From a virus, in the IMG/VR virus record IMGVR_UViG_3300025030_001282, positions 1 through 64,000 of that record: a stretch of 64,000 bases of DNA. One strand, given 5' to 3'. Numbering within the stretch: position 1 is the first letter of the stretch; each line of letters opens with the position of its first letter. A program made the position numbers and the translations under genes. Below are positions 1 through 64,000 of this stretch, in pieces. The notes beneath the pieces were generated by a model, which ran no database searches, was not told the DNA's origin, and saw only the letters and a list, made by a program, of their open reading frames with translations.

Positions 1-1
1 C

Positions 2-484
2 GGGAAGCACGAGCCGATGCAGTACGGCTGGAAGGAAGGCGCGGCGCACTACTTCAACGGGGACTTTTCCCAGACCACCGTGATCGACGACGACTTAGAC
101 CTCACCAAGCTATCCAAGCCGGACCTCCTGAAGATGGTTAAGGAACTGCGCCAGAAGGAACCCACCACCGTTATCAGAGTGGACAAGCCCCAGAAGTCGG
201 ACCTGCACCCCACCCAGAAGCCGGTCAGATTGGCAGAGCGCTGCATTATCGCCAGCAGCCGCCCAGGTGAGATAGTGCTGGACCTCTTCAACGGAGGGGG
301 GACCACCCTGATCGCCTGCAGGAAGACCGGCAGAAAGTACCGGGGCAACGAGCTGACGCCGGGCTACACCCAGACTACGCTCAAGCGCTACCAGGAATAT
401 TGCGGGGAAGAGCCCCTGCTACTCCTCCCGGACGGCAAGACCATCCCCTACAGCGAAGTCGAAAGGCAGAGGAGCAAGCAATGA
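2..484 (+). CDS. DNA N-4/N-6 methyltransferase, C-terminal part (5' truncated)
   Basis: The reading frame is open from the left edge, so this is the last ~160 residues of a longer protein; the first Met in view is at 17. Visible signatures are HPTQKP followed by the SAM-binding motif I DLFNGGGTT, in the order (catalytic motif before motif I) typical of beta-class N4/N6 methylases of the COG0863/N6_N4_Mtase family. Such phage enzymes methylate adenine or cytosine and usually protect phage DNA from host restriction. The catalytic DPPY/SPPY motif would lie left of the window. It overlaps the next gene by 4 bp (ATGA). Confidence 0.85.
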   Translation, partial: GKHEPMQYGWKEGAAHYFNGDFSQTTVIDDDLDLTKLSKPDLLKMVKELRQKEPTTVIRVDKPQKSDLHPTQKPVRLAERCIIASSRPGEIVLDLFNGGGTTLIACRKTGRKYRGNELTPGYTQTTLKRYQEYCGEEPLLLLPDGKTIPYSEVERQRSKQ

Positions 485-930
485 ACAGCTGGCAAGAAAA
501 ACGAGAGCGCGAGAGACAGGCCCAGGCGGGCACCCTCCTGAAGGCCTACAACGAATCGATCGAGGTAATGCGGCAGGAGGTGATCGCCAAGAAGGAAAGC
601 GTCATGGAGGCCTTCATCACCAAGGAGCTGAACACGATGATCCTCCCCACCCCGGAGGAGATCGGGCGGCGCGGCAGCATGCGGACCTTCACAGACGGCT
701 ACGAGGAGTTCATTTGGGACGGGGTACCGCGCATCGTGTTCCACCCGGTCGACCTGAAGGTGGTAGACGGCAAGCAGCGCATCGTCCAGGACTACCACAT
801 GGTGCGCCTTGACGAGGACGGGAAGGAGATCGTAGACGAGTTCCGGGCCGCGCACCCGGTCATGTCTCAGGAGGAGCAGGAAGCACAGTGCGTCAGGGAA
901 GACGAGGAGCCCGGCAATGGGAACTGCTAG
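481..930 (+). CDS. Hypothetical phage protein, 149 aa
   Basis: Starts at ATG 481, which overlaps the stop of the methyltransferase gene, implying translational coupling. The N-terminal ~55 residues are strongly charged and probably helical (repeated Arg/Glu/Lys/Gln). The middle contains a Trp-Asp-Gly-Val-Pro stretch and the C-terminus is acidic. No family recognised. An upstream in-frame Met at 400 lies inside the methyltransferase gene and was rejected. Confidence 0.7.
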   Translation: MNSWQEKRERERQAQAGTLLKAYNESIEVMRQEVIAKKESVMEAFITKELNTMILPTPEEIGRRGSMRTFTDGYEEFIWDGVPRIVFHPVDLKVVDGKQRIVQDYHMVRLDEDGKEIVDEFRAAHPVMSQEEQEAQCVREDEEPGNGNC

Positions 931-1747
931 GACCACGCTGGCAGAGCTGCAGGCGGACCCCCATAACGCCGCCCTCCTGGCCGCAGGCTGGCTTATCGTC
1001 CCGTGCTCCTGCATGTGTGGCGGGGAGTGGGCATGGATTAACCCGGACAGCAGGATGCACGGCTGCGTTTGCCACAACACCCCGAACAAGAGCAACGACG
1101 CCATCGACGCGCTCCGGGAGGCTTTATCCAAGCCCACCGGGGAGATAGACGGCAACCTGCGGCTCGAAAACCTGGACCCGGCCCTCACCGAGGTGACGGT
1201 CACCCACAAGACCATCCACGCCATGAGAAAGCTCACCCGGAAGCGCAACGCCAAGGGCAGGCGTGTGATGAAGATCAGGTACATGAAGAGCCAGCCGAGA
1301 ACCCGCAAGGACTGGAGCAAGACGGAGTTCCGCGAGGTAGACTGCACGCACCTTGTCCCTCCCCTCCCGGCGATCGATTGCCTGACCGAGTGCGAGCACA
1401 TCGGGGCCTGCTGCAAATCGTTCGTCCTTTGGGTAAGCGGGATGCCCTGGCCGGAAACGCAGGACGCGATCGAGGCGCAGGCAGGGATAGACAAGAGGGG
1501 CCTCCCCTTCCAGGTCCAGGCGCACGGCAGCACGGTCTACACCGACACCAACGAGCTGACCGGGAAGCACGTCTGGTACCTGACCTGCAAGGCCCTGATG
1601 GACGACGGGCTCTGCGGCATTTACGACAACCGCCCGGACCTATGCAAAACCTTCCGCCCCGGCGCGGATCCGCTTTGCATCAAGCACCCGGACAACGAGG
1701 CAGCTAGAGCACGATTCGCGCTAGGCATGGGTGAGCCCATAGTGTAG
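917..1747 (+). CDS. YkgJ-family (CxxCxxCC) metal-chelating protein
   Basis: 276 aa, ATG 917 preceded by GAGGAG. The C-terminal half (about residues 155-260) carries the YkgJ/UPF0153 signature: CEHIGACC, then a Cys before LMDDGLCGIY, then NRPDLCKTF, with a final Cys. This family binds zinc or an iron-sulfur cluster through these cysteines; its biochemical role is unknown. The N-terminal half has a separate Cys cluster (CSCMCGG, CVC) that may form a second metal site. It overlaps the previous gene by 14 bp. Its stop codon lies inside a copy of the 15-bp element (1743-1757). Confidence 0.75.
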   Translation: MGTARTTLAELQADPHNAALLAAGWLIVPCSCMCGGEWAWINPDSRMHGCVCHNTPNKSNDAIDALREALSKPTGEIDGNLRLENLDPALTEVTVTHKTIHAMRKLTRKRNAKGRRVMKIRYMKSQPRTRKDWSKTEFREVDCTHLVPPLPAIDCLTECEHIGACCKSFVLWVSGMPWPETQDAIEAQAGIDKRGLPFQVQAHGSTVYTDTNELTGKHVWYLTCKALMDDGLCGIYDNRPDLCKTFRPGADPLCIKHPDNEAARARFALGMGEPIV

Positions 1748-1757
1748 CGTATGCCAA
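1743..1757 (+). promoter_or_regulatory. 15-bp recurrent element, copy 1 (forward)
   Basis: TGTAGCGTATGCCAA. It covers the TAG stop of the YkgJ gene and sits just before the next gene. One of at least 11 copies of consensus TGTAGCGYATADCAA in the window. Confidence 0.6.
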
Positions 1758-1777
1758 CACCAACAAGGGGACCGCCG

Positions 1778-2008
1778 ATGAAGAAGCAGACCGACATTGC
1801 AGTGAAGCTCAGAGAGATAGCCACCAGGGCGCAGGCAGACACCACCGACACCACGGCCCTGATAGAAGCAGCCGAAACCCTCGAGGAGAACGCCCGCATC
1901 GTTGAGCTGGCCGCACACCCGGAGTGCCCGGCAGGCCTTGGCTTCGGCGGAACCCTAGCATGGCACCGCGACAAGATCAATAAGCTCCGGCAGAGGCCCC
2001 AGGCATGA
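1778..2008 (+). CDS. Hypothetical phage protein, 76 aa
   Basis: ATG 1778 is preferred because AAGGGGA lies ~7 bp upstream. The earlier in-frame ATG at 1751 falls inside the 15-bp element and has no ribosome binding site. The protein is mainly helical, with an Ala/Thr/Glu-rich middle and one Pro-Glu-Cys-Pro-Ala-Gly segment. No family recognised. It overlaps the next gene by ATGA. Confidence 0.65.
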   Translation: MKKQTDIAVKLREIATRAQADTTDTTALIEAAETLEENARIVELAAHPECPAGLGFGGTLAWHRDKINKLRQRPQA

Positions 2009-2277
2009 CCAAGGAGCCAGCAGAACATGCGTACTCCGTCGAGGCGGAATACACAGAACCTGCTAATTCTGACCCGCGAAAGGCGCAGACCCTTGACGAG
2101 GCAGCGCAAAACCCGAACGGGACATGGGACGTGGCAAAGGCGCTCTCCTGGCTGACAGAAGTGCTGAGCCCCGGCAACGGCATCCCGGTAGAAGAGGTAA
2201 GGCAGCAGTTCGCAGCAGCAATCGAGAAGAAGCGGCAGCAGACCACACCAGGAGACGGCAATGACCCAGCAACCTGA
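2005..2277 (+). CDS. Hypothetical phage protein, 90 aa
   Basis: Start-stop overlap with the preceding gene. Acidic N-terminus, then a segment with WDVAKALSWL and a basic, Gln-rich tail. No domain recognised. It lies directly upstream of the terminase small subunit and overlaps it by 17 bp, so it probably belongs to the packaging operon. Confidence 0.65.
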   Translation: MTKEPAEHAYSVEAEYTEPANSDPRKAQTLDEAAQNPNGTWDVAKALSWLTEVLSPGNGIPVEEVRQQFAAAIEKKRQQTTPGDGNDPAT

Positions 2278-2836
2278 AAAGCCTGGAAGCAAGGCCAAGG
2301 GGCAAGCAGCTAAACCCTCGAAAAACAAGAAGAAACCGGAACCGAAGGCCCAGGCCCCGAGGAAGACGCCAAAGAAGCCCGACATCAAGGGACCGCGCAC
2401 CCGAGAGAAGAAGATCCTGAAGGAAACGAACCCGAAAGGCCGCCCGACGAAGTTCGTCCCGGAGACAATAGACAGGATTTTGCTGGCCCTGAAGGGCGGG
2501 AACTACATCGAAACGGCAGCCGCATTCGCAGGCGTGAACAAGACGACGCTGTACGAATGGCTGAAGCTTGGAGCAGCCGAAGAGGAGGGTCCGTACCGCG
2601 ATTTTTCCAACGCAGTAGAGGAATCGATAGCGATCGGAGAAGCCACAGACGTGCAACGTGTTGGAAATGCAGGGAAAGACGACTGGCGAGCGGCTGCATG
2701 GAGACTGGAGCGTAGACACTCGAAAAGATGGGGCCGCAAGGAGCACATCGAGGTCACGAAACCGAAACTGGAAGAAATGAGCGACGAGGAAATCATTGCA
2801 ATACTCGCGAGCGGAGCTGCAGAGGGAACTGAATAA
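2261..2836 (+). CDS. terS: Terminase small subunit
   Basis: 191 aa. After a Lys/Pro-rich N-terminal ~55 residues comes GRPTKFVPETIDRILLAL and a helix-turn-helix (GGNYIETAAAFAGV, then NKTTLYEWLKLG), the usual DNA-recognition module of TerS proteins. A conserved helical region with EGPYRDFSNAVEESIAIGEA follows. TerS selects phage DNA for packaging and recruits TerL. Its position directly before the GpA-type large subunit, with a 41-bp overlap, supports the call. Confidence 0.85.
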   Translation: MTQQPEKPGSKAKGQAAKPSKNKKKPEPKAQAPRKTPKKPDIKGPRTREKKILKETNPKGRPTKFVPETIDRILLALKGGNYIETAAAFAGVNKTTLYEWLKLGAAEEEGPYRDFSNAVEESIAIGEATDVQRVGNAGKDDWRAAAWRLERRHSKRWGRKEHIEVTKPKLEEMSDEEIIAILASGAAEGTE

Positions 2837-4853
2837 GCGGGAAGAAGCGAAGAGGCTCGCCATCGCCAAGGAAGCAAGACGGCGCGGCCTGATCACGCTG
2901 GACACTTTCCTGGGCTCCATCAAGCCGGAGATCGTGCGCAATTGCCCGGACAACATGTTCGATTTTGTGGAGGGGCTCCGCAAGAAGGGCCTGCGCGTCG
3001 ACAACTTCCCCTTCCGCTGGGAGGGCTTCGAGTACCTGGAGGAGATATATCGCAACATCCGGTTCACCGGGCAGAGCAACGAGGAGGGCCTGAGCCTCAC
3101 GCTTATGTGTGGTGCCCAGGTGGCCAAGTCGGTGACCGCCTTCCTTTCCTGCACGCACATGCCCCTTTTCTTCTGGGGCCGGTACTTTGGCTACTACCTG
3201 CCGAACGAGAAGATGGCCAATGACTTTTCCGCCGAGCGTTACAAGCCGATGGTGCGAGGGATTGCCGAGATCAAGCCGCTATGGGGTAACGACCCGACCA
3301 GCGACGACAACGAGAAGCAGACCGACAAGAAGGGCGTTCGAACCATAGGCCCCTCGAAGATCATCTTCAGCTACATGGGCGGCTCGACCTCCACCGAAGG
3401 CTGGCCGCTGCTCGGCGTTTGCTTTGACGAGGTGCGCCGGATGCTGGACAAGGACATCGAACTCGTGCGCGAGCGTATGTCCCACTCGGCCTACCCGATT
3501 GAGATGCTGTTTTCCACGGCGGGGTTCCCGGACATCAACATCGACCTAGCGTTCAAGCAGAGCAACCAGAACAAGTTCCACACCCGCTGCGGCTGCAAAG
3601 ACGGCGTGATCCTGTCCGAGGTTTTCCCGCAATGCATCGCGGAGAACACCGGCATTGGCCCGGCCATGAAGAAGCTGCCGAAGTACTTCTACTGCTGCCC
3701 GATTTGCAAGACGATCATCCTGAATCCCAGGGACGGCCACTGGAGGATGCACAACCCCGCCAGCAAAAAGATGGGCTACCACATACCGCAGACCCTCTCC
3801 TGCGCCCAAACCGCAGGCAAGATTATCGAGGCCTTCCGCAACGCCAAGAACGTCCAGGAATTCTACAACTCGAAACTCGGCGTCAGCTACCTGCCGAAGG
3901 ACGCCATGATCGTGACCGAGGCGATACTGCGGGCCACGGTGAACAAAGACCTGAAGTGGCTGAAGACCGGGCGCAACTTTGCGATGGGCATCGATCAGAT
4001 GGGCAACTTTAACGTGGTGACCATCCGGTGCTGGGGCGAGAAAAGTGACTTAGGCGCGTACAAGTCCAGGCTGGTCCACCTGGAGATGATCTACTCGGAA
4101 GACCCGTGGGAGCGCTGCACCGAGCTGATGCAGCAGTATGACATAGCCGTCTGTGTCGCCGACGCGGCCCCGAACTTCAACGAGGCCCGGCGCTTCGCCA
4201 AAAAGCGGGAGCACGTTGGGCGCGTCTTCCTCTGCGAGTACAACTACACCCCAGAGAAGGGCGACGATGATATCTGCGAGTGGGGGGACCGACCGAAGAA
4301 GACCGTCAGTCAGCGGAAATCGAGCGAAGAGACGATCAACAAGTACCGCGTCCGCGCTAACCGCTACCTTGCCATCGAATGGAACCTGAAGAAGTTCGTC
4401 GAGCGCCTGAAGGAGCAGCCGGACGAGCGCACCCTTGACGCCACGTGGCAGAACGACCTGGGCAAGCCGGTGAACGGTCCGATCTGCCAGGACGTCTATT
4501 GGGTCCACCTGCAGAAGATCGCCAGGGTGATGGAGACGGACGAGGAGACAGGCGAGATCAAGATGAACTTCGTGAACCTCGGCCTGGATCCGCACTTCCT
4601 GCACGCTGACCTTTACTGCGAGCTGGCGCTGTCCAGGATCAATCCGGACCAGAAGGGGAAAGCGTTCGGGGACTACGGCGAGCGCGTGCGCAGTAAGGTC
4701 AAGAAGGGCGAACACGACTGGCAGCAGCAGGGAGCCACCCCCATCTACACCTGCAGCGAGTGCGGGCTGGCCGTGCGGATCAAGGGCGACCAGACCCCGC
4801 AGCAGGCAGCCGAGAAGGCGGGCTTCAAGAAGTGCGAGCCGAAGCAAGCATAA
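2796..4853 (+). CDS. terL: Terminase large subunit, GpA type
   Basis: 685 aa, the ATP-driven DNA-packaging motor and headful/cos nuclease. The start is TTG 2796 with GAGGA ~7 bp upstream, inside the TerS gene. Visible motifs: Walker A-like CGAQVAKS at about residue 106, Walker B VCFDE at about 208, a Cys cluster (CGC, then CCPICK near 300) typical of GpA terminases, and the nuclease acidic motifs GIDQMG (Asp ~400) and VADAAPN. Length is close to lambda gpA (641 aa). A second CxxC in the C-terminal tail (CSECG) is unusual. Confidence 0.93.
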   Translation: MQYSRAELQRELNKREEAKRLAIAKEARRRGLITLDTFLGSIKPEIVRNCPDNMFDFVEGLRKKGLRVDNFPFRWEGFEYLEEIYRNIRFTGQSNEEGLSLTLMCGAQVAKSVTAFLSCTHMPLFFWGRYFGYYLPNEKMANDFSAERYKPMVRGIAEIKPLWGNDPTSDDNEKQTDKKGVRTIGPSKIIFSYMGGSTSTEGWPLLGVCFDEVRRMLDKDIELVRERMSHSAYPIEMLFSTAGFPDINIDLAFKQSNQNKFHTRCGCKDGVILSEVFPQCIAENTGIGPAMKKLPKYFYCCPICKTIILNPRDGHWRMHNPASKKMGYHIPQTLSCAQTAGKIIEAFRNAKNVQEFYNSKLGVSYLPKDAMIVTEAILRATVNKDLKWLKTGRNFAMGIDQMGNFNVVTIRCWGEKSDLGAYKSRLVHLEMIYSEDPWERCTELMQQYDIAVCVADAAPNFNEARRFAKKREHVGRVFLCEYNYTPEKGDDDICEWGDRPKKTVSQRKSSEETINKYRVRANRYLAIEWNLKKFVERLKEQPDERTLDATWQNDLGKPVNGPICQDVYWVHLQKIARVMETDEETGEIKMNFVNLGLDPHFLHADLYCELALSRINPDQKGKAFGDYGERVRSKVKKGEHDWQQQGATPIYTCSECGLAVRIKGDQTPQQAAEKAGFKKCEPKQA

Positions 4854-4916
4854 GCAGGGAAACCAATCGTAAAAGCACCGGGTTACAAATAGGCCGGGCC
4901 CTTAAAGGAGAGCACC

Positions 4917-5246
4917 ATGAAAGCGAAACCCGTCAAGCTAGTCCACGGAGAAGGATACATCGAGTGCCCCATATCGGAGGCCACCCACGTCACGCTGAAC
5001 ATACCCGGCCCGAGCGGCATCCTGACCTTGCCGGTGATCCTGAGCGGCACCAGGGAGGGGACCGGCTGCTGGTCCTGGAACGGGAGCACCGAGGCCCCGA
5101 CGCTTCGCCCGAGCGTGCTCACCAACGGGCACGACTTCCGCTGCCATTCGTGGATCAACGACGGGCAGGCGCAGTTCCTTACCGACAGCTCCCACGAGCA
5201 TGCGGGCAAGACCCTGGACCTCCTGGACGTGGACGCATCAGAGTAG
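4917..5246 (+). CDS. DUF6527-like phage protein
   Basis: 109 aa with AAAGGAG before ATG 4917. The run CWSWNGSTEAPTLRPSV, then CHSWINDGQAQFL and a DSSHEHAGKTLDL segment matches a widespread phage family (DUF6527, often misnamed ammonia monooxygenase), which carries Cys/His residues thought to bind metal. Function unknown. It is the first gene of the small-gene block after the terminase. Confidence 0.75.
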   Translation: MKAKPVKLVHGEGYIECPISEATHVTLNIPGPSGILTLPVILSGTREGTGCWSWNGSTEAPTLRPSVLTNGHDFRCHSWINDGQAQFLTDSSHEHAGKTLDLLDVDASE

Positions 5247-5278
5247 GCGGTAGCCTTTCCGATACCAGGGGGAATACC

Positions 5279-5479
5279 ATGACGCTTTCAACGCACCGGA
5301 CAATCCAACTCCACAACCTTGAGGATACCTGCTCGGCAAGAGCCCGTGTTTTGCGCCGTGGTGCCGACAACCTTGCTCGCATCGGGAATGACAAGGGCGC
5401 AGGCTATCAGCTGCGCCGCGCCCTGAAGGCTGAGCGGGTAGCGGCGAAGTGCCGCGCCCGCCTGGAAGCAACCGCGTGA
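5279..5479 (+). CDS. Hypothetical basic protein, 66 aa
   Basis: ATG 5279 follows GGGGGA. The protein is very rich in Arg, Ala and Leu (RARVLRRGADNLARIG) and predicted helical, which could suit nucleic-acid binding. No family recognised. It overlaps the next gene by GTGA. Confidence 0.6.
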   Translation: MTLSTHRTIQLHNLEDTCSARARVLRRGADNLARIGNDKGAGYQLRRALKAERVAAKCRARLEATA

Positions 5480-5736
5480 CTACCAAGATTAAAAGGCCGC
5501 GAGCGAGCGACCCTCAAAACGATGGGCCTGCTCCTGCGTGCGCTGAAGAGTGCCTGTATAGGCAAAAGTTCACCGGCTTTGCTTTACAACGCAACGCGCT
5601 GCGCTCGGAGCTGGCCTCCATGATCGAGCCCTATCGTTGCGGCTGGAACATCAAACCGGGCGCTCTAGGCGGAGAACCGCTGGACTATGAGCCGTGCATA
5701 CACGTTCCATCGCCATTAAAAGCCGCGACCCGATAA
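5476..5736 (+). CDS. Hypothetical protein, 86 aa
   Basis: GTG 5476 chosen because it forms a GTGA overlap with the preceding stop; a GTG at 5449 is the alternative. Contains CAEECLY and a further Cys in EPYRCGW, so a metal site is possible. No family recognised. Confidence 0.55.
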   Translation: MTTKIKRPRASDPQNDGPAPACAEECLYRQKFTGFALQRNALRSELASMIEPYRCGWNIKPGALGGEPLDYEPCIHVPSPLKAATR

Positions 5737-5746
5737 AGGAGACAGC

Positions 5747-6439
5747 ATGAAGACTACCACCGACGAAATAGCGCTGGGCATCGTCAAGGCATGGCGAACC
5801 GGGGCGTACTATGACCAGTGCCAAGCCGACGCTGCGCTGCAGTCAGCCATCAACGACCAGCTGAAGCTGATCTACCGCCGCACCCGGCAGATGGAGGAGA
5901 TCGGCAAACTGATCCGGGAGCAGGACAACCGCATTACCGACGCCCCCATTTTTATCGTGCAGCAAAAGAACCGCATCTACGGCATGGACGACGGGTACAC
6001 CGACGCCTACGACTGGTGCCACACCGACGGCGAAGGGACCGCCGACGAGGTGCTGGCTAAGCGCCTGGACGCCAAGGACCGCCAAGGCAAGAGCACCGGC
6101 AAATGGGAGAAGATCGGGTACCAGGATACCTGGGAGTTCGTGACGGCCTGTTTTACCGAGCAGGCGTGCCTCGACTACCTGAAGCGGAACGGCCACAACC
6201 TGAAGGAGACGCGCATCTACGCCGACGGCAGCTACCGCAACGAGGAGTACCGGGCGGTCCGGGAGTTCCTGATGGGGATGCCCGAGCCGGAGATATGCGA
6301 GTGGACCGAGTGCCCCGAGGAGAACCCCAAGGCGACAAGGACCATGTGGAAGGGCGCATGCGGCTCAGCCGATCTTTTTCCCAGGACCGGACCCACGGGC
6401 ACCTGCCGCTGCGGCAAGCCGGTTAAGGTGACCGCATGA
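5747..6439 (+). CDS. Conserved phage protein, 230 aa
   Basis: Good ribosome binding site (AAAGGAG). The C-terminal half contains FVTACFTEQACLDYL and NGHNLKETRIYADGSYRNEE, a block that recurs in many phage proteins of unknown function, followed by CRCGKP at the end, which may bind zinc. Its downstream neighbour overlaps by 4 bp. Accessory gene; role unknown. Confidence 0.7.
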   Translation: MKTTTDEIALGIVKAWRTGAYYDQCQADAALQSAINDQLKLIYRRTRQMEEIGKLIREQDNRITDAPIFIVQQKNRIYGMDDGYTDAYDWCHTDGEGTADEVLAKRLDAKDRQGKSTGKWEKIGYQDTWEFVTACFTEQACLDYLKRNGHNLKETRIYADGSYRNEEYRAVREFLMGMPEPEICEWTECPEENPKATRTMWKGACGSADLFPRTGPTGTCRCGKPVKVTA

Positions 6440-6654
6440 ACCGCCTGGACGACGGCCCACCCATGAAGCGGCAGCACACCAGGAAGCAGAGCCGACTCGA
6501 AGACACCACCGGGCATAACGGACACTGTAAGCACGCGGACAGCGGGTACTGCAAGCACCCCGAAACCCAGCGCAATATCAGAAGGTGCAAGTACGCCATC
6601 CGCACCAACAAGCCAGGCGAAGACCCCTGCGTCGCATGCGAAAGGGAGCTGTAA
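6436..6654 (+). CDS. Cys-rich small protein, 72 aa
   Basis: ATGA overlap with the upstream gene. Five Cys and three His in the C-terminal 45 residues (GHCKHADSGYCKHP, RRCKYA, DPCVACER) indicate a compact metal-binding fold. Strongly basic. It is the last gene before an intergenic gap that holds copy 2 of the 15-bp element. No family recognised. Confidence 0.65.
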   Translation: MNRLDDGPPMKRQHTRKQSRLEDTTGHNGHCKHADSGYCKHPETQRNIRRCKYAIRTNKPGEDPCVACEREL

Positions 6655-6705
6655 TGGCACACCTCAGAACAGATTAAAGGGCGGCCTTTCTCATTGTGAG
6701 CAAGC

Positions 6706-6720
6706 TGTAGCGCATATCAA
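6706..6720 (+). promoter_or_regulatory. 15-bp recurrent element, copy 2 (forward)
   Basis: TGTAGCGCATATCAA in the 85-bp gap before the lectin-fold gene. The flanks CAAGC on the left and C on the right are shared with copy 5 at 20936, so conservation extends beyond the 15 bp. A small AAAGG-GCGG-CCTTT hairpin precedes it. Confidence 0.65.
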
Positions 6721-6739
6721 CCACCAAAAGGAGACACAG

Positions 6740-7690
6740 ATGCAGACCGAGATCATCATGAAGGACGAACTTCGAGCGGAAGTAGAGGCGGCATCGGGCG
6801 GCAAGCAGACCATCATCCGCACTGCCAAAGGCCAGCCGAGCTATTTCAACATCATTCCCCGCGCCGACCTGCCGGGGCACCCGGCGTTCCTCGTGGGCGG
6901 CGTGGAGAAATCCGATCTGTTCCTTGGCACTTATCAGGCCACCGTCCGCGACGGCGAAGCGCTTTCCCTGCCCGGCGAGGATCCCACCACCAACATCAAT
7001 TACGACAGCGCCCGCGCCGTCTGCCTCGCCTGCGGTCCGGGCTTCCACATGCTCACGAACTGGGAATGGGCGCTGATCGCTCATTTGGTCGCCGCTGCCG
7101 GTAACGACGTGCGCGGTAACACCAACTGGGGCAAATCCCATTCGCACCCCGAGGAGCGCGGCACCTCGGCCAGGGGTACCAACAGGACGCTCACCGGCTC
7201 CGGTCCCGATGCGTGGCGGCACGACGGTACGCCGTATGGCATCGCCGATCTCGTGGGCAACGTCTGGGAATGGGTCGATGGCTTGAAGCTGGTATCCGGC
7301 CAGATCATCATGCCGCCCGACAACAATTTCAGCCTCGCTGAAGCGGAGTGGCCGACAACCGGGGTCTGCATCGACCTCGTGAACGGCGAGCCCGTCATCT
7401 CCAGCGAAGTCACCAAAAGGGGCTGGAATGGGAGGTACTTTAACGACGTCGTCTCTGCCAAGGGTTTCGAGGCCCCGGCCAGCATCAAGCAGGCGTTGCT
7501 TTGCCCCAGCGAGGCATCCCAGCTTCCAGGCTACTACTGGGCAGATAACACTGAGGGGTTCGAGGCTCTGCCGCTCCGTGGGGGCAGTTGGAGCTACACC
7601 TCCCATGCTGGCCTGGCTGCGTTGAGCTTGAACATCCAGCGCTCCATCGTGTACACGGGCCTCGGGTTCCGCCCCGCTTTTATCGGATAA
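6740..7690 (+). CDS. C-type-lectin/FGE-fold protein, probable DGR variable protein
   Basis: 316 aa, AAAGGAG upstream. The middle and C-terminal parts show the formylglycine-generating-enzyme/C-type-lectin fold used by phage receptor-binding proteins: NWEWALIAHLVAA, RGNTNWG, TGSGPDAWRHD, GIADLVGNVWEWVDG and a terminal LRGGSW to LGFRPAF segment. In diversity-generating retroelement targets the terminal segment is the variable region; here codons in it look like products of adenine substitution (AGT, TAC, AGC, CAT, ATC, TCC where Asn codons are usual). A GC-rich hairpin follows the stop, as in known systems. It probably decorates the tail fibre and binds the host. No reverse transcriptase or template repeat is present in the window. 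Confidence 0.75.
   Translation: MQTEIIMKDELRAEVEAASGGKQTIIRTAKGQPSYFNIIPRADLPGHPAFLVGGVEKSDLFLGTYQATVRDGEALSLPGEDPTTNINYDSARAVCLACGPGFHMLTNWEWALIAHLVAAAGNDVRGNTNWGKSHSHPEERGTSARGTNRTLTGSGPDAWRHDGTPYGIADLVGNVWEWVDGLKLVSGQIIMPPDNNFSLAEAEWPTTGVCIDLVNGEPVISSEVTKRGWNGRYFNDVVSAKGFEAPASIKQALLCPSEASQLPGYYWADNTEGFEALPLRGGSWSYTSHAGLAALSLNIQRSIVYTGLGFRPAFIG
7561..7690 (+). repeat. Candidate DGR variable repeat (VR) and IMH
   Basis: The 3' end of the lectin-fold gene, from the codons for LPLRGGSW to the stop, is the position where diversity-generating retroelements place the VR. The last ~25 bp coding GFRPAF would be the IMH. Boundaries are inferred because no template repeat is in the window. Confidence 0.45.
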
Positions 7691-7725
7691 TCTGGTATCT
7701 GAGATCCTGATTATCTGAATGGGTT

Positions 7726-7748
7726 AGCAGGGGCGAAGAGCCCCTGCT
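7726..7748 (+). other. GC-rich hairpin/cruciform downstream of the VR
   Basis: Perfect 9-bp inverted repeat AGCAGGGGC / GCCCCTGCT with a 5-nt loop GAAGA, 35 bp after the stop of the lectin-fold gene. Known DGRs have a short GC-rich cruciform just after the IMH that promotes homing. There is no U-run, so it is a poor terminator. The rest of the gap (7749-7806) shows only the next gene's ribosome binding site. Confidence 0.6.
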
Positions 7749-7806
7749 GCCCGAAGGGCGATACGCCGGTACAACTGACGATGTTTTAAGCGAACCAGGA
7801 GGACGG

Positions 7807-8157
7807 ATGCTGTGCATTTTAATAACGGCGCTGGCCCTGACTATCCCTCTGCAGCGTCCGCACCTGACGCTCGCGCAAGGTATCGTCGAGAGCCACTGCA
7901 ACCCGTATGCAATAGGCAAGGCCAAAGAGAAGGGCGCGTACCAAGTGACTGAAAAGTATTGGGGTAAGGTGCCGCAGGGGCACACGGCCCAGGCTCAGCA
8001 GGCAGAGCAAATCATGAACGAGCTACTGCTGGCATCCGGCAACGACGTGAGCCACGCGCTGGAGCTTTACAACGGCGGCGAGTCCAACAAGGCGACCAGG
8101 AAGTACCGGCAACGGGTTATAAGCAAGGCGCTGGAACTCGCAATGCTCGGAGAGTAG
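7807..8157 (+). CDS. Lytic transglycosylase-like protein (SLT fold)
   Basis: 116 aa; AGGAGG upstream of ATG 7807. A short hydrophobic N-terminus (about residues 1-20) may be a signal or signal-anchor. The rest resembles a small SLT domain: AQGIVESHCNPYA with the catalytic Glu and following Ser, GAYQVTEKYWG in place of the GLMQ motif, and ALELYNGG near the end. It would cleave peptidoglycan glycan strands, during either lysis or entry. The small membrane gene at 10366 could be a partner but is separated by one large gene. Confidence 0.7.
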   Translation: MLCILITALALTIPLQRPHLTLAQGIVESHCNPYAIGKAKEKGAYQVTEKYWGKVPQGHTAQAQQAEQIMNELLLASGNDVSHALELYNGGESNKATRKYRQRVISKALELAMLGE

Positions 8158-8188
8158 GAAGCAGCACACCACCAACCAAGGAGGCAAC

Positions 8189-10369
8189 ATGCCGCACAGG
8201 AAGAGAAGATTGCTTAGTTTGATGGACGTAGCGATGGGCCGGGTCTGGGTACGCCTACCCCGCTGCAGCAGCAAGCCGCTCCAAGCCGCGCTCCGGGCAG
8301 GAAATCCGATTGACCGCACCAGGACGTTCATCGGCACGCTCCTGGATCCGGGCTACCGCGACGAGTCCGCCGCGATCTTCAAGAAGGAGGAGCTGGCGCG
8401 GTTCATGGACGGTAACCTCGGTGTAGCGTATATCATGTCCGGCACCCAGGCGGGCAAGACCGCAGGCGAAGACGTCGCCAGGGCCTTTTCCCTGAAGCAC
8501 CTGCAGCCCCGCACGCTCGCGCCGGGCGAGATGCTGCAGGAAGGCCAGTGCGTAGGCTGCCACGTGCCGCCCGAGAAGCACGAGCCCGGTTGCTCCTTGG
8601 ATTGCCTGGGACCGGAGACGCACGGCCCGCATATCGAGACGATGGCAGCGCCGCCACCCGACACCCCCTACCCTGGCCCCAGCGCACCAACCGGGGAACC
8701 GATCAACACCTGTAGCGCTGCACCGGTACCGGACAAGGCAAAGGAGCAGACCATCGAAGAAATGTGCATGACCTGGAAGAACGCGATGCCCCTGCACAAC
8801 GCCAGCAACGCGGTCAACGACCATATCAGGAGCCTTATGGCCCAGGTTTACGACCACAGCGTCGCGCCCAGGGTGAAGCTCATCAACTTCCTGAAGCAGG
8901 AGAGCGCCACCCGCCTAGATGACATCACCAAGATAGCGCTCAGCCAGATGCAAGAGCGGAAGGACGCCACCGAGCAGATCAAGGGCCTACAGGAGCGCTT
9001 CGGCGACCTCCAGGCTAAATACCGCGAGCTGTTCGCGGCCCCCAGGAGAGCGCTCAGGAAAATCGGGGTAGCCGAGGAGGGCCTGCCGAAGACCCACGAA
9101 ATGGTTATCGGCATGGTCGACTGGATGGCCTCAGAAATAGAAGCGGACCACCTCTCCATCGACGGGCTCAACGCACAGATCAATGAACTGCGGCTGCACC
9201 CACCCCTGAGCGCCAACGCAGAGTTGCTGTTAGAGCTGGGCAGGGTGAGGATGGAGCTGGAGAGGCTGAAAGCCGACGCTCCCTCCCCCGGCGACCGCAT
9301 CATCACTGCAAAGGAGCACGACAAGCTGCTGGCGATCGAGCGCGGACACCAGCAGGACAAGACGACCGCCCGGCTTGCCACCCAGGAGAACTACAGCCTC
9401 CACGAGCAAATGAAGCTCATTACCGCCGCGCTGAAGCGGGCAGGCGTCGAGCACCCCCAGGGAGTCCAGCACATCGGCGTGACCGACCTCGCCACCAGAT
9501 ACATCGAGACGGCGGAGAGCGAGAACGCCTGCGAAATACTGCGCCAATCGATCGACAGCATCAGGCAAGCCGTGGGCCTCGACAAGGACGCCTGGGTGAC
9601 CGACATTCTGGAGATGATCAAGCAACGGGCTGAACACTTCAGGAACATGAAGGATAGGACGGACAGCGTCGCTCGGATCCTGCTGCCGCACAAAGGGGAG
9701 GCGGCCACCACTGCCGACGTCGTCGTAGAGATCGAGCGCCTGCAGGAAGCCGCGAAGCCGATCTACGGAGAGAGCCCGCTGGGCAAGCTCCTCCCGATAT
9801 ACCAAGCGCTGACCAGGATCACCGACCAGCTTGAACTCCAGGTGATGAACACCCACGCCAACGCCCCCGAGCTGTTGGTCCAGGTGATCTGCGAAGAGAT
9901 TCAGAAGCTGCAAAAGGGACAGATGCAGAGAGCCTACATGGAACTGGCCGAGGAAATCGACATGATCGCGGCAGCCCTGGACAAGACATGCTTGGCGAGC
10001 AACTTCACAACCACCGAAATCTGCCGCCACATCCACCAGGGCATACGAAGCCTGAAGAAAGCCGCCGCGCACCGCAGCCTCACCCTGAAGATCGCGGCGC
10101 TCCGCAACATCGTCCTGCGGAAGGCCCCGCACGCCAGCAACTGCCACCCCGCCAACGTCTTCAAGCGGCCCTGCACCTGCTGGAAGGACGAGTTCATGGC
10201 CGAGGCCGACCGAATCCCGGAAGACAAGACGGGAGCAGCTAAGGCCTGCCCGCACACGCACGAAGCGCCCACTATGGTGGACTGCATGCGCTGCGGTACG
10301 GAGGGATGCCCCCTGCGGTTCGGCGAGCCCAACGGGCAACCGTACACCGCCAAGGGAACCATCGAATGA
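8189..10369 (+). CDS. Large hypothetical protein with P-loop-like motif and long helical body, 726 aa
   Basis: ATG 8189 has an AGGAGG site. Residues ~77-90 read AYIMSGTQAGKTAGE, which resembles a terminase/helicase Walker A, but no Walker B follows and the next region is Cys/Pro-rich (CVGCHVPPEKHEPGC). Residues ~190-650 are almost entirely charged and helical, probably coiled coil. The C-terminus has more Cys pairs (CHPANVF, CTCW, CMRCGTEGC). Codon use matches the neighbours. The N-terminal ~90 residues may derive from an ATPase fused to an unrelated body. Function unknown. Confidence 0.65.
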   Translation: MPHRKRRLLSLMDVAMGRVWVRLPRCSSKPLQAALRAGNPIDRTRTFIGTLLDPGYRDESAAIFKKEELARFMDGNLGVAYIMSGTQAGKTAGEDVARAFSLKHLQPRTLAPGEMLQEGQCVGCHVPPEKHEPGCSLDCLGPETHGPHIETMAAPPPDTPYPGPSAPTGEPINTCSAAPVPDKAKEQTIEEMCMTWKNAMPLHNASNAVNDHIRSLMAQVYDHSVAPRVKLINFLKQESATRLDDITKIALSQMQERKDATEQIKGLQERFGDLQAKYRELFAAPRRALRKIGVAEEGLPKTHEMVIGMVDWMASEIEADHLSIDGLNAQINELRLHPPLSANAELLLELGRVRMELERLKADAPSPGDRIITAKEHDKLLAIERGHQQDKTTARLATQENYSLHEQMKLITAALKRAGVEHPQGVQHIGVTDLATRYIETAESENACEILRQSIDSIRQAVGLDKDAWVTDILEMIKQRAEHFRNMKDRTDSVARILLPHKGEAATTADVVVEIERLQEAAKPIYGESPLGKLLPIYQALTRITDQLELQVMNTHANAPELLVQVICEEIQKLQKGQMQRAYMELAEEIDMIAAALDKTCLASNFTTTEICRHIHQGIRSLKKAAAHRSLTLKIAALRNIVLRKAPHASNCHPANVFKRPCTCWKDEFMAEADRIPEDKTGAAKACPHTHEAPTMVDCMRCGTEGCPLRFGEPNGQPYTAKGTIE
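8422..8436 (+). promoter_or_regulatory. Possible further copy of the 15-bp element, inside a gene
   Basis: TGTAGCGTATATCAT matches the consensus at 14 of 15 positions but encodes Gly-Val-Ala-Tyr-Ile-Met within the 726-aa gene. All other copies are in gaps or at gene ends, so this may be coincidence. Confidence 0.25.
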
Positions 10370-10629
10370 GCAGCAGGAAGGCAGCATCGGAAATGTGGTG
10401 GGCAGGCTACTGCGCCTGCATGGCAACCATCATCCTGGCAGGAGAGGCAAAAGCGATCCTGACCGGGAACCCGGCCTGCGGAGACGCATCGTGCCACCAC
10501 CAATGGTACACGATCCCGGCAGCACTGCTGCTCCTCTGCTACGCAGCAGGCAAGAGCAAGCGAGCAGAGAAGCAGATCGAAGCGACCACCTTTGAGATGG
10601 TCGAGCCGGAAGGAAGGAGGAAGGCATGA
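10366..10629 (+). CDS. Small membrane protein with two transmembrane segments, 87 aa
   Basis: ATGA overlap with the upstream gene. Hydrophobic stretches at about residues 10-27 (WWAGYCACMATIILAG) and 45-62 (YTIPAALLLLCYAAG) are separated by a short Cys-containing loop; the C-terminal tail is charged. The topology is compatible with a class II holin, and a transglycosylase gene lies 2 kb upstream, but nothing else supports that role. Confidence 0.6.
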   Translation: MSSRKAASEMWWAGYCACMATIILAGEAKAILTGNPACGDASCHHQWYTIPAALLLLCYAAGKSKRAEKQIEATTFEMVEPEGRRKA

Positions 10630-11066
10630 CCCCGCTACCCCAGATAAGGCTCCGGGCCTGGGACAAAGCCGCCAGCCACATGGTCTACGATTTCTCCGAG
10701 GGGATCCAGGGGACAACGCTGGAATACGTGCTGATCCAGCGGGAAGACCTGAGCATCGCCATCATGCGGGAGGGAGACGGTACGATCCTCCCCACCATGC
10801 TGGCCACCGGGCGCACCGGACGCCACAAGAAGGACATCTGGCAAGGGGATATCGTGAAGATACCCCTGGGCGACAGCAGCCACGTCACCCGGCAGATCGT
10901 CTGGGACCGCGACGGCTGGAAAACGCACCTCCTGCCAAAGAAGGGAGACTGCGAGCACTGCAAAGGGAAGCCCACCAGGGAGAACCTTGGCACCTGGGCG
11001 AAGATGGAGGTGATCGGGAACATCTATCAGAACCCGGAGTACCAGGATCCAGGAGTGCCTGGGTAA
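10626..11066 (+). CDS. YopX family protein
   Basis: 146 aa, ATGA overlap. It shows the YopX pattern: IRLRAWDKAASHMVYDF at the N-terminus, a central TGRTGRHKKDIWQGDIV corresponding to the usual D-x-x-G-x-x-I-Y-E-G-D-I-V, and a terminal EVIGNIYQNPEY. YopX proteins are common in phages and have no established function. A CEHC pair is inserted before the last block. It ends the transcription unit; two copies of the 15-bp element and a long hairpin follow. Confidence 0.85.
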   Translation: MTPLPQIRLRAWDKAASHMVYDFSEGIQGTTLEYVLIQREDLSIAIMREGDGTILPTMLATGRTGRHKKDIWQGDIVKIPLGDSSHVTRQIVWDRDGWKTHLLPKKGDCEHCKGKPTRENLGTWAKMEVIGNIYQNPEYQDPGVPG

Positions 11067-11074
11067 CGGAGCAC

Positions 11075-11089
11075 TGTAGCGCATAGCAA
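11075..11089 (+). promoter_or_regulatory. 15-bp recurrent element, copy 3 (forward)
   Basis: TGTAGCGCATAGCAA, 9 bp after the YopX stop. It forms a direct repeat with copy 4, 21 bp start to start (two helical turns). Confidence 0.65.
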
Positions 11090-11095
11090 ATAATG

Positions 11096-11110
11096 TGTAG
11101 CGTATAACAA
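11096..11110 (+). promoter_or_regulatory. 15-bp recurrent element, copy 4 (forward)
   Basis: TGTAGCGTATAACAA. Same strand and helical face as copy 3, and directly abutting the long hairpin at 11111-11152. Confidence 0.65.
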
Positions 11111-11152
11111 CAAAAGGTGCTATTTTCTCGCCGAGAGAATACGCACCTTTTG
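11111..11152 (+). terminator. Long hairpin, probable terminator
   Basis: Outer arms CAAAAGGTGC / GCACCTTTTG pair perfectly. An inner pairing of TATTTTCTCG with CGAGAGAATA has one bulge and one mismatch, giving a ~20-bp stem. The A-run on the left and T-run on the right suit a bidirectional rho-independent terminator between the YopX unit and the following genes. Confidence 0.65.
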
Positions 11153-11171
11153 TATTTCAAGGGGACCACTG

Positions 11172-11345
11172 ATGGCACAGAAACCAAAGAGATACGGCCA
11201 GGGCCTGGAGACGATAACCGACCCGGAGCAGATGTACACGATCATCATCCGGCTGCCGCGCAGCAAGACCAGCACCAGGGGAAGCGCGGAGTACCGGCGC
11301 ACCCTGCGCGGGATCATTGCCCGGTGCGAGGACCAACTGAAATGA
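11172..11345 (+). CDS. Hypothetical protein, 57 aa
   Basis: ATG 11172 preceded by AAGGGGA, first gene after the hairpin, ATGA overlap with the Lar-like gene. Basic protein with a YTIIIRLPRSKTSTRGSAEY core and a CEDQLK tail. No family recognised. Confidence 0.6.
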   Translation: MAQKPKRYGQGLETITDPEQMYTIIIRLPRSKTSTRGSAEYRRTLRGIIARCEDQLK

Positions 11346-11590
11346 CCGATACCAAAACCATCGAGGTGGATGAGCTGATGCCTTGCCCCTTCTGCGGCGG
11401 AAAGGCTGAGATCGCAGAGTCTTTCGAGGGCGACGATGGGCTCTACGATATCTGGAAGATTTCATGCAACGAGTGCCCTGCTGAAATGCGAGGCGAGCGA
11501 GCACGGGTCATAGGCGACGGACGCACAGTAGGAAGCGACGAGCGGGAGGCTATTGTTGACTCGTGGAACTCAAGGAGGTGCGGCGAATGA
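11342..11590 (+). CDS. Lar-like restriction alleviation family protein
   Basis: 82 aa. The pattern LMPCPFCGGKAEI near the N-terminus, a second Cys pair in SCNECPAEM and the terminal EAIVDSWNSRR is that of the Lar family, which on Rac prophage modulates type I restriction; most phage members have no tested function. The start is fixed by the ATGA overlap. The second Cys pair completes a zinc ribbon. Confidence 0.8.
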   Translation: MTDTKTIEVDELMPCPFCGGKAEIAESFEGDDGLYDIWKISCNECPAEMRGERARVIGDGRTVGSDEREAIVDSWNSRRCGE

Positions 11591-11922
11591 GGAAGCGCTG
11601 GCGGTTCCTGACGGCGAAGCCGGGCGAGCTCAGGGCGGGATGGGGGGCAGTACAGTTCGACAAGCCGGACCTTTGCACGGCATGGGGAGGCGAAGGGGCC
11701 GACCGGGCAGACAGCAGCCTGCTGATGCACTTCCTATCCACAAAGTTCCACCAGCTCGACATAACCGATTGCCAGTACAGACCAGCACCATCCCTCCTCC
11801 AGGAACTGGAAAAGAGAGGCTACGACATCACCACCCTGAAGTTCAGCATCCAGCAAAAGAGACAGGTTGTCCCGGAGCCTTCCACCAGTGAAGGAAACGA
11901 CGAGCGCAAGGAGACACCGTGA
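11587..11922 (+). CDS. Hypothetical protein, 111 aa
   Basis: ATG 11587 has AAGGAGGTG at good spacing and overlaps the preceding stop. Basic N-terminus RKRWRFLTAKPGELRAGWG, then a mixed region and a charged tail. No family recognised. It sits directly upstream of the radical SAM gene with a GTGA overlap, so both are probably co-translated. Confidence 0.6.
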   Translation: MRKRWRFLTAKPGELRAGWGAVQFDKPDLCTAWGGEGADRADSSLLMHFLSTKFHQLDITDCQYRPAPSLLQELEKRGYDITTLKFSIQQKRQVVPEPSTSEGNDERKETP

Positions 11923-12902
11923 GAGTAGGCCTCATAGATTTTGATGGAAGAATACCGAACGTCGCACTGATGAAGCTGGCCACCTACCACAAGGAGCGCG
12001 GGGACACCGTGGTCCTAAACGACTTCCGACCGAGTGACGTCGACGCGGTGTTTTGCAGCGTCATTTTCTCGAAGAACAAGGCGAAGGCCTCCGCGCTGGC
12101 CGGGCTGTTCCCCCAGATCGAGTTCGGCGGCACCGGCTGGGATATCACGAAGACCCTACCCGCCGAGGTAGAGGCCTGCCGCCCTGACTATGACCTGTAC
12201 CAGACAAAGGACATTCTCCCGCGCCTGAAGGGGATCATGAAGGCAGCGACGAAGCAGGCGAAGGTGCAGACCCTCCTGGACGCCGGTATCGGCTTCACCA
12301 CCCGTGGCTGCGTGCGCACCTGCGAATTCTGCGCGGTGCCCAAGAAGGAGGGAGCCCTGCATTCGGTCGGCTCGATCGGCGAGTTGCTGAACCCCAGGTC
12401 AAACGTCCTGATCCTCTTGGACAACAATCTGACCGCTGATCCGGATTGCCTGGAGAAGCTGCGCGAGTGCAAAGAGCGGAACCTGACCCTGGACATTACC
12501 CAGGGGATAGACGTGCGCTTTGTGACGCCCGAGATCGCCCAGGCGCTTGCCGAGGTGAAGCACCTGCGCTCGGTGCATTACGCCTGGGACTTGATGCCGT
12601 TCGAGCACAAGGTGATGGAGGGCATTGAAGCCCTGCTGCAGCACGTGAGCGCCTGGAGGCACCTCTGCTTTACCCTGGTCGGATTCAATACCACCTTTGA
12701 GGAGGACATGTACCGGGTCCGGCGTCTGGTAGAGATGAAAATCACCCCCTACGTGATGGTCTACAACCAGAACAGCGACCTGCGGCTCTTCCACTTCAAG
12801 CGCTGGGTCAATGGCCGATTCCACAAGGCCTGCTCCTTCGAGGAGTACACGCCCTGGGTCAGGGACCGCGCCAGCTATGCCCCGCTCCTGCTGAATGCCT
12901 GA
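11919..12902 (+). CDS. Radical SAM protein with B12-binding-like N-terminus
   Basis: 327 aa, GTG start overlapping the previous stop, with AAGGAG upstream. CVRTCEFCAV (about residues 130-139) is the CxxxCxxC motif that binds the 4Fe-4S cluster of radical SAM enzymes. Downstream, ILLDNNLTADP, LDITQGIDVRF and LVGFNTTFEED fit the TIM-barrel strands of this superfamily. The first ~90 residues (VGLIDFDGRIPNVALMKLA, FGGTGWDI) resemble the region before the barrel in B12-binding radical SAM proteins. The substrate cannot be told; tRNA or nucleotide modification is a guess. Confidence 0.85.
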   Translation: MRVGLIDFDGRIPNVALMKLATYHKERGDTVVLNDFRPSDVDAVFCSVIFSKNKAKASALAGLFPQIEFGGTGWDITKTLPAEVEACRPDYDLYQTKDILPRLKGIMKAATKQAKVQTLLDAGIGFTTRGCVRTCEFCAVPKKEGALHSVGSIGELLNPRSNVLILLDNNLTADPDCLEKLRECKERNLTLDITQGIDVRFVTPEIAQALAEVKHLRSVHYAWDLMPFEHKVMEGIEALLQHVSAWRHLCFTLVGFNTTFEEDMYRVRRLVEMKITPYVMVYNQNSDLRLFHFKRWVNGRFHKACSFEEYTPWVRDRASYAPLLLNA

Positions 12903-12921
12903 CAAGTATCATCTTGCGGCG

Positions 12922-12945
12922 GTGCCTTACTGATTGGGAAGGCAC
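12922..12945 (+). other. Leader hairpin
   Basis: GTGCCTT / AAGGCAC, 7-bp stem and 10-nt loop in the gap after the radical SAM gene; no T-run. Could be a weak terminator or mRNA leader element. Confidence 0.4.
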
Positions 12946-12971
12946 TGACCACAGCACCCAGGGGGGACACC

Positions 12972-13187
12972 ATGAGAACAGATTGCGCGGGACACAACTG
13001 GTTCGAGACTGTTGAAGATGCGCTTATTTCCGAACACCCCGGCCTGCTTGTTTTGGCCCCCAGCTTCGCAGAACTAGAGCCCGGCAAAAGGCTTGAGATG
13101 TTCTGGCTTGAGCAGGACAGGGTAGTAGCGGTTTCCCGTGACATCACGGGACGCTGGGAGCGCCCGGTTCACTACTCGATTCACTAA
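12972..13187 (+). CDS. Hypothetical protein, 71 aa
   Basis: ATG 12972 follows AGGGGGGA. Single domain with LEMFWLEQDRVVAVSRDITG, probably beta-rich. No family recognised. Flanked by small hairpins on both sides (12922-12945 and 13200-13221). Confidence 0.55.
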   Translation: MRTDCAGHNWFETVEDALISEHPGLLVLAPSFAELEPGKRLEMFWLEQDRVVAVSRDITGRWERPVHYSIH

Positions 13188-13199
13188 CCAACCCCGCGC

Positions 13200-13221
13200 A
13201 GCCGGTCGCCAATAACCGGCT
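13200..13221 (+). other. Leader hairpin next to a ribosome binding site
   Basis: AGCCGGT / ACCGGCT, 7-bp stem; the AAGGAG of the next gene begins at the base of the stem (13222). Confidence 0.45.
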
Positions 13222-13233
13222 AAGGAGATTGAG

Positions 13234-13566
13234 ATGGCACAGCACACCCACGGCCCCTGGCGGCGTGAGATGCACGACAACGGAGCCTTTGATATCAAGG
13301 CAGACGACATCGTCGACGGCAAAGTGCTGCGCACCTACACCATCGCGAGCCGCAACCCCTGGACGGCAAACGCAGAGGAGAGCGAAGCGAACGCACGGCT
13401 CCTCGCGTCAGCACCCAACCTGCTCGCGGCAGCGCAGATGGCCTACGACGCATGGATGATGCCCGCAGGGGAGTTTGAGAAGAAGTACCCCGCCAACTCC
13501 AGCCACGAAGCCGTCGAGATGGCTCTTTATATGGCGTTACAGGAAGCGAAAGGAGAACCAGCATGA
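13234..13566 (+). CDS. Conserved phage accessory protein (HTHGPW type), 110 aa
   Basis: The N-terminal HTHGPWRREM and the later ANARLLASAPNLLAAAQMAY are hallmarks of a widespread phage family of unknown function, typically found in accessory regions of temperate phages. Two internal Met-rich turns and a Glu/Ala-rich tail follow. It overlaps the next gene by ATGA; that gene is a related type. Confidence 0.75.
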   Translation: MAQHTHGPWRREMHDNGAFDIKADDIVDGKVLRTYTIASRNPWTANAEESEANARLLASAPNLLAAAQMAYDAWMMPAGEFEKKYPANSSHEAVEMALYMALQEAKGEPA

Positions 13567-14000
13567 GCACGCACGCCCCAGGCCCTCTGCACATAGGCAA
13601 GTATCCGACATCCGTCATAGCCGCCGATGGATTCCCGCTCGCGGACGTCGAAGAGTTCCCGGTCCTTGAGAATTTGGAAGAACTTGGCATCCGCCACTGG
13701 AGTGAGGCACCCGGCAAGGCCTCCATCGAGAGGCCGGAAGGAGAGTCAGCGGCTAGCGCACGGCGTATCGTGGCAACCTGGAACGCCTGCGACGGGATCC
13801 CGACCGAGGCGCTGGAGTGCCAGACCAAAAAGGGCCTCACCAAGCAGTTGATCGAGAACAACTGCGAACTGCTGACGACGCTGGAGGGGTGTATGAAAGC
13901 GCTGGCTCGGATGATCGACAAGCACGACCCCGATAGCATAGAGGCCGAGTGGATCGGCCACGCCAACGAGGCGATCCTCAACGCGAAGAGGGAGAAGTAG
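13563..14000 (+). CDS. Conserved phage accessory protein, 145 aa
   Basis: Contains THAPGPLHIGKYPTSV at the N-terminus and SAASARRIVATWNACDGIPT, which is the same family pattern as the preceding gene (ARRIVACVNACEGIPTE-type block), followed by a helical region with EALECQTKKGL. The side-by-side arrangement suggests an old duplication. Function unknown. Confidence 0.7.
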   Translation: MSTHAPGPLHIGKYPTSVIAADGFPLADVEEFPVLENLEELGIRHWSEAPGKASIERPEGESAASARRIVATWNACDGIPTEALECQTKKGLTKQLIENNCELLTTLEGCMKALARMIDKHDPDSIEAEWIGHANEAILNAKREK

Positions 14001-14207
14001 ATGGCACCCACCAAGAAGAACTACGCGAAGGTGAAGGTCTGGGGCGAGCGGATAACCTGGACCGGCGAAGGCCCCCTGATGGCCGTAATCCAGCAGATGT
14101 TCACGAGCGTCCCGCACGACAACCACGAGTACCTGCTCAAGAAGCTGCAGGAAACCAGCGACGACATCAAGGCCGCTGCTGCCGAGACGAAGGGGGAAGG
14201 GGCATGA
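14001..14207 (+). CDS. Hypothetical protein, 68 aa
   Basis: ATG directly follows the preceding TAG. Beta-type start KVKVWGERITWTGEGPLMA and a helical, Lys/Glu/Ala-rich end. No family recognised. ATGA overlap with the next gene. Confidence 0.55.
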   Translation: MAPTKKNYAKVKVWGERITWTGEGPLMAVIQQMFTSVPHDNHEYLLKKLQETSDDIKAAAAETKGEGA

Positions 14208-14989
14208 GCGCCAACAAGAAGCCGGACACGATGAACCCCACCACATTCAGGAAAGAACTCGTCAAGATCATGCCCGGCTTCGACTGGACGGTCCACAAGA
14301 CGAGCAAGGGCTTCACCTACATATCCGCGACGGGGATCCAGACGGGCGGGTTCAACAGGCTCGCCACGCTGCAAGTAGTCTGGAGGGAGCGGAACGGAGT
14401 ACCGGAGTACGAGGTCAAAAGCTCCGGCTACGGTAAGAAAACGCCCTGGTTGAGCGAGGCAACACGCGGGACTCTCGCCCAGGCGCTCCGAGCACTGCAA
14501 GACCATTACCAGGACAAGGCATCAACATACGGATGCCAGGCGAGAACCCTGCAAAGCGCTCGCATGAGCAAGGTCAAGAGCGCAAAGCAGGGATCGGTGC
14601 TCGTGGAGATCATGACCGAGCGGCACCGCCAAGACGAGAAGTGGGGAGGCCCCGAACACGACGATGGCCACGCCACCACCCACTTCCTCAACTTCATCCA
14701 GGACCGCGTCAAGGAAGCGCACACCCAGGGGACTACCCCCGCCGCCAGAAAGAACCTCATCGAGATTGCCGCGCTGGCGGTCGCCGCAGCCGAATCCATG
14801 GACCGGAAGGCACTGCGTGCCCCGCAGGAAGCCACCGTGGAACCTGCAATGGACCCGGCCTGCTACTACGCGAAGGTCTGCGGATTCGACCCGGCAGATT
14901 GCCCGGTATGCGGGGACCGCAAGTCGCTGCCCGCCGACGGCATCTACTACAGCGACGAGATCGGCAAGCCCCAGGAGGACGAGGCATGA
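14204..14989 (+). CDS. Conserved phage protein with HDDGH-type domain, 261 aa
   Basis: ATGA overlap sets the start. The N-terminal ~100 residues are unrecognised. The C-terminal part carries [20 protein letters not shown] and [20 protein letters not shown], a block found in many phage proteins related to all-alpha NTP pyrophosphohydrolases (MazG-like), with charged residues that could bind Mg. The end has [12 protein letters not shown], a likely zinc knuckle. The protein may be a fusion of two originally separate genes; an internal Met before SKVKSAKQ has no ribosome binding site. Confidence 0.65.
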
Positions 14990-15312
14990 TCCACATCAGC
15001 AGCCGCAGCGGCCACGAGATGCTGACCGAGGAAGAATTCAAGGAGCGCCACCCGGCCCTTGCTGCCGCCCTGAGCGCCCCGGCCCCCTACAAGAAGCACG
15101 GAGAGCAGATGAAGCGGCTCCGCAAGGCCGCCGACATGACCATCATGGATCTGGCGAAGGCCTGCGGCTGGAAACTGGAGTTCACCTCCGGGCTCGAAAC
15201 GGGCAGGTACGAGCCGACCCAGGACCAGATCGACCTGTACCAATCCAAGATCGCGGAGCGCCGGGCACAGATGGACAGCCAGAGAGGAGCATGCACATGC
15301 CGAAAGCCGTGA
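14986..15312 (+). CDS. XRE-type helix-turn-helix protein, 108 aa
   Basis: CAGGAGG upstream, ATGA overlap. Residues ~38-85 ([20 protein letters not shown], then [15 protein letters not shown]) follow the five-helix Cro/CI-type HTH. The N-terminal ~35 residues are an extension not seen in minimal repressors. It is a candidate DNA-binding regulator and one of the few in the window that might recognise the 15-bp element, but that is speculation. Confidence 0.75.
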
Positions 15313-15878
15313 ATGAGCAGTGGATCAAGGGAATCCCCGCAGTGGTCGAGCCCGACCGCCTCTATGCGGTCATGGGCAAGCCCAACTCGGGATACTCCGT
15401 CGGCGTCGTGATCCGGGGAGAGGATTGCAACTGGAGAGCCCAGGACATCATCGGGCACTACCCCCTCCCCCTGACCATGAACAGCGCTGAGGCCAGCCGG
15501 ATCCAGCGCACAGGGCAGTACAGCTGGCCAGCCCCCGCTACCTTTGTGCAGCAGTACCAGCAGGAGCCCTACAACGAGTCCCAGTCGGAACGCAGCCACG
15601 CCGAGCGGGTGATGGAGATGATCGAGCAGACGCCCGACGGCGTAGCGGTGCCTGAGCTGGAAGACGAGCTCTACCAGGAGGCGGTCAGGACCGTCCGCGA
15701 GGTGGCCCCGACCAACGGCGGCAGGGCCAGCATCAGCGCCCTACAGCGTCGTCTCCGGATTGGCTACAACCGGGCATACCGGCTGATGGACGCTATGGAG
15801 AAAGCGGGCGTCGTCAGAACAACCGACAGCGTCATGGGGCACCGTGGGGTGCTCCCCGCCCAGGAACTGCAGGCTTGA
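15297..15878 (+). CDS. Phage protein with FtsK-gamma-like winged helix, 193 aa
   Basis: ATG 15297 is preferred over 15291 because GAGGAGC is then 7 bp away. The C-terminal ~65 residues match the gamma domain of FtsK/SpoIIIE translocases: [11 protein letters not shown], then [20 protein letters not shown] and [11 protein letters not shown]. In FtsK this domain reads KOPS and activates XerCD/dif. There is no motor domain here; the N-terminal half is unrelated and unrecognised. The protein may bind host KOPS-like DNA or use the fold as a generic regulator. Overlaps the next gene by TTGA. Confidence 0.8.
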
Positions 15879-16102
15879 GCCAGAGGCCAGCACAGAGAGA
15901 CGAAACGCTCAACGAGTACCGCTGCACCTTCCCGGAGCTGTACCCGAAGCCTGCAGCCGGTTACAAAGACCCGAAGCACCGCCAGGGGCACTACGTGGAC
16001 GCCAGAAGCGAGGATGAGGCCCAGGAGATCATGCGGAAGCGGTATCCGCACGGGACGCAGGTGATCGAGGCGGAGCTGGTCAAGAAAGGGAGGAAGGCAT
16101 AA
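15875..16102 (+). CDS. Hypothetical protein, 75 aa
   Basis: TTG start overlapping the previous stop. The middle, [20 protein letters not shown], is a compact alpha/beta segment common in phage conversion proteins; no named family. Its stop overlaps the next ATG (TAATG). Confidence 0.55.
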
Positions 16103-16449
16103 TGCGAGGACACGCATTCGAATCATCCTGCGACACGTTGCGCGACATGGGGTATTTCGGCGACCCGGAGCCGGACGACGAGGATCGGGACTTCAAGGTG
16201 CTCCAGGACACCACGCACGTGGCGAAGAAACCGCACCGCTGCGACGCCGGTCTCACGATCGAGCCGGGCACCACGTACCACAAGCTGGTGGTGATCGAGG
16301 AAGGGCACTTCACCATCCACAAGAGCTGCATGGGCAACGTCTGCGGCCCCTGCATGGATAAGGAGTTCCAGGACCGCACCAAGGCGATGGGAGAGAGCTG
16401 CGTCGAGGCCGATCAGCAGGCCCGCCAGGAGGACGCATGGGATTTCTAG
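16102..16449 (+). CDS. Cys/His-rich protein, 115 aa
   Basis: ATG in a TAATG overlap. Contains HVAKKPHRCDAGLTIEPG, then HKSCMGNVCGPCMD, a pattern close to phage zinc proteins in which KxxHxCxxC-like pairs are followed by a second cluster. The N-terminus is acidic (DPEPDDEDRD). Probably a structural zinc fold; function unknown. Confidence 0.65.
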   Translation: MRGHAFESSCDTLRDMGYFGDPEPDDEDRDFKVLQDTTHVAKKPHRCDAGLTIEPGTTYHKLVVIEEGHFTIHKSCMGNVCGPCMDKEFQDRTKAMGESCVEADQQARQEDAWDF

Positions 16450-16781
16450 CGTGCCCCAACACCGTCACAGAGATAGCCAGGGAAGCAGGCCGAGACTATA
16501 TCACCCCCGAGGACGTCCAGGCGGCCATGGACCTCTACGGCAGGGACGACCCGCACCGGATCAGGATCGACGTGCTGGAGGTTCTGGGCAAGGCATCGCC
16601 GTATCGAGCCGAGGACGCGACAGCCTGCGCCCGTGTCGCCTATGACGGTCCGGAGCCCTTTGTCGGCCCGCTGCAGGTGATCTGCCGGAATGGTGGCACC
16701 AAGTACGGGACACCGTGCCAGGGGCACAGCCCTCGAGGCTGTAAGAGCTCCAGGGACTGCACACACAACTACTTTTTCTGA
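16437..16781 (+). CDS. Hypothetical protein, 114 aa
   Basis: CAGGAGG before ATG 16437, overlapping the previous gene by 13 bp. Contains a helical part with PEDVQAAMDLYGRDDPH and a C-terminal region with several Cys (ICRNGG, GTPCQGH, GCKSSRDCTH). No family recognised. Confidence 0.6.
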   Translation: MGFLACPNTVTEIAREAGRDYITPEDVQAAMDLYGRDDPHRIRIDVLEVLGKASPYRAEDATACARVAYDGPEPFVGPLQVICRNGGTKYGTPCQGHSPRGCKSSRDCTHNYFF

Positions 16782-16791
16782 GGAGACGACG

Positions 16792-17274
16792 ATGGCCACA
16801 CAAGCAAAGGGGGAACTGCGGCCCTACCGGGTTAAGCAGCTCGGCGATTCAGAAGACTACTGCGTGATCTACAACGCACGGTCCAGGTCGCAGGCGAAGT
16901 ACTTCTACTGGCTCTACACGCTGGAGTCGAACGACCCGTACAAGGAGTACCTGCCCTACCTGCACGCCCGCGTTGCAGGCGGGGACTGCTACCCGACCAG
17001 CGAGGGCTTCAAGCGCAACGCGAAGTACCGCAATATCGAGTTCGCCTACTGCGGCATGCGCGTGCTCCAGGGCGGCAGGATGGGGACCATCGTCGGCCAC
17101 AATGACAGCGCCAACCTGGACGTGCTGTTCGACGAGTGGAACACCCCGAGCAACTGCCACCCCTGGTGGGACATTACCTACTTCAACAAGAACGGCGGCA
17201 TCATCCGCAGGTATATCCAGGGAGACCGGGACCGCAGCGTCGAGCCCCAGGCCCAGCAGGCGGCCACGGCATGA
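16792..17274 (+). CDS. Hypothetical protein, 160 aa
   Basis: TGAGGAG upstream of ATG 16792. Rich in Tyr and Asn; contains YCVIYNARSRSQAKYFYWLY and VLQGGRMGTIVGHNDSANL, the latter like a small beta-barrel element. No family recognised. ATGA overlap with the GIY-YIG gene. Confidence 0.6.
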   Translation: MATQAKGELRPYRVKQLGDSEDYCVIYNARSRSQAKYFYWLYTLESNDPYKEYLPYLHARVAGGDCYPTSEGFKRNAKYRNIEFAYCGMRVLQGGRMGTIVGHNDSANLDVLFDEWNTPSNCHPWWDITYFNKNGGIIRRYIQGDRDRSVEPQAQQAATA

Positions 17275-18029
17275 AGGAGTGGATATACCAGATCAAGGGC
17301 AAGGAAACCGGCAGCGGCTTCGGCAACTGGTCCTGGCCACCGCTCGCCTCGAACATGGTGGTAGCGCCCGACCGGAAAACCGCCAAGGCCATGATCGAGG
17401 AGGAGTACGGTCGCACCTTCCCCACCAGGGTGCTGCAGGCTGACCTGGACAGCAACGAGTTCCTGCTGAGCCTGAAGGAGATCAAGGCCGACGACCATTT
17501 CACCCGGAGGCTGTTCGAGGTCACGCTTTGCAAGCACTGCGACAAGCCGTTCAAGATTATCGAGAAGTACCGCTTCGGCAACCCAGGGGGAGGCTCGGAC
17601 TACTGCAGCACCGAGTGCTCGAAGGCCCACGCGGTCGAGAACGGGGACTACTTCAGCGAGGTATGGCGCAGCACGCCCCCCGTGATCTACCGGATCACCA
17701 ATAAGGCCACCGGCCAGTGCTACATCGGGAAGACCCGGCAGGTTTTCACTTTGCGCTGGTACCAGCATTTCTTCCAGGGATGCGACACGAAGTTCCACCG
17801 GGCGATCAAGGACACGTCGATCACCGATTGGACCTTCGAGGTGATCGAGATAGTGAACGTGCCCAGCCAACTGAGCCTTGCTGAGAGCGACGCCTTTATA
17901 TCCGAGCGCGAGAAGCACCACATCGCCGCCCACAGCAGCGTCGTGAACGGCTACAACACCCAGGGACCGACCGAGATAAACGGCGAATTGTTCAGCGAGC
18001 CATCAGCCTGCTGCGCCGCCTTACAGTAG
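17271..18029 (+). CDS. GIY-YIG endonuclease with N-terminal zinc ribbon
   Basis: 252 aa. The nuclease domain starts near residue 140 with VIYRITNKATGQCYIGKT (the IYR...YIG motif), followed by the conserved Arg in TLRWYQHFF and the catalytic Glu in FISEREKHHI. Upstream is a treble-clef-like cluster CKHCDKPFKI ... DYCSTEC. This combination is common in phage homing or segregation-distortion nucleases that nick DNA. The gene is freestanding with no intron visible. The N-terminal ~80 residues are unassigned. Confidence 0.85.
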   Translation: MKEWIYQIKGKETGSGFGNWSWPPLASNMVVAPDRKTAKAMIEEEYGRTFPTRVLQADLDSNEFLLSLKEIKADDHFTRRLFEVTLCKHCDKPFKIIEKYRFGNPGGGSDYCSTECSKAHAVENGDYFSEVWRSTPPVIYRITNKATGQCYIGKTRQVFTLRWYQHFFQGCDTKFHRAIKDTSITDWTFEVIEIVNVPSQLSLAESDAFISEREKHHIAAHSSVVNGYNTQGPTEINGELFSEPSACCAALQ

Positions 18030-18053
18030 GAAAGAAACGAGGAGGCACACGCG

Positions 18054-18293
18054 ATGGCACACCAGGGAGATTTGTTTTTTGACGCGGAAGCATACTGGCG
18101 CGACAAGCCGTTCAAGAAGTGGGTGGTTTACCTCTCGAAAGGCAGCGGCAAGAAGCCGGACACCAGGATCATGTACATAGGAGCGGCCACCGAGGAGAAG
18201 GCTATCGCCTGCGCCAAAAGGCACTGCGTGCTCACTGGCAGGATCCAGGGCCGGGCACGGCTCGCAACCCCCACCGACCTCGGCTGTAAATAG
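18054..18293 (+). CDS. Hypothetical protein, 79 aa
   Basis: GAGGAGG upstream of ATG 18054. Alpha/beta protein with KWVVYLSKGSGKKPDTRIMY and KAIACAKRHC. No family recognised. Confidence 0.6.
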   Translation: MAHQGDLFFDAEAYWRDKPFKKWVVYLSKGSGKKPDTRIMYIGAATEEKAIACAKRHCVLTGRIQGRARLATPTDLGCK

Positions 18294-18311
18294 ACAACAG
18301 GAGAAGACAAG

Positions 18312-18743
18312 ATGCCCAAGAAGCCCCTCCATATCGGAACCTCGCCGCTCACCAACCGCATTTACGCCGGGCACGTCCTGAAAGACGGCCAGACCTGGGC
18401 AGCGGACAAGGAAGACGTAACCGGAGCCGCCTGCGCCGCCGTAGCCCAGCACGTGCTGAAGAACGACGACCCCGTGGTGGTGACCGCCAATGGCAAGCCC
18501 AAGTACGAGATCACTGCGAAAGACCTCCAGAGCCCCATCCATGCACCGGCACCCAAGGACGCCGTATGGGTGGTCCACTTGATCGGTCCGGACGACGTAA
18601 TCGACCAGCCGGACGAATTGACCGCACTTCGGGAAGCGAACAAACTCAACATCGGCTTGGCTCGGAGGCGTGCAGAGGATCCTTCGGACAATGACCCGCA
18701 TTGCTGGGCGGTCGTAAAGGATGCATCGGTGGAGTCGGTTTGA
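18312..18743 (+). CDS. Conserved phage protein (DUF7446-like), 143 aa
   Basis: The first ~75 residues (LHIGTSPLTNRIYAGHVLKD, QTWAADKEDVTGAA, DDPVVVTANGKPKYEI) form a block present in many unrelated phages, assigned from memory to DUF7446. The C-terminal part is variable (HCWAVVKDASVESV). Function unknown. A 57-bp gap with a palindromic hairpin follows. Confidence 0.7.
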   Translation: MPKKPLHIGTSPLTNRIYAGHVLKDGQTWAADKEDVTGAACAAVAQHVLKNDDPVVVTANGKPKYEITAKDLQSPIHAPAPKDAVWVVHLIGPDDVIDQPDELTALREANKLNIGLARRRAEDPSDNDPHCWAVVKDASVESV

Positions 18744-18761
18744 CGCCAGCTCGCGCAAAAC

Positions 18762-18776
18762 GCACGCTATGCGTGC
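18762..18776 (+). repeat. Palindromic hairpin element, copy A
   Basis: GCACGC-TAT-GCGTGC in the gap before the next gene, followed by AAAAACGACGAAAAGG. A closely similar arrangement occurs at 45234-45248. Confidence 0.5.
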
Positions 18777-18800
18777 AAAAACGACGAAAAGGGAGCAGAA

Positions 18801-19187
18801 ATGTTTGACCGCGTAACCATCCAGCAAGGCAAAGAGGCAGCGCCCTACGCGAAAACTGTCACGGTCCACGAGCACCGGGCACCGACGGACGACAGCATCC
18901 GGCTCTACCAGGAGATCGAGGACAAGGCGTACCAGAACCTCCTGCACCGGATCCAGGTGAACGACAACGCCCTCAACTTCGGCGCGATAGTTCATGTGCC
19001 GAGGACGACCACAAACCAGGAGATCGCCTACATATTCACCCTCAACGGCAGGGAGATTACCGGGAAGATCACCATCAAGCACCATGAGGCCTTGACCTTG
19101 GACCGGCAAGGGATTGTCAGGAAGATCGTCGAGGACGCCTCCAGGCATATTGCGGTCGAGATTCTGCAGCACATGACGGGCCTCTAG
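18801..19187 (+). CDS. Hypothetical protein, 128 aa
   Basis: AAAGGGAG upstream. Central beta segment IAYIFTLNGREITGKITIKH flanked by helices. No family recognised. The next gene begins 3 bp after its stop. Confidence 0.6.
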   Translation: MFDRVTIQQGKEAAPYAKTVTVHEHRAPTDDSIRLYQEIEDKAYQNLLHRIQVNDNALNFGAIVHVPRTTTNQEIAYIFTLNGREITGKITIKHHEALTLDRQGIVRKIVEDASRHIAVEILQHMTGL

Positions 19188-19189
19188 CC

Positions 19190-19492
19190 ATGGCTGAACC
19201 CAGGCAGAGAGCACAGAAGCCCAGCCCCATGACGCCTGAAGAGCTGGCCCAGGTAATGGACAGGCTCGGGCTCAAGCCTAGGGACATGGTGATCGCGCTG
19301 GACACCAAGCGCCGCACCCTCCAGGACTACCTGAGCGGTAAGCGCCGTATCCCAGGCATCTGCCGGGTAGCATGCGACGGGCTCATCCTGAAGAACGACC
19401 TGTTCATGGCAGGCATCCCCAGGCCCAAGCCGTACATGCCCAGCAGATTAAACGGCAGGCTTTCTATAGAAGAGGAGGGAACGACCACATGA
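19190..19492 (+). CDS. Phage HTH protein, 100 aa
   Basis: Residues ~13-60 (MTPEELAQVMDRLGLKPRDM, then LDTKRRTLQDYLSGKRRIPG) fit a Cro-like HTH as seen in phage and plasmid transcriptional regulators of about this size. The tail is Pro-rich then acidic. Candidate regulator of the accessory genes; no operator assigned. ATGA overlap with the next gene. Confidence 0.65.
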   Translation: MAEPRQRAQKPSPMTPEELAQVMDRLGLKPRDMVIALDTKRRTLQDYLSGKRRIPGICRVACDGLILKNDLFMAGIPRPKPYMPSRLNGRLSIEEEGTTT

Positions 19493-19662
19493 AACGGATC
19501 AGCGTGCAGTTCGAAGCGGACGTCCCCGAGGACGCCACCGAGGCGCAAATAGAGGAGTGGGTCCGGTTCGGGCTCCACGAGAGAGGCGACATGTCGGCCA
19601 GGAACCCGCTGGCTGAGCATGACGTGGACGCTGTATTCGGCAGCGTAGATATCAGGCACTAA
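19489..19662 (+). CDS. Hypothetical protein, 57 aa
   Basis: AGGAGG upstream of ATG 19489. Beta-alpha-beta-like: KRISVQFEADVPEDATEAQI, then GLHERGDM and a terminal VDAVFGSVDI. No family recognised. Confidence 0.6.
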   Translation: MKRISVQFEADVPEDATEAQIEEWVRFGLHERGDMSARNPLAEHDVDAVFGSVDIRH

Positions 19663-19675
19663 GGCGGAGACAACG

Positions 19676-19969
19676 ATGCCCAAAGAAACGATGAAGATAC
19701 CGATCGATCCCAGGTACCCGGAAGGGTGCGCAGCTTATCCGAGGCCTCAGGTCACCAGCGCCATGAAGATGGACTGCATCGGGGAGTTCACGATCGAGCG
19801 GGAACAGACCTGCCCCTCCTGCTACGCCGAGGAAGAAGGACCGCAGGCAGACTGCACGATCTGCAGCGGCAACCTCACCTACACCGAAAAGATCGATGTT
19901 CCTTGGGACATCATGAAGGACATCTACAAGCGCATGGCGACAGCCGCAGCCAGAGAGGTAGAGCAGTGA
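19676..19969 (+). CDS. Zinc-knuckle protein, 97 aa
   Basis: Contains TCPSCYAEEEGPQADCTICSG, a four-Cys DnaJ-like zinc knuckle, after a conserved EFTIEREQ stretch. Small zinc proteins of this type are frequent in this part of the window. GTGA overlap with the next gene. Confidence 0.65.
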   Translation: MPKETMKIPIDPRYPEGCAAYPRPQVTSAMKMDCIGEFTIEREQTCPSCYAEEEGPQADCTICSGNLTYTEKIDVPWDIMKDIYKRMATAAAREVEQ

Positions 19970-20121
19970 CGCCTGCAGAGAGAGGCATCGCCAGGACCAA
20001 GGCGCGGCTGCTGTTCGGCCAGGGAAAGAAGCGGAGGGAGATCGCCAAGGAGATGGACGTCACATACCAGTTCGTCTGCGACGCAATCCCCCGAGGAGTG
20101 AAGCAAGGAGGCAAAGGCTAG
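19966..20121 (+). CDS. Small HTH protein, 51 aa
   Basis: GTG start from the GTGA overlap. ARLLFGQGKKRREIAKEMDV followed by TYQFVCDAIPRGV is a single helix-turn-helix of the recombinase/sigma-like kind. Too small for an effector domain. Candidate DNA-binding factor. Confidence 0.55.
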   Translation: MTPAERGIARTKARLLFGQGKKRREIAKEMDVTYQFVCDAIPRGVKQGGKG

Positions 20122-20122
20122 C

Positions 20123-20302
20123 ATGGCCAGAAAGGCACCATACGAGATCATCCCGTGCGACTGCGAATACTACGATCCGCCCTGCCACTACTGCTGCACA
20201 GACGCGGTCGTTGCTTTCTATCTGAATGGGAGAACGCAGTACATGAAAAAGAGCGAAGCGATCGAGCAAGAGCAGCAACGCAACGCCGGTCGGCAGAGTT
20301 AA
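20123..20302 (+). CDS. Cys-rich small protein, 59 aa
   Basis: ATG 20123 with AGGAGG 12 bp upstream. CDCEYYDPPCHYCCTD is a dense Cys cluster in the N-terminal half; the rest is charged and Gln-rich. No family recognised. Confidence 0.55.
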   Translation: MARKAPYEIIPCDCEYYDPPCHYCCTDAVVAFYLNGRTQYMKKSEAIEQEQQRNAGRQS

Positions 20303-20369
20303 GGGCTCCGGCCCTGCTCCCGGCTTCACATAGAGAGCCTGTACCACCCACCACAGTGGCAAGGAGACG

Positions 20370-20732
20370 ATGATGAAGGCAGGCGACAAGTTCCACATTA
20401 AAGCGGGAAAATTCCCCCACGAGGCAATTGAGGACGAGCACGAGGTGATCGAGGACACCGGCAAGAGTCTCCTTGTCCGCAACTGTGTCACCGGAGAGGA
20501 GACCACCGTCCTCTACTACCAGATCACCGACTGGCCCAGGTGCGCTCAGTGTGGCAGGCCCCGCCTGCAGGGCGAGCTGAAAAACAGCCAGATCAGCTTC
20601 CGAAACAGCAGGCAGGAGTACAGCAGCTGGAAAAAACGGATGGTCAATAAGCAGTTCATTGACCACAAGACGCTCCCCTTCTGCGCCGATGGCCCCTGCG
20701 CCGGACACTACCAGATGGGATGCGAGGGGTAG
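20370..20732 (+). CDS. Hypothetical protein with zinc site, 120 aa
   Basis: CAAGGAG upstream of the double ATG at 20370/20373. N-terminal beta segments (DKFHIKAGKFPHEAIE, TVLYYQITDW), then CAQCGRP and a second Cys pair in LPFCADGPCAGHY. Resembles phage zinc-ribbon proteins; no name assigned. Confidence 0.6.
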   Translation: MMKAGDKFHIKAGKFPHEAIEDEHEVIEDTGKSLLVRNCVTGEETTVLYYQITDWPRCAQCGRPRLQGELKNSQISFRNSRQEYSSWKKRMVNKQFIDHKTLPFCADGPCAGHYQMGCEG

Positions 20733-20734
20733 CA

Positions 20735-20974
20735 GTGAACGCAGCAAAGTTGAGATCCTGCCCATGTGGCAACGAACTGAAAAAGTACCAGAAAAAATAC
20801 TGTTGCCGGGCATACAAAAGCGATTTTCACAGGGAACCGCCAAAGCTTACCCGATTCGGCAACCCAGTACCAAAAGACAAGACGGTCGTCAGGATCGGCC
20901 CAGGCATTCAGGCTTATCTCGACTTGTATCCAAGCTGTAGCGCATATCAACAAAGGGAGGGCAACAAAAAATGA
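20735..20974 (+). CDS. Cys-rich protein, 79 aa
   Basis: GTG 20735, two bases after the preceding stop. Begins AAKLRSCPCGNELKKYQKKY with a following Cys pair, so a small zinc-ribbon; the middle has PKLTRFGNPVP. The last 12 codons run through copy 5 of the 15-bp element, so the protein end and the element are superimposed. ATGA overlap with the next gene. Confidence 0.55.
   Translation: MNAAKLRSCPCGNELKKYQKKYCCRAYKSDFHREPPKLTRFGNPVPKDKTVVRIGPGIQAYLDLYPSCSAYQQREGNKK
20936..20950 (+). promoter_or_regulatory. 15-bp recurrent element, copy 5 (forward)
   Basis: TGTAGCGCATATCAA, identical to copy 2 and sharing the flanking CAAGC and C. It precedes the ribosome binding site of the 48-aa membrane gene. 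Confidence 0.6.
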
Positions 20975-21117
20975 CCACGGAGTTTTGCAAAATACTTGGA
21001 GCCGCAGCACTCGCAGCGGGAATCGTGGTGCTCACAGCCGCATACGACGCCTGGAGCAACCGCAGGAAGTACAAAGCCAGGGAAGACCAGCGCAGAGCCA
21101 AAGGAGGGCTGCACTAG
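20971..21117 (+). CDS. Small single-pass membrane protein, 48 aa
   Basis: ATG 20971 follows AAAGGGAGG. One hydrophobic segment (ILGAAALAAGIVVLTAAY, residues ~8-25), then a very basic tail (RRKYKAREDQRRAK). N-out/C-in orientation is expected from the charges. Could be a minor holin-like or membrane anchor protein; no family recognised. Confidence 0.6.
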   Translation: MTTEFCKILGAAALAAGIVVLTAAYDAWSNRRKYKAREDQRRAKGGLH

Positions 21118-21453
21118 ATGCTGATGAAATACATCAACGCCATCACTGGGCACCGGTACTGGTACAGCTTGAGGTTGGCCTATTACGACGGGGAGCACGA
21201 GCGGTTCCACTGGCACGCCGAGATTGGTTGCGTACAGCAGGGGGACATACTGCACCACCGGCAGATCAAGAAGCTTGTCGCTCCTACCCTGCTCAAGACG
21301 CCAAGGGCCAAGCGCTACCTCTGCAACGGTAGGCTGAAAATTGAAATCATCGGCTGCCTCGGAAAATTCAGGAAGCCGGAGAAATGCGCCACCGCCATCA
21401 CCGTTTCCAGGCTCGACATCTTCGGTGCCTTCCTGCTGGAATGGCTAAGATGA
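21118..21453 (+). CDS. Hypothetical protein, 111 aa
   Basis: Starts at the base after the preceding TAG. Contains GHRYWYSLRLAYYDGEHERF and a Cys/His pattern (HWHAEIGC), and ends in a hydrophobic FGAFLLEWL. No family recognised. ATGA overlap with the next gene. Confidence 0.6.
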   Translation: MLMKYINAITGHRYWYSLRLAYYDGEHERFHWHAEIGCVQQGDILHHRQIKKLVAPTLLKTPRAKRYLCNGRLKIEIIGCLGKFRKPEKCATAITVSRLDIFGAFLLEWLR

Positions 21454-21989
21454 CGCACTCGGAACTCGTAGAGATAGCTTACCGTTGGCTGATCGGCACG
21501 CGCAAATGCGGCTTCGCCTTCACCGAGCTGGCCTGCATTGCCACCAGTGAGATACCGGACGCCATCGGCTTCCGAGGCGACGGCTCGATCCTGGTCGAAT
21601 GCAAGGTGAGCCGGGCGGACTTCCTGAGCGACAAGAAGAAGTACTTCCGCCAGCGCCCGGAGATGGGAGTGGGCACCTACCGCTTTTTCATGGCACCCGA
21701 GGGGATCATAACACCCAGCGACCTTCCTAAAGGCTGGGGACTCGTGGCGGTAAACGAGAAGGGGAAGCCACGGCAGATCGTCGGGGCGAAGTGGAACTGC
21801 TGGAACACGGACGCACAATTCCGCAACGAGCGCAACCTACAGGCCGAGCACGGCATGATGTCGAGTGCTCTGCGCCGCCTCCACCTCCACAACGTCCTGC
21901 ACCTGATCAAGGCCGAGAATAACCCCTACATCACAAAGGAGGAGCCATGCAGCTCTACACCAACTGCCCAGGATGCGGAAAGCCCCTGA
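21450..21989 (+). CDS. PD-(D/E)XK-like nuclease domain protein (MmcB-like), 179 aa
   Basis: ATGA overlap; ATG 21441 is an alternative. The block SEIPDAIGFRGDGSILVECK contains the spaced Asp and Glu-x-Lys of the PD-(D/E)XK fold, and SRADFLSDKKKYFRQ follows, as in phage homologues of MmcB. YRFFMAPEGIITPSDLPKGW and GLVAVNEKGKPRQI complete the family pattern. It probably acts on DNA in repair or recombination; activity not shown. The last 14 codons overlap the next gene. Confidence 0.7.
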   Translation: MTHSELVEIAYRWLIGTRKCGFAFTELACIATSEIPDAIGFRGDGSILVECKVSRADFLSDKKKYFRQRPEMGVGTYRFFMAPEGIITPSDLPKGWGLVAVNEKGKPRQIVGAKWNCWNTDAQFRNERNLQAEHGMMSSALRRLHLHNVLHLIKAENNPYITKEEPCSSTPTAQDAESP

Positions 21990-22123
21990 CCCTTGACCTC
22001 CGGCATAAGGAGCCCTACGCGCCCATGACGGAGCCCACGGTCGTGGCCCAGGAGCGCTGCGACGAGTGCCGCCAGCAGCTCACGATCAGCGTCACCATCA
22101 CCCCGGAGGAGATAACCGCATGA
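21947..22123 (+). CDS. Zinc-ribbon protein, 58 aa
   Basis: AAAGGAGGAG before ATG 21947, inside the 3' end of the previous gene. NCPGCGKPLT and CDECRQQLT form a four-Cys ribbon, and the tail is beta-like (ISVTITPEEI). ATGA overlap downstream. No name assigned. Confidence 0.6.
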   Translation: MQLYTNCPGCGKPLTLDLRHKEPYAPMTEPTVVAQERCDECRQQLTISVTITPEEITA

Positions 22124-22464
22124 GCCAACAGCAGTACGACGATACCGCAAAGAACCTGGAGATCATGGCCGAGGAACTGGCCGAGGTAGGCGAGGTGCTG
22201 GCGGATATCGCAGCCACCTGCGCCAGGGCCGCCATCATCAAGTCGAAGATTATCCGCTTCGGCATTGAGGATTGCCACCCGGAGAGGCCCGGCGTTACCA
22301 ACCGCCAAAGGCTGGAGCTGGAGATAGGACACCTCAACGCGATGGTGCGGATCCTGGTGCAGAACGGGACGATCACCCAGGTAGGCATAGATGCAGGGGA
22401 AGCCAACAAGATGGCGAAGCTGCAGCACTGGTATGACGGCAACCCGGAGAGGGCCAAGGCATGA
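22120..22464 (+). CDS. MazG-like phage protein, 114 aa
   Basis: MAEELAEVGEVLADIAATCA, then KSKIIRFGIEDCHPERPGVT and a helical EIGHLNAMVRILVQNG resemble phage MazG-like NTP pyrophosphohydrolase proteins (E-E-x-x-E-V, then KALRFG and a second helix pair). The acidic metal-binding residues are incompletely conserved, so activity is doubtful. ATGA overlaps on both sides. Confidence 0.55.
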   Translation: MSQQQYDDTAKNLEIMAEELAEVGEVLADIAATCARAAIIKSKIIRFGIEDCHPERPGVTNRQRLELEIGHLNAMVRILVQNGTITQVGIDAGEANKMAKLQHWYDGNPERAKA

Positions 22465-22760
22465 AGGTGACGCTGCCAGGGAACGTGATCAATATCGAGG
22501 TGGCTAGAGCCAGCCGCAAGGTGCGCCAGCTCGAAGGCAAGTGCGCCCACACGAACCTGATTATCCACGCGGTCGACGGGCTCGTCTGCGGAGATTGTAA
22601 CCGCCAGCTGGATCCCATTGGCTGGATTATCGAGCGCATGGAGGAGCTGAACGCAATCGGGTACCGGGAAAAGGAACTGAACGCGGCAGCAAAGAAGCTC
22701 GACGAGAGGACCAGGACGAAGTGCGTCCACTGCGAGAAGATGACACCGGTCAGGATATAG
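22461..22760 (+). CDS. Zinc-finger-like protein, 99 aa
   Basis: Three Cys groups: GKCAHTNLIIH, VCGDCNRQLDP and CVHCEKM, consistent with a ribbon plus knuckle. Helical middle with WIIERMEELN. No family recognised. Confidence 0.6.
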   Translation: MKVTLPGNVINIEVARASRKVRQLEGKCAHTNLIIHAVDGLVCGDCNRQLDPIGWIIERMEELNAIGYREKELNAAAKKLDERTRTKCVHCEKMTPVRI

Positions 22761-22809
22761 CAAATTACGGCGGAGCCTTCCAGTAGGGGACGCCACAGAA
22801 GGAGACACC

Positions 22810-23340
22810 ATGCACGCGAAAGAGATACTGCCGCAGATCGCGCCGACCAGCACCAGCCAAGCCGACCGGTTCAGCCTGAACCTCTGGCGTTGGGTACGAA
22901 AGGCCTGCAGGGGCAACAGCAAGGGGCAGCTGCACCTGTTCGTGGCCATCGCCACCAAAGACGCGGGCAGCTTCGACCCGACCAGGACGCAGGCCAGCAG
23001 CCTGTATATCGGATTGGGCAACTTGGATGAAGGATGGCTCCACGGCTCGCGCCTGAGCGAAATCCTCTGCACCGGGGTCAAGGCCTCCGGCTACGCCTAC
23101 CCGCCCAGGATGAAGTTCGAGATCATTGCGGACTGGTGGGAGCGGTACATCGTAGGCGGGAAATGCTTTATCGACCCGGCCCACACCCTTTACTTCGACC
23201 GTGAGCGCTGGCAGGAAAGCGCCGATGGCAAGGAGCGCACCTGCCTCTGGTGCGGCAAGCACAAGCAGCACCTGCACGCCGAGATGGTGGAGAAGACGGA
23301 CTGGAGAAACCCGACAACGGAGGAAGTAAGCAATGTGTGA
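22810..23340 (+). CDS. Hypothetical protein, 176 aa
   Basis: GAAGGAG upstream. Trp-rich, with a FSLNLWRWVRKAC motif, DWWERYIVGGKCFID and a terminal CLWCGKHKQ zinc knuckle. No family recognised. It overlaps the next gene by 8 bp. Confidence 0.6.
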   Translation: MHAKEILPQIAPTSTSQADRFSLNLWRWVRKACRGNSKGQLHLFVAIATKDAGSFDPTRTQASSLYIGLGNLDEGWLHGSRLSEILCTGVKASGYAYPPRMKFEIIADWWERYIVGGKCFIDPAHTLYFDRERWQESADGKERTCLWCGKHKQHLHAEMVEKTDWRNPTTEEVSNV

Positions 23341-23641
23341 TTGCAGAGAGAAGATCGAGGCGAGGCTGCTGCAGGCCTTCAAGGAAGAGCACCCGGAGGC
23401 GACCGATCACAAGGTGAAGCTGGAGGGCTACGCCTTCATTTTCGGAGCCCAGGTGACCGTGAAGGCCTGCATGCCGATCAAGCGCACCGCGACCTTCCCG
23501 GTGAAGAAAGGCGGCGGTACCAGGGAGAAGGCCGAGAAGGTCAGCCTCATGTTCAACTGCTGCCCCTTCTGCGGTGAGAAGTACGAGAGGGAGGAGCCCG
23601 CCCCGGAAGCCCCGAAGGAGGAAACGCCGTGCGCCTTGTAA
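23333..23641 (+). CDS. Conserved phage protein, 102 aa
   Basis: Begins CDCREKIEARLLQAFKEEHP and ends NCCPFCGEKYE; between them is GYAFIFGAQVTVKACMPIKR. This arrangement recurs in a phage accessory family with an N-terminal Cys pair and terminal zinc knuckle. Function unknown. Confidence 0.65.
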   Translation: MCDCREKIEARLLQAFKEEHPEATDHKVKLEGYAFIFGAQVTVKACMPIKRTATFPVKKGGGTREKAEKVSLMFNCCPFCGEKYEREEPAPEAPKEETPCAL

Positions 23642-24216
23642 TCCTGGAAAGCCCCTACGCGGGCAAAACGCCGGAGGAGATCGCCCGCAACGTCGAGTAC
23701 GCCAGGAGAGCCCTGCGCGATTCGCTGATGCGCGGGGAGAGTCCGGCAGCCAGCCACCTGCTGTTCACGCAACCCGGAGTACTCCGCGACAACGTGCCAG
23801 AGGAGCGCCGCCAGGGCATCATGGCTGGCCTCGCATGGGGCACCGTGGCGCACGCTGCGGTCGTCTACACCGACCTCGGGATCAGCGATGGCATGAAGAT
23901 GGGAATCGGCCTGCACGTGGCCCAGGGCCTCCCGGTCGAGTACCGGCAGATCGGCCTTCCCGGAAGCTGGCTCCTCCACGTCTGGGCATACGATGCCTAC
24001 GCCGGATCATACGACCACTGCACCGAGGCCGAGGCAATCGCCGACATGGAAGAGCGGAAGGCAAGCGGGCTTGTCAACATCGGGTACAGGTACCAGATCA
24101 GCAACTCGCCAGACGAACCGAGAAAGACAGACTGCAGCACCTGCAGTAAGGCGAACAAGACCTGCCCGGTCTATCCCCAGGACTGGCTGAACTGCGGTCA
24201 GCACCAGGGAGCCTGA
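23629..24216 (+). CDS. DUF7768-like (deoxyribosyltransferase-fold) phage protein, 195 aa
   Basis: GTG start with AAGGAGG. LVILESPYAG, then RNVEYARRALRDSLMRGESP and ASHLLFTQPGVL, HAAVVYTDLGISDGMKMG and LPVEYRQIG follow a phage family with a Rossmann-like fold related to nucleoside 2-deoxyribosyltransferases; the assignment to DUF7768 is from memory. The C-terminal ~40 residues carry a separate Cys group (DCSTCSKANKTC). Catalytic role unknown. Confidence 0.7.
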   Translation: MRLVILESPYAGKTPEEIARNVEYARRALRDSLMRGESPAASHLLFTQPGVLRDNVPEERRQGIMAGLAWGTVAHAAVVYTDLGISDGMKMGIGLHVAQGLPVEYRQIGLPGSWLLHVWAYDAYAGSYDHCTEAEAIADMEERKASGLVNIGYRYQISNSPDEPRKTDCSTCSKANKTCPVYPQDWLNCGQHQGA

Positions 24217-24217
24217 C

Positions 24218-24415
24218 GTGAAGCCGCTGCGGGTCAAATGCAACCGGGCAGGAGCCACGGCAGGCTGCAAGACCTGCCCGCACGGTCAGGAGCACGACGA
24301 GATAATCTACACCCTGCCACCCGGAATGAAGATCAGCCACAAGCCGCCCCACACCTGCTCCGAAGGGGGAAAGGTCCGCTGCCTCCCGGTGAAGGATGGG
24401 GCTGCTGCAGACTAA
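24218..24415 (+). CDS. Cys-rich protein, 65 aa
   Basis: GTG 24218. Contains CNRAGATAGCKTCPHGQEH and two further Cys (HTCSEGG, VRCLPV). The CxxCPH-type spacing suggests a metal site. No family recognised. Confidence 0.55.
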   Translation: MKPLRVKCNRAGATAGCKTCPHGQEHDEIIYTLPPGMKISHKPPHTCSEGGKVRCLPVKDGAAAD

Positions 24416-24463
24416 AGCGCCGCCTTACGAAGAAGAGAGCAACCCAGACAAAGGAGAACGCAG

Positions 24464-25063
24464 ATGAAATTGCAGCCGGTCGAATCGACCAATGTTTTTG
24501 CAACCGCGCACGACGGCGACACCATGCACGTCATGTACCTGAACGGAGGCCTCTACGCCTACGCACCGACCACGGCGGCGGACCACCAGAAGCTTAGGGA
24601 GGCCCATAGCATCGGTGCCGCCATCAACCGGCTTCAGAAGACCGTCACGGGGATCAAGGTGGAACTTCCCAAGCTGGACTGGACCGGCGAGAACGACGAC
24701 ATGGGTAACACCACCTGGGAGGCCGCGAGCCCCTACCACGAGGACGGTCACCCCTTCATGTGGCGGATCAAGCCGCGCCTGGGGGACAACAAGGTGGAGT
24801 TCTACGAGTGCCACGACCTGGAGCTGATGGACGAGGAGAGCCCCCAGGGCTGGCCCACGATCGAGGTGGCAAAAGCAATGATCGAGCAGAAGCACGCGGA
24901 GATCATGGAAGCGGAAGGCATCCAGGAATCCCCGAAGCCGACCAAGGATAAATCCCTTTGCGAAAGCTGCGCACCGGACGATGGTCCCTGCGAACTGCAG
25001 CACCACGGCATCGTCGCCATAGGCGGCTCCTGCAACCGCTACAAGGAGGTCACCCCGCTGTGA
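24464..25063 (+). CDS. KTSC-domain protein with C-terminal Cys region, 199 aa
   Basis: AAAGGAG upstream. The first ~50 residues (VESTNVFATAHDGDTMHVMY, LNGGLYAYAPTTAADHQKL, SIGAAIN) fit the KTSC domain, a small fold found in phage and bacterial proteins and fused to RNA-processing enzymes elsewhere. The rest is unassigned, ending in LCESCAPDDGPC, a likely zinc knuckle. GTGA overlap with the next gene. Confidence 0.7.
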   Translation: MKLQPVESTNVFATAHDGDTMHVMYLNGGLYAYAPTTAADHQKLREAHSIGAAINRLQKTVTGIKVELPKLDWTGENDDMGNTTWEAASPYHEDGHPFMWRIKPRLGDNKVEFYECHDLELMDEESPQGWPTIEVAKAMIEQKHAEIMEAEGIQESPKPTKDKSLCESCAPDDGPCELQHHGIVAIGGSCNRYKEVTPL

Positions 25064-25377
25064 AGAAGACGACCACCCTCAAGATACGCAGCTTCGCATG
25101 GCTGCTCCCGTTCGCCATCCCCGCTTTCCTGTTCCTCGCGCTGCCGGTGCTTTTTGAGGCCATCGAGGACTTTTGCTACAAGATGCGCAAGAAGACCGAG
25201 ACGCTCGCCGAGAAGGCAGGAAACTTCTTCCGCCCCCCGGCATGGTGGCCGACGCACAAGCTCCTCGAGGAGCTGAACGCCGAGCGCGAGAGAATCCGCC
25301 AGGAAACCAATCAAAAGCGCCAGGAGAGGATGGTCAGCCGCTGCCAAAGAATCGAGCCGCAGGGAGAGAGCGTATGA
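25060..25377 (+). CDS. Single-pass membrane protein with helical C-terminus, 105 aa
   Basis: GTG start overlapping the previous stop; AGGAGGT upstream. One transmembrane segment at about residues 12-34 (FAWLLPFAIPAFLFLALPV), then a charged helical, probably coiled-coil domain. This resembles an i-spanin layout, but no o-spanin is seen nearby. Confidence 0.6.
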   Translation: MKKTTTLKIRSFAWLLPFAIPAFLFLALPVLFEAIEDFCYKMRKKTETLAEKAGNFFRPPAWWPTHKLLEELNAERERIRQETNQKRQERMVSRCQRIEPQGESV

Positions 25378-25766
25378 AGCTGATCGAGGCCATGAACATC
25401 ACCCGCAACCCGTTCGGGCACCCGGAGCACGTCGTCCGGGAGGCCCGCCTCGCGGTCTGCGATGAACTGGAACTGCTGATGCTGACCGACGAGCAGCGCC
25501 GCCTGCGCCAGGAGCAGACCACCCCGATGAAGACCGCCGAAGGCCGGGTGGTCCTCTACCAGAACAAGACGTTCGGCGTGCAGTTGCTGAACCGGGAAGG
25601 CGAGTGGTCGTTTATCGAGGACAACACGACCGATGGGAAGGCCCGCAAGCTCCTGGTCGATTGGACCGAGAGCACCGGCTGCAGAGGCCGAATGGTAGAG
25701 GTCACCACCATCACCGCCGAGGTTGTAGTCTGGGGCGGAGACAGACAAGAGGACACCGAGGCATGA
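25374..25766 (+). CDS. Hypothetical protein, 130 aa
   Basis: ATGA overlap. Helical N-terminus with FGHPEHVVREARLAVCDELE and a beta-rich C-terminus (RVVLYQNKTFGVQLL, MVEVTTITAEVVVWGG). No family recognised. Confidence 0.6.
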   Translation: MKLIEAMNITRNPFGHPEHVVREARLAVCDELELLMLTDEQRRLRQEQTTPMKTAEGRVVLYQNKTFGVQLLNREGEWSFIEDNTTDGKARKLLVDWTESTGCRGRMVEVTTITAEVVVWGGDRQEDTEA

Positions 25767-26479
25767 GCGACGAACAACAGGAGCTGAACGAGGCGGAAGA
25801 CATGATCCGGCAACTGCGCGAGAACTGCCGGATTCAGACCGAGCGGGCGGACGCCGCCGAGAAGGAGGTCAAGCGTCTGACAACGGAAATTCCGGTCCAG
25901 GCACTTATCACCCTCCCCTCCGGGCTCCCCGCGCCCGTGGAGAAGTATCGGCCCACCATGACCGAGGAGGTGCTGCACTATTGGGCAAAGGATGCCCAGG
26001 CGGAACTGGAGAAGTCGCGGGAGTTGCTGCGCCAGTTCACGGAAATCTGCCGGGAAGGGAACGCCCTCGGGCACCAGAAAACCGCCAAGATCGAAAGCCT
26101 GACCGAGGAAATCCAGCGGCTGCAGGGCCTCATGAGCGAAGCGCTGCACATTGAGAAACTGCACTTCGAGAATGGCAAGCTTGAACTTTCCGGTACCCAC
26201 CCGCTCGGCGAAGCGGTGATCGCTGCCCTGGTATCGGTTTTCGCCTCCTCCTTTTCGGAAAACTACCTTGAGATGCAGGTATACCACCCGGAAGTCGGCC
26301 CGCTCGCGGTCGTACTGCAGCGGCTCGAAGGCAAAACGCCTGCCCAAGTGGCGCAGGAACTGCGAGCGGTTGTCCGAGAGGCCGACGAGTACCTGGATAC
26401 CAACAGCCTGACCAATATCGGCCACGGCAGCATCCTGCACCAGAAGTTCAAGGCAGTCCTGCCGAAGAAGGCCGCGTAG
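25763..26479 (+). CDS. Coiled-coil protein, 238 aa
   Basis: ATGA overlap. Long heptad-like helices in residues 1-40 and 75-130 (AEDMIRQLRENCRIQTERAD, IESLTEEIQRLQGLM), then a mixed region with HPLGEAVIAALVSVFASSF. Possibly oligomeric. No family recognised. Confidence 0.6.
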   Translation: MSDEQQELNEAEDMIRQLRENCRIQTERADAAEKEVKRLTTEIPVQALITLPSGLPAPVEKYRPTMTEEVLHYWAKDAQAELEKSRELLRQFTEICREGNALGHQKTAKIESLTEEIQRLQGLMSEALHIEKLHFENGKLELSGTHPLGEAVIAALVSVFASSFSENYLEMQVYHPEVGPLAVVLQRLEGKTPAQVAQELRAVVREADEYLDTNSLTNIGHGSILHQKFKAVLPKKAA

Positions 26480-27042
26480 TGGCGGAACCGAACTGGAAGG
26501 AGAAGCCCTGGCGTTCCCAGGAATACACCGATTTTATATCAGCCAAGCCGTGCTGCATCAAGAAGACGCCCGGCCCGAACGACCCCCATCACGAGCAGCT
26601 GCCCGGCCACGGCACGATGGGAGGGAAATGCGGGGACGACCGGCAGATACCGCTCCGGCATGACCTACACGTAGAGCTGGAAGCACCAGGGAACAGCCGC
26701 CCGGCCTTTTGGGCAAAGTACGGCGTCGACCCGGAACAGGTGGTCGCCAAGTACAACGCCGAGTGGATCGCCCTGGGGAACAACTTCGACGAGAGCAGCT
26801 CCAAACCAAAACCGAAACGACGGGCGCGACCCGTCAGAGGACGACCGATGGCCAAGAAGAAACCGGAGCCGGAAATAGAGGTGCGGTGTGCGATCTGCGA
26901 CCACCTCCACGGCACCTTCACCAAGAAGACCATACCCAAGGGATTCATCTGCACCAGTTGCAGTACCGGGCAGAAAGTAGAGAAGCCGGATTGGGTGAGC
27001 CACACCAAGAAGCGCAACTACCCCGAGGGAGCGCTGCAGTAG
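26479..27042 (+). CDS. HNH-like (DUF968/DUF1364 type) putative nuclease, 187 aa
   Basis: GTG 26479 overlaps the previous stop. AKPCCIKKTPGPNDPHHEQL, GGKCGDDRQIPLRHDLHVEL and RPAFWAKYGVDPEQV match the phage family of HNH-like proteins (DUF968/DUF1364, NinG/Rap context in lambdoid phages) in which a Cys pair and His residues build the active site. A second zinc ribbon lies at the C-terminus (CAICDHLH, CTSCSTG). It is the last gene before the portal unit. Confidence 0.65.
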   Translation: MAEPNWKEKPWRSQEYTDFISAKPCCIKKTPGPNDPHHEQLPGHGTMGGKCGDDRQIPLRHDLHVELEAPGNSRPAFWAKYGVDPEQVVAKYNAEWIALGNNFDESSSKPKPKRRARPVRGRPMAKKKPEPEIEVRCAICDHLHGTFTKKTIPKGFICTSCSTGQKVEKPDWVSHTKKRNYPEGALQ

Positions 27043-27051
27043 GCAAAAACA

Positions 27052-27066
27052 TTGATATACGCTACA
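27052..27066 (-). promoter_or_regulatory. 15-bp recurrent element, copy 6 (reverse)
   Basis: Reads TTGATATACGCTACA on the plus strand. Its TTGATA is followed after exactly 17 bp by TACTCT (27075-27080), so it can act as the -35 box of a plus-strand promoter for the portal gene. Confidence 0.6.
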
Positions 27067-27080
27067 GCAACAGGTACTCT

Positions 27081-27112
27081 TTGCGGTATTGGCTGGCAAA
27101 GCCTTACCGCAA
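27081..27112 (+). other. Leader hairpin overlapping the portal ribosome binding site
   Basis: TTGCGGTA (27081-27088) pairs with TACCGCAA (27105-27112), with an inner GGCT/AGCC helix. The 3' arm ends within AAGGAG, so folding would restrict access to the ribosome binding site of the portal gene. Confidence 0.55.
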
Positions 27113-27121
27113 GGAGCATTC

Positions 27122-28849
27122 ATGTTGAAACATAGCCTTTCCCTCCAGGGATTGTTTGAAGAATCGATGCAGATGCCGTCGGGGCTGATCGTCCCCAAGC
27201 ACTCGGCCACCGACTTCATCAAGTCACAAGCCAAGGAATTGCGCAAAGAGGAGAACAAGGCCCAATTTTTCTCCAAGTTCGCCCTCGCCCAAAACATGGT
27301 GTCTTACGGAGCCCGCGAAAAGCCCGCAGGCACCCCCATGATGCCCCTCCTCTACGAAGCCGCTGAAAAATCGTTTATCGACGCCATCCTGATCCGCGCC
27401 CGCGTTGACCAGATGAAACGCATCTGGCAGAAGGCCAATAGCGGCAAGGCCAAAGAGGTCGGATTCCGCGTAGTCCACGACCGCCACGACGATCCGGACT
27501 ACAAGGGGAGCAAGAACGACGACGAGCGCTGCAGGGAGATGGAGAAGCTGATCGCCAACCCCACGCCCGCCGAGTACAGCGAGCTGTACCCCCACCAGAT
27601 CAGGCCCCACACCGGCATCAAAGACTTTGTATCCGTCTGCACCAAAGCCGAACTGATCATAGACCGGAAGGTTATGCTGCGCTACAAGCGCCGCGACGGC
27701 CAGGGCTATGCCGCCTACCACTGGCTCCCCGGCGAGACGATCAAGCCCGTGGACGAGAGCCTGAGAGCCTGGGCGAAGAAGAACGAAAAGGACGGGAAGG
27801 TCACCGCCGCCAGCATCGAGAAAATGAGCTACGCGACCGGCTTCGACCTCGCCCGCTCGGCATACGTGCAGCTCGTGGACGGTATGATCGTGGGAGCCTA
27901 CACCGACGAGGAGATCAGCGTCCACATATCGAACCCCTCCGACCGGCTCAACCGGTTCGGCTACGGCACCAGCAAACTGGAGCTCTCCCTGGACGTGACC
28001 ACCACGCTGCTGATGGCCTGGACTTATAACAAGGAGATGTTCAAAACCAACTACCCTGAAGCGATCATGACCATCGCGGGGGACTTTGACGCCGAGGGGC
28101 TCCAGGCATTCAAGCAGCAGATGATGAGCGAGGCGGGCGGAGTCGGGAACAACTGGCGGCTGCCGATCATCCCGGCAGGCGAGATGGACAGCTTCAAGCT
28201 GGAAACCCACAAGCTGCGCGACACACCGAAGGACATGCTGTTCGATACCCTTTTCCGCATGCTGGTCATGTTCAAGGCAGCGGCATACGGAGCCCACCCG
28301 AGCACGCTGAACCTGGAGATGGACTCCGGCCAGGGCGGCGGCTCGCTGAATTCCCCGGACCCGGCAAGCGAGATAGAATTCAGCAAGGAACAGGGACTCA
28401 TGCCCGCCCTGGGCGACCTCTGCGATTGGCAGACCGACGCGATCGTGAAGCCGAGGTACGACGACCTGAAGATTGTTATCGTCGGCCTGAATCCCGAGGA
28501 CGAGAAGCAAGCGACGGAAATCCGAGTACAGAAGGTCGGCAAGTGGAAGACGAAGAACGAGGCCAGGATGGAGGAAGGGGACCAACCGCTGGGTTTCTAT
28601 CTCCCCCCCGAGCAGTACAACAAGCTGCAGGAAGGCGACCCGAAGAAGGAGCAGTACGACGCCAACCCGTGGAACTACCCGGCAGACGTCCCTATCCCCA
28701 ACTACCTCAACACCTTCCAGATGCTGGCACAGCCGCAGGATGATGGAGAGGAGGACGACCAGGGCCAGCCAGTCCAGAAGGCGCTGCGCAAGGCCAAGCG
28801 GCCCGCCCCCGTCAAGTTCCTCCACATCGACCTGGAGGACCAGCTGTGA
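27122..28849 (+). CDS. Portal protein
   Basis: 575 aa, ATG 27122 with AAGGAG. The portal forms the dodecameric DNA channel at the head vertex. Seen here: helical N-terminus, a middle with RLNRFGYGTSKLELSLDV followed by TTLLMAWTYNKEMFKTNYPE (the characteristic G-Y-G-x-S-x-x-E segment of portals), and a Gly/Asn-rich loop. The C-terminal tail has VQKALRKAKRPAP, two matches to the hydrophobic-X-Lys-Ala pattern proposed as the prohead protease site. It lies 22 kb from the terminase, an unusual separation. Confidence 0.85.
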   Translation: MLKHSLSLQGLFEESMQMPSGLIVPKHSATDFIKSQAKELRKEENKAQFFSKFALAQNMVSYGAREKPAGTPMMPLLYEAAEKSFIDAILIRARVDQMKRIWQKANSGKAKEVGFRVVHDRHDDPDYKGSKNDDERCREMEKLIANPTPAEYSELYPHQIRPHTGIKDFVSVCTKAELIIDRKVMLRYKRRDGQGYAAYHWLPGETIKPVDESLRAWAKKNEKDGKVTAASIEKMSYATGFDLARSAYVQLVDGMIVGAYTDEEISVHISNPSDRLNRFGYGTSKLELSLDVTTTLLMAWTYNKEMFKTNYPEAIMTIAGDFDAEGLQAFKQQMMSEAGGVGNNWRLPIIPAGEMDSFKLETHKLRDTPKDMLFDTLFRMLVMFKAAAYGAHPSTLNLEMDSGQGGGSLNSPDPASEIEFSKEQGLMPALGDLCDWQTDAIVKPRYDDLKIVIVGLNPEDEKQATEIRVQKVGKWKTKNEARMEEGDQPLGFYLPPEQYNKLQEGDPKKEQYDANPWNYPADVPIPNYLNTFQMLAQPQDDGEEDDQGQPVQKALRKAKRPAPVKFLHIDLEDQL

Positions 28850-28878
28850 GAACCACACTTTTACAAAGGAGATATCGT

Positions 28879-28956
28879 GTCAACTGGGAATCCAAATGGC
28901 ATAAACACATATATAACAGAGAAGTAAACAGTTCGGCGCAGGTAGTTACTGCATAA
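28879..28956 (+). CDS. Possible micro-gene, 25 aa
   Basis: GTG 28879 sits 5 bp after a strong AAAGGAG and opens a 25-codon frame ending TAA 28956, filling most of the 122-bp gap before the tail-spike gene. The peptide is hydrophilic (STGNPNGINTYITEVNSS). It may be a leader peptide or a remnant of a fibre gene. Confidence 0.35.
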   Translation, partial: VNWESKWHKHIYNREVNSSAQVVTA

Positions 28957-28971
28957 GAGGATGAAAGCAAT

Positions 28972-30501
28972 ATGGCAACCGAATACTCACTCCTAACCTG
29001 CCTTGGCCTCTCCACTGCCGTGACGCTTTCCACCTCTACGGACGCGGTGACACTGGCTAATCACGGGATGCCGGTCGGTCATGCGTTTCGGTTTCTTGCC
29101 ACGTCCACCACTCTCCCTTCTATAGGCGGGGTACAGGTCAGCCCGGACACCACCTATTACGTCTCCGCGAGCTCCCTTGCCGCCGGCACGTTTCTCATCT
29201 CCTCGATGGCAGACGGTTCCGACGCGCTCGACATTACGGCGGCGGGATCTGCTGTCAAGATCGTGGGTGAGTATTGGGCATCGAGGACGGTCGACCAAAA
29301 GGCACGATACGGCACGGCGGGAAGTGAGCGGGTTTATGCGGGGATGAACGCCGCCGATACCGCCATTGACGCCATGACCACCGATTACTCCAAAGACATC
29401 GTGATAGAAGTTTATGACGCTTGGACGGACTACCAGGGCGGTGGTGTCGGTGCCGACTTCGCCTTCAAGTGGCGATCCATGACCGTCCATTCCAAAGTGG
29501 GGACGACGCGAACGCCTGCATATCATGTCGGGGTGTTTGGTGCAGGCTACGTGCTGCAGACTCCGTCCCAGGTGACGCAGCTGCTTTACCGTGGCATGAC
29601 TTTCACCGTTGACGGCTTAGAGTTTTTGGGCACTGCAGCATCACCTACGACCGGAGCGGCAGTCAGAGCATTCGCACTGAATTGTACAGTTCGGAATTGC
29701 CTTGCCTATGGCGGGTACTACGGAATATGGGCTACCGCTGTAGGCGCTGTCGCGCATCACAATGTGGTGATTTCTGCCGTAAAGGGGATACAGCATAATT
29801 CCTCGAATGCTGCGGATACGGCGCAATGCTACAACAACATCGTCGCTAAATGTACCGATGGATTCGTAAATACTGGGGGATCATACACGCCATCCTGGAA
29901 TAACATAGCCATAGGCTGCACAAATCCTTGGTCTGCTGCACCCACAAACTGCTTTCTTGGCAACAATGCTTCTGACAATGGCACACCGTGGGGGACAAGT
30001 CCAGTCACTCTGGCGGCGGACTTTTCAGATTTTATGGACTATGCGAATAACGATTTCCGCCCCGCAACTGCTTCAAAATTGCAGGTCAACTCGGGCATCA
30101 CGTTGGAGGGAGTTGCAACAACAGACATTGCCGATCATACGGTGCCGAACTACCAAGCATCAACTTATCCCAACAACGTTATCGACATCGGTGCCTTTGA
30201 GTTCGACCACGGGGAGGGGCTTGCACCTCAGCAAGTCACCATCTCCCTGACCGGCATGGTCCAGGGCTCCGTTCTCGGCATCTACAAAGACAGCGACGGC
30301 AGCGAGATTGTAGCGCCAACAACCATAGGCGCGTCCGGTTCCCACTCCCTTACCTACAGCTACACCGGAGACACAGCGATCACCGTCAAGGTCCGCAAGG
30401 GCTCCGCTGCGCCGAAATACCTGCCCTATCAATACAGCGGCACCATTACCACTACAGGATTCAGCCTCAACGTCTCGCAGATTCCAGACACGATAGCATA
30501 G
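28972..30501 (+). CDS. Parallel beta-helix tail spike/fibre protein
   Basis: 509 aa, AT-richer than the neighbours. Residues ~205-330 have the repetitive short-strand pattern of right-handed beta-helices (VRNCLAYGGYYGIWATAVGA, HHNVVISAVKGIQHNSSN, QCYNNIVAKCTDGF) as in phage tail spikes and pectate-lyase-fold depolymerases. The last ~100 residues form a separate Ig-like module also suggested in the next gene (ISLTGMVQGSVLGIY against ISVAVSGVVAGDRVLV). Likely receptor-binding or polysaccharide-degrading. No catalytic residues identified. Confidence 0.75.
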   Translation: MATEYSLLTCLGLSTAVTLSTSTDAVTLANHGMPVGHAFRFLATSTTLPSIGGVQVSPDTTYYVSASSLAAGTFLISSMADGSDALDITAAGSAVKIVGEYWASRTVDQKARYGTAGSERVYAGMNAADTAIDAMTTDYSKDIVIEVYDAWTDYQGGGVGADFAFKWRSMTVHSKVGTTRTPAYHVGVFGAGYVLQTPSQVTQLLYRGMTFTVDGLEFLGTAASPTTGAAVRAFALNCTVRNCLAYGGYYGIWATAVGAVAHHNVVISAVKGIQHNSSNAADTAQCYNNIVAKCTDGFVNTGGSYTPSWNNIAIGCTNPWSAAPTNCFLGNNASDNGTPWGTSPVTLAADFSDFMDYANNDFRPATASKLQVNSGITLEGVATTDIADHTVPNYQASTYPNNVIDIGAFEFDHGEGLAPQQVTISLTGMVQGSVLGIYKDSDGSEIVAPTTIGASGSHSLTYSYTGDTAITVKVRKGSAAPKYLPYQYSGTITTTGFSLNVSQIPDTIA

Positions 30502-30510
30502 GAGAGCATC

Positions 30511-31881
30511 ATGGCTATTCAAGACGATTTCAGCCTCAACTACACCACCAAGAAGATCAGCCACGCCAGCGGATCAACCCGCTACACGGTCAACGCCTTT
30601 TACTCCTGGCTCATGGATCTGTTTGACGATGCGGGTCAGATTGACGATTCCGTGCCGGTGAAAGCGAACACCCCGACCGAGTACGAGCTTATCAACGGGT
30701 GGGAGTTCAACGCCGATTCAGATCTGGAGTACCTGTATGGCGGCTCCATCATCGTCAACAAGGGCGGCGGGAATGACATCTGGGCGAACTTCTACACGCT
30801 CGGCTCCATCAATGCAGGGTCCGTGGTCTACTGGCAGCAGGGTGCGGCCCTCGTTGCTTCTCATGCCGGATACAGCACCGGCCATATTGACCAGCTTATC
30901 AAGGTCGCGGCAGCAGGGGTGGACAATGACAGCAAAAAAGTCACCGCCTACATCCGCAACCTGGGCGACAGCTACGACCATTTCCAAGTCACGGCAACGG
31001 CGACCGGTGGACGAAACCCCGTCCCGCTGGCGACCTCCACCGACCTCAACGACGATGCAGCAACGGCGTCCATCGGCACCATGACCGTCGCTTTCGGTAC
31101 GGTCAGCCGGGACATTGGCGACGGCAACGGGGCGCAGAACTACGATGTGGAGGTTGACGCCACCGGCTATACCTGTGCTCAGGCGTACAAACTGCTCAAG
31201 TACCACACGCGCAGGCAAGCAACTGGTGCAGTCGGCACCGGCAACACGACTGCCGGGAGGTTCTACCAGGCTGCAAACGGGGCTTACTCGGCAGTCAAGG
31301 CCGCGCCCTTTGGCACTTTCGCGGGCGGGAAATTCTTTGGTGCTAGAGGCGTCTGGTTGAAAGGGGTTGCCGACCCTATGCAGATGCAGTTGATCGACGC
31401 TGGAGGGACCGTCAGGACGCCGCCCGTATCGATCTCTGTTGCTGTCTCCGGCGTCGTTGCTGGTGACAGGGTGCTGGTTGCCAGATCCTCGGCAGGGACG
31501 GTCAACAAGAGCCAGTTTACCATTGCCAGCGTCACGGCCAATACCATCGTGGCAACGGTGCCGATTCCTACTGACGTACCGGCAACCGGAGTCATCCGCG
31601 TGGGAGACACCCGCTACACCTACAGCGGCAAATCTGGCTCCACGTTCACAGGGGTGGCACCGAATCCGACTGGCAGCACAGGCGACTTCTACGTGCCGTT
31701 GATCGACACCGATGCAGCAGGAACGACTGTGACAGCACCGGCCATAACCTATCTGGCCGATTTCGATGTCATAGCGAGGGTGCGCAAAAAGGGCATCCTG
31801 CCGTTTGAAAACACCGGCTCCGTCACCAACGCCGGATTGACCATCAGCGCAATCAGGACCGCCGACACCATAGCGGTCTAA
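30511..31881 (+). CDS. Phage virion protein, probably fibre/baseplate associated, 456 aa
   Basis: TAGGAGAG upstream. The N-terminal ~130 residues (DDFSLNYTTKKISHASGSTR, YSWLMDLFDDAGQID, TPTEYELINGWEF) form a block seen in structural proteins of several phages. Residues ~300-440 are an Ig-like module (VSISVAVSGVVAGDRVLVAR) similar to the end of the preceding spike. Possibly an adaptor or second fibre subunit. Confidence 0.7.
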   Translation: MAIQDDFSLNYTTKKISHASGSTRYTVNAFYSWLMDLFDDAGQIDDSVPVKANTPTEYELINGWEFNADSDLEYLYGGSIIVNKGGGNDIWANFYTLGSINAGSVVYWQQGAALVASHAGYSTGHIDQLIKVAAAGVDNDSKKVTAYIRNLGDSYDHFQVTATATGGRNPVPLATSTDLNDDAATASIGTMTVAFGTVSRDIGDGNGAQNYDVEVDATGYTCAQAYKLLKYHTRRQATGAVGTGNTTAGRFYQAANGAYSAVKAAPFGTFAGGKFFGARGVWLKGVADPMQMQLIDAGGTVRTPPVSISVAVSGVVAGDRVLVARSSAGTVNKSQFTIASVTANTIVATVPIPTDVPATGVIRVGDTRYTYSGKSGSTFTGVAPNPTGSTGDFYVPLIDTDAAGTTVTAPAITYLADFDVIARVRKKGILPFENTGSVTNAGLTISAIRTADTIAV

Positions 31882-31893
31882 TCGGAGGCTCCA

Positions 31894-32472
31894 TTGATTT
31901 ACGCCTACGATTTCAGCCAGAAGATAATCACCATCGCAGAGAGTCAATCGCCGCTGCTGGTGATTGACCTGCTCTCAGACATCAGGGAAGCGGAAGCATC
32001 CGCCCAAGGGATTACCTATGGAAGCATCGCCAGCGCCAGCGGAAAAGAAAGCCTCGGAAGTGGTGTCAGTGTCGGTGTCACCGTCAACCTACTGGACGAT
32101 TGGCAGATTCGATTCGAGGCGGGAAATTACATCGCCAAAATCTCCGGCGGCAACCTCGTCGGAGGATTCGGTGGAGACCCTGTAGCATACTCAGCGGGGG
32201 TCCAGGTGCTCCTGATTCAGAGTACAGCGTCCACCGTGGTCACGCAGTCAACCGGCAGCGGGTTATCTGCCGAACAGGACGCTACTTTGACGGCGGCACT
32301 CCAGGCGGCGCAAGGGGCGAACACTCAGGCTACCAAGGGCCGCAAGATGCAAACGAACAAGGCCATTGTCTCAGGTGACGGGTTGTTTGTCAGCATCTAT
32401 GACGACGATGGGTTGACGCTGCTCCAGTCGTTCACGATCAGCTCGGACAAGAACACGAGGACACCCGCATGA
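31894..32472 (+). CDS. Hypothetical fibre-region protein, 192 aa
   Basis: TTG 31894 has CGGAGG at good spacing. Predicted beta-rich, with a Gly/Ser linker (TQSTGSGLSAEQDATL) and a C-terminal segment VSGDGLFVSIYDDDGLTLLQ. Gene order suggests a tail-fibre part. ATGA overlap with the next gene. Confidence 0.6.
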   Translation: MIYAYDFSQKIITIAESQSPLLVIDLLSDIREAEASAQGITYGSIASASGKESLGSGVSVGVTVNLLDDWQIRFEAGNYIAKISGGNLVGGFGGDPVAYSAGVQVLLIQSTASTVVTQSTGSGLSAEQDATLTAALQAAQGANTQATKGRKMQTNKAIVSGDGLFVSIYDDDGLTLLQSFTISSDKNTRTPA

Positions 32473-32756
32473 TCTATCCTGACTGGCTAGGGACAGATGA
32501 TGTCTACGATAAGCGTAAACCGGCAGCAGCAGTTGTTGCCCAAATAGCATCCCACGGCAGCAAGATAATTATTAAGGCATACAAAAGCCACCAGATGCCA
32601 GCCGTGGTCACTGCTCAATATCCACGGACAAAGACCACAGCAAAACTGCTAATCGTCGCAGCAATAGCAGTCAGAACAACCGTACTTCAGGGTATCCAAA
32701 TGGCAGGAGGCAGCAGACAGCCCTCACGACTGAAAAGCGTGAAGCAAATACTTTGA
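32469..32756 (+). CDS. Hypothetical protein, 95 aa
   Basis: ATGA overlap. Basic, with IIIKAYKSHQMPAVVTAQYP and a hydrophobic AKLLIVAAIAVRTTVL stretch that might be a membrane segment. Codon use is more AT-rich than average. It could be a fibre chaperone; no evidence for that beyond position. Confidence 0.45.
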   Translation: MIYPDWLGTDDVYDKRKPAAAVVAQIASHGSKIIIKAYKSHQMPAVVTAQYPRTKTTAKLLIVAAIAVRTTVLQGIQMAGGSRQPSRLKSVKQIL

Positions 32757-32771
32757 TCAACAGGAGCGCCA

Positions 32772-33311
32772 ATGCTTACAATAACATTCGAAAACCCTGT
32801 CCCCAGCGCCAATGAGGATGCTGCCATTGGAGTGATTTGGTATGCCTCCATAGACGGTGGTTCATTCGCCGAACTTGGAAGGAGCCTATTAAGCGAAATC
32901 CAAATGGACACTGTGACTGGACAATATATCTGGCAAATGGTTAACGCAGACCCAGCACAGTATCAGTTAATAAAGACCTACAGCGCAGCCGGAGTCCAAA
33001 GTTTTGTAGGGTCGCTCCTGCCCCCCTTGCCGCCAAACCCAAGCCTGCAAAATCTGTTTGGCTACGTGAAAGAGTTGGGCACCGCCTGGGCAAATGGAGA
33101 TGAGGTGGCTGTAAGACCTATGGTCGACCAAACGGCAAACGGCGCACTTCTGACGGCATCCTGCAGGAAAACTGTCGTTTCATCTAATGGTATATTCACA
33201 CTACTTGTCGACAAGGGTGCAAGGGTGATGATTACGATAGGCACCTACTTTAGTAAAGAAATTACGATTACTGAGCATGACACGAGAGATATTACAGAGT
33301 ATTTGAGATAG
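32772..33311 (+). CDS. Hypothetical fibre-region protein, 179 aa
   Basis: CAGGAG upstream. Beta-rich protein with LTITFENPVPSANEDAAIGV, a Pro-rich loop LLPPLPPNPSLQNLFGYVKE and a terminal TFSKEITITEHDTR-like strand pair. AT-rich like the preceding genes. Probably a fibre or spike component. Confidence 0.55.
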   Translation: MLTITFENPVPSANEDAAIGVIWYASIDGGSFAELGRSLLSEIQMDTVTGQYIWQMVNADPAQYQLIKTYSAAGVQSFVGSLLPPLPPNPSLQNLFGYVKELGTAWANGDEVAVRPMVDQTANGALLTASCRKTVVSSNGIFTLLVDKGARVMITIGTYFSKEITITEHDTRDITEYLR

Positions 33312-33324
33312 AGGTGCCCAGATC

Positions 33325-33570
33325 ATGAGTGCTACCATCAGCCATAACCTGGACGACGAGGAGCTGATCAAGGCCCTCGCCGCCCTGGCCGACGACTCCG
33401 GAATAAGCGAGGAGCTGCAGAAGGCCATCAGACGGAAGGCCTGCGACGACGAGCCGAAGGAGCCCAGGCACCCGGCTATGCGGCACCTGTACCGCCTGTT
33501 CCTGCGACAGCACCAGGAGGCCCTGCGGGATATCGAGCGCTACGCGCAGCAGATCATGGAGGAACAGTGA
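33325..33570 (+). CDS. Hypothetical helical protein, 81 aa
   Basis: ATG 33325. Helical, charged: LDDEELIKALAALADDSG, ELQKAIRRKACDD and a terminal ALRDIERYAQQIMEEQ. LQKA fits the proposed protease pattern. GC-rich codons resume here. GTGA overlap with the next gene. Confidence 0.55.
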   Translation: MSATISHNLDDEELIKALAALADDSGISEELQKAIRRKACDDEPKEPRHPAMRHLYRLFLRQHQEALRDIERYAQQIMEEQ

Positions 33571-34061
33571 GTATGACAGGCAACCCCGAGCAAAAGACAA
33601 TTGCACACGGATATTGCCATTGTGGGTGCGGCCAAAAAACAGAAATCGCAAAGAGCGGGCGGCATGAGTGCGGCTGGATCAAGGGCGAGCCCAAGGCTTA
33701 CACCAGGACCAACACCAGGGGTACGGTGAGCCACATCGAGCAGAAAGGGGCACCGGAGCAGCCGGTAACGATTCAAGCAGCAAATCCTGGCAAACGCTAC
33801 GCCATACCCCCGCCCCCCGCTGCAGACCAGCAGAGAACGGCGGCAGCAGCGATGGTCAAGCCCGAAATGACGCTTGCCCAGATCAGGGCGGCCATTGAGA
33901 CACAGCACGTCTCAACTGAAGACTTTATCGGCGACCTTGAACCGGGTCAGACCACCATCCTGCGCACGACCACGGGGGACACACAGCGGGTGAAGATTGT
34001 CCCGGAAGGAAGAGTACCGAACCCGGCACTGGCCAAACCGATTAGAAGGACCAAGGCATGA
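33567..34061 (+). CDS. Zinc-ribbon-containing protein, 164 aa
   Basis: GTG 33567 (or ATG 33573) with TGGAGG. N-terminal HGYCHCGCGQKTEIAKSGRH is a short Cys-rich recognition knuckle found in HNH-associated and helicase-like phage proteins. The rest is low-complexity and unassigned. ATGA overlap with the putative minor head gene. Confidence 0.55.
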   Translation: MSMTGNPEQKTIAHGYCHCGCGQKTEIAKSGRHECGWIKGEPKAYTRTNTRGTVSHIEQKGAPEQPVTIQAANPGKRYAIPPPPAADQQRTAAAAMVKPEMTLAQIRAAIETQHVSTEDFIGDLEPGQTTILRTTTGDTQRVKIVPEGRVPNPALAKPIRRTKA

Positions 34062-35065
34062 CCCCAGAACAGCTCCGCAGGCTACAGCAGGCGATCACCG
34101 ACCGCTACGAGTTCATAGCAGCCCAGATGGATGAAGGATACCAGCCGGACTCGGCGCAGCTCATGCGCTGGCAACGGCTGGGCCTCGTCCCGGAGGATAT
34201 CACGCCGGAGACGTTCGCCCTGTCGGTCCCCCCCGAGATGCACATGCTGCGCAACGCCTTTGTCCTGGGGCGCATGGCGGAAGCCGTGGAGCAGGGGGAG
34301 AGCTTCGACCAGGTGATGCACCTCGCCGTCCAGATGCCCCTGAAGAAGCCGGACCTTGCCGCCATCGCAATGGCAGAGCAGCACGCCGGGATCTACATCA
34401 GGAACTTCGCGGGCGACGTGGCCACCGAGGCAGGAAAGCTTTGGGCTAAGGAGCAAGGCGAGCGCGTGCGGCAGATGGCCATCGACTTCCACAGCCAAAC
34501 GCTGCAAGCCAAGGTGCTAGACGTGGAGAGGAAGCTGGACGCGGGAATCCCCATCCCGCAGAAGCAGGTCACGACGTGGCAGCAGTTCGGTAGCGAGCTG
34601 CACCACACGATGGAAGACAAGGCCAGGGACTGGCAGCGAGTGGCATACACCGAGCTGACCGACACGGGGAAGAAGGGAGAGGCGCTCAGGATCCTGGAGC
34701 TGCACGGCCCGGACGTCCTGGTCTACAAGAAGCCCATGCCGACCGCCTGCGCCCAATGCAAGCACGCCTATCTACTGGCCGACAGCAAGACGCCCAGGCT
34801 GTTCCGCCTGCGCGATCTGCTGGAGAACGCGAGCAACGTCGGCAGGAAGGCGCACCCGACTAGGAAAGGAAAAGTTGTAGCAGGGGGGAGAGAGGACGGG
34901 CAGGAAGCAGTAAAGGCCGTGGCGGGGGTCATGCACCCCTGGTGCCAGTGCGGAGGCCCCTACGTGGCTACAGGATACGAACCTTGGTTGACAGAGAAGC
35001 AGAAGGAGTTGGTGAAGCAGAGCCGAGCACAGAGAATTCCGCCTCGACCACCACAGGAGGCGTGA
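34058..35065 (+). CDS. Putative minor head (morphogenesis) protein
   Basis: 335 aa. Helical N-terminal two thirds; then RDWQRVAYTELTDTGKKGEA, ACAQCKHAYLLADSKT and GVMHPWCQCGGPY. The sequence W-x-R-x-A-x-T-E-x, CxxC and HPWCxC is the pattern of Mu gpF-like head morphogenesis proteins. It would sit near the portal and assist head assembly. Separated from the portal by the fibre genes, which is atypical. After it, 35066-35187 holds no convincing gene. Confidence 0.65.
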   Translation: MTPEQLRRLQQAITDRYEFIAAQMDEGYQPDSAQLMRWQRLGLVPEDITPETFALSVPPEMHMLRNAFVLGRMAEAVEQGESFDQVMHLAVQMPLKKPDLAAIAMAEQHAGIYIRNFAGDVATEAGKLWAKEQGERVRQMAIDFHSQTLQAKVLDVERKLDAGIPIPQKQVTTWQQFGSELHHTMEDKARDWQRVAYTELTDTGKKGEALRILELHGPDVLVYKKPMPTACAQCKHAYLLADSKTPRLFRLRDLLENASNVGRKAHPTRKGKVVAGGREDGQEAVKAVAGVMHPWCQCGGPYVATGYEPWLTEKQKELVKQSRAQRIPPRPPQEA

Positions 35066-35187
35066 AGCGGACGCAAATAGAGATCGCAAGCGGCCCGGAT
35101 TGAGAAACCCCCATGCGCACCAACGGCACATCGGGCAACCCACCGGGCCGAAGTACTTCCCCCTCCAGCACACGGACAGCCGGAACG

Positions 35188-35370
35188 CTACTCCGGTTCA
35201 TGGCCGCACACCGAGCAACGAGCATCACTCTCCAACTCAGCTAGACACCCTGGGCAGCGCCCGGCAATATGATGCCTTCCGCCACCGCACGCCGGACAAA
35301 AGCCAGCCTCGGTTGGATAATCGTACTCGTGCCCGCAGTCTTCACATTTAAAAACGCCCACACACGACAT
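35188..35370 (-). CDS. Double zinc-ribbon protein (moron), 60 aa
   Basis: Minus strand. Four CxxC pairs: FKCEDCGHEYDY, GFCPACGGG, GRCPGCLAE and RCSVCGHEPE, i.e. two zinc ribbons of rubredoxin/zinc-ribbon type. No Shine-Dalgarno precedes the ATG; the predicted -10 box ends 7 bp upstream, so the mRNA would be leaderless. Head-to-tail with the secreted moron and carrying its own promoter. Function unknown. Confidence 0.7.
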   Translation of the reverse strand: MSCVGVFKCEDCGHEYDYPTEAGFCPACGGGRHHIAGRCPGCLAELESDARCSVCGHEPE

Positions 35371-35377
35371 GCGGGCG

Positions 35378-35406
35378 ACTATATCAGAGGAATGAGGACA
35401 CGTCTA
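35378..35406 (-). promoter_or_regulatory. Minus-strand promoter for the zinc-ribbon gene
   Basis: TAGACG (35401-35406) - 17 bp - TATAGT (35378-35383), with a TG extended -10 one base upstream. About 37 bp of this region is repeated with few changes at 35873-35909. Confidence 0.65.
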
Positions 35407-35421
35407 GAAAGGATGCAAAGT

Positions 35422-35838
35422 TTACTTTACGGGGACGGGAGCAACGGCTTTAGGGTTTGGGGGGATGGAGCTAAACGAGAACACTATTTTTTGGCCGCCC
35501 AGGGCTGTTTCGTAGGAATAGGCACCCTTCCCTATGACCACCCCAGAATAGAAATTCATGGGCGCACTGGCTTTACCGAAATCGACCATAGCAAATGGGG
35601 CAGAGTCAGACATTGCCGAATAAATACCCTGGCTTTTGTTCAACAGATACACCAAGCGTCCCATATATCTGAAACATTTTCCGGTGCTGTCATATGGGTT
35701 TACCGAGACGAGCTTGATCATGGGCTCTATGCCACCAGGACACATCTTGTCCGCTTCACTTGCGGTAGATTGCCCAGCGTCCTGCGCCCACGCAGGCAAA
35801 GCAACGAGTAACAGCAGACTGGCGACGAACCACTTCAT
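35422..35838 (-). CDS. Secreted/periplasmic moron protein, 138 aa
   Basis: Minus strand, GGGAGG before ATG. Classic signal peptide: MKWF, hydrophobic VASLLLLVALP, cleavage expected after AWAQ (residue ~19). The mature part has two Cys (MCPGG, GKCFRY) that could form a disulfide, and a Pro/Val-rich tail. No family recognised. Own promoter, opposite strand to the structural genes, and exported product are the marks of a moron, perhaps acting in superinfection exclusion or envelope change (inference). Confidence 0.7.
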   Translation of the reverse strand: MKWFVASLLLLVALPAWAQDAGQSTASEADKMCPGGIEPMIKLVSVNPYDSTGKCFRYMGRLVYLLNKSQGIYSAMSDSAPFAMVDFGKASAPMNFYSGVVIGKGAYSYETALGGQKIVFSFSSIPPNPKAVAPVPVK

Positions 35839-35879
35839 GATATCCCTCCCTGGTACGTAATTAAATCATAACGCGGGGG

Positions 35880-35908
35880 ACTATAGCAGAGGAGAAGGCC
35901 CACGTCTA
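35880..35908 (-). promoter_or_regulatory. Minus-strand promoter for the secreted moron gene
   Basis: TAGACG (35903-35908) - 17 bp - TATAGT (35880-35885) with TG one base upstream of the -10. The TAG of the -35 box is also the stop codon of the upstream minus-strand gene. Near copy of the promoter at 35378-35406. Confidence 0.65.
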
Positions 35909-36418
35909 GCCTTGAGGCAGAGGCTTGCCCAGGAGCGCCACCTGCCGTGCCACCCGGACCGGAGGCCACTCCAGGGCAATGCCGATCTGTGCCAAGGTTG
36001 CCGTCACATCGACGCCCATCCCCTCCGGGCACCACGTCGCCTCGTACCCAGGGAGCCCGGCCAGTGCCGCCGCGCTCTTCGCCCGGAGCTGCTTCCTGGC
36101 AGTACCCTGCCAATAGAGCACGCAACGCAGTTGAGCATCGCTCCAGTTTGGATGTTTCATGGCCATGCGCGACACATACCCGCCCAGATCGAAATCGTTG
36201 ACGACGACGTAGACCGGCGCAGAGATATCGAAGGCATGGGCGAAGCCCGGAGCCGCAGGCGGGCAGCGTTCGCTCTTCCCGACGTTGGGGCACCCACGAG
36301 GATGCAGCGGGTACGGCTTCACGCACAGGGCGCGGACGCTGAAGTCGAGGACCGGCTGAACCTGCCTCACCAACGGCGAAAGGACGCCACCCGAAAAGAG
36401 CCCCAGCTGCTCGTTCAC
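35906..36418 (-). CDS. DUF2284-like Cys-rich metal-binding protein, 170 aa
   Basis: GTG start in a GTGA overlap with the 57-aa gene. LCVKPYPLHPRGCPNVGKSE followed by RCPPAAPGF carries the Pro-x-His-Pro-x-Gly-Cys-Pro-Asn pattern of predicted metal-binding proteins of the DUF2284 kind; the C-terminal ATWCPEGMGVDVTATLAQIG and ALEWPP also fit a conserved family. Function unknown; perhaps redox or iron-sulfur. It ends the methyltransferase operon. Confidence 0.6.
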   Translation of the reverse strand: MNEQLGLFSGGVLSPLVRQVQPVLDFSVRALCVKPYPLHPRGCPNVGKSERCPPAAPGFAHAFDISAPVYVVVNDFDLGGYVSRMAMKHPNWSDAQLRCVLYWQGTARKQLRAKSAAALAGLPGYEATWCPEGMGVDVTATLAQIGIALEWPPVRVARQVALLGKPLPQG

Positions 36419-36588
36419 AGCACTTCACCCTGGCGCTCCACGATTACCATCAGCGAATTGTAGGCCGACATGAACTCCGAGCGGTCCGGGGTGGAAATAA
36501 CCCCGGAGGCGCTTTCCAGCTCAGTGGCGGCGCGGCGCACCGATGTAAGAACCGACACGGTGGTGACAGGACCACAAACTAATCTCAT
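36415..36588 (-). CDS. Hypothetical protein, 57 aa
   Basis: GGGAGG before the ATG at 36588. Helical middle with SVRRAATELESASGV and a FMSAYNSLMVIVERQG end. It lies between the methyltransferase and the DUF2284-like gene and overlaps the latter by GTGA. No family recognised. Confidence 0.6.
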   Translation of the reverse strand: MRLVCGPVTTVSVLTSVRRAATELESASGVISTPDRSEFMSAYNSLMVIVERQGEVL

Positions 36589-36611
36589 AACTACCTCCCT
36601 TGATAAAGGCC

Positions 36612-38207
36612 CTATGCGGCCAGCCCAATTTTGATCTGTGATCCGCCGTTCAAAACAGCAAATAGCGGTTTCTTAGCTTCCTTGTCGTAAGAGACGGCAC
36701 CCTCGAAGGCCTGAGCGACAGACTGCGCCTCGCAGGTGAGTTCGCGGAAAGGCTTCGTGCCATAGTCTTGCGGCAACCAACCCTTGCCCCGGCAAGCCAC
36801 GACGTTGAAGCGGCGCAGAATATCTTCATTCCTGAAGGTCAGGTGGATGGTGCCCTTTTTGTGCGCTGTGGCCTTGAAGTAGGTACTTTCCACGCCGGAG
36901 CTAACGCCAACGGCAAAGGATTTGCGGAGCGCATCAGAGATAGAAACGTATCCGGCCATGCCATCGAAGTAGTTCATAACCTTGTCGATATCGTCGAGAA
37001 CCTCGGCAGCCTTGTAATCCAGTTGCAAGCCGCTGTAGCCATAGAACGGATTGCCGTAACTGGCCCGGATCGGCACAATGACGCGGCGACCGACCTTGAA
37101 AGCCTTGTTGGTTTTCCAGCCATTGAAGTAGTGGATGTTCTTCTGCCACAGGCCATCATCCCAGCAGTGCCGCACTGTGAACATGTCGAAGACATCAAGC
37201 ACCGCTTCAGTCAGCGTTTGCTCATAGCCACCGATCAGGTTCATGACGAATTGCCGGATATTGCTTTCGGTGAAGTCCATGAAGCAGCGATCCGTCAGGG
37301 CGTGTTCGAACTCCGCCTGCTTCTTTGCGGTCAACCGGCTTTTCACATCTTTAAGGTCAAGCGTGCGACGCCAGAAGTCGACACGCACCGATCGCAGCAG
37401 CAGGTTCACTGCGTGCTGCAATTTCCCCGTGAGGTCTTCCGCAGAGCGCCCACCTTGTTGCCGCCCCCCCACGTCGTTCAACGTGAGGTATTTTCCGATG
37501 TGCCGATAGTTGCGGTAAAAGCCGGTAATCGTTTCCATCCCCACTTGCACAGCGCGGTTATATTCCAGGACCAGTTCCGAAATCGTGCGGCCATTGGACA
37601 CTTCATGCTTTTCAGTGAAGGCAGCCTTCGACTCCTGAGCGATATCTTCAGCGCCAGCAAAAAGGTCATCTTCCACACGGCGGTCGATCACGATGCTGAC
37701 CAGGGCCACCTCAACGTCCGTGCGACGCTCTGCCAGTGAAAACCCGTTAGCAATGTATTCGATGCTGGCTCCGCATTCGTCCAGACGCCGGACTAAGAGC
37801 TTTCGGCTGCTGGTATGCGGATTCCGAAGGGTCTCCGCGTTGAGGAGGAAAATAATCTGCCCCCGATACATAATGTCGAGAGCCTTGAGCAGATGCTGTT
37901 CCCCGTTTTCGAAGGGAGGATTGGCAATGATCAGGTCGAATTTATCCGGGCCGGAGTAGGCCAGGAAATCGGAATCGATCAGCTTGAAGGACTTGCCACG
38001 GAGGGTGGCTTGTAGTTCGGGGTCGCTTTCGATGGCGAAAATGTCGTCAGCAGAAAAACGCCGAGTGTGCGATGAAAGAAGCGCTTCAATGAGGTCACCC
38101 TTGCCAGCGGACGGCTCTAGAACCTTGACAGGGTGACCTTTGATTTTGCAGATCATGCGGGAGGCCAGGGAAACCGGAGTAGGGAAAAATGATTTGTTGC
38201 TTAACAC
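36612..38207 (-). CDS. N6-adenine DNA methyltransferase with DUF4942-like C-terminus
   Basis: 531 aa, GTG start with CAGGAG 7 bp upstream. VLEPSAGKGDLIEAL is SAM-binding motif I and DLIIANPPF the catalytic NPPF motif IV of gamma-type adenine methylases, with a target-recognition-like region following. The C-terminal ~330 residues (SELVLEYNRAVQVGMETITG, DRCFMDFTESNIRQFVMNL, GRRVIVPIRASYGN) resemble DUF4942, commonly fused to phage methylases. Likely protects DNA from host restriction. Upstream gap of 66 bp has no clear promoter. Confidence 0.85.
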   Translation of the reverse strand: MLSNKSFFPTPVSLASRMICKIKGHPVKVLEPSAGKGDLIEALLSSHTRRFSADDIFAIESDPELQATLRGKSFKLIDSDFLAYSGPDKFDLIIANPPFENGEQHLLKALDIMYRGQIIFLLNAETLRNPHTSSRKLLVRRLDECGASIEYIANGFSLAERRTDVEVALVSIVIDRRVEDDLFAGAEDIAQESKAAFTEKHEVSNGRTISELVLEYNRAVQVGMETITGFYRNYRHIGKYLTLNDVGGRQQGGRSAEDLTGKLQHAVNLLLRSVRVDFWRRTLDLKDVKSRLTAKKQAEFEHALTDRCFMDFTESNIRQFVMNLIGGYEQTLTEAVLDVFDMFTVRHCWDDGLWQKNIHYFNGWKTNKAFKVGRRVIVPIRASYGNPFYGYSGLQLDYKAAEVLDDIDKVMNYFDGMAGYVSISDALRKSFAVGVSSGVESTYFKATAHKKGTIHLTFRNEDILRRFNVVACRGKGWLPQDYGTKPFRELTCEAQSVAQAFEGAVSYDKEAKKPLFAVLNGGSQIKIGLAA

Positions 38208-38273
38208 AAAGAGACTCCTGATGCTGAAAACGATATCTGCAAAGGGGTAAAGCCCCCAGCCTAAACTGATACA

Positions 38274-38684
38274 TCAACCGCCAGAAGCAAGGTGCAGCAG
38301 CAGCGCCTTTTTATAGTCGTCGCAGGTGTTCAGGTACTTGTGGCCGCGAGTGGTGCGGATTGCTTCGACCGCCTGGACCGGGTCGGCTCCCTGGGCCGCC
38401 TCGTAGAGCTTGACCAGCTTCCGCTGGGCGCAGATCAGGGCAGTGTTCTCCGGATTGCCACCCGTGAGAGCCGGAGGAACCGGGACCGCCTTTGCAGCCG
38501 CTGCAGGTGCCATTGCCGCAGCGAAGCGCTTACCTTCCGGGCTGTCCGGGTTGTCTTCGCAGAAGCGGCGGGCTCTTTGTACCTTGGTGAAGATGACATC
38601 GACCACCGCGCCCGTATCGTCGTATATGGTGAGACGACCATTCATGCCATTGCCAAAGTCCCTATGGGTTTCCGCGATTTTCAT
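38274..38684 (-). CDS. Protein sharing a domain with the polyvalent protein, 136 aa
   Basis: Minus strand, GGGGGAGG upstream of the ATG at 38684. The C-terminal ~60 residues (NPENTALICAQRKLVKLYEA, DPVQAVEAIRTTRGHKYLNT) align with residues ~493-550 of the polyvalent protein on the other strand (NQENSALQSAQRTIQKMHEA, DPVASLQAINTSRGNPYLAA). The N-terminal part (NGRLTIYDDTGAVVDVIF) may also correspond to KDGHTVILADDGKKVAF there. Possibly the domain in free form. Function unknown; heads the minus-strand operon. Confidence 0.7.
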   Translation of the reverse strand: MKIAETHRDFGNGMNGRLTIYDDTGAVVDVIFTKVQRARRFCEDNPDSPEGKRFAAAMAPAAAAKAVPVPPALTGGNPENTALICAQRKLVKLYEAAQGADPVQAVEAIRTTRGHKYLNTCDDYKKALLLHLASGG

Positions 38685-38765
38685 GGTGTTCCTCCCCCAG
38701 ACGCAAAATATGCTGCATGGATATCCAAAGGCCCCGCCACAAAGTGATCCCACCCGGCAAAAAGT

Positions 38766-38780
38766 TTGATATGCGCTACG
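38766..38780 (-). promoter_or_regulatory. 15-bp recurrent element, copy 7 (reverse)
   Basis: Reads TTGATATGCGCTACG on the plus strand, in the divergent region between the minus-strand operon and the polyvalent gene. Last base deviates from the consensus. Confidence 0.6.
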
Positions 38781-38794
38781 AAAGGCCGTAGAAT
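38766..38794 (+). promoter_or_regulatory. Sigma70-like promoter for the polyvalent protein gene
   Basis: TTGATA (38766-38771) - 17 bp - TAGAAT (38789-38794), each 5 of 6 to consensus. The -35 box is part of copy 7 of the 15-bp element. Transcription would start about 20 bp before the ATG. Confidence 0.6.
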
Positions 38795-38796
38795 CA

Positions 38797-38817
38797 CCCC
38801 CAGGAACAAAAAGGGGG
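38797..38817 (+). other. Hairpin sequestering a ribosome binding site
   Basis: CCCCC (38797-38801) can pair with GGGGG (38813-38817); the G-run is the only Shine-Dalgarno-like sequence before ATG 38822. Confidence 0.4.
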
Positions 38818-38821
38818 AATC

Positions 38822-41800
38822 ATGCTGTACCTGCTGCTGCGCAAGAGCCAAATGGCCTTCGATTGGAACAAACCTGCCGAGAAGTCGGAACATACCGCCG
38901 AGCCCCACCACAAGGCATACGACCGAGTGACGGCCAGCGGCAAGCTGGTCCACGTCGAAGCCAAAGGCCCGCAGACCGAGGCACGCGAGAAGCTGGACCA
39001 CGGCATGAAGATCATGTACCGGACGCCGGAGATGCCTCGCCGCCGCAAGGGAACCATCACCGGCAGCGACGAATCCGGCTGGCATGTGACCGGGCAGCGT
39101 CAGGGCAACGTACTGAAGCCCTCCCAGCACGTCCTCCCCCGCGAGCAGATATGGACCATCCCGGAGCACGAGGCGGACCGGGCACCGAAGGGCACCCACG
39201 TAGCCGTCAGCGGGCACGGGCGCGTGCTGAAGCCAGAGATTGTCCGGGAACGGGCAGAGAAGGGATACGCCCGCCTGGGAATCACCGAAGACAAAGTGCT
39301 GACCCACCCCGAAGTGCTGCGCGTCATGAAAAACTCGCTGAACAAGCTCGCCAGGACCAATTCGATGATTATCGAGCCAGGGTTTAACGTGCAGAACGGC
39401 ATGATCGTGAACGATTCGCCGGAGTCGATGGACGCCTACGAAGCCTTCATGGACAGCCTGTTCAACAGCTTCCGCAGGCAGACCGCCCAGGCCCCCGACG
39501 AGATGGTGGACGAATTCCGCGACCACCTGATGGGGAAACGCGACAACAGCCGCATATTCTGGACCGGGATCCAGGACGGCGAGACGGCGGCGCTGCGCTA
39601 CGTGAAGAAGCGGAAACTGGAGCACCATACCCACGAGGAATTCAACACCTCTGCCGAAGGAGACTTCGAAGCCGGTATGCGGGAGATATCGAGCGAGACG
39701 GCGACCGCCCACCACGAGGATTCCGACCTGAAGCGCCGCATCGACCGTGACAACGCGATCGAGGGAGCCCTGGCCGAGATGCACCCGAAGGCTGCCGAGC
39801 TGCTGCGCCGCCATTTCGGCCTGGGCGATTACCAAGAGCCTCAGTCCACCGCAGCCATCGCCCGCGAGATGGGGACCACGAAGGAGAAGGTAGAAAAGGC
39901 GCTCACCCTGTCGCTGCAGGCCTTCGCCGCCACCAAGGGAAGCTCCGCCCTGCGGGAGTTTCTTAAATCGTTGCGGGAGGAACTGGATTTCAGAAAGGCC
40001 ATTGTCTACGAGGAGGAGCTGCAGAAGAGCCACATCAAGCAGTACGCCCGCATGGACGGCATCGTGGTGCAAGAGCACCAGGACAAGCGCATCGCCAAGC
40101 ACCCCGACCTGATCGCCCACGAGAACGCCCACGGCGACAAGGTACACACCGGAGCCGACCTGAAGCACGGCGCGGACCTCCAGGAGCACCTGAAGAGCCG
40201 AGGCTGGAAGCAGAAGGAAGTTTCCGCCGTGCGCAAGAAGGACGGAGCGAAGGTCGGCAAGAAGGAGGACATGCCGGAGCCGTCCGCGATCAAGGGGAAG
40301 AACCAGGAGAACTCCGCGCTGCAATCCGCACAGCGGACCATCCAGAAGATGCACGAAGCCGTGAAGAACGGCAGCGACCCGGTGGCCAGCCTGCAGGCGA
40401 TCAACACCAGCCGTGGCAACCCGTACCTCGCCGCCGTGGACGACGAGAAAAAGAAGCTCTTCGAGCACTTCGGCCATGAAACCGACGACAGCGAGAAGCA
40501 GCAGAAGTTCGACAAGGACGGGCACACGGTGATTTTGGCCGACGACGGCAAGAAGGTGGCCTTCGCCGGAGGCGATATCGAGGCGAAGGGGAATAAACCG
40601 GTGGGCTCCCTCACCGGCAAGAAGGAGGTCGAGAGCACCGATACCGGGAAGAAGCAGCCGAAGTTCATCACCGGGCGGCCCAACACGGCCTACACCGCGA
40701 AGATGAACGAGGTGAAGAGCAACTACGCCCTGGTCGAGGCGCACGACCTGACCGCCAGCCACACCATCCAGGGGCACGTGAACAAGGCATACCCCCAGGA
40801 GATCCAGCCCAGGGAGCGCGAGCGCGTTTCCAGCCAAATGCAGATGGCAAACATCATGAACGACCTGAAGCCCGAGCTGTTCGGCCACAGCGCCACCGCC
40901 TCCGATGGTGCGCCGATCGTGGGCAAGGACGGAGCGGTCGAATCCGGCAACGGGCGCACCATCGCACTTTCCGAGGCCTACAACAGGGGCCTCGCCGACA
41001 AATACAAGGAATGGCTCAAGGGGGAAGCCGAGCATTTCGGCCTGAAGCCCGAGGACGTGGAAGGGATGAAAAGCCCCATGCTGGTCCGGGTCCGGGACGA
41101 GGCGGACGGTAACAAGGACCGCGCCGAGTTCGCCCGCGAGGCAAACCAGAGCTCAAACCTGGGCAGCTCCCCCGCAGAGCAGGCCTGGACGGACGCCGAC
41201 CGCATCGACGACAGCCTGCTGAAGAAGTTCACCGCCGACGAGGACGGCGAAATCTACAACGACGACAACATGCCCTTCATCACCGCGTTCCTGGGGAAGC
41301 TGGGCAAGAACGAAGCGGCGAGCTTGCAGGACGCCGACGGCGAGCCGAACAAGAAATGCATCGAGCGGATACAGAACGCAGTGTTCGCCAAGGTGTACGG
41401 CAGCTCGGTCCTTACCGAGTTCCAGGCCGAGAGCGCCAAGCCGCGCATCAGGAACGTGCTGAAGGCGCTGAACGCCTGCGTCGGAGACTTCGCCCAGGTG
41501 AAAGGGCACGACGACCTGGACGTGATACCGGACATGATGGAGGCGATCGAGTACACCCTTTCCCACCAGAGCGTGAGCCGAGCGGAGATGGAGCACACGC
41601 TAAAGAACGCCGGAGCCCTAAACTTCACCGGGGACACGCCGACGTTCAAGACGGACTTTGCGGTCAACATGATCCTCGCCATCACCGACCGCACCGGATC
41701 CAGGAACCGGCTGCAGAACGTGTTCAAGGCCATCAGCAACGAGATAAAGACCGAGGTGGCCAGCAGGGAGAACCCGGAGGTGGACATGTTTTCTGGACCG

Positions 41801-44800
41801 GCGCAGCCGAAGACTAAAGAACAGGTGGTCAAGACCGCCCTGGAGAAGCAGGAGCGCCAGGAGATGCAGAAATCAGTAACGAGCGGGGCCTTTTTATTTA
41901 GAAAGGCACACGGAGGAGCACATGGCCGAGTTATCGGAAGAAGAAAAGTACAAGCGCAAGCAGGCGCTGCTGACGCGGGCGCTCGGGACGGCGGACAAAC
42001 TGGACGCGGAGGACGCGAAGAAGGAAGCCTCCGAAAAGGACAAAGCGAAGAAGCAGCGGGCAGAAAAGACGCAGGCCCGGCAGGAGGAGAAGGAGCAGGA
42101 AAAGGAGAAGGCCAAGAAGGACGCCGAGCCGGTTCTTGGCTGATCAAGGCCCACGTCGTAGCCTACAACCGCACCACCCACTCCGGGGCACTGGCCCAGG
42201 TACTGTCGCACGAAGACAGCCGGGTGAGCGGATACGGCGCAAAGCTGGCCAAGGTGAAGAACCCGAGCGACCTGCACAAGCTGCGCACGGAGCGCTTCGG
42301 ACACCTCCCCCATTGGGGCAGGCTCGACGACCAGACGCGCCAGCACGTGCTGAACGCCGAGGACCACATCCATGACAGGCTCAAGGCCGAGGACTTCCAC
42401 AAGAAGCTGAAGACCGCCATCTCCGAGCACCCTGCGATGGATACCATCGACCGGAGCGGCTGGGGCCAGACCCGGCTCTTCAAGGCGCTGCTGCAGAAGT
42501 CGATGGGGAAGACCATCTGCTTTGACTTTGACGGCGTGATCGCCGATTACAGCGACGGCTTTCAAGGCGTCGACGTTTTCGGCCAGCCGATCGAGGGAGC
42601 CTCCAAAACCCTGCACGAGCTGCACGACGCCGGAGTGAAGATCATCATATTCACCACCCGCCAGGACACCCCCGCGCTCCGGGCCTACCTTGAGCAGAAC
42701 AGCATCCCATTCGACGAGATCAACAGGAACAGCGACCAGCCGGACCACACCAACGAGGGCAAGCCCATCGCCGACGCCTATGTGGACGACCGAGCCGTCA
42801 GGTTCGTGAACTGGCCCCTGGCAGCCGCTATGCTGGACCACACGCTGCGCAAGAGCGTGATGCACCCGGCAATGATCCTGCGGAAAAGCCAGATGTCGCT
42901 CTTCGATTGGGTACCGCCCAAGCACGAGGAGGAGCGGACGGTACACGCGACCACCCGGCATCTTGCATCCGGCGCGGCGGTCGCAGTGAAGCAGCACGAG
43001 CGTAAGGTCCAGGTGGCGGAGAAGCCGAAGCCCGGAGGCACCAGCCTGAAGCACACGGACGAGAATTACCGCTACAAGGACGTGGGCCACGTCCCAGGGA
43101 GCCGGAAGGAGCTGGCAGCCGAGCAGGCCACCATGATCAAGCAGCGGGCAAAGACCGGCGCAGGCGTAGATTACCGGGAAGTGAATTGGGACGCCCTCGA
43201 GGAGAACCCGCGTGAGGCCTACGACCTGATCACGAAGGACTCGATCGCCAAGGAGGTGGATTGGGAGGCCATCAAAGCCAGCGGAGTGGAGCCCGGCGCA
43301 GGCTTCCTGATGTACAAGCTCTACGCTGCCGTGGCACCCAAGCCGGAAGACAGCCCCCAGGCGAGGAAGGACTTTGTGTTCGGCATCAACGCCCTGCAGG
43401 AGCGTTTCACCGATTGCAGGACCACCCCGGAGGTGATCGCCAAGATTCGGGAAATATCGGAGGAAATGACCGGCTTCACCATGAACCCGGAGCAGCAGAA
43501 GGAGTGGGAGCGCCTGGAGGCAGCATACCGCGAACCGGCGCAGACCGCCCGGAGGTTAAGCAAGGAGCACGACGCGGTATGGAACGCCTACTACAAGCCG
43601 AGCCAGCGGCTGCAGAACCTTAAATGGGACCAGGAGAAGCGGGTCCGGCGCGGCTGGAAAAAGGATCCCGAACTGGAAGCACAGATCGAGGCCCTGCAGA
43701 AAGACGTCGACGCACTGTATCAGGTGGATCAGGCGTGGAGAGCCGCCAACCAAGCGGCTACGGAGCAGGCCGACAAGGCATCCACTGCCGCCTGGAAGGA
43801 ACAGAGGGCCTTCAAGGAAAACGTGATCAACATCAACATCCTGACCCACCCGCTTACCAGAGGCTGGAACAGCTTCGGCAAGAAGTTCTTCAACGCCATC
43901 AACTACAGCAGCTACAAAGGCTCCGATGCCTTCGGCACGCACGTGGCCACCGCCAGGAGCGGCAAGGTTCAGAATTGGGACTGGCTGGAGAAAGACACCA
44001 AGCCCAGGGCGGCCAGCAAGACCTCTGTGCAGTTCCAGTTGAAGGTAGCGGAGAACGTGGAGCGCATCGGCGGTGCTCCCTTGCCCAAAGCCGACTACGG
44101 CACCGACGACATCAAGAGGGAATTTAACCTCGCCAACGTGCAAAGCGGCAACTGGGTACTGAAAGACCTGAACGCAGCGAAACACCACACTGAGCAGTGC
44201 GCTATGGCCTTCCAGGACATGGCGGATATCCTGGGCATCCCCAGCAGCGAGATCAGCATGAACGGACGCCTCTCGGTCGCCTTCGGTGCCAGGGGGAGCG
44301 GCGGAGTGTTCGGGCCGGGAGCTGCCGCCCACTACGAGAACAAGTACCGGGTGATCAACCTGACCAAGATGAAGGGCGGCGGAAGCCTCGCCCACGAGTG
44401 GCTGCACTTCCTGGACGACGTGGCAGGAGAGATCGAAACCGGAGAACGAAAAGGGCGCGAAACCTATGCAACCGATTCCGCGCCGACCACCCCGGTCCTG
44501 CAGGCGTTCAAGGATCTGGCCTTCGAGATGGAGAACGGCGGCCACAACGAGTCGATCAAAATCAAGGTCACCATCACCGAGGCGGAGAAGGAGCACTGGC
44601 TGCAAAGAGTGGAACGGGCACGTAAGAGCAACTTCTACGGGGCACCGACCATCCACATGATCGCCACAGCCAAAGACCTATCCGAGGCAGTGCAGGGCGC
44701 ATTCGACGCCATGACCGCAGGCAAGTTCGGAGCCGTGGGCGGCCACAAGGCCAAGAAGCAGTACGAGCTTTACCGGGAAATGGCCGTGGCAGTCCATGCG

Positions 44801-45217
44801 GGCACCGAGGGCACCTACGATGCTATCGGATTTAAGACCGGCAGCAAGTACTACGTCGAGTCCCAGAAGATCGACGCGGGCACGAAGGGAAGTGGCTACT
44901 GGCAGAGCCGAAAGGAAATGGCGGCCCGAGCCTTCGCCGCCTACGTCAGCGACAAGCTGCACGAGCGCAAGCGGGAGAACACCTACCTGACCAGCTACGC
45001 CGACAACAAGTACTATGTGCTGGAGGGGATCAAGCCCTACCCCGAAGGAGAAGAGCGGACCCGCATCAACGCCGCCTTTGACAAGCTGTTCGCCACGATC
45101 AAGACGAGCGGCACCCTGCAGAAGGCCATGCAGAATTATGGCCGCGACCAGGGACGGCAGGAAACCGCCCGCCGCGTAGCGTACCTCATCCGCAAAAGAG
45201 GAGCGCAGGCATGCTGA
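38822..45217 (+). CDS. Polyvalent protein (ParB-like, HAD and metallopeptidase domains), 2131 aa
   Basis: Multi-domain protein of the 'polyvalent' type carried in phage heads and injected to act in the host (compare P1 DarB). Domains in order: residues ~315-375 sigma-region-4-like HTH (HFGLGDYQEPQSTAAIARE); ~493-550 domain shared with the 136-aa gene; ~617-970 DdrB-type ParB-like (ESGNGRTIALSEAY, FAREANQSSN); ~1031-1106 Gly/Arg-rich linker that reads like an unused frame; ~1228-1330 HAD phosphatase (ICFDFDGVIAD, YVDDRAVRF); ~1763-2100 LPD1-type metallopeptidase (SLAHEWLHFLDD, an HExxH site). Lys-Ser/Ala motifs (LRKS, LQKS, LQKA) stand at the joints, including directly before the HAD Met, suggesting proteolytic release. 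A start at the linker end is possible, so it may be two genes. Confidence 0.75.
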   Translation: MLYLLLRKSQMAFDWNKPAEKSEHTAEPHHKAYDRVTASGKLVHVEAKGPQTEAREKLDHGMKIMYRTPEMPRRRKGTITGSDESGWHVTGQRQGNVLKPSQHVLPREQIWTIPEHEADRAPKGTHVAVSGHGRVLKPEIVRERAEKGYARLGITEDKVLTHPEVLRVMKNSLNKLARTNSMIIEPGFNVQNGMIVNDSPESMDAYEAFMDSLFNSFRRQTAQAPDEMVDEFRDHLMGKRDNSRIFWTGIQDGETAALRYVKKRKLEHHTHEEFNTSAEGDFEAGMREISSETATAHHEDSDLKRRIDRDNAIEGALAEMHPKAAELLRRHFGLGDYQEPQSTAAIAREMGTTKEKVEKALTLSLQAFAATKGSSALREFLKSLREELDFRKAIVYEEELQKSHIKQYARMDGIVVQEHQDKRIAKHPDLIAHENAHGDKVHTGADLKHGADLQEHLKSRGWKQKEVSAVRKKDGAKVGKKEDMPEPSAIKGKNQENSALQSAQRTIQKMHEAVKNGSDPVASLQAINTSRGNPYLAAVDDEKKKLFEHFGHETDDSEKQQKFDKDGHTVILADDGKKVAFAGGDIEAKGNKPVGSLTGKKEVESTDTGKKQPKFITGRPNTAYTAKMNEVKSNYALVEAHDLTASHTIQGHVNKAYPQEIQPRERERVSSQMQMANIMNDLKPELFGHSATASDGAPIVGKDGAVESGNGRTIALSEAYNRGLADKYKEWLKGEAEHFGLKPEDVEGMKSPMLVRVRDEADGNKDRAEFAREANQSSNLGSSPAEQAWTDADRIDDSLLKKFTADEDGEIYNDDNMPFITAFLGKLGKNEAASLQDADGEPNKKCIERIQNAVFAKVYGSSVLTEFQAESAKPRIRNVLKALNACVGDFAQVKGHDDLDVIPDMMEAIEYTLSHQSVSRAEMEHTLKNAGALNFTGDTPTFKTDFAVNMILAITDRTGSRNRLQNVFKAISNEIKTEVASRENPEVDMFSGPAQPKTKEQVVKTALEKQERQEMQKSVTSGAFLFRKAHGGAHGRVIGRRKVQAQAGAADAGARDGGQTGRGGREEGSLRKGQSEEAAGRKDAGPAGGEGAGKGEGQEGRRAGSWLIKAHVVAYNRTTHSGALAQVLSHEDSRVSGYGAKLAKVKNPSDLHKLRTERFGHLPHWGRLDDQTRQHVLNAEDHIHDRLKAEDFHKKLKTAISEHPAMDTIDRSGWGQTRLFKALLQKSMGKTICFDFDGVIADYSDGFQGVDVFGQPIEGASKTLHELHDAGVKIIIFTTRQDTPALRAYLEQNSIPFDEINRNSDQPDHTNEGKPIADAYVDDRAVRFVNWPLAAAMLDHTLRKSVMHPAMILRKSQMSLFDWVPPKHEEERTVHATTRHLASGAAVAVKQHERKVQVAEKPKPGGTSLKHTDENYRYKDVGHVPGSRKELAAEQATMIKQRAKTGAGVDYREVNWDALEENPREAYDLITKDSIAKEVDWEAIKASGVEPGAGFLMYKLYAAVAPKPEDSPQARKDFVFGINALQERFTDCRTTPEVIAKIREISEEMTGFTMNPEQQKEWERLEAAYREPAQTARRLSKEHDAVWNAYYKPSQRLQNLKWDQEKRVRRGWKKDPELEAQIEALQKDVDALYQVDQAWRAANQAATEQADKASTAAWKEQRAFKENVININILTHPLTRGWNSFGKKFFNAINYSSYKGSDAFGTHVATARSGKVQNWDWLEKDTKPRAASKTSVQFQLKVAENVERIGGAPLPKADYGTDDIKREFNLANVQSGNWVLKDLNAAKHHTEQCAMAFQDMADILGIPSSEISMNGRLSVAFGARGSGGVFGPGAAAHYENKYRVINLTKMKGGGSLAHEWLHFLDDVAGEIETGERKGRETYATDSAPTTPVLQAFKDLAFEMENGGHNESIKIKVTITEAEKEHWLQRVERARKSNFYGAPTIHMIATAKDLSEAVQGAFDAMTAGKFGAVGGHKAKKQYELYREMAVAVHAGTEGTYDAIGFKTGSKYYVESQKIDAGTKGSGYWQSRKEMAARAFAAYVSDKLHERKRENTYLTSYADNKYYVLEGIKPYPEGEERTRINAAFDKLFATIKTSGTLQKAMQNYGRDQGRQETARRVAYLIRKRGAQAC
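41922..42143 (+). CDS. Small charged protein nested out of frame, 73 aa
   Basis: ATG 41922 has GGAGGAG upstream and lies in the +1 frame of the polyvalent gene. Its codons have the G/C-rich third positions of the window, whereas the polyvalent frame in the same stretch has many A-ending codons and Gly/Arg-rich text. The product is Lys/Glu/Ala-rich and helical (AELSEEEKYKRKQALLTRAL), like a small scaffold. It is bracketed by FRKA and LIKA motifs of the long frame. Its stop overlaps a CTG from which the second half of the polyvalent frame could restart. Confidence 0.55.
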   Translation: MAELSEEEKYKRKQALLTRALGTADKLDAEDAKKEASEKDKAKKQRAEKTQARQEEKEQEKEKAKKDAEPVLG

Positions 45218-46167
45218 TACTTTTAAAGAAAAAGCACGCATTGCGTGCAGAAACGATGCAAAAGGCGCGAAAGCTTGACGGACGCATAAACTTCAACGGC
45301 CTGGAGGTGTCGATCGAGACAGGGCGCTCCCGTTGCCGGGTCTGGTACGACCCGCACAACAAGAGCGAGGGCATGTCCCGGATGGCGCTCCCCTACGGTT
45401 ACATCAAGGGGACGCTGGGCACCGACGGGGACCACGTGGACGTGTTCGTCGGCCCGGACCACAGCGCCCCCGAGGTCTACGTGATCCACACCACGAAGGC
45501 CCCCGACTTCACTGAGTACGACGAGGACAAATGCGTCCTGGGAGTAGGAAGCCCCGAGGCGGCCCAGCGGGCATTCTCCGCGAGCTACAGCGACCCGCAG
45601 TTTTACGGCGGCATGAGCATCTGGCCTTTCGAGGAATTCAAGGCGCACGTGCTATCGAGCGAGGCCAAGGGGCAGCCCCTGCGGAAGTCCGGAGAGGAGT
45701 ACTGCAAGAAGCTCGGGGACCAGCTGGGCATCGATTGGAAGCAGGTAGACCTGGATGCATTCTGCGACGGCATGTTCGAGGAGGACGGCAAGCACGGAAG
45801 CATCGCGGGAGCCGCTAGGGTAGTGATCGCCAACCTGAAGAAAGACCCGCACTGCTACTCCGGGGAGAGCAAGAGCGGCAGGCTGCAGAAGGCGCTCTTC
45901 ACCGTCGCGGAAATCCGGGAACGTGCCCAGAAGGCATATCGGGAGGCCTGCACCGCTGCAGGCGGCAACTGGAACGATCTGAACCCGGAGGAGTTCTACC
46001 AGGGGATGAAGGAGGAGATGGAGCACCGGGACGTGACAGGAGGTGATCTGGTCCTGACCGCCAAGATCGTCCTCGCCCACCTGCGGGAAGACGCGAGCTA
46101 TTACAGCAAGCTTGAAAGACTGCAGAAGGCTAGGAAGACCCGACTTCTTGCCGGTGCCTACTGGTAA
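45211..46167 (+). CDS. Inorganic-pyrophosphatase-like domain plus two DUF5661 repeats, 318 aa
   Basis: ATG 45211 with GAGGAG, overlapping the polyvalent stop. Residues ~25-145 (ALPYGYIKGTLGTDGDHVDV, FVGPDHSAPEVYVIHTT, EDKCVLGVGSPEAAQRAF) match the InPase-like domain found in phage polyvalent proteins. Two DUF5661 units follow: EEYCKKLGDQLGIDWKQVDL ... RVVIANLKKDPHCYSGE and NWNDLNPEEFYQGMKEEMEH ... LTAKIVLAHLREDASYY. LRKS, LQKA and LQKA motifs precede each unit and the tail, so it too may be processed. Confidence 0.75.
   Translation: MLILLKKKHALRAETMQKARKLDGRINFNGLEVSIETGRSRCRVWYDPHNKSEGMSRMALPYGYIKGTLGTDGDHVDVFVGPDHSAPEVYVIHTTKAPDFTEYDEDKCVLGVGSPEAAQRAFSASYSDPQFYGGMSIWPFEEFKAHVLSSEAKGQPLRKSGEEYCKKLGDQLGIDWKQVDLDAFCDGMFEEDGKHGSIAGAARVVIANLKKDPHCYSGESKSGRLQKALFTVAEIRERAQKAYREACTAAGGNWNDLNPEEFYQGMKEEMEHRDVTGGDLVLTAKIVLAHLREDASYYSKLERLQKARKTRLLAGAYW
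45234..45248 (+). repeat. Palindromic hairpin element, copy B
   Basis: GCACGC-ATT-GCGTGC followed by AGAAACGATGCAAAAGG, close to copy A at 18762-18776. Here it lies in the first codons of the InPase-like gene. Confidence 0.45.
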
Positions 46168-46170
46168 CGG

Positions 46171-46485
46171 GTGGGCCACGACAGGGATAGCATAACCCAG
46201 CACGCCTGGGACCGTTTTCTGGAAAGGTGGGAAGGCAGACGCCCAGCCTGCTGGCGCAAAGAACTGTACCGCCTGATCGAGACATCGGTTTTCGAAGACC
46301 TGGGGCATGGGCAAGTTGTCCGGCTGATTAACCACGGATATCAGCCAGCGGTTTACCTCACCACAGAAGGCTGGCGCTTTGTGGTGGACAAGACCTCCGG
46401 GATACTGCTGACATGCGAACGAGCGTATAAAAGGGCGAAGGCCCGAGCGCCCAAGGGGATCAGCCGGAAGAGGTGCGGGCGATAA
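46171..46485 (+). CDS. Hypothetical protein, 104 aa
   Basis: GTG 46171, three bases after the preceding stop; the ribosome binding site is weak. ITQHAWDRFLERWEG begins a phage family of unknown function, followed by LINHGYQPAVYLTTEGWRFV, a strand pair like those of small toxin/RelE folds. The C-terminus is basic (RAYKRAKARAPKGISRKRCG). It ends in a bidirectional terminator shared with the convergent ASCH gene. Confidence 0.6.
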   Translation: MGHDRDSITQHAWDRFLERWEGRRPACWRKELYRLIETSVFEDLGHGQVVRLINHGYQPAVYLTTEGWRFVVDKTSGILLTCERAYKRAKARAPKGISRKRCGR

Positions 46486-46525
46486 AGGGAAGGGGGGAGG
46501 CGCTGTCTCCTCTCCCCTTCCCTTT
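46484..46525. terminator. Bidirectional terminator between convergent genes
   Basis: AAAGGGAAGGGG / CCCCTTCCCTTT, 12-bp stem, with additional inner pairing of GGAG and CTCC; short T-runs on both strands. It joins the stop codons of the plus gene (46485) and the ASCH gene (46525). Confidence 0.8.
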
Positions 46526-46977
46526 CAGATCCTGAAGAACCCCAACTGCCCCTTTAAGGGATAGAAGGGCAGCGGCTTGATATCGCGCAGCACAAAGCCA
46601 TACGGCCCCATGAACCAGGGTGAATCCGACCTGTTGACGCAATCCACGATCTCCGCCTCGCCGATGATACCGCCGCGCTCAATAGTGCCCGCCATGATCT
46701 CCCTGCACCCCTTTTCCCAAGCCTCCGGGCACCGCTGCCGCACCCAATCCCAGGAACCGCGCCACTCGTCCTTCGTCACGCCTTTAGCCGCATGGATCAG
46801 GACGCGGCCCCGCACCTTTGTCCGCCAGGAGCGGTTTTCAATATCTTTGCCAGCATTGACGATAAGCCACGCCCACGGCTGCCGGATGGAAAGGACCAGC
46901 CCGGTCGGAGCGGGACCAGAAGTGATAAGCCCAGCAGCCGACGGCGCGGCTGGGGGGAAGAGACAAAGATCACCCAC
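46525..46977 (-). CDS. ASCH domain protein, 150 aa
   Basis: Minus strand. GTG 46977 is chosen because GTAGGAGGT lies 6 bp upstream; longer frames lack a site. VLSIRQPWAWLIVNAGKDIE, NRSWRTKVRGRVLIHAAKG and GGIIGEAEIVDCV are the core of ASCH domains (PUA-like fold), which bind modified bases or RNA and hydrolyse N4-acetylcytidine in some cases. The first ~30 residues are a Pro/Ala-rich extension. Single gene on its own strand, like a moron. Confidence 0.85.
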   Translation of the reverse strand: MGDLCLFPPAAPSAAGLITSGPAPTGLVLSIRQPWAWLIVNAGKDIENRSWRTKVRGRVLIHAAKGVTKDEWRGSWDWVRQRCPEAWEKGCREIMAGTIERGGIIGEAEIVDCVNRSDSPWFMGPYGFVLRDIKPLPFYPLKGQLGFFRI

Positions 46978-47056
46978 GAGACACCTCCTACACACCAAGA
47001 TACCTACGCGCAAAGAAAGGCCGCCACGGAAAATGATATCGGAAAAGACAAAAAGT

Positions 47057-47085
47057 TTGACCGAGTGAAATTATTGACATACGCT
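47057..47085 (+). promoter_or_regulatory. Possible promoter for the 63-aa gene
   Basis: TTGACC (47057-47062) - 17 bp - TACGCT (47080-47085). The -10 lies inside copy 8 of the 15-bp element, and the start point would be ~2 bp before ATG 47094, giving a leaderless message. Confidence 0.4.
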
Positions 47086-47088
47086 ACA
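47074..47088 (-). promoter_or_regulatory. 15-bp recurrent element, copy 8 (reverse)
   Basis: Reads TTGACATACGCTACA on the plus strand, in the divergent gap between the ASCH gene (minus) and the 63-aa gene. No -10 box lies 17 bp downstream, unlike copies 6, 7 and 11. Confidence 0.6.
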
Positions 47089-47093
47089 GCGAA

Positions 47094-47285
47094 ATGGCCA
47101 AGCCGCGCACAATATACCTGCTTCGCAAAAGCAGCCAGGGCGCAGAAGAGGCGATCCCGGTACTGACCCGAACGGACCTGCCGCTCAGGTTCCACTACAA
47201 GGGCCGGGAAATAAACATAGAGGCAACCCCCAAGGGAAACCTCGTAATCAAAGAGACACGCTTGACAGGGAACAACGGGGAGTAG
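47094..47285 (+). CDS. Small head-region protein, 63 aa
   Basis: ATG 47094 with no Shine-Dalgarno. Begins PRTIYLLRKSSQGAEEAI, where LRKS fits the proposed protease site, so the first ~10 residues may be removed in the head. Basic beta-type rest (LRFHYKGREINIEATPKGN). No family recognised. A terminator follows. Confidence 0.55.
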   Translation: MAKPRTIYLLRKSSQGAEEAIPVLTRTDLPLRFHYKGREINIEATPKGNLVIKETRLTGNNGE

Positions 47286-47314
47286 CCGAAAGGCAAATGA
47301 CCCGTCCAGTTATA

Positions 47315-47347
47315 GGCGACTACCGGTACTACCGGAGTCGCCTTTTT
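47315..47347 (+). terminator. Rho-independent terminator before the protease gene
   Basis: GGCGACT / AGTCGCC with inner CCGG/CCGG pairing, then TTTTT (47343-47347). The protease ATG is only 17 bp downstream, so readthrough or an overlapping promoter is needed for its expression. Confidence 0.75.
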
Positions 47348-47363
47348 GCGTTTGGAGCCCGGA

Positions 47364-48305
47364 ATGGAAGCAGAAGACCAAGTCCTATTTGAATTGCCGG
47401 TGGAACTGGAACTCAGAAAGAGCCAGGGCAGCAGCACGCCGCGCCGCATTCTCCGGGGCTACGCATCCACCGCGAGCAAGGACCAGGACGGCGAAACTGT
47501 TTTGCAGCACGGGATGGACTTTTCCCCGCTCCTGAAATCCGGCTTCATGAACTACGACCACCAGGGCAAGTGCCTGCAATGCCAAGTGGTGTCTGATCGC
47601 CCGGTCTGCCCCAGCTGCGGATCCAGAGCAAAGATGCCGATTATCATCGGCTACCCGCTCAGCGCCGAGATCCGGGACAAGGGATGGTGGCTGGAAAGCG
47701 AAATTTTCAACGGTGCCGCCGCCGTCGACGTCAACAGCGACCAGCTGCGGCTCGCAGACGAAATGTGGGCGCTCGGTATGGCCATGCAGAAATCTGGCGG
47801 TAACAGGAGCCTTGCCTATTCGGTCGAGGGAGGCGTCCTGCAGCGGCACGGCAAGAAGGTGGTTAAGTCCGTGGTCCGGCACTGCGCCGTTACCCACAAG
47901 CCGGTGAACGAGGACGCAAGCGTCGAGCTGTTCATGAAATCCATGTGCTGCGGGCGCTGCAACCCGGATCACATGCTCTACGTGCCCGGCCACAGCTGCG
48001 GAAGCCATGCGGAAGACGAAGTGCAGAAAGCCATGTCCACCGAATCCGCCGCGCCGCTCATGCTGCAGAACCTGGACCGGGGCACCTCGGGGCTCCTGTA
48101 CGGGATGAACCCGACCGCCTGCGGCTGCTGCGATGAAAACTGGAAGTTCAAGAACGGAGTGGTGGGAGCAGCCAACCACCTTCAGAAATGCCAGGGGCTA
48201 TCCAAGGACCAAAGCATATCGTTCCTGCGCAAAGTGATCCATAACGCGCCGCACCGTCCCGACCTTGCGGCGCTCGTCAAACAAGCCGGTCTCATAGGCA
48301 ATTAA
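47364..48305 (+). CDS. Prohead serine protease (S78-like) with zinc-ribbon insertions
   Basis: 313 aa; ATG 47364 (TTG 47346 rejected, it lies in the terminator). RRILRGYASTASKDQDGETV, NYDHQ (catalytic His ~66), GYPLSAEIRDKGWWLESEIF and RSLAYSVEGG (catalytic Ser ~153) follow the HK97 gp4 prohead-protease pattern; a third residue may be His ~173/178. A CLQC...CPSCG ribbon is inserted after the His and a CCGRC cluster follows the protease domain. It carries several LRKS/LLKS/MQKS/VQKA motifs, consistent with self-cleavage. It would trim scaffold and capsid before DNA packaging. Confidence 0.85.
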   Translation: MEAEDQVLFELPVELELRKSQGSSTPRRILRGYASTASKDQDGETVLQHGMDFSPLLKSGFMNYDHQGKCLQCQVVSDRPVCPSCGSRAKMPIIIGYPLSAEIRDKGWWLESEIFNGAAAVDVNSDQLRLADEMWALGMAMQKSGGNRSLAYSVEGGVLQRHGKKVVKSVVRHCAVTHKPVNEDASVELFMKSMCCGRCNPDHMLYVPGHSCGSHAEDEVQKAMSTESAAPLMLQNLDRGTSGLLYGMNPTACGCCDENWKFKNGVVGAANHLQKCQGLSKDQSISFLRKVIHNAPHRPDLAALVKQAGLIGN

Positions 48306-48324
48306 AGAGGGGAGGAATATACGC

Positions 48325-49065
48325 ATGGACGCAAGGGCTAAAGCCAAAAAACAGTACGACGACACGATGGCCGAGCTGGACCTGCTCGAAAAATCGCAGA
48401 AAACCGGCGATGAAGCTACCGACGATCTGGAGGCGCTTACCAAGTCGCTGGAAGCGGAACTTGCAGGGGACGACCCCCTGAAGAAATCCGGGGACAACGA
48501 CGCGGACGACAAGGGCGGCAAAACCGAGGGCGACGAGGAAACCGAGATGGAGAAATCCCTCCGCCTCGCCGCCGAGGAAGAACTCCGCAAAGCCCAGGAA
48601 GCCGAGCAGGAGGAGTACGACGAACTGGTGAAGGCCAGCGAGGCGTATGCAGCTCTCGAGGAGACGATCCAGAAGTCCCACGGCGGGATTCAGGAGCAAC
48701 TTTCGACGCTGTGCAAGAGCATGGCAGCCCTGACCAACCTCAACCTCAAGATGGCCGGTGTGATTACCGCGCAGTCCGGAGAGATCGCCACCCTGAAGAA
48801 GTCCCGCGAAGAGGATCTGGAAACCATCCAGAAATCCGTGGCCACCCTGGGCGGCAGGCCGGTCATGCCGAACACTGCGGTCCTCGGCGTGAAGCTGGTC
48901 GACGGCAAGGAAGAGACGCTGACCAAATCCCTTTCCGAAATCGGCGACGACCTGACCAAGGCAGTCCAGGAAGGCAAGATCGATTCCCGCCACCTCTCGG
49001 TGTGGGGCACCTACAAGGACGTCAACCGGCTGCCCGACGAAGTAAAGACGCTCATCGGCATTTAA
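48325..49065 (+). CDS. Scaffold-like protein rich in Lys-Ser/Ala motifs, 246 aa
   Basis: GGGGAGG upstream. Long, acidic, mostly helical protein between protease and major capsid, the usual place of the scaffold. At least ten matches to hydrophobic-X-Lys-Ser/Ala (LEKS, LTKS, LKKS, MEKS, LRKA, LVKA, IQKS, LCKS, LKKS, IQKS, LTKS, LTKA) are spread along it, which is what a scaffold cut into small peptides by the protease would show. The C-terminal ~50 residues are non-repetitive and may bind the capsid. Confidence 0.8.
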   Translation: MDARAKAKKQYDDTMAELDLLEKSQKTGDEATDDLEALTKSLEAELAGDDPLKKSGDNDADDKGGKTEGDEETEMEKSLRLAAEEELRKAQEAEQEEYDELVKASEAYAALEETIQKSHGGIQEQLSTLCKSMAALTNLNLKMAGVITAQSGEIATLKKSREEDLETIQKSVATLGGRPVMPNTAVLGVKLVDGKEETLTKSLSEIGDDLTKAVQEGKIDSRHLSVWGTYKDVNRLPDEVKTLIGI

Positions 49066-49107
49066 CGGTCTTACAACAGGCCTGCACTCAAAAAGGGAGG
49101 AATTAGC

Positions 49108-50547
49108 GTGGATATCCAGAGTTTTGACATGATGCTGAAAGCAGGCGGATATAGCCTGACCGGGGACCAGATCGTCGACGATCTCCGCAAAGCACTTACC
49201 ACCACCAACAGCGGCCCCGGCGGCATCCAGTCCGGCCCGCTGATGCTGGAGAACCTGGACTCGGTCATGACCGAAGTCCTGATCACTGAGCAGCATTTCA
49301 AGCTGTTCAACAAACTGCCCAAGGTGCCGAGCGCCCAGCCGTACTACGAGTACAACGTCCACAAGGGCTTCGGCTCGAACCGTTCCGGTGGTGCAGGCTT
49401 CCGCCAGGGCGGAGCGCCGAAGGGCGGCACCAGCTCCTTCGAGAGAAAGGGCATCTACAACAAGTTCCTGGGCGTAAAAGGCGGAGTGACCCACCAGATG
49501 CTCATCACCGGGCAGAACGGCGGGAGCTTCGAAGACCCCACGGTCCGCGAAAACCGCGACCGCACCCTGGAGCTGCTGGAGAAGGTCGAGCGTGAACTGA
49601 TGTTCGGCCAGAAAGCCATCCTCGACGAGAACGGCGAGGAAGTAAACTTCGACGGACTGCTGACCCAGCTGCTCGCCGACAACGGCGCGAACGTGATCGA
49701 CATGAAGGGTGCGCCCCTGACCTTCGACGAGCTGGACGACGCCGCCCAGGATCTGATCACGACCGGCAAGCAGCCTTCGGTGAACGGTTACCAGATTCTG
49801 CAGAGCCCGCACGTTTCCAGCGGCCTCAACAAGCAGTTCGGCACCAGGAACCAGGTCCGCTTCAACAAGGACAGCGCCGTGAACGCGAACTACGTCCCCG
49901 GCCAGAGCATCAACAAGTACGATTCGGAGTTCGGCACCTTCGAGTTCGACCACTCCATCCTCCTGCAGGAAGTGGAAGCCGCCGCTCCGGTCGCTGCCGC
50001 GCCCGCCAACGTTCCCGCCACCCCGGCGATCACCACCCAGCCCGCAGCAGCCGACGACGCCGTAGGCAACCACATTGCCGGGACGGTCTACTACTCCATC
50101 GCGGCCTTTAACGATACCGGCGAGAGCCTGCCGGTGATCACCGACGCCGTCGCCATCCCGGACGCTACCAGCAAGGTGACCACCGTCATCACCCGGCTGG
50201 CAGGGGCCACCGGCTACCGCATTTATCGCGGCAAGCTGGCCGACGGCTCCGACCACAAGTGGATTGCCAAGGTGGCACAGAGCACCTCCGGCAACATCAC
50301 CTTCGTGGACAAGAACGGCTGGTTCACCACCGACGCCAACGGCAAGCAGTCCGACGGCCTCGCCCTGATGATCAAGCCCGAGGCCCGCGACATCGCCATC
50401 GCACAGATGACGCCGATGATCAAGATGCCGCTGCCGCAGGAGGGGACCACCTTCCCCTTCCTGCTGCTGCTCTACATCGTCAGCGTGATCAAGGCCCCGG
50501 AAAGGGTCAAGATTTACAAGAACTGCGGCACCTTTACCCCGGCCTAG
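49108..50547 (+). CDS. Major capsid protein with inserted Ig/FN3-like domain
   Basis: 479 aa, GTG start with GGGAGG. N-terminal ~28 residues end in DLRK before ALTTTNSGPGG, a probable protease site. HK97-fold features: the GGIQSGPLMLENLDSVM segment, a large E-loop-like region rich in Gly (GFGSNRSGGAGFRQGG), and the C-terminal LLLYIVSVIKAPERVKIYKN. Residues ~290-407 are an extra module beginning in an Ala/Pro linker (AAPANVPATPAITTQ), with VYYSIAAFNDTGESLP and ATGYRIYRGKLADGSDHKW of FN3/Ig type, likely on the capsid surface. Confidence 0.9.
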   Translation: MDIQSFDMMLKAGGYSLTGDQIVDDLRKALTTTNSGPGGIQSGPLMLENLDSVMTEVLITEQHFKLFNKLPKVPSAQPYYEYNVHKGFGSNRSGGAGFRQGGAPKGGTSSFERKGIYNKFLGVKGGVTHQMLITGQNGGSFEDPTVRENRDRTLELLEKVERELMFGQKAILDENGEEVNFDGLLTQLLADNGANVIDMKGAPLTFDELDDAAQDLITTGKQPSVNGYQILQSPHVSSGLNKQFGTRNQVRFNKDSAVNANYVPGQSINKYDSEFGTFEFDHSILLQEVEAAAPVAAAPANVPATPAITTQPAAADDAVGNHIAGTVYYSIAAFNDTGESLPVITDAVAIPDATSKVTTVITRLAGATGYRIYRGKLADGSDHKWIAKVAQSTSGNITFVDKNGWFTTDANGKQSDGLALMIKPEARDIAIAQMTPMIKMPLPQEGTTFPFLLLLYIVSVIKAPERVKIYKNCGTFTPA

Positions 50548-50549
50548 TC

Positions 50550-50564
50550 TGTAGCGTATAGCAA
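50550..50564 (+). promoter_or_regulatory. 15-bp recurrent element, copy 9 (forward)
   Basis: TGTAGCGTATAGCAA, directly after the capsid stop and 12 bp before a strong terminator. Confidence 0.6.
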
Positions 50565-50576
50565 TGCACCACAAAA

Positions 50577-50604
50577 GGGAGGCGGCAAGCCCGCCTCCCT
50601 TTTT
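50577..50604 (+). terminator. Rho-independent terminator after the capsid gene
   Basis: GGGAGGCGG / CCGCCTCCC, 9-bp stem, loop CAAGC, then TTTTT. The same stem recurs at 51260-51281. Confidence 0.9.
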
Positions 50605-50629
50605 CTAACTACCACTTAAAGGAGTTTAT

Positions 50630-51235
50630 ATGTCGAGCGTTCAGATTTGCTCCGTGTTCACAGGCCGGGTCGGCGTCACCACCAAACAGGGCAAGAGTTC
50701 CACCGTTACCTTCTACGAAAAGCACGACGAAACCGGCCCCATCGGTTTCGCCGAAGTTACCCACGAGCAGGCCGAGCAGTTCCTGAAGATTCCCTCCGAA
50801 TACTGGAAGCCCGGTACCAGGGGAGCCCAGCCCGTGAATACCCAGGCCGTCATCGAGGCAGCCCTGGCCGCCGATCCCCTGGCGCAGAAAGCTGCCGACG
50901 ACCTCATGAGCGGGAATAGTCCCGAGCAGAACCGCGAGGAGTTGAAGGAGGAGCTTAGAAAGGAACTCCTGGCAGAGATGGAGAGCGAGAAGAAGGACAC
51001 TCGCACCCCTGCACAGAAAGCTAAGGACACCAAGGAAGCCAAGAAGGGTAATCTGGCACCCCCCTTCGAGAAGAAGGAAGAAGGCAAAACGGTGGACCCG
51101 GCCATCGCGCCGCTCCTCGACGCCATCAAGCTGGCCGAGACGGACGAAGAGGTTGACGCAGTTGTCGGCACCAACGACAGCCCGGAAGTAACCGCAGCAG
51201 CCACCGAGCGCAAAGCCGAGATCAAGGCCGCGTAG
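50630..51235 (+). CDS. Head-associated protein, 201 aa
   Basis: AAAGGAG upstream of ATG 50630. N-terminal beta part (VTTKQGKSSTVTFYE, then QFLKIPSEYWKPG) resembles a head-completion or decoration fold. Residues ~95-150 are highly charged and helical; the C-terminal Ala/Glu-rich region is likely helical too. A second terminator follows, so it is its own unit. No family recognised. Confidence 0.6.
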   Translation: MSSVQICSVFTGRVGVTTKQGKSSTVTFYEKHDETGPIGFAEVTHEQAEQFLKIPSEYWKPGTRGAQPVNTQAVIEAALAADPLAQKAADDLMSGNSPEQNREELKEELRKELLAEMESEKKDTRTPAQKAKDTKEAKKGNLAPPFEKKEEGKTVDPAIAPLLDAIKLAETDEEVDAVVGTNDSPEVTAAATERKAEIKAA

Positions 51236-51259
51236 TCACCATAGCAGCACCAACCAAAA

Positions 51260-51281
51260 GGGAGGCGGACAACCGCCTCCC
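51260..51281 (+). terminator. Terminator with the same stem as the one at 50577
   Basis: GGGAGGCGG / CCGCCTCCC with loop ACAA; the T-run is weak (CGCTTTC). Confidence 0.7.
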
Positions 51282-51310
51282 CGCTTTCAAGCCTGGGGAG
51301 GGGAAACACG

Positions 51311-51598
51311 ATGGCGCGTAAAAAACGTAAATTCGGAAGCAACATGGTCGCAAACTTCGGCGAAGTGAAGGCCATGCGCGAGGAGATGAACAAGCTGGTC
51401 GGCGAAGTGGACGAGCTGAAAACCAAGCTGGCCGCAGCCGTGACGCTGCTCCTTGAGGTGAAGACCAAGCAGGGCTCCCATACGCACACGGGCGTCACTG
51501 TGGGTGCCGGTGTTTCCGGTGCCGCATCCACCCTCACCTACACCGCCACCGACCCGAGCACGACCTTTACCAGCGTCGAAGCAGCAGAGGTCCAGTAG
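51311..51598 (+). CDS. Small structural protein, 95 aa
   Basis: GGGGAGG upstream. Residues 1-50 basic then coiled-coil (AMREEMNKLVGEVDELKTKL); the rest is HTHTGVTVGAGVSGAASTL, a Gly/Thr-rich beta segment of the kind seen in trimeric virion proteins. The next gene starts at the base after its stop. Could be a neck or head fibre. Confidence 0.6.
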   Translation: MARKKRKFGSNMVANFGEVKAMREEMNKLVGEVDELKTKLAAAVTLLLEVKTKQGSHTHTGVTVGAGVSGAASTLTYTATDPSTTFTSVEAAEVQ

Positions 51599-52951
51599 AT
51601 GCTGACCTCCTTAAAGATAGACACGGACAAGGCGGAGTACAGCCGCCTCGAATCCCTGCGATCGGTGGTCAGGGTGCGGGTACTCCCCACCCCGGCCACC
51701 GGGCTCGTTGGGGAAGCGGCAGTGGTGTCTCTCGTGAAGAAGGGGGTCACCATCTGGAGCACGCCGGTCGTATTCAGCGGCGACGCCAGCAAAGGCGTCG
51801 TCGTGCCGATCGACCTGACCAACATCAAGGACGACAACGGCGACACGCACATCAGCCGTGGCGTTTACACGGTGGAAGCCACCCAAGGGGACGTCAGCGC
51901 CACCAAGGACTTTTCGGTGGCGCTGATCACCGCCGCAGAGATGCGGAAATCCTACTGCCAGGGGCTCCATCTGGTTGCGGGCTACAAGCTGGCCGCCAAG
52001 CGCCAGCCCTCACTCGTGACCGGCGTCACCATCACCGACGTTTCCAAGGGGACCAGGGCAGGCGTGAAGGCGCTGAGCTACGACGCAAGCGCCCACACGC
52101 TGACCTGGGACAACGGCCCAGCCATCACCATTGAGGACGCCGAGAACGCCATCCTAATCGACTCCAAGGGGAGCAACTGGATTGAGGTGGACATTGACCC
52201 GTTCGGGCTCCCGGACGCCGACGCCGCCGAGGGGATCCTGCTCGCGGATGAAAGTTTAGACGACGAGTTTATCCGGCGCGAGATCGAGAAGGCCACCCAG
52301 GAAGCAGAGGTGCGGCTCAAGGTGAACCTGGAGCCCGCCCGCATAGCAACCGAGCCCTACTTTTCCAACCCGGCCCAGGGCGAGTATTTCGACTACAAGG
52401 CGGCACCGATCATGTATCAGGCACGGGATTTTAACACCCGTGGCGTGGCGTGGCAGATGCAGATCCCGTACCACCAAATTTCAAAGATCGGCAAGGTCGA
52501 GGGCTTCATGGGGAACACACTGGCGCTTACCATCACCGCAGGCGCAATCACCGTAAACCGGAAGTCCGGAATGCTGAACATCCTGCCGTACAACAGCCAG
52601 TACAGCTATCTATACACCTTTTTCTCCCAGCTCAATTTCTGGGGATCCCGCGAGTTTATTCCGGACTTCTGGCGCTACAAGGGGACCATCGGAGTCGAGG
52701 AGAACACGCCGGGCGACATTCTGAAGCTCGTAGGCCTGCTGGCCGCCGTGTCGATCCTGACCACCGCCGAGCAGGCGTACCGAGCAGGCACCACATCCGA
52801 GAGCACCAGCAAGGACGGAGTGAGCCACAGCCGTAGCTACAACGCCAAGGGCATCTATGACACCACCATCCAAGAATACAAGGAGTGGGCCGATAAGAAC
52901 GCGCCCAAGCTGCGGAACCAGTATCGCGGCATTCCTTGCGTGGTGATGTAA
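51599..52951 (+). CDS. Virion structural protein, probable head-tail region, 450 aa
   Basis: ATG 51599 directly after the preceding stop. Ig-like N-terminal ~120 residues (VVRVRVLPTPATGLVGEAA, HISRGVYTVEATQGD), then a segment with DEFIRREIEKATQEAEVRLK and VNLEPARIATEPYF typical of head-tail adaptors, and a C-terminal part with NSQYSYLYTFFSQLNFWGSR. By position between capsid and tail genes it is a connector or neck protein. Confidence 0.65.
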   Translation: MLTSLKIDTDKAEYSRLESLRSVVRVRVLPTPATGLVGEAAVVSLVKKGVTIWSTPVVFSGDASKGVVVPIDLTNIKDDNGDTHISRGVYTVEATQGDVSATKDFSVALITAAEMRKSYCQGLHLVAGYKLAAKRQPSLVTGVTITDVSKGTRAGVKALSYDASAHTLTWDNGPAITIEDAENAILIDSKGSNWIEVDIDPFGLPDADAAEGILLADESLDDEFIRREIEKATQEAEVRLKVNLEPARIATEPYFSNPAQGEYFDYKAAPIMYQARDFNTRGVAWQMQIPYHQISKIGKVEGFMGNTLALTITAGAITVNRKSGMLNILPYNSQYSYLYTFFSQLNFWGSREFIPDFWRYKGTIGVEENTPGDILKLVGLLAAVSILTTAEQAYRAGTTSESTSKDGVSHSRSYNAKGIYDTTIQEYKEWADKNAPKLRNQYRGIPCVVM

Positions 52952-53589
52952 TGGCGATTCCCGTCCCGACCATAGACCAGTTCACCGAGGAGGAAGGCGA
53001 GGAAGTCCTCCACTCGATCGGCATGCGCTGCTTCTGCCACGGAGCCGACGGACAGCCGGACCCCAACTGCATGGAGCATGAAAATGGCGGCTGGCTCTAC
53101 CTGAATGAGCAGAGGATCGTCGGCCTCGTGACGGACATATCGCAGCGCCGCGAACTGATGGAAACCGGAGTGTTCAACCCTGGAGACTGCGTATTTTCCC
53201 CGACGTCCGAGAACACCATATCTGAAGGAGACAAGATCACCTTCACATGGCCACTGCCATTCGGCCAGGGCGACGTCCTGATACGAGGCACCGGCCCGAG
53301 CGAAACGCTCTATTACGCTGGCGTGAAGGGTATGGTCTGCATCGATCAGAACAAGGTGTTTTACAAGCAGGACCGCGACTACCGGCTACAGGGAAAGGAG
53401 ATCGTCTGGACCTGGACCGGGAAGGCGACCGACGGCAAGCAGCCTGCAGCAGGGCTCCGGTACTCCTTCAAATACACCGCCTACATCGAGTGGCTGGCCT
53501 TCGTGCCCCCCATCACCCGGATCAGCGCCGGAGTTGACATGGGGAACAAGGTCATGCTGCGCAAGAAGCACCTCGTGGAGAACCGCTAA
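52951..53589 (+). CDS. Head-tail connector/neck protein candidate, 212 aa
   Basis: TAATG overlap with the preceding gene. N-terminal cluster RCFCHGADGQPDPNCMEHEN may bind metal; the rest is beta-rich (DKITFTWPLPFGQGDVLIRG, LRYSFKYTAYIEWLAFVPP). Position suggests neck. No family recognised. Confidence 0.6.
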   Translation: MAIPVPTIDQFTEEEGEEVLHSIGMRCFCHGADGQPDPNCMEHENGGWLYLNEQRIVGLVTDISQRRELMETGVFNPGDCVFSPTSENTISEGDKITFTWPLPFGQGDVLIRGTGPSETLYYAGVKGMVCIDQNKVFYKQDRDYRLQGKEIVWTWTGKATDGKQPAAGLRYSFKYTAYIEWLAFVPPITRISAGVDMGNKVMLRKKHLVENR

Positions 53590-54350
53590 TGGCCGACACG
53601 CCGAACCTGAAAATGGCCATAACGCTAGCTGCGAATTATGTGGCAGCAACGTGGCAGCAGGTCGTGATGGGGACGCTGCAGGTGCCAGGAGCCCGCACAC
53701 CAACGGCGAACATCGGGCTCCGAGACATCTACGCCAAAAGCATTATTCGCAGCAGCCGTTTAGTTGGGCAGGGCGGGTTAGAGCAGTCGGTCATTTCGGA
53801 TAAGCAGATCGCCAGGGACTTGGAGAACGGCAAAGGCCCCTGGGACATGAAGCCCATGCTGCTGAACGGCCCCAAGGCCCGCGTGAGCAAGAAGGGGGTC
53901 AAGTATAACATTATCCCCTTTCGCCACGGCACAAGCGCGAGCAACACACCGAACAGCAACTTCCGGCCTATGCCGAAGGACATCTACCAGCAGGCGCGGG
54001 AACTGAAGGCCAGCGTAAAAAGCGGCAAGGGCATGAAGTGGGGCGGGAGGCTCCCCGCCACCAGCACGCCGGGCAAGAACGCCACCACCGGATACCAGCA
54101 CAAGCACGACATTCACGAGGGGATGGTCCGCATTGAGAAGAAGTATGCAGGCAGCACCTCGAACAAGCACATGACCTTCCGCATCGTCAGCGCCAACTCG
54201 GACCCGCTGAGCTGGTGGCACCCCGGATACCCGGCGCACCACATAGCAGAAGGGGTAACCAATTACTGCCGACCGGCAGTAGAAGAGATGATCCGCGACG
54301 CGGCCAAGGCCGACCTCATCACCGCTATTGGCACCATAGGAGTGGAGTAA
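53589..54350 (+). CDS. Neck/tail-completion protein candidate, 253 aa
   Basis: TAATG overlap. Basic protein with KMAITLAANYVAATWQQV, a Gly/Lys-rich middle and HMTFRIVSANSDPLSWWHPG near the C-terminus, the last reminiscent of tail-completion proteins. Function assigned only by position. Confidence 0.6.
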   Translation: MADTPNLKMAITLAANYVAATWQQVVMGTLQVPGARTPTANIGLRDIYAKSIIRSSRLVGQGGLEQSVISDKQIARDLENGKGPWDMKPMLLNGPKARVSKKGVKYNIIPFRHGTSASNTPNSNFRPMPKDIYQQARELKASVKSGKGMKWGGRLPATSTPGKNATTGYQHKHDIHEGMVRIEKKYAGSTSNKHMTFRIVSANSDPLSWWHPGYPAHHIAEGVTNYCRPAVEEMIRDAAKADLITAIGTIGVE

Positions 54351-55000
54351 TGGGATTTCCCAACGTAGACAAGCAGCTGGTCCGCATCCTGACCGCAGAG
54401 TTTAACGCGGCCAAGGCCGACCCGACGTTCCTCATAGAAGACCTCTTTGAAGACCTGGACGTGGCAGAGCAGGCGCAGATCACCGCCTACCTCACCAGGA
54501 AGACCTTTGTCAACGACGTGCGCGAGCACAAGGGGAGCAACGTCTATGTGATCGCCAGCTTTCCCCTACTGGAAGTGCCGTTCCCCCAGATAGCCATCAG
54601 CCTGGGCGCGGGCGACAGCGACAGGTTCATGAACGACCTCACCGGGCAGAGCAAGCCGATCACCGACGGGACGGGAGCGGTCGTAGCATATGCCATCGAG
54701 AAGGGCTACTACGAGAAGAGCAATTGGGATATTCACACGGTCTGCGCCACCAAGGACGAGGCTATCTGGCTTTCCAGGCTCGTGCAGCGCTTTATCTGCG
54801 AAGCCTTCGACGATCTGGCCAGAGCGGGCATTTCTGAGGTGAACATCTTCATCCAGGACTTGAGGGCGGACGAAAACACCCTGCAGCCGAACACGGTGTT
54901 CAACCGGGCTATCCGGTTGTCGGCCACCGTGGCGAACACCTGGAACGAGAGGATACCAAACGGGACCTATGCAGAAGGGACGAACATTTCGGCAGGATAA
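54350..55000 (+). CDS. Tail terminator-like protein, 216 aa
   Basis: ATG 54350 in TAATG. Alpha/beta layout with FPNVDKQLVRILTAEFNAAK, NVYVIASFPLLEVPFPQIAI and WLSRLVQRFICEAFDDLARA, resembling tail-terminator/tube-initiator proteins that cap the tail before joining the head. It precedes the sheath gene. The family is not certain. Confidence 0.6.
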   Translation: MGFPNVDKQLVRILTAEFNAAKADPTFLIEDLFEDLDVAEQAQITAYLTRKTFVNDVREHKGSNVYVIASFPLLEVPFPQIAISLGAGDSDRFMNDLTGQSKPITDGTGAVVAYAIEKGYYEKSNWDIHTVCATKDEAIWLSRLVQRFICEAFDDLARAGISEVNIFIQDLRADENTLQPNTVFNRAIRLSATVANTWNERIPNGTYAEGTNISAG

Positions 55001-55014
55001 AAAGGAGCATGACC

Positions 55015-55281
55015 ATGGCAAAAACAGATGTAACCGAAACAGTAGTAGAGCAAGGGCCGACCGAATTCCCGCTCACACTTGAAGAGTACCTGTCCGAGCA
55101 ACCGGCATCAATGGTTGAAACAAAAGCAGGCTTCCGAAGTGTGGTCGACGCAGCGGGAATTAGCGGTGCTCGACCGCGAGGAGAGTGGGCCAGCCTGCTC
55201 GATCTTTACAACAGGCAGCCTGCTGCAATGCCATGGGCAGAATGGATGAAATCTGAAGCCAACAACAAGGGAGGGAACTGA
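55015..55281 (+). CDS. Hypothetical protein, 88 aa
   Basis: ATG 55015 preferred over 55009 because AAAAGGAG is then 8 bp away. Acidic N-terminus, then FRSVVDAAGISGARPRGEWA and PWAEWMKSEANNKGG. Lies between terminator-like and sheath genes. No family recognised. Confidence 0.6.
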   Translation: MAKTDVTETVVEQGPTEFPLTLEEYLSEQPASMVETKAGFRSVVDAAGISGARPRGEWASLLDLYNRQPAAMPWAEWMKSEANNKGGN

Positions 55282-55283
55282 CA

Positions 55284-57023
55284 ATGGGAGTAGGAACAGG
55301 AGTGCTCTGGAAGGGGGCATATTATGTGCGTCCGCAAGCCGGGTCGTTTATTGACTCTTCGGCGCTTAGCGCCGTTCAGCTCGGCAGCGCCAACAAGGTC
55401 TGTATTCTGGGAGAGATGACCGGCCTCCTTGCGCCAAAGACGCTGAAACAGATCGATTCGACGCTGGCAAATGCCCTGCTGGCACCATCCAACGAGGAGG
55501 CGAGACTCGCCGCCCAGCTGGTCTTCAACCCGTCACCGGGGACACCTGGCGCAACAGAGGTTTACCTGCTGCCGGTCAACCCCTCAACCGCTGCCGCACT
55601 GACGCTGGGCACATCGCTGAAGTTCGACAGCTACATCTATGGTTTGATCGCCAATCAGATCAAGATCAAGCTAGAGAACGGTACGACCGTCGGGAAAAAA
55701 GTCACGGTGGCCTTTCTCGACAACACGGAAATTCACGACGATATCACCAAGAGCTCCTTCAGCATCCAATACACCGGCTTGGGTTCTTCCTGCGCGTTGA
55801 CAATCACGCCGACTGCCGCAGGCCATATTCTTTCAACCGCCTGCGCTGGAGCGACCGCCGACAACCTGTCTATCGACCTGAACGTGTACACCAATGTTCA
55901 GGCGATCCTCGACGCCATTGCCGCAACAGGCAAGTACACCGTGACGGCTATCACCAAATCGCCGAAAAACGACTTGGGGATGCAGTTGGACGGCGCAACC
56001 TCGCAGGACATCAAGACGGCTGCCTTCACAGCCAAAGCCGACCTGCAGGCGATTATAGACCGGCTGGGCGAGCGTTCGGCATATGTCAGCCCGAGCCGGG
56101 TGGCGGACGCCATAGCTGCCCCGGCAAACGTGTCCTGGACGTTCCTTGCCGGTGCCGTTGACGGCACGACCACAAACAATGACTGGCAGGCGGCATTTGA
56201 TCTCCTGAAGAGCGTCAACATGGATGTGCTGGTCCCGCTCACAAGCGCCCCGGCGATCCACTCAATGGGAGACGCGCACTGCAACTACATGTCCGGCCCC
56301 ATCGGCAAAAGCGAGCGACGGCAGTTCGTCGGAGGAGCATTGCAGACATGGTCCACTGAAGTTGGTCGAACTGCGGCTGTTGCCGCACTGAAAGCTGCGG
56401 TCACTGCCATAAACAGCGACCGGACAGTGCACGTCGGCCTGGGGTGCAAGCAGTACGACCCGAATGGCAACGTGAAACTCTACCCGGCCTACATTACGGC
56501 CTGCATATATGCGGGGATGGCGGGAGGGGCCTCGCCTGTTACCCCGCTCACGCGGAAATACCTGAGCTGCATCGGCCTCGAGGTGAATCTGCGCAACACC
56601 GAGATAAATGATCTGCTCGAAGGGCATTGCGCCGTTCCGATCCCTGATCTGGTCCAGGAGGCAGGTTATGTGATTTCACGTCAAATCACAACTTGGGCGC
56701 AGGACGCGGACCTTTACCGGGTGGAATTCTCGGTCGGACGCGGTGCTGACTACCTGGCACGCGAAGTCCGCAACCGGCACGAACTGCTTATCGGCAAGCC
56801 GGGAACGCCGGGGATGGACACAACGATCATCAACACCACCAATGCCGTGCTCGAAGCTGCTCTTCGCGACGAGATCATCACCTCGTATAACCCGAAAGCG
56901 ACGACGCTTCGTGCAGACGGGGTCGTTAGGTACATCGACTATTCAGCCAAGCCGGTGCTGCCGATTAACTGGATCTTTTCCACTTACCACCTGCTGCCGA
57001 CAAAGTTCTCGATCGGGCTTTAA
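55284..57023 (+). CDS. Tail sheath protein
   Basis: 579 aa, the contractile outer tube. C-terminal domain has the classical sheath signature: SPVTPLTRKYLSCIGLEVNL, RNTEINDLLEGHCAVPIPDL, ISRQITTWAQDADLYRVEFS and VGRGADYLAREVRNRHELL, followed by a NWIFSTYHLLPTKFSIGL end. The N-terminal ~250 residues are a variable beta-rich region exposed on the tail. It proves a myovirus. A copy of the 15-bp element follows its stop. Confidence 0.9.
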   Translation: MGVGTGVLWKGAYYVRPQAGSFIDSSALSAVQLGSANKVCILGEMTGLLAPKTLKQIDSTLANALLAPSNEEARLAAQLVFNPSPGTPGATEVYLLPVNPSTAAALTLGTSLKFDSYIYGLIANQIKIKLENGTTVGKKVTVAFLDNTEIHDDITKSSFSIQYTGLGSSCALTITPTAAGHILSTACAGATADNLSIDLNVYTNVQAILDAIAATGKYTVTAITKSPKNDLGMQLDGATSQDIKTAAFTAKADLQAIIDRLGERSAYVSPSRVADAIAAPANVSWTFLAGAVDGTTTNNDWQAAFDLLKSVNMDVLVPLTSAPAIHSMGDAHCNYMSGPIGKSERRQFVGGALQTWSTEVGRTAAVAALKAAVTAINSDRTVHVGLGCKQYDPNGNVKLYPAYITACIYAGMAGGASPVTPLTRKYLSCIGLEVNLRNTEINDLLEGHCAVPIPDLVQEAGYVISRQITTWAQDADLYRVEFSVGRGADYLAREVRNRHELLIGKPGTPGMDTTIINTTNAVLEAALRDEIITSYNPKATTLRADGVVRYIDYSAKPVLPINWIFSTYHLLPTKFSIGL

Positions 57024-57034
57024 GCGGCCCCCGG

Positions 57035-57049
57035 TGTAGCGCATATTAA
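57035..57049 (+). promoter_or_regulatory. 15-bp recurrent element, copy 10 (forward)
   Basis: TGTAGCGCATATTAA between sheath and tube genes, just before the tube ribosome binding site. Confidence 0.6.
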
Positions 57050-57074
57050 TTTTAAAAAAGGGAGGCAACGCAAC

Positions 57075-57475
57075 ATGAAAGAAACCATGACCGGCAACCG
57101 GGCGATTTTCAAGATCGCCGGGACAGTAATCGGAGTTGCCCAGAACGTCGAAGTGAGCGACGATTTCGGGCTCCAGGAGGTGGACGGGCTCGGCAACCTC
57201 GAGGTGCAGGAGTACGTGCCCGGCAAGCTGACCCACCGCATCAGCGGTTCCTCCTACTTCGTTGTGAACCAGAACCTGCGCCAGTTGAACCTCGTGCCGG
57301 AATCGGGAGACTGGCTGTCGTCCCCAGAATTCGAGGTGGAGATCCAGGACGCGCTCACCTACAGCACCGTGGAGAGCTACGTGGCTGCAAATTCGCCAGC
57401 CACAGCCGCACCTACGCTAAGCACCAGATCACTGGCCAGAGCTTCCAGATTTACGCACGGCACAAAGCAGTCTAA
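57075..57475 (+). CDS. Tail tube protein (frame-disrupted near the 3' end)
   Basis: ATG 57075 with GGGAGG. The first ~105 residues (NRAIFKIAGTVIGVAQNVEV, EYVPGKLTHRISGSSYFVVN, LTYSTVESYV) fit the inner tail tube of Mu/P2-like phages. From about 57390 the opening frame becomes nonsense that runs through the terminator to 57578, while the -1 frame reads TYAKHQITGQSFQIYARHKA and stops at TAA 57475, exactly the expected tube C-terminus. So one base is probably missing at ~57375-57395 (sequence error or mutation), or a frameshift is used. Confidence 0.75.
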
Positions 57476-57505
57476 GCAGCACTCCGCAAGGAATGACACC
57501 AGGAA

Positions 57506-57535
57506 GGGGGACCGGGTCACACCGGCCCCCCTTTT
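57506..57535 (+). terminator. Rho-independent terminator after the tail tube gene
   Basis: GGGGGACCGG / CCGGCCCCCC with one mismatch, loop GTCACA, then TTTT. Placed 30 bp after the inferred tube stop. Confidence 0.8.
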
Positions 57536-57552
57536 GCGTAGAGGCAAAATAT

Positions 57553-57567
57553 TTGCCATACGCTACA
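57553..57567 (-). promoter_or_regulatory. 15-bp recurrent element, copy 11 (reverse)
   Basis: Reads TTGCCATACGCTACA on the plus strand. TTGCCA is followed after 17 bp by TAATGT (57576-57581), a possible promoter for the tail chaperone/tape measure unit. Confidence 0.6.
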
Positions 57568-57618
57568 GGGCGAAGTAATGTACCAGAAAGCACGACCAAC
57601 TATATCGCGGAGGTTTTT

Positions 57619-58041
57619 ATGTTGAAGAACCAGCACTCGTTCAGCATCCAGAACACCCTGGATCCCGAAACCCAAGAGCCGTTCGGCGAAAAATACGCCG
57701 GGCAATTTACCGTGCGGCGGCCCAGCGCTCACGACAAGAAAATGATCGCACTAAAAGATGCCGCGAGCATGGCCGTCTACGGCACGGTCGACCTCCGACT
57801 GATCGGCGAAGGCACTAAGCTTTTGTCCTACATCGACGCATTCGTGAAGCATGTAGCGGTGAGCGATCTTCCGAAATGGTTCGGCATGGACCAGATGTTC
57901 GACGACACGGACGAGAACGCGGCTTTGGCTGTATGGGAGGAGGTGCAGGCCTTTCTGGCCACCTTTCGACCTGCGAAAGGTGGCGGAGCTGGCGGAGGCG
58001 CAAAGGGGGAGTTTGAGCCTTTGGTACCGGAGAAAGTATAA
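57619..58041 (+). CDS. Tail assembly chaperone, upstream frame
   Basis: 140 aa, CGGAGG upstream. Begins KNQHSFSIQNTLDPETQEP; conserved layout of a ~130-residue gpG-like tape-measure chaperone (FTVRRPSAHDKKMIALKDAA, LPKWFGMDQMFDDTDENAAL), with a Gly-rich tail (GGGAGGGAKGEFE). It is followed by an overlapping frame and the tape measure gene, the canonical position. The overlap at 57980-58041 offers a frameshift site (GGGGGAG). Confidence 0.75.
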   Translation: MLKNQHSFSIQNTLDPETQEPFGEKYAGQFTVRRPSAHDKKMIALKDAASMAVYGTVDLRLIGEGTKLLSYIDAFVKHVAVSDLPKWFGMDQMFDDTDENAALAVWEEVQAFLATFRPAKGGGAGGGAKGEFEPLVPEKV

Positions 58042-58333
58042 CCTCCCGCCTAACGATCCGCTGTTCCTGGCCATCACCGACGAGGAGATTGCCCTGGAAT
58101 ATGAATATGATCTGATGGCTCAGGGGGAGAAACTGAAAACCTGCCCCAGGTGCGAAGGTAAAACCCACCAGAGGTGGTGCCCGGTCTGCACCATAGACGG
58201 GAAGCCCTTGCTATTGACAGGCGATAGGCTGGCGGACGAGGTGCAGAGCAGGATCGCAGCAGGGGAAGAACTAGACCTGAACGAGATTTTCCGAGTGACA
58301 CCAGGCGGATTTGAACCAGTCCCAAGAGGATAG
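57980..58333 (+). CDS. Tail assembly chaperone, downstream frame (gpGT-like extension)
   Basis: 117 aa from GTG 57980, 62 bp inside the upstream chaperone. RGSLSLWYRRKYNLPPNDPL, FLAITDEEIALEYEYDLMAQ and a zinc knuckle (CPRCEGKTHQRWCPVC) form the second part. In related phages it is made as a fusion by ribosomal frameshifting; going from the upstream to this frame needs -2 or +1, and Mu-like phages use -2. Independent initiation at GTG is possible but its ribosome site is poor. Confidence 0.7.
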   Translation: MAELAEAQRGSLSLWYRRKYNLPPNDPLFLAITDEEIALEYEYDLMAQGEKLKTCPRCEGKTHQRWCPVCTIDGKPLLLTGDRLADEVQSRIAAGEELDLNEIFRVTPGGFEPVPRG

Positions 58334-58336
58334 AGC

Positions 58337-61333
58337 ATGGCGCTTGAAATTGGCATAAAGGTAGATTCACGACAAGTGGCCGAGGCACGTCGAGAAGTCG
58401 AGGCTCTTAATAGATCCTGGACTGGCATGCAGGGACAGGACGACATTGCCATCGGCGTAGGTAGCAGTGATGAGCTGGCGAATACTGCGTCAATGGTGAC
58501 TAAAATCCGCGAGGAAATCGCGCGCATGGGCGAGCTTTCGGGGGCGGGCAGAGGACTGATCCAAAAAGAGCAGTTCGCCGAAGTCGGAGATCTGGCCAAA
58601 CGGGTGAGGGACGACATCCGCACATGGACAACTGAAATAGACAATGCAAAAGATGCCCTCAAAAAGCTAGCCGTTGAAAAGGCCAACCTCCGGCGCGGGG
58701 CAGCGCATAACAAGCGACAACAAGCCACGGACCAGGCTGATCCATCAGCCAGCCGACTGGACGCCATCACGGCGAAAGAGAAAGAGGCCCTTGCACGGAT
58801 AAAGCACTTGCAAGACCAAAAGGCAAAAGTGTTCCCGTTGGAAGACCGCGCCCTGCGCCCCGTCACCACCGTCAAAGAGCGGCAGATGGAGAAGTGGGCG
58901 GAACACCATCCCGCATCAGCCAGCCGACTGGACGCCATCACGGCGAAAGAGAAAGAGGCCCTTGCACGGATAAAGCATCATCAAGGACAGCGGTCGAAAG
59001 GGATGCCGCTGGAGAGGCACACCCGCACCACCCCGACCGCACCCCAAATGGAGCGGCTACCAAGAGAGAGCTCCCAAGTCCTAGAGGCTGCCAAAAAAGA
59101 GCAATTGCAAGGGGGGCATCAACCACTGGCAACGCCCCCTACCCCTCAAATCCATGGGCAGGGCGAGCCATCCTCCAAAGATGAGCTAAACATACCGGAC
59201 TGGATGGCAAAAACCCGCGAAGAAGTGCGACGCATGGGCGAGCTTTCAAGGGCAGCTACCACCAGAGGAGGACTCCTCCCTAAAAAACAATTCGAAGAAG
59301 CAGAGGGGCTTGGCAAGCGCGTACAGGTCAGCTTTTCCAAGTGGACGGACGAGATCGATAAAGCACGTGAGTCTCTGAAGAAACTGGCTGCAGAAAAGGA
59401 AAATATCGGACGCGACTTTATGATGGGCAGAGTCGCGCCCGATCACATGCAGGCCCGCATGGAGCGAGAGGCGGCGATCGAGGGAGAGGAGAAAACCGCA
59501 CGGGAGCGGCTCGCCTACATGGAGAAGCAGCAGGCCAAGCTGCAGCCGCTACAGGACCGAGCCCGGCAGTACTCCGGAGTGCTGGCAAATGCGGGGACCG
59601 ACCCCGAGCAGCAGGGCACCAGCATGAAGAAGGCCCTGGGATGGGCGCTGGCAGCGGCAGGTGGATTCTCCGTCATGAGCTTTCTCAGCCAGTCCCGTGG
59701 AAAGTACCAGGAGTACGTGGGGCACGAGGACCAGCTTTACGCCAGAGGCGTGCGGGATATCAGTGCAGGGGGAGGAGCCGCAGCGGCATACGGCGTCGAT
59801 CCGATGGAGCACTATGCGCTGCAGGAGCAGCTGACCCGCAGCATGGGCCTGAGCGGCAAAAGGCTGGGCCGCATGGGCTACAACACCGAGATGTTCGCCA
59901 AGGCCTACGGCATGAACACCTCCGAGGTCGGAGGCTTCGGCGCTTCGATCTACCAGACCACCGGCAGCCAGAACCTTCCGGCCTCGACCCTGATCGCCAT
60001 GCAGCAGCAGGGCATCGAGAAGACCAGGATGCCCGAGACCATGAAGCTGGTAGAGGGGCACCTCCGGGTAATGGCCGAGGCACGCAAGGGGGCCGGGCTC
60101 ACCGAGGGAAGCGTGGCGACGGCCCTTGCCCTGGCCACGGCAGCTATGCGGGAGAAAAACCCGGAGATGTCCGCCTACCTGAAGAGCGGCAACCTGACCA
60201 ACACGCTGCAGAACGGCCTGCAGGGTGCAGGATCCCCAGCAGGAGAGATAGCCATCGCCAACGCCGTGGGTATGTTCAGCGGCCCCATGACGTACAAGAA
60301 GATCCACGAAATGAACATGCTGCGCCAGGGCGGATTCATGGAGCGGCCCGACCTGATGAAGAAGCTCCTGTCCGACATGCCCCCAGGCCTGGACCGCGCC
60401 GGGAAGGCTGGATGGCTAGAAACAAAGTTCCCCGAATGGGCCAAGGGGAAGACGTCGGAGCAGCTCCTCACCCTGTTTGACCCAGAAACCGGGGCGCTAA
60501 ACGGGATGCACAAGGATAAGCTGGGCGGGAACGAGAGCGGAGCGCTCGCCGCCATGCTAAAGCAGATCAAGGAGAACCCCGCCTACGCCAAGAAGGTGCG
60601 CGAGGCCATGAAGACAGACCTCAAGGCCCGCGCCGGAGAGGGGATCGACGCGATCGTGTCCCCGATTGAAACCACCGCGCTGGAAGGCTCCGAGAGCATC
60701 TTGAACAGCGATTTCGTCAACACGGTTTTCAAGGGCAACGAGAAGAAGATCGTGAAGGAGAAGCTGTCCAGGGAGAGCACCAAGCTCCCCTACTACAAGG
60801 AGATGCTGGCAGCATCCAAAAAACACGGCGTGGCAGTGGAACTGCTGCTCGCCGTGGCGAAGCAGGAAAGTGGATTCAAGTCAGACGCAGTATCCCCGAA
60901 AGGTGCGATGGGGATCATGCAGCTGATGCCAGCAACCGCAAAAGCGCTCGGCGTGAAAAACCCGATGAACGCCGGAGAAAACATTGACGGGGCAGCCCGG
61001 CACCTTGCCTACCTGGGCAAGAAGTACAAATGGAACATGCAGTCAATGCTCGGAGCCTACAACGAGGGCGAAACCAAATACGACAAGTACGGGATCGCAG
61101 GCGGAGGAGAGGAAACGCGGAACTACGTGGCCAATGTGCGCGGCGACTTCCTGAACCGCACCGGTCTGACAAGGCTACCGGAAGACGAAACGGTCGGGCA
61201 ACGAATTTCCAGCGATATGTCCGGCATGGTATCCCTGAGCTTTGAAGCGGTGAAGGGGCTCCTAGAACGAATCGCCAAAGCACTGGAACAGCCAGCAAAC
61301 GGGCAGGCACAGCCGCTGCCGATCAACCATTGA
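58337..61333 (+). CDS. Tape measure protein with C-terminal transglycosylase domain
   Basis: 998 aa; sets tail length and is ejected into the cell. The first ~420 residues are charged helices with internal repeats (SASRLDAITAKEKEALARIK twice; EEIARMGELS and EEVRRMGELS modules). A hydrophobic segment near 435-450 (GWALAAAGGFSVMSFL) and Ala/Gly-rich helices follow. Residues ~815-930 are an SLT lysozyme-like domain: LLLAVAKQESGFKSDAVSP with catalytic Glu ~843, GAMGIMQLMPATA and MLGAYNEGE, for local digestion of peptidoglycan during entry. Confidence 0.9.
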   Translation: MALEIGIKVDSRQVAEARREVEALNRSWTGMQGQDDIAIGVGSSDELANTASMVTKIREEIARMGELSGAGRGLIQKEQFAEVGDLAKRVRDDIRTWTTEIDNAKDALKKLAVEKANLRRGAAHNKRQQATDQADPSASRLDAITAKEKEALARIKHLQDQKAKVFPLEDRALRPVTTVKERQMEKWAEHHPASASRLDAITAKEKEALARIKHHQGQRSKGMPLERHTRTTPTAPQMERLPRESSQVLEAAKKEQLQGGHQPLATPPTPQIHGQGEPSSKDELNIPDWMAKTREEVRRMGELSRAATTRGGLLPKKQFEEAEGLGKRVQVSFSKWTDEIDKARESLKKLAAEKENIGRDFMMGRVAPDHMQARMEREAAIEGEEKTARERLAYMEKQQAKLQPLQDRARQYSGVLANAGTDPEQQGTSMKKALGWALAAAGGFSVMSFLSQSRGKYQEYVGHEDQLYARGVRDISAGGGAAAAYGVDPMEHYALQEQLTRSMGLSGKRLGRMGYNTEMFAKAYGMNTSEVGGFGASIYQTTGSQNLPASTLIAMQQQGIEKTRMPETMKLVEGHLRVMAEARKGAGLTEGSVATALALATAAMREKNPEMSAYLKSGNLTNTLQNGLQGAGSPAGEIAIANAVGMFSGPMTYKKIHEMNMLRQGGFMERPDLMKKLLSDMPPGLDRAGKAGWLETKFPEWAKGKTSEQLLTLFDPETGALNGMHKDKLGGNESGALAAMLKQIKENPAYAKKVREAMKTDLKARAGEGIDAIVSPIETTALEGSESILNSDFVNTVFKGNEKKIVKEKLSRESTKLPYYKEMLAASKKHGVAVELLLAVAKQESGFKSDAVSPKGAMGIMQLMPATAKALGVKNPMNAGENIDGAARHLAYLGKKYKWNMQSMLGAYNEGETKYDKYGIAGGGEETRNYVANVRGDFLNRTGLTRLPEDETVGQRISSDMSGMVSLSFEAVKGLLERIAKALEQPANGQAQPLPINH
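58743..58806 (+). repeat. 64-bp direct repeat in the tape measure gene, copy 1
   Basis: Identical to 58914-58977, offset 171 bp (57 codons), coding SASRLDAITAKEKEALARIK. Confidence 0.85.
58914..58977 (+). repeat. 64-bp direct repeat in the tape measure gene, copy 2
   Basis: Exact copy of 58743-58806; the surrounding 57-residue units have diverged, so the identical core may be recent. Confidence 0.85.
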
Positions 61334-61340
61334 GGGGACC

Positions 61341-62633
61341 ATGACCACCACCCCCATGACACAATACGTGCCCGGCCACCGGGTAATCATCAGGGACTTG
61401 AAGACCGGCGACGTGAAGTTCGACGTCTCGAACGACCTGATATCCATAGCCACCAACAAGGCCTATGGCCGTTGCGCCGGAATGTGGCAGTTGCTCCTCA
61501 CCTACCGTGAGATCGACGGGCTACGCTACGACCAACTGATCCAGACCAACGACGTGATCACCATAGAGCTGGACGGCGGCAAGGGCAAGGGCCTGCAACC
61601 GGTCATGATCGGCGTGGTCGACCGGCCCTCCCGGACGTTCAACGCTTCGAGCAACATACCTCAGCGCCATGTAAAAGTCTGCGGCCAAGACCTGGGCAAG
61701 TTTCTGACCAAGGATATTGGCTGGGATATCAGCGGAGCCCAGGTGCAGAAGGTCCAGGAGCAAGGCGAGGGAGCCCCGAGCAAGGAACTGGAGGCAAATT
61801 ACCTTGCCAGGGTTACGCTGCAGGCGGGGACCGCTAAGACGCTCATTGAGCAGTTGATGCAGATATTCCTGAAATCACTAAGCTCCAGCGTGGTACCGAA
61901 GTTTCAGTTTAAGCCGACCACCGACGACGACTGGCAAATCTGGGACTCGTCCCTGCAGTATATCAGAAGCACCTCGGCCTGGAGTGCGATGGAGCGCTAC
62001 GCGCACAAGCCGTGGAATATGCTGCACGCCGACACGGTGGACCTGGAAACTTTCCAGGTGATCCTCGAGCGCAACCCCATCAACGATCAGGGGATGCTGG
62101 ACCGCCCGGACGCCGCCACCCACGAGATCGGAGACGAGGACATTACCCAGGAGGACGTTGGGACCAGCGACCATGAACGCATCAACCTGCTGTGCTACTG
62201 GCCCAGCATGTACCGCGTATCCGGGGACAGCACCATTGAGACGGTGATGGCGAACAAAGACCTCACATGGTTCGACGAGGAGGAAATCAAGCTTCACGGC
62301 TACTGCGCGAGGATCATCGAGGACAATTTTAACCCGCCCGACGTGCGGACCCCAAACGACGAAAACGGATACGACAAACTGGTGGGCGGAGCGGTAACCA
62401 GGGCAGAAACATTCTGGAACTGGTACTCCATGAACCACCAGCTGGAATCGGGCACCTTTGCCATCCATAGCAATCCATCGATAAAGGCCGGAGACGTGCT
62501 GCTCGTTCGCCAGGGCACCACCAGCATCAGGACCGAATACCTTATCGAGCAGGTAGGCCACACGCACACAGTCTGGCCCCGCGTGACGGCCATCACCACA
62601 TTGCACGTAACGAGAGGACAAAACCGTGCTTGA
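61341..62633 (+). CDS. Baseplate hub-like protein (gpD/gp44-like), 430 aa
   Basis: ATG 61341 with GAGGGG. Beta-rich first half (HRVIIRDLKTGDVKFDVSND, YGRCAGMWQLLLTYREID), with PVMIGVVDRPSRTF and HVKVCGQDLGKFLT as in hub proteins with VgrG/gp27-like domains, and a C-terminal NPSIKAGDVLLVRQGTTS, YLIEQVGHTHTVWP typical of hub domain 4. Position after the tape measure and before the spike supports this. Confidence 0.75.
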   Translation: MTTTPMTQYVPGHRVIIRDLKTGDVKFDVSNDLISIATNKAYGRCAGMWQLLLTYREIDGLRYDQLIQTNDVITIELDGGKGKGLQPVMIGVVDRPSRTFNASSNIPQRHVKVCGQDLGKFLTKDIGWDISGAQVQKVQEQGEGAPSKELEANYLARVTLQAGTAKTLIEQLMQIFLKSLSSSVVPKFQFKPTTDDDWQIWDSSLQYIRSTSAWSAMERYAHKPWNMLHADTVDLETFQVILERNPINDQGMLDRPDAATHEIGDEDITQEDVGTSDHERINLLCYWPSMYRVSGDSTIETVMANKDLTWFDEEEIKLHGYCARIIEDNFNPPDVRTPNDENGYDKLVGGAVTRAETFWNWYSMNHQLESGTFAIHSNPSIKAGDVLLVRQGTTSIRTEYLIEQVGHTHTVWPRVTAITTLHVTRGQNRA

Positions 62634-63375
62634 CGCAACCGGTGCACGACACCAGGAAAGCCTTAGAGAACCCCCCGCCATGCGCGAGGTGCGAACCATC
62701 GACCGGATACTAAAGGGAGTGATCCAGCCGGAAGGCGTTTTTTACCGCGACGACCCGCAGAACAAGACCGGACAGACGCTTGTCAACATCACCCTGTTCG
62801 GCGGATACCCCAACATCTCGAACGTCCCGCTCATGACCCAGAAGGTGAACAAAGAGAACGGCGTGGAATGGACGCCCGACCCAGGGGACGTCGTGTTGGT
62901 GCAGTTTATCAACGGGAACTTTTGGGAGCCCGTGGTGGTCGGCTTCCTTTCGCTGCCGGGCAACGAGATCCAGGCGAACAGTGACCAGGCCCCCCCAGGG
63001 AAGCGCCGCTACCATCTGCGCTGCAACAAGACGGACGTGGTCATCGACAAAGACGGCCACCGCACGACCACCGTAACCGGCAACGAGACGAAGCACACCA
63101 CGGTCGACGAGGCGCTGACCGTTGACGGCAAGCGAACCACGATCATCGAGGGGAACGACGAGACGACGATCAATTCAGGCGACCTGACCATCACCGTCTC
63201 GGCGGGCAAATGCACCGTCCACATCGCAGGCAAGACCGCTTGGACCAGCGACGAAACCATAGAACTGGACGGAGGCACTGGGAGCCCAAAAGGCTGCGTA
63301 CAGCTTGATTCCATCTGCCCCCTACTGAAAGCACCACATATCCACGGGTCTGCAACCGTGAAAGCGAGCAAGTAA
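62626..63375 (+). CDS. Baseplate spike protein (gpV-like)
   Basis: 249 aa, GTG 62626 overlapping the hub. An OB-fold N-terminal domain (RTIDRILKGVIQPEGVF, VEWTPDPGDVVLVQFINGNF, WEPVVVGFLSLPG) is followed by a repetitive beta-helix (TTTVTGNETKHTTVDEALTV, TTIIEGNDETTINSG) and a C-terminal PHIHGS, where His residues may hold an iron atom as in Mu gp45 and P2 gpV. It punctures the outer membrane. Confidence 0.85.
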   Translation: MLDATGARHQESLREPPAMREVRTIDRILKGVIQPEGVFYRDDPQNKTGQTLVNITLFGGYPNISNVPLMTQKVNKENGVEWTPDPGDVVLVQFINGNFWEPVVVGFLSLPGNEIQANSDQAPPGKRRYHLRCNKTDVVIDKDGHRTTTVTGNETKHTTVDEALTVDGKRTTIIEGNDETTINSGDLTITVSAGKCTVHIAGKTAWTSDETIELDGGTGSPKGCVQLDSICPLLKAPHIHGSATVKASK

Positions 63376-63599
63376 TGGCCATTTCTGGAACCGGTATGAA
63401 GAACAGATACTTCACCAAGATCGCGGCGCTAACCAGTCAGGGAAGTGACCCAGCTGCGGCAATTGCTCAATCCGATGCCATCATTCAGGCTCTTTTCGAT
63501 TCAATCTGTGAAGAGATCGTGGCGAACTCGGAGCTGGTCCCGGTAACCAAAGACAGCGGAACTGCAGGGGCAGGCATCATTACAGGAAAAGTGAAGTAG
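63375..63599 (+). CDS. Small baseplate-region protein, 74 aa
   Basis: TAATG overlap with the spike gene. Residues with QSDAIIQALFDSICEEIVAN helical, ending GTAGAGIITGKVK. Similar small proteins follow the spike in other myophages. Function unknown. Confidence 0.6.
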   Translation: MAISGTGMKNRYFTKIAALTSQGSDPAAAIAQSDAIIQALFDSICEEIVANSELVPVTKDSGTAGAGIITGKVK

Positions 63600-63609
63600 G
63601 GAGGCCACA

Positions 63610-64000
63610 ATGGATCTAATAGGCGCAGCAAGCGCTATAAACGGCGTATTTGGACCGAAGAAGCAGCCGGCGAATCCAAAGGCCCGCGACCAGTCCTTAC
63701 CGTTCATGTTCGAGGTGTCTGGTGGAGACGTGGCGATCCCGGAACGGTTTATTCTGCCGCTCAATCCCGAATCGCTGCGCGTCTCGTGGCCTACGCGAAC
63801 AAATATAACCCACACCAAGGCCAGCGCATTTCAGGACAACATCGGTCTTGGCCTTCCAAGCTTCTCGCTTCAGGGCACCTTTGGGTACAGGGGAACCCTT
63901 GACAAGGGGAACGCCGCCCGGTCGCTCACAGGCGACAAGAAAAGCGCATGGGACCTGTACCAGGAATTGGAAGGCATGTTCAGGGCCTTTTACCTCCGGT
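63610..64000 (+). CDS. Baseplate protein, N-terminal 130 aa (3' truncated)
   Basis: ATG 63610 with GGGAGG; the frame is open to the right edge. FEVSGGDVAIPERFILPLNP, ESLRVSWPTRTNITHTKASA and SFSLQGTFGYRGTL match the beginning of phage baseplate-wedge proteins that often carry a LysM domain further on (not in view). Likely continues the baseplate operon. Confidence 0.7.
   Translation, partial: MDLIGAASAINGVFGPKKQPANPKARDQSLPFMFEVSGGDVAIPERFILPLNPESLRVSWPTRTNITHTKASAFQDNIGLGLPSFSLQGTFGYRGTLDKGNAARSLTGDKKSAWDLYQELEGMFRAFYLR

Follow-up and report, generated by a model that had tools for sequence, protein, structure and literature searches.

The SPO1-type head protease encoded in the window, by which we mean the whole 64,000-nucleotide stretch analysed here (positions 1 to 64,000 of IMG/VR virus record IMGVR_UViG_3300025030_001282), probably matures the phage head and also splits a 2131-residue polyprotein cargo at sites of the form hydrophobic-x-K|[S/A]. 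According to this proposal, the maturation serine protease (Table 1) would cut after Lys in [L/I/M/F]-x-K|[S/A] and, within the prohead, would remove its own N-terminus, trim residues 1-28 of the capsid protein, break down the scaffold at some 12 positions and process the cargo proteins encoded just upstream. The polyprotein, the largest of these cargo proteins, would enter the prohead as a one-chain precursor via its leader and be cut at its junctions to give the first module and the ddrB/ParB, 112-residue, HAD phosphatase and metallopeptidase/LPD1 modules, which may then be ejected together with the DNA. Cleavage in this phage, the presence of the polyprotein in the head, the injection of its parts and the roles of the enzymes in the host are inferences; there is no virion proteomics for this uncultured contractile-tailed phage.

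Table 1. Head-region genes of the window, with modules and predicted cut sites (a vertical stroke in the text, a slash here, marks the predicted cut)
Feature	Coordinates	Strand	Remarks
Portal protein	27089..28849	+	Two candidate C-terminal sites, VQKA562 and LRKA566 (residues 562-569)
Polyvalent polyprotein, 2131 aa	38822..45217	+	Predicted main cuts after K8, K382/392/402, K1017/1028, K1109, K1221/1226, K1344/1355 and K2101
N-terminal leader MLYLLLRK, 8 residues	38822..38845	+	Predicted capsid-targeting sequence/propeptide, removal at LRK/S
Module 1, 374 aa, 42 kDa	38846..39967	+	Function unknown
Module 2, 615 aa, 68 kDa	40028..41872	+	ddrB-ParB domain (PF18763)
Nested +1-frame gene, 73 aa	41922..42143	+	Lys/Glu-rich; GGAGGAG ribosome-binding site
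Module 3, 112 aa	42149..42484	+	N-terminus AHVVAYNRTT directly after LIK/A
HAD-hydrolase module, 118 aa	42500..42853	+	Flanked by LQK/S and LRK/S
Module 5, 746 aa, 84 kDa	42887..45124	+	HEWLH zincin-type motif, LPD1 domain
318-aa protein	45211..46167	+	In order: leader ending MQK/A, InPase domain, LRK/S (LRKS 45679), LQK/A (LQKA 45883), DUF5661, LQK/A (LQKA 46120)
63-aa protein	47094..47285	+	LLRK/S leader site (LRKS at residue 10)
Head maturation protease, phrog_1028	47346..48305	+	Six motif copies; N-terminal LRK25/S
Scaffold-like protein	48325..49065	+	12 predicted cut sites
Major capsid protein, SU10_MCP / phrog_752	49108..50547	+	LRKA at residues 26-29; mature N-terminus predicted at LRK28/A29

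Enrichment and specificity of the motif

The density of [LIMFV]-x-K-[S/A] was compared with that in composition shuffles, as the earlier note had suggested. The seven head-region genes contain 43 copies versus 10.4 expected (500 shuffles, maximum 20), and the other 76 genes contain 47 versus 33.5, which is near expectation. The scaffold-like protein (12 versus 0.91 expected), the protease (6 versus 0.82), the DUF5661 protein (4 versus 0.87) and the polyprotein (17 versus 6.4) are each enriched on their own (p≤0.006). Because neither the capsid (3 versus 1.1 expected) nor the portal (4 versus 1.9) shows enrichment in the shuffles, the case for these two proteins rests on the position of their sites. 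Moreover, a leader site is found in six of the seven head genes, with 0.66 expected. The individual sites that the earlier note had picked out are all present, some of them displaced by 1-3 bases.

The specificity itself was examined by an unbiased scan of positions P3, P1 and P1' in eight scaffolds. At P1, Lys occurs 95 times versus 7.9 expected and no other residue is clearly enriched; at P1', only Ser (62 versus 3.2) and Ala (33 versus 4.7) are enriched; and at P3, L, M, I and F were picked out. Among all three-position reduced-alphabet patterns tried, hydrophobic-x-K-[SA] took the top rank. A T4-type Glu at P1 found no support in these scaffolds, with hydrophobic-x-E-[SA] observed 8 times versus 11.8 expected. 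Some motif copies are probably not cut, notably several of the V-x-K type inside conserved domains, including VNKA653 inside the ddrB-ParB domain and VLKA879 and VFKA967 inside the conserved block around that domain.

An SPO1-type head module

The head module of the window is of the SPO1/Herelleviridae type. As in this type (protease gp3.2, scaffold gp3.3 and capsid gp6.1; also Listeria A511 Cps and the Staphylococcus 812 capsid), to which its protease (33-35% in the core region) and its capsid (about 25%) are homologous, the genes follow the order protease-scaffold-capsid, scaffold and protease contain hydrophobic-x-K|[S/A] repeats, and the capsid site falls in the same alignment column. It differs in that the portal lies ~20 kb away, the record is 80 kb long versus 130-160 kb, the protease carries extra Cys-rich stretches, and the code reaches beyond the protease gene on its upstream side, into a large polyvalent polyprotein. 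The 16 kb of the record that lie outside the window were covered as locus L015. The protease matches the phrog_1028 profile with E=4.7e-33 and SPO1-like phages by tblastn with 1e-25, and His72 and Ser159 are invariant in 13 divergent proteases, as expected of a conserved catalytic His and Ser. A sequence search against the PDB gave no match; with the protease model (pLDDT 63), the best PDB match was T4 gp21 (5jbl; probability 0.97-0.99, E ~2e-3, low TM-score), a moderate match by which a fold of the gp21/assemblin class stays tentative, and prohead proteases in a viral structure library were matched with E down to 1e-9.

Scaffolds of the related phages carry 10-14 copies of the motif in SPO1, Goe10 and Exig132 and 6-8 copies in 812, Twort, BS1, BSP15, LysYB1, Riverwalk, Mecenats66 and PHB04; LpeD, in which no scaffold gene is annotated, is not part of this comparison. 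Within one phage the P3 residue changes in step: it is Met in the scaffold (6/6), capsid, protease leader, portal tail and helicase leader of Mecenats66, and in 812 and Twort it is mostly Val in the scaffold and Val in the capsid. Enrichment in the P100 and A511 scaffolds was not significant. Since the capsid of A511 is nevertheless processed after Lys, the P3 rule appears to be looser in these phages.

In an alignment of 15 capsids, K28 at the aligned cut position is invariant and P1' is always S or A; besides Met1, K28 is the only invariant residue within the first 49 positions. The Riverwalk capsid, which is not part of this alignment, reads VIKG. Evidence on capsid N-termini comes from PDB chain and GenBank feature records. 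In Listeria A511, the mat_peptide of GenBank X91069 begins at codon 24 (DALK|S), equivalent to the K28 site, and the chain of the Staphylococcus 812-type capsid in PDB 9row/9rox/9roz corresponds to 5lii minus its first 24 residues (VVK|S). From these deposited N-termini we infer by analogy that the protease of the window would cleave after Lys and before Ser or Ala; a trypsin-like enzyme of the host cannot formally be ruled out as the agent of cleavage. N-terminal sequencing of phiEF24C was set aside as capsid evidence, since a different protein had been sequenced. A scan of genome contigs with the capsid revealed no relatives.

The mature capsid ends also bear on the idea, to which we give almost no credence, that the motif is no protease site and merely a structural or compositional trait of coiled-coil scaffold and linkers (heptad-like L-x-K-S). 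The scaffolds are indeed Lys-rich and likely helical, and hydrophobic residues are enriched in them also 5-6 positions N-terminal to K[SA]; however, enrichment is limited to K at P1 and S/A at P1', single sites are conserved elsewhere (capsid K28, the 63-aa protein and InPase leaders), and mature A511 and 812-type capsids begin exactly after the motif.

T4 (gp21) and phiKZ/SPN3US (gp245) provide precedents for a head protease that recognises a short P3-x-P1 code in proteins of the shell as well as in cargo to be ejected, and that removes short N-terminal targeting leaders; in these phages P1 is Glu (PMC5694885, PMC10052503), whereas it is Lys in the window. SPN3US cargo loses N-terminal propeptides, and splitting into separate enzymes is not described there. 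In HK97 gp5, residues 103/104, the established cleavage position, lie in FNK|S, which fits hydrophobic-x-K|S; unlike the window, the HK97 gp4/gp5 system has no separate scaffold and no cargo polyprotein. Since the SPO1-like head module and HK97 gp5 already have it, a Lys code is in itself nothing new. What our analysis supports is the extension of a known process, the proteolysis of cargo in the prohead, to a polyvalent polyprotein with a Lys code.

Modules of the polyprotein and their rearrangement

The polyprotein has the domains of a polyvalent protein, namely ddrB-ParB (1.9e-35), LPD1 (9.2e-21) and a HAD-type domain, with InPase (4.5e-27) in the neighbouring protein. It thus resembles the polyvalent proteins of Iyer et al. 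2017 and the Dar proteins of phage P1, in which ddrB-ParB, LPD1, InPase and zincin-type domains are carried on large injected-type proteins; another trait of this class, the ART-PolyVal domain, is present in the relative L008. The motif copies include LRKS at residues 6-9, LQKS at 42491-42502 before the HAD module, LRKS at 42845 and 42878, and LQKA at residue 2099. A purine-rich GGGGGAA lies 5' of the ATG, and the leader diverges in L001, L002, L003 and L009 while an LxK|SQ(M/L)xxFD-type N-terminus is kept. Module 2 starts with SHIKQYARMDG directly after LQK|S, and for module 3 no start codon of its own with a ribosome-binding site was seen. The earlier note had proposed a Lys-directed capsid-maturation protease that frees packaged enzymes, and this is supported by independent evidence that was not available to it: the protease family, the same code in SPO1-type scaffolds, the capsid N-termini and the breakpoints at sites. 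Its label 'sigma-like' for module 1 is not supported: Pfam yielded nothing at E≤1, a 5-sequence profile matched no PDB entry, and a sigma factor was therefore dropped.

For polyvalent proteins, Iyer et al. 2017 (PMC5512222) proposed processing by metallopeptidases embedded in the chain or by assemblin-like domains at its C-terminus, and module 5 has HEWLH. Self-processing of the polyprotein by this zincin-type metallopeptidase, with LxK[SA] as shared linker composition only, nonetheless seems highly improbable to us: the code is also found in scaffold and capsid, which are head protease substrates, SPO1-type phages have it without this polyprotein in the head module, and motif-equivalent capsid sites have deposited cut N-termini. 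In the window, by contrast, the head protease has a gene of its own and its code is readable.

In related phages the polyprotein modules stand in other orders, with breakpoints no more than 7 residues from a site. For 16 module edges, the mean distance to the nearest site is 3.1 residues versus 100 under circular shifts (p=5e-5), with the caveat that the edges of BLAST blocks may be drawn toward conserved sites. Sequence comparison alone takes us as far as enrichment of the motif, conservation of its position, equivalence to the capsid cuts deposited for relatives, and shuffling at the sites. In L008, sites separate InPase from TopoIB and SNF2 from ART.

This shuffling has to be weighed against the possibility that the code is real for the capsid, scaffold, protease and N-terminal leaders, and that the internal sites of the polyprotein are rarely or never used, the long chain being packaged and injected whole once its leader has been removed, as is assumed for DarB-type proteins of phage P1. 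Motif density is only 2.7x expectation in the polyprotein versus 13x in the scaffold, and the large proteins gp25 and gp27 of PHB04 and ORF61 of Mecenats66, both cultured relatives, have an N-terminal site without overall enrichment; full fragmentation may therefore be limited to the window's own group. DdrB has been detected in virions of phage P1, where it is listed at 109 kDa (PMC9024508), which suits an uncut chain; carriage of the polyprotein in the virion and its injection are themselves inferred from this detection, from the location in the head module and from the leaders. However, the internal sites coincide with the edges of module rearrangement, and the N-terminus SQMSLFDW, which stands near the ORF start behind a leader in relatives, lies in the window directly after the internal LRK|S that opens module 5, where no ribosome-binding site is visible. 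In addition, a recurring element of ~35 residues (SHV-x-x-Y-x-R...G...V...H-x-D-x-R-x-K) has its first residue precisely at the P1' position of internal sites in all strong matches, and in L008 the equivalent of a polyprotein module has a gene to itself, complete with a leader site. On this evidence we consider an uncut chain unlikely and prefer the view that the head protease releases the modules.

A model of a polyprotein fragment (1091 aa, 9 rows) has a mean pLDDT of 50, too poor for domain boundaries. All 10 sites lie in stretches with pLDDT <50, which is weak evidence because 60% of all residues do so as well; exposure of the sites in linkers is only weakly supported by this model. Proteins of ABMM1 and JK004 with the ddrB-ParB module have little or no motif enrichment, and they serve as a loose negative control only, because the absence of such a protease there was not fully checked.

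Possible cargo cassettes and neighbouring genes

Besides the polyprotein, proteins with predicted sites are encoded between it and the protease (Table 1). The leader site of the 63-aa protein is kept in all orthologues read (8 loci, including the near-duplicates L002/L003 and L004/L008). We lean slightly towards a general system of head-cargo cassettes, each made up of a short divergent leader or linker, hydrophobic-x-K|[S/A] and often the ~35-residue element. If so, whichever enzyme module stands behind a cassette would be loaded in the polyprotein, set free by the capsid protease and then ejected. Bacteriophages would thereby possess a true counterpart of RNA-virus polyproteins, one that recombination at its cut sites keeps shuffling, and hydrophobic-x-K|[S/A] would allow ejected proteins to be predicted for every phage whose head is of the SPO1 type. 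It is animal RNA viruses that are better known for cutting one polyprotein into separate proteins.

Herelleviridae-type phages are a large, medically used group, and a readable code for their heads and those of uncultured relatives would make mature ends and probable ejected proteins predictable from sequence. It may also answer how multi-enzyme polyvalent chains of >2,000 residues enter the head and exit via a narrow tail. If the capsid protease frees the modules, cutting becomes coupled to the maturation of the head and effectors can be swapped by recombination at cut sites, and a practical cargo-loading tag is suggested.

The nested +1-frame gene is conserved in four relatives, and the polyprotein frame runs across it without interruption.

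Lysine motif in the head-region genes

It was proposed in the earlier note that a Lys-directed capsid-maturation protease of this phage also frees injected enzymes, including those of a packaged polyprotein (the 2131-aa polyvalent protein), and every site named there is present in the window sequence. The window is contained in a 79,914-base IMG/VR virus record. Genes were called from open reading frames by simple scoring of codon composition, without curated annotation, and the motif [LIMFV]-x-K-[SA] (putative cut, ↓, between P1 Lys and P1' Ser/Ala) was counted in all genes against shuffles of the same protein. The excess claimed for the head region was borne out: seven head-region genes hold 43 copies versus 10.4 expected (500 shuffles, maximum 20), including 12 in the scaffold-like protein (0.91 expected), 6 in the protease (0.82), 4 in the DUF5661/InPase protein (0.87) and 17 in the polyprotein (6.4). 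The remaining 76 genes sum to 47 copies versus 33.5. An 81-aa protein with two copies, LIKA14 and LQKA31 (p=0.006), is possibly a further processed or head-cargo protein.

We also examined the window scaffold and its counterparts in seven related phages without presupposing the code; since these are kin, counts are not independent events. When all 20 residues were scanned at P1 (hydrophobic P3 and Ser/Ala P1' fixed), Lys occurred 95 times versus 7.9 expected, no other residue was clearly enriched in the eight scaffolds, and Glu fell below expectation. The corresponding P1' scan gave enrichment in Ser (62 versus 3.2) and Ala (33 versus 4.7) only. The P3 position is occupied by Leu, Met, Ile or Phe, scarcely by Val, and hydrophobic-x-K-[SA] ranked top among the reduced-alphabet three-position patterns tried.

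Judged from sequence, the putative code shifts in concert within one phage. Mecenats66 has Met at P3 in 6/6 scaffold sites, the capsid (MMKS), the protease leader (MLKA), the portal tail (MFKA) and, at its N-terminus, the large helicase (MIKA), and 812 and Twort have Val in the capsid and the majority of scaffold sites. In Bordetella phage PHB04, the large helicase, methyltransferase and InPase-type proteins open with short leaders, whose ends read FLK↓A, LTK↓A and LLK↓A. The P100/A511 scaffolds, with looser P3 residues, are exceptions.

Head protease and capsid N-termini

The protease matches phrog_1028, head maturation protease (4.7e-33), and stands at about 33-35% in alignment with SPO1-type procapsid proteases. 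In 13/13 proteases, from phages of Bacteroides, Morganella and Bordetella and from Gram-positive Herelleviridae, His72 and Ser159 are invariant. The N-terminal LRK↓S has an almost invariant Lys25, which fits autocleavage. A model of modest quality (pLDDT 63) has T4 gp21 as its best PDB match and prohead proteases as its best viral matches. Two Cys features mark the window protease and four relatives: a CxxC...CxxC insertion close behind the catalytic-type His, which four other relatives lack, and a Cys-rich C-terminal region not seen in SPO1-type proteases. They lie at residues about 75-92 and 200-285.

The window capsid matches SU10_MCP and phrog_752 and can be aligned with SPO1 gp6.1 and the 812-type capsid. 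For Listeria phage A511, the deposited mature capsid peptide begins at codon 24, DALK↓SFTTGY (GenBank X91069). The 439-residue capsid chain in PDB 9row, 9rox and 9roz equals the 463-residue 5lii chain minus its first 24 residues, a start corresponding to VVK↓SFQTGYG, and this VVKS is also found in phage 812, at residues 22-25. Both positions, which are depositors' records and not cleavage assays, fall in the same alignment columns as the window capsid's LRK↓A. Across 15 capsids (18-80% identity to that of the window), the site Lys is the sole invariant residue besides Met1 in the first 49, followed by Ser or Ala in 15/15; the Riverwalk capsid, outside this set, has VIKG at the equivalent position. 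The HK97 gp5 sequence reads FNK↓S at residues 103/104, its established cleavage position. Phage P1 gp23 reads MLE↓S at the N-terminus that was determined by Edman (PMC9024508). Together, these two indicate that the P1-residue charge varies by family and that hydrophobic P3 and Ser P1' recur.

Polyprotein modules and a proposed processing model

Four related loci (L001, L002, L003 and L009) encode polyprotein homologues, and L008 has parts. The window order is module 1, ddrB/ParB module, 112-residue module, HAD and metallopeptidase/LPD1; in the relatives, HAD comes after module 1 and before the ParB module. All 16 rearrangement edges, hand-chosen from BLAST blocks of the window, L001, L002 and L009 (L003 was left out as a near-duplicate of L002), fall ≤7 residues from a site, with a mean distance of 3.1 residues versus 100 for circularly shifted sites (p=5e-5, the floor of 20,000 shifts). 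This value is optimistic, because edges were hand-chosen, kin phages have breakpoints in common, and conserved sites may attract the ends of BLAST blocks. In L008, sites lie between InPase and topoisomerase IB and flank an ART domain behind an SNF2 helicase.

Equivalent ends would arise in two ways, behind an ORF-start leader or at an internal site. In L002, L003 and L009 the ORF opens with a divergent leader of 17-24 residues that ends in L-x-K, followed by SQ(M/L)(S/N)LF(D/N)Y; L001 has ILTK↓SQMSLFDW at residue 40. The window polyprotein has LRK↓SQMAFDW after its first 8 residues and, inside the chain, LRK↓SQMSLFDW at residue 1355. No ribosome-binding site is visible in the DNA there, in contrast to the 38822 and 45211 starts. 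Likewise, (L/M)-x-K-(A/S) precedes InPase at the ORF start (window, L002, L008) and inside the ORF (L001, L009). A profile of about 35 residues (SHV-x-x-Y-x-R...G...V...H-x-D-x-R-x-K), built on ten stretches, gave 13 matches >40 bits across window and relatives. Each of the 13 starts exactly at P1', and none lacks a site. Since ten were seeds picked after sites and the others are close homologues, the informative part is the lack of strong matches elsewhere.

Most likely, the precursor polyprotein would be recruited into the prohead via its leader, and the head protease, switched on by assembly, would cleave its own chain as well as scaffold, capsid N-terminus and cargo; small products would exit, and modules would stay as separate ejectable proteins. 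The predicted main products are of 42, 68, 13, 13 and 84 kDa. Evidence for packaging in this phage is contextual: polyprotein and cargo genes abut the head module, leader sites occur in 6/7 head-region genes versus 0.66 expected, and the ParB module has a homologue in phage P1, DdrB, that belongs to the virion proteins (PMC9024508).

Prohead proteases of T4, phiKZ and SPN3US process ejected proteins, with Glu at P1 in all (PMC5694885, PMC10052503). For polyvalent proteins, processing by embedded metallopeptidases has been proposed, and some C-termini have assemblin-like domains (PMC5512222). We found no description in the open literature searched (subscription papers were mostly outside the search) of a Lys↓Ser/Ala code common to capsid, scaffold and polyvalent polyprotein, or of module-by-module release by a head protease. 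As far as that literature goes, the inferred system would be a variant of known prohead proteolysis of ejected proteins, new in a Lys code spanning all three.

Nested and neighboring genes

A conserved gene nested in the polyprotein ORF encodes 52-73 aa (MAELSEEEKYKRK...) rich in Lys/Glu/Ala. Its ribosome-binding site is purine-rich, and third-codon GC follows its frame over its span. The polyprotein frame is nevertheless open across it in 5/5 phages, two of them near-duplicates; given independence, the joint chance would be about 1e-4 or 5e-5.

Coordinates of features in the window, related loci (L001, L002, L003 and L009) and the rest of the record (L015)
Feature	Coordinates	Strand or frame	Remarks
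Nested gene, window	41922-42143	+1 frame in polyprotein ORF	third-codon GC, ribosome-binding site
Nested gene, relatives	L001:6717-6875, L002:4757-4957, L003:4757-4957, L009:3757-3963	out of frame in polyprotein ORF	
81-aa protein	33325-33570		
DUF4942/methyltransferase gene	36612-38207	-	adjoins polyprotein
Head protease	47346-48305		
Reverse transcriptase-like gene and the sulfatase-modifying/C-type-lectin-like gene before it	L015:9669-12487		G000 (whole record) about 69.7-72.5 kb, outside window

The DUF4942/methyltransferase gene has no leader site; its PHROGs matches to methyltransferase parts of other phages' large proteins suggest that the same modules have been fused or split apart. 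Judged by eye only, the reverse transcriptase-like gene, which follows a sulfatase-modifying/C-type-lectin-like gene, has an arrangement resembling a diversity-generating retroelement.
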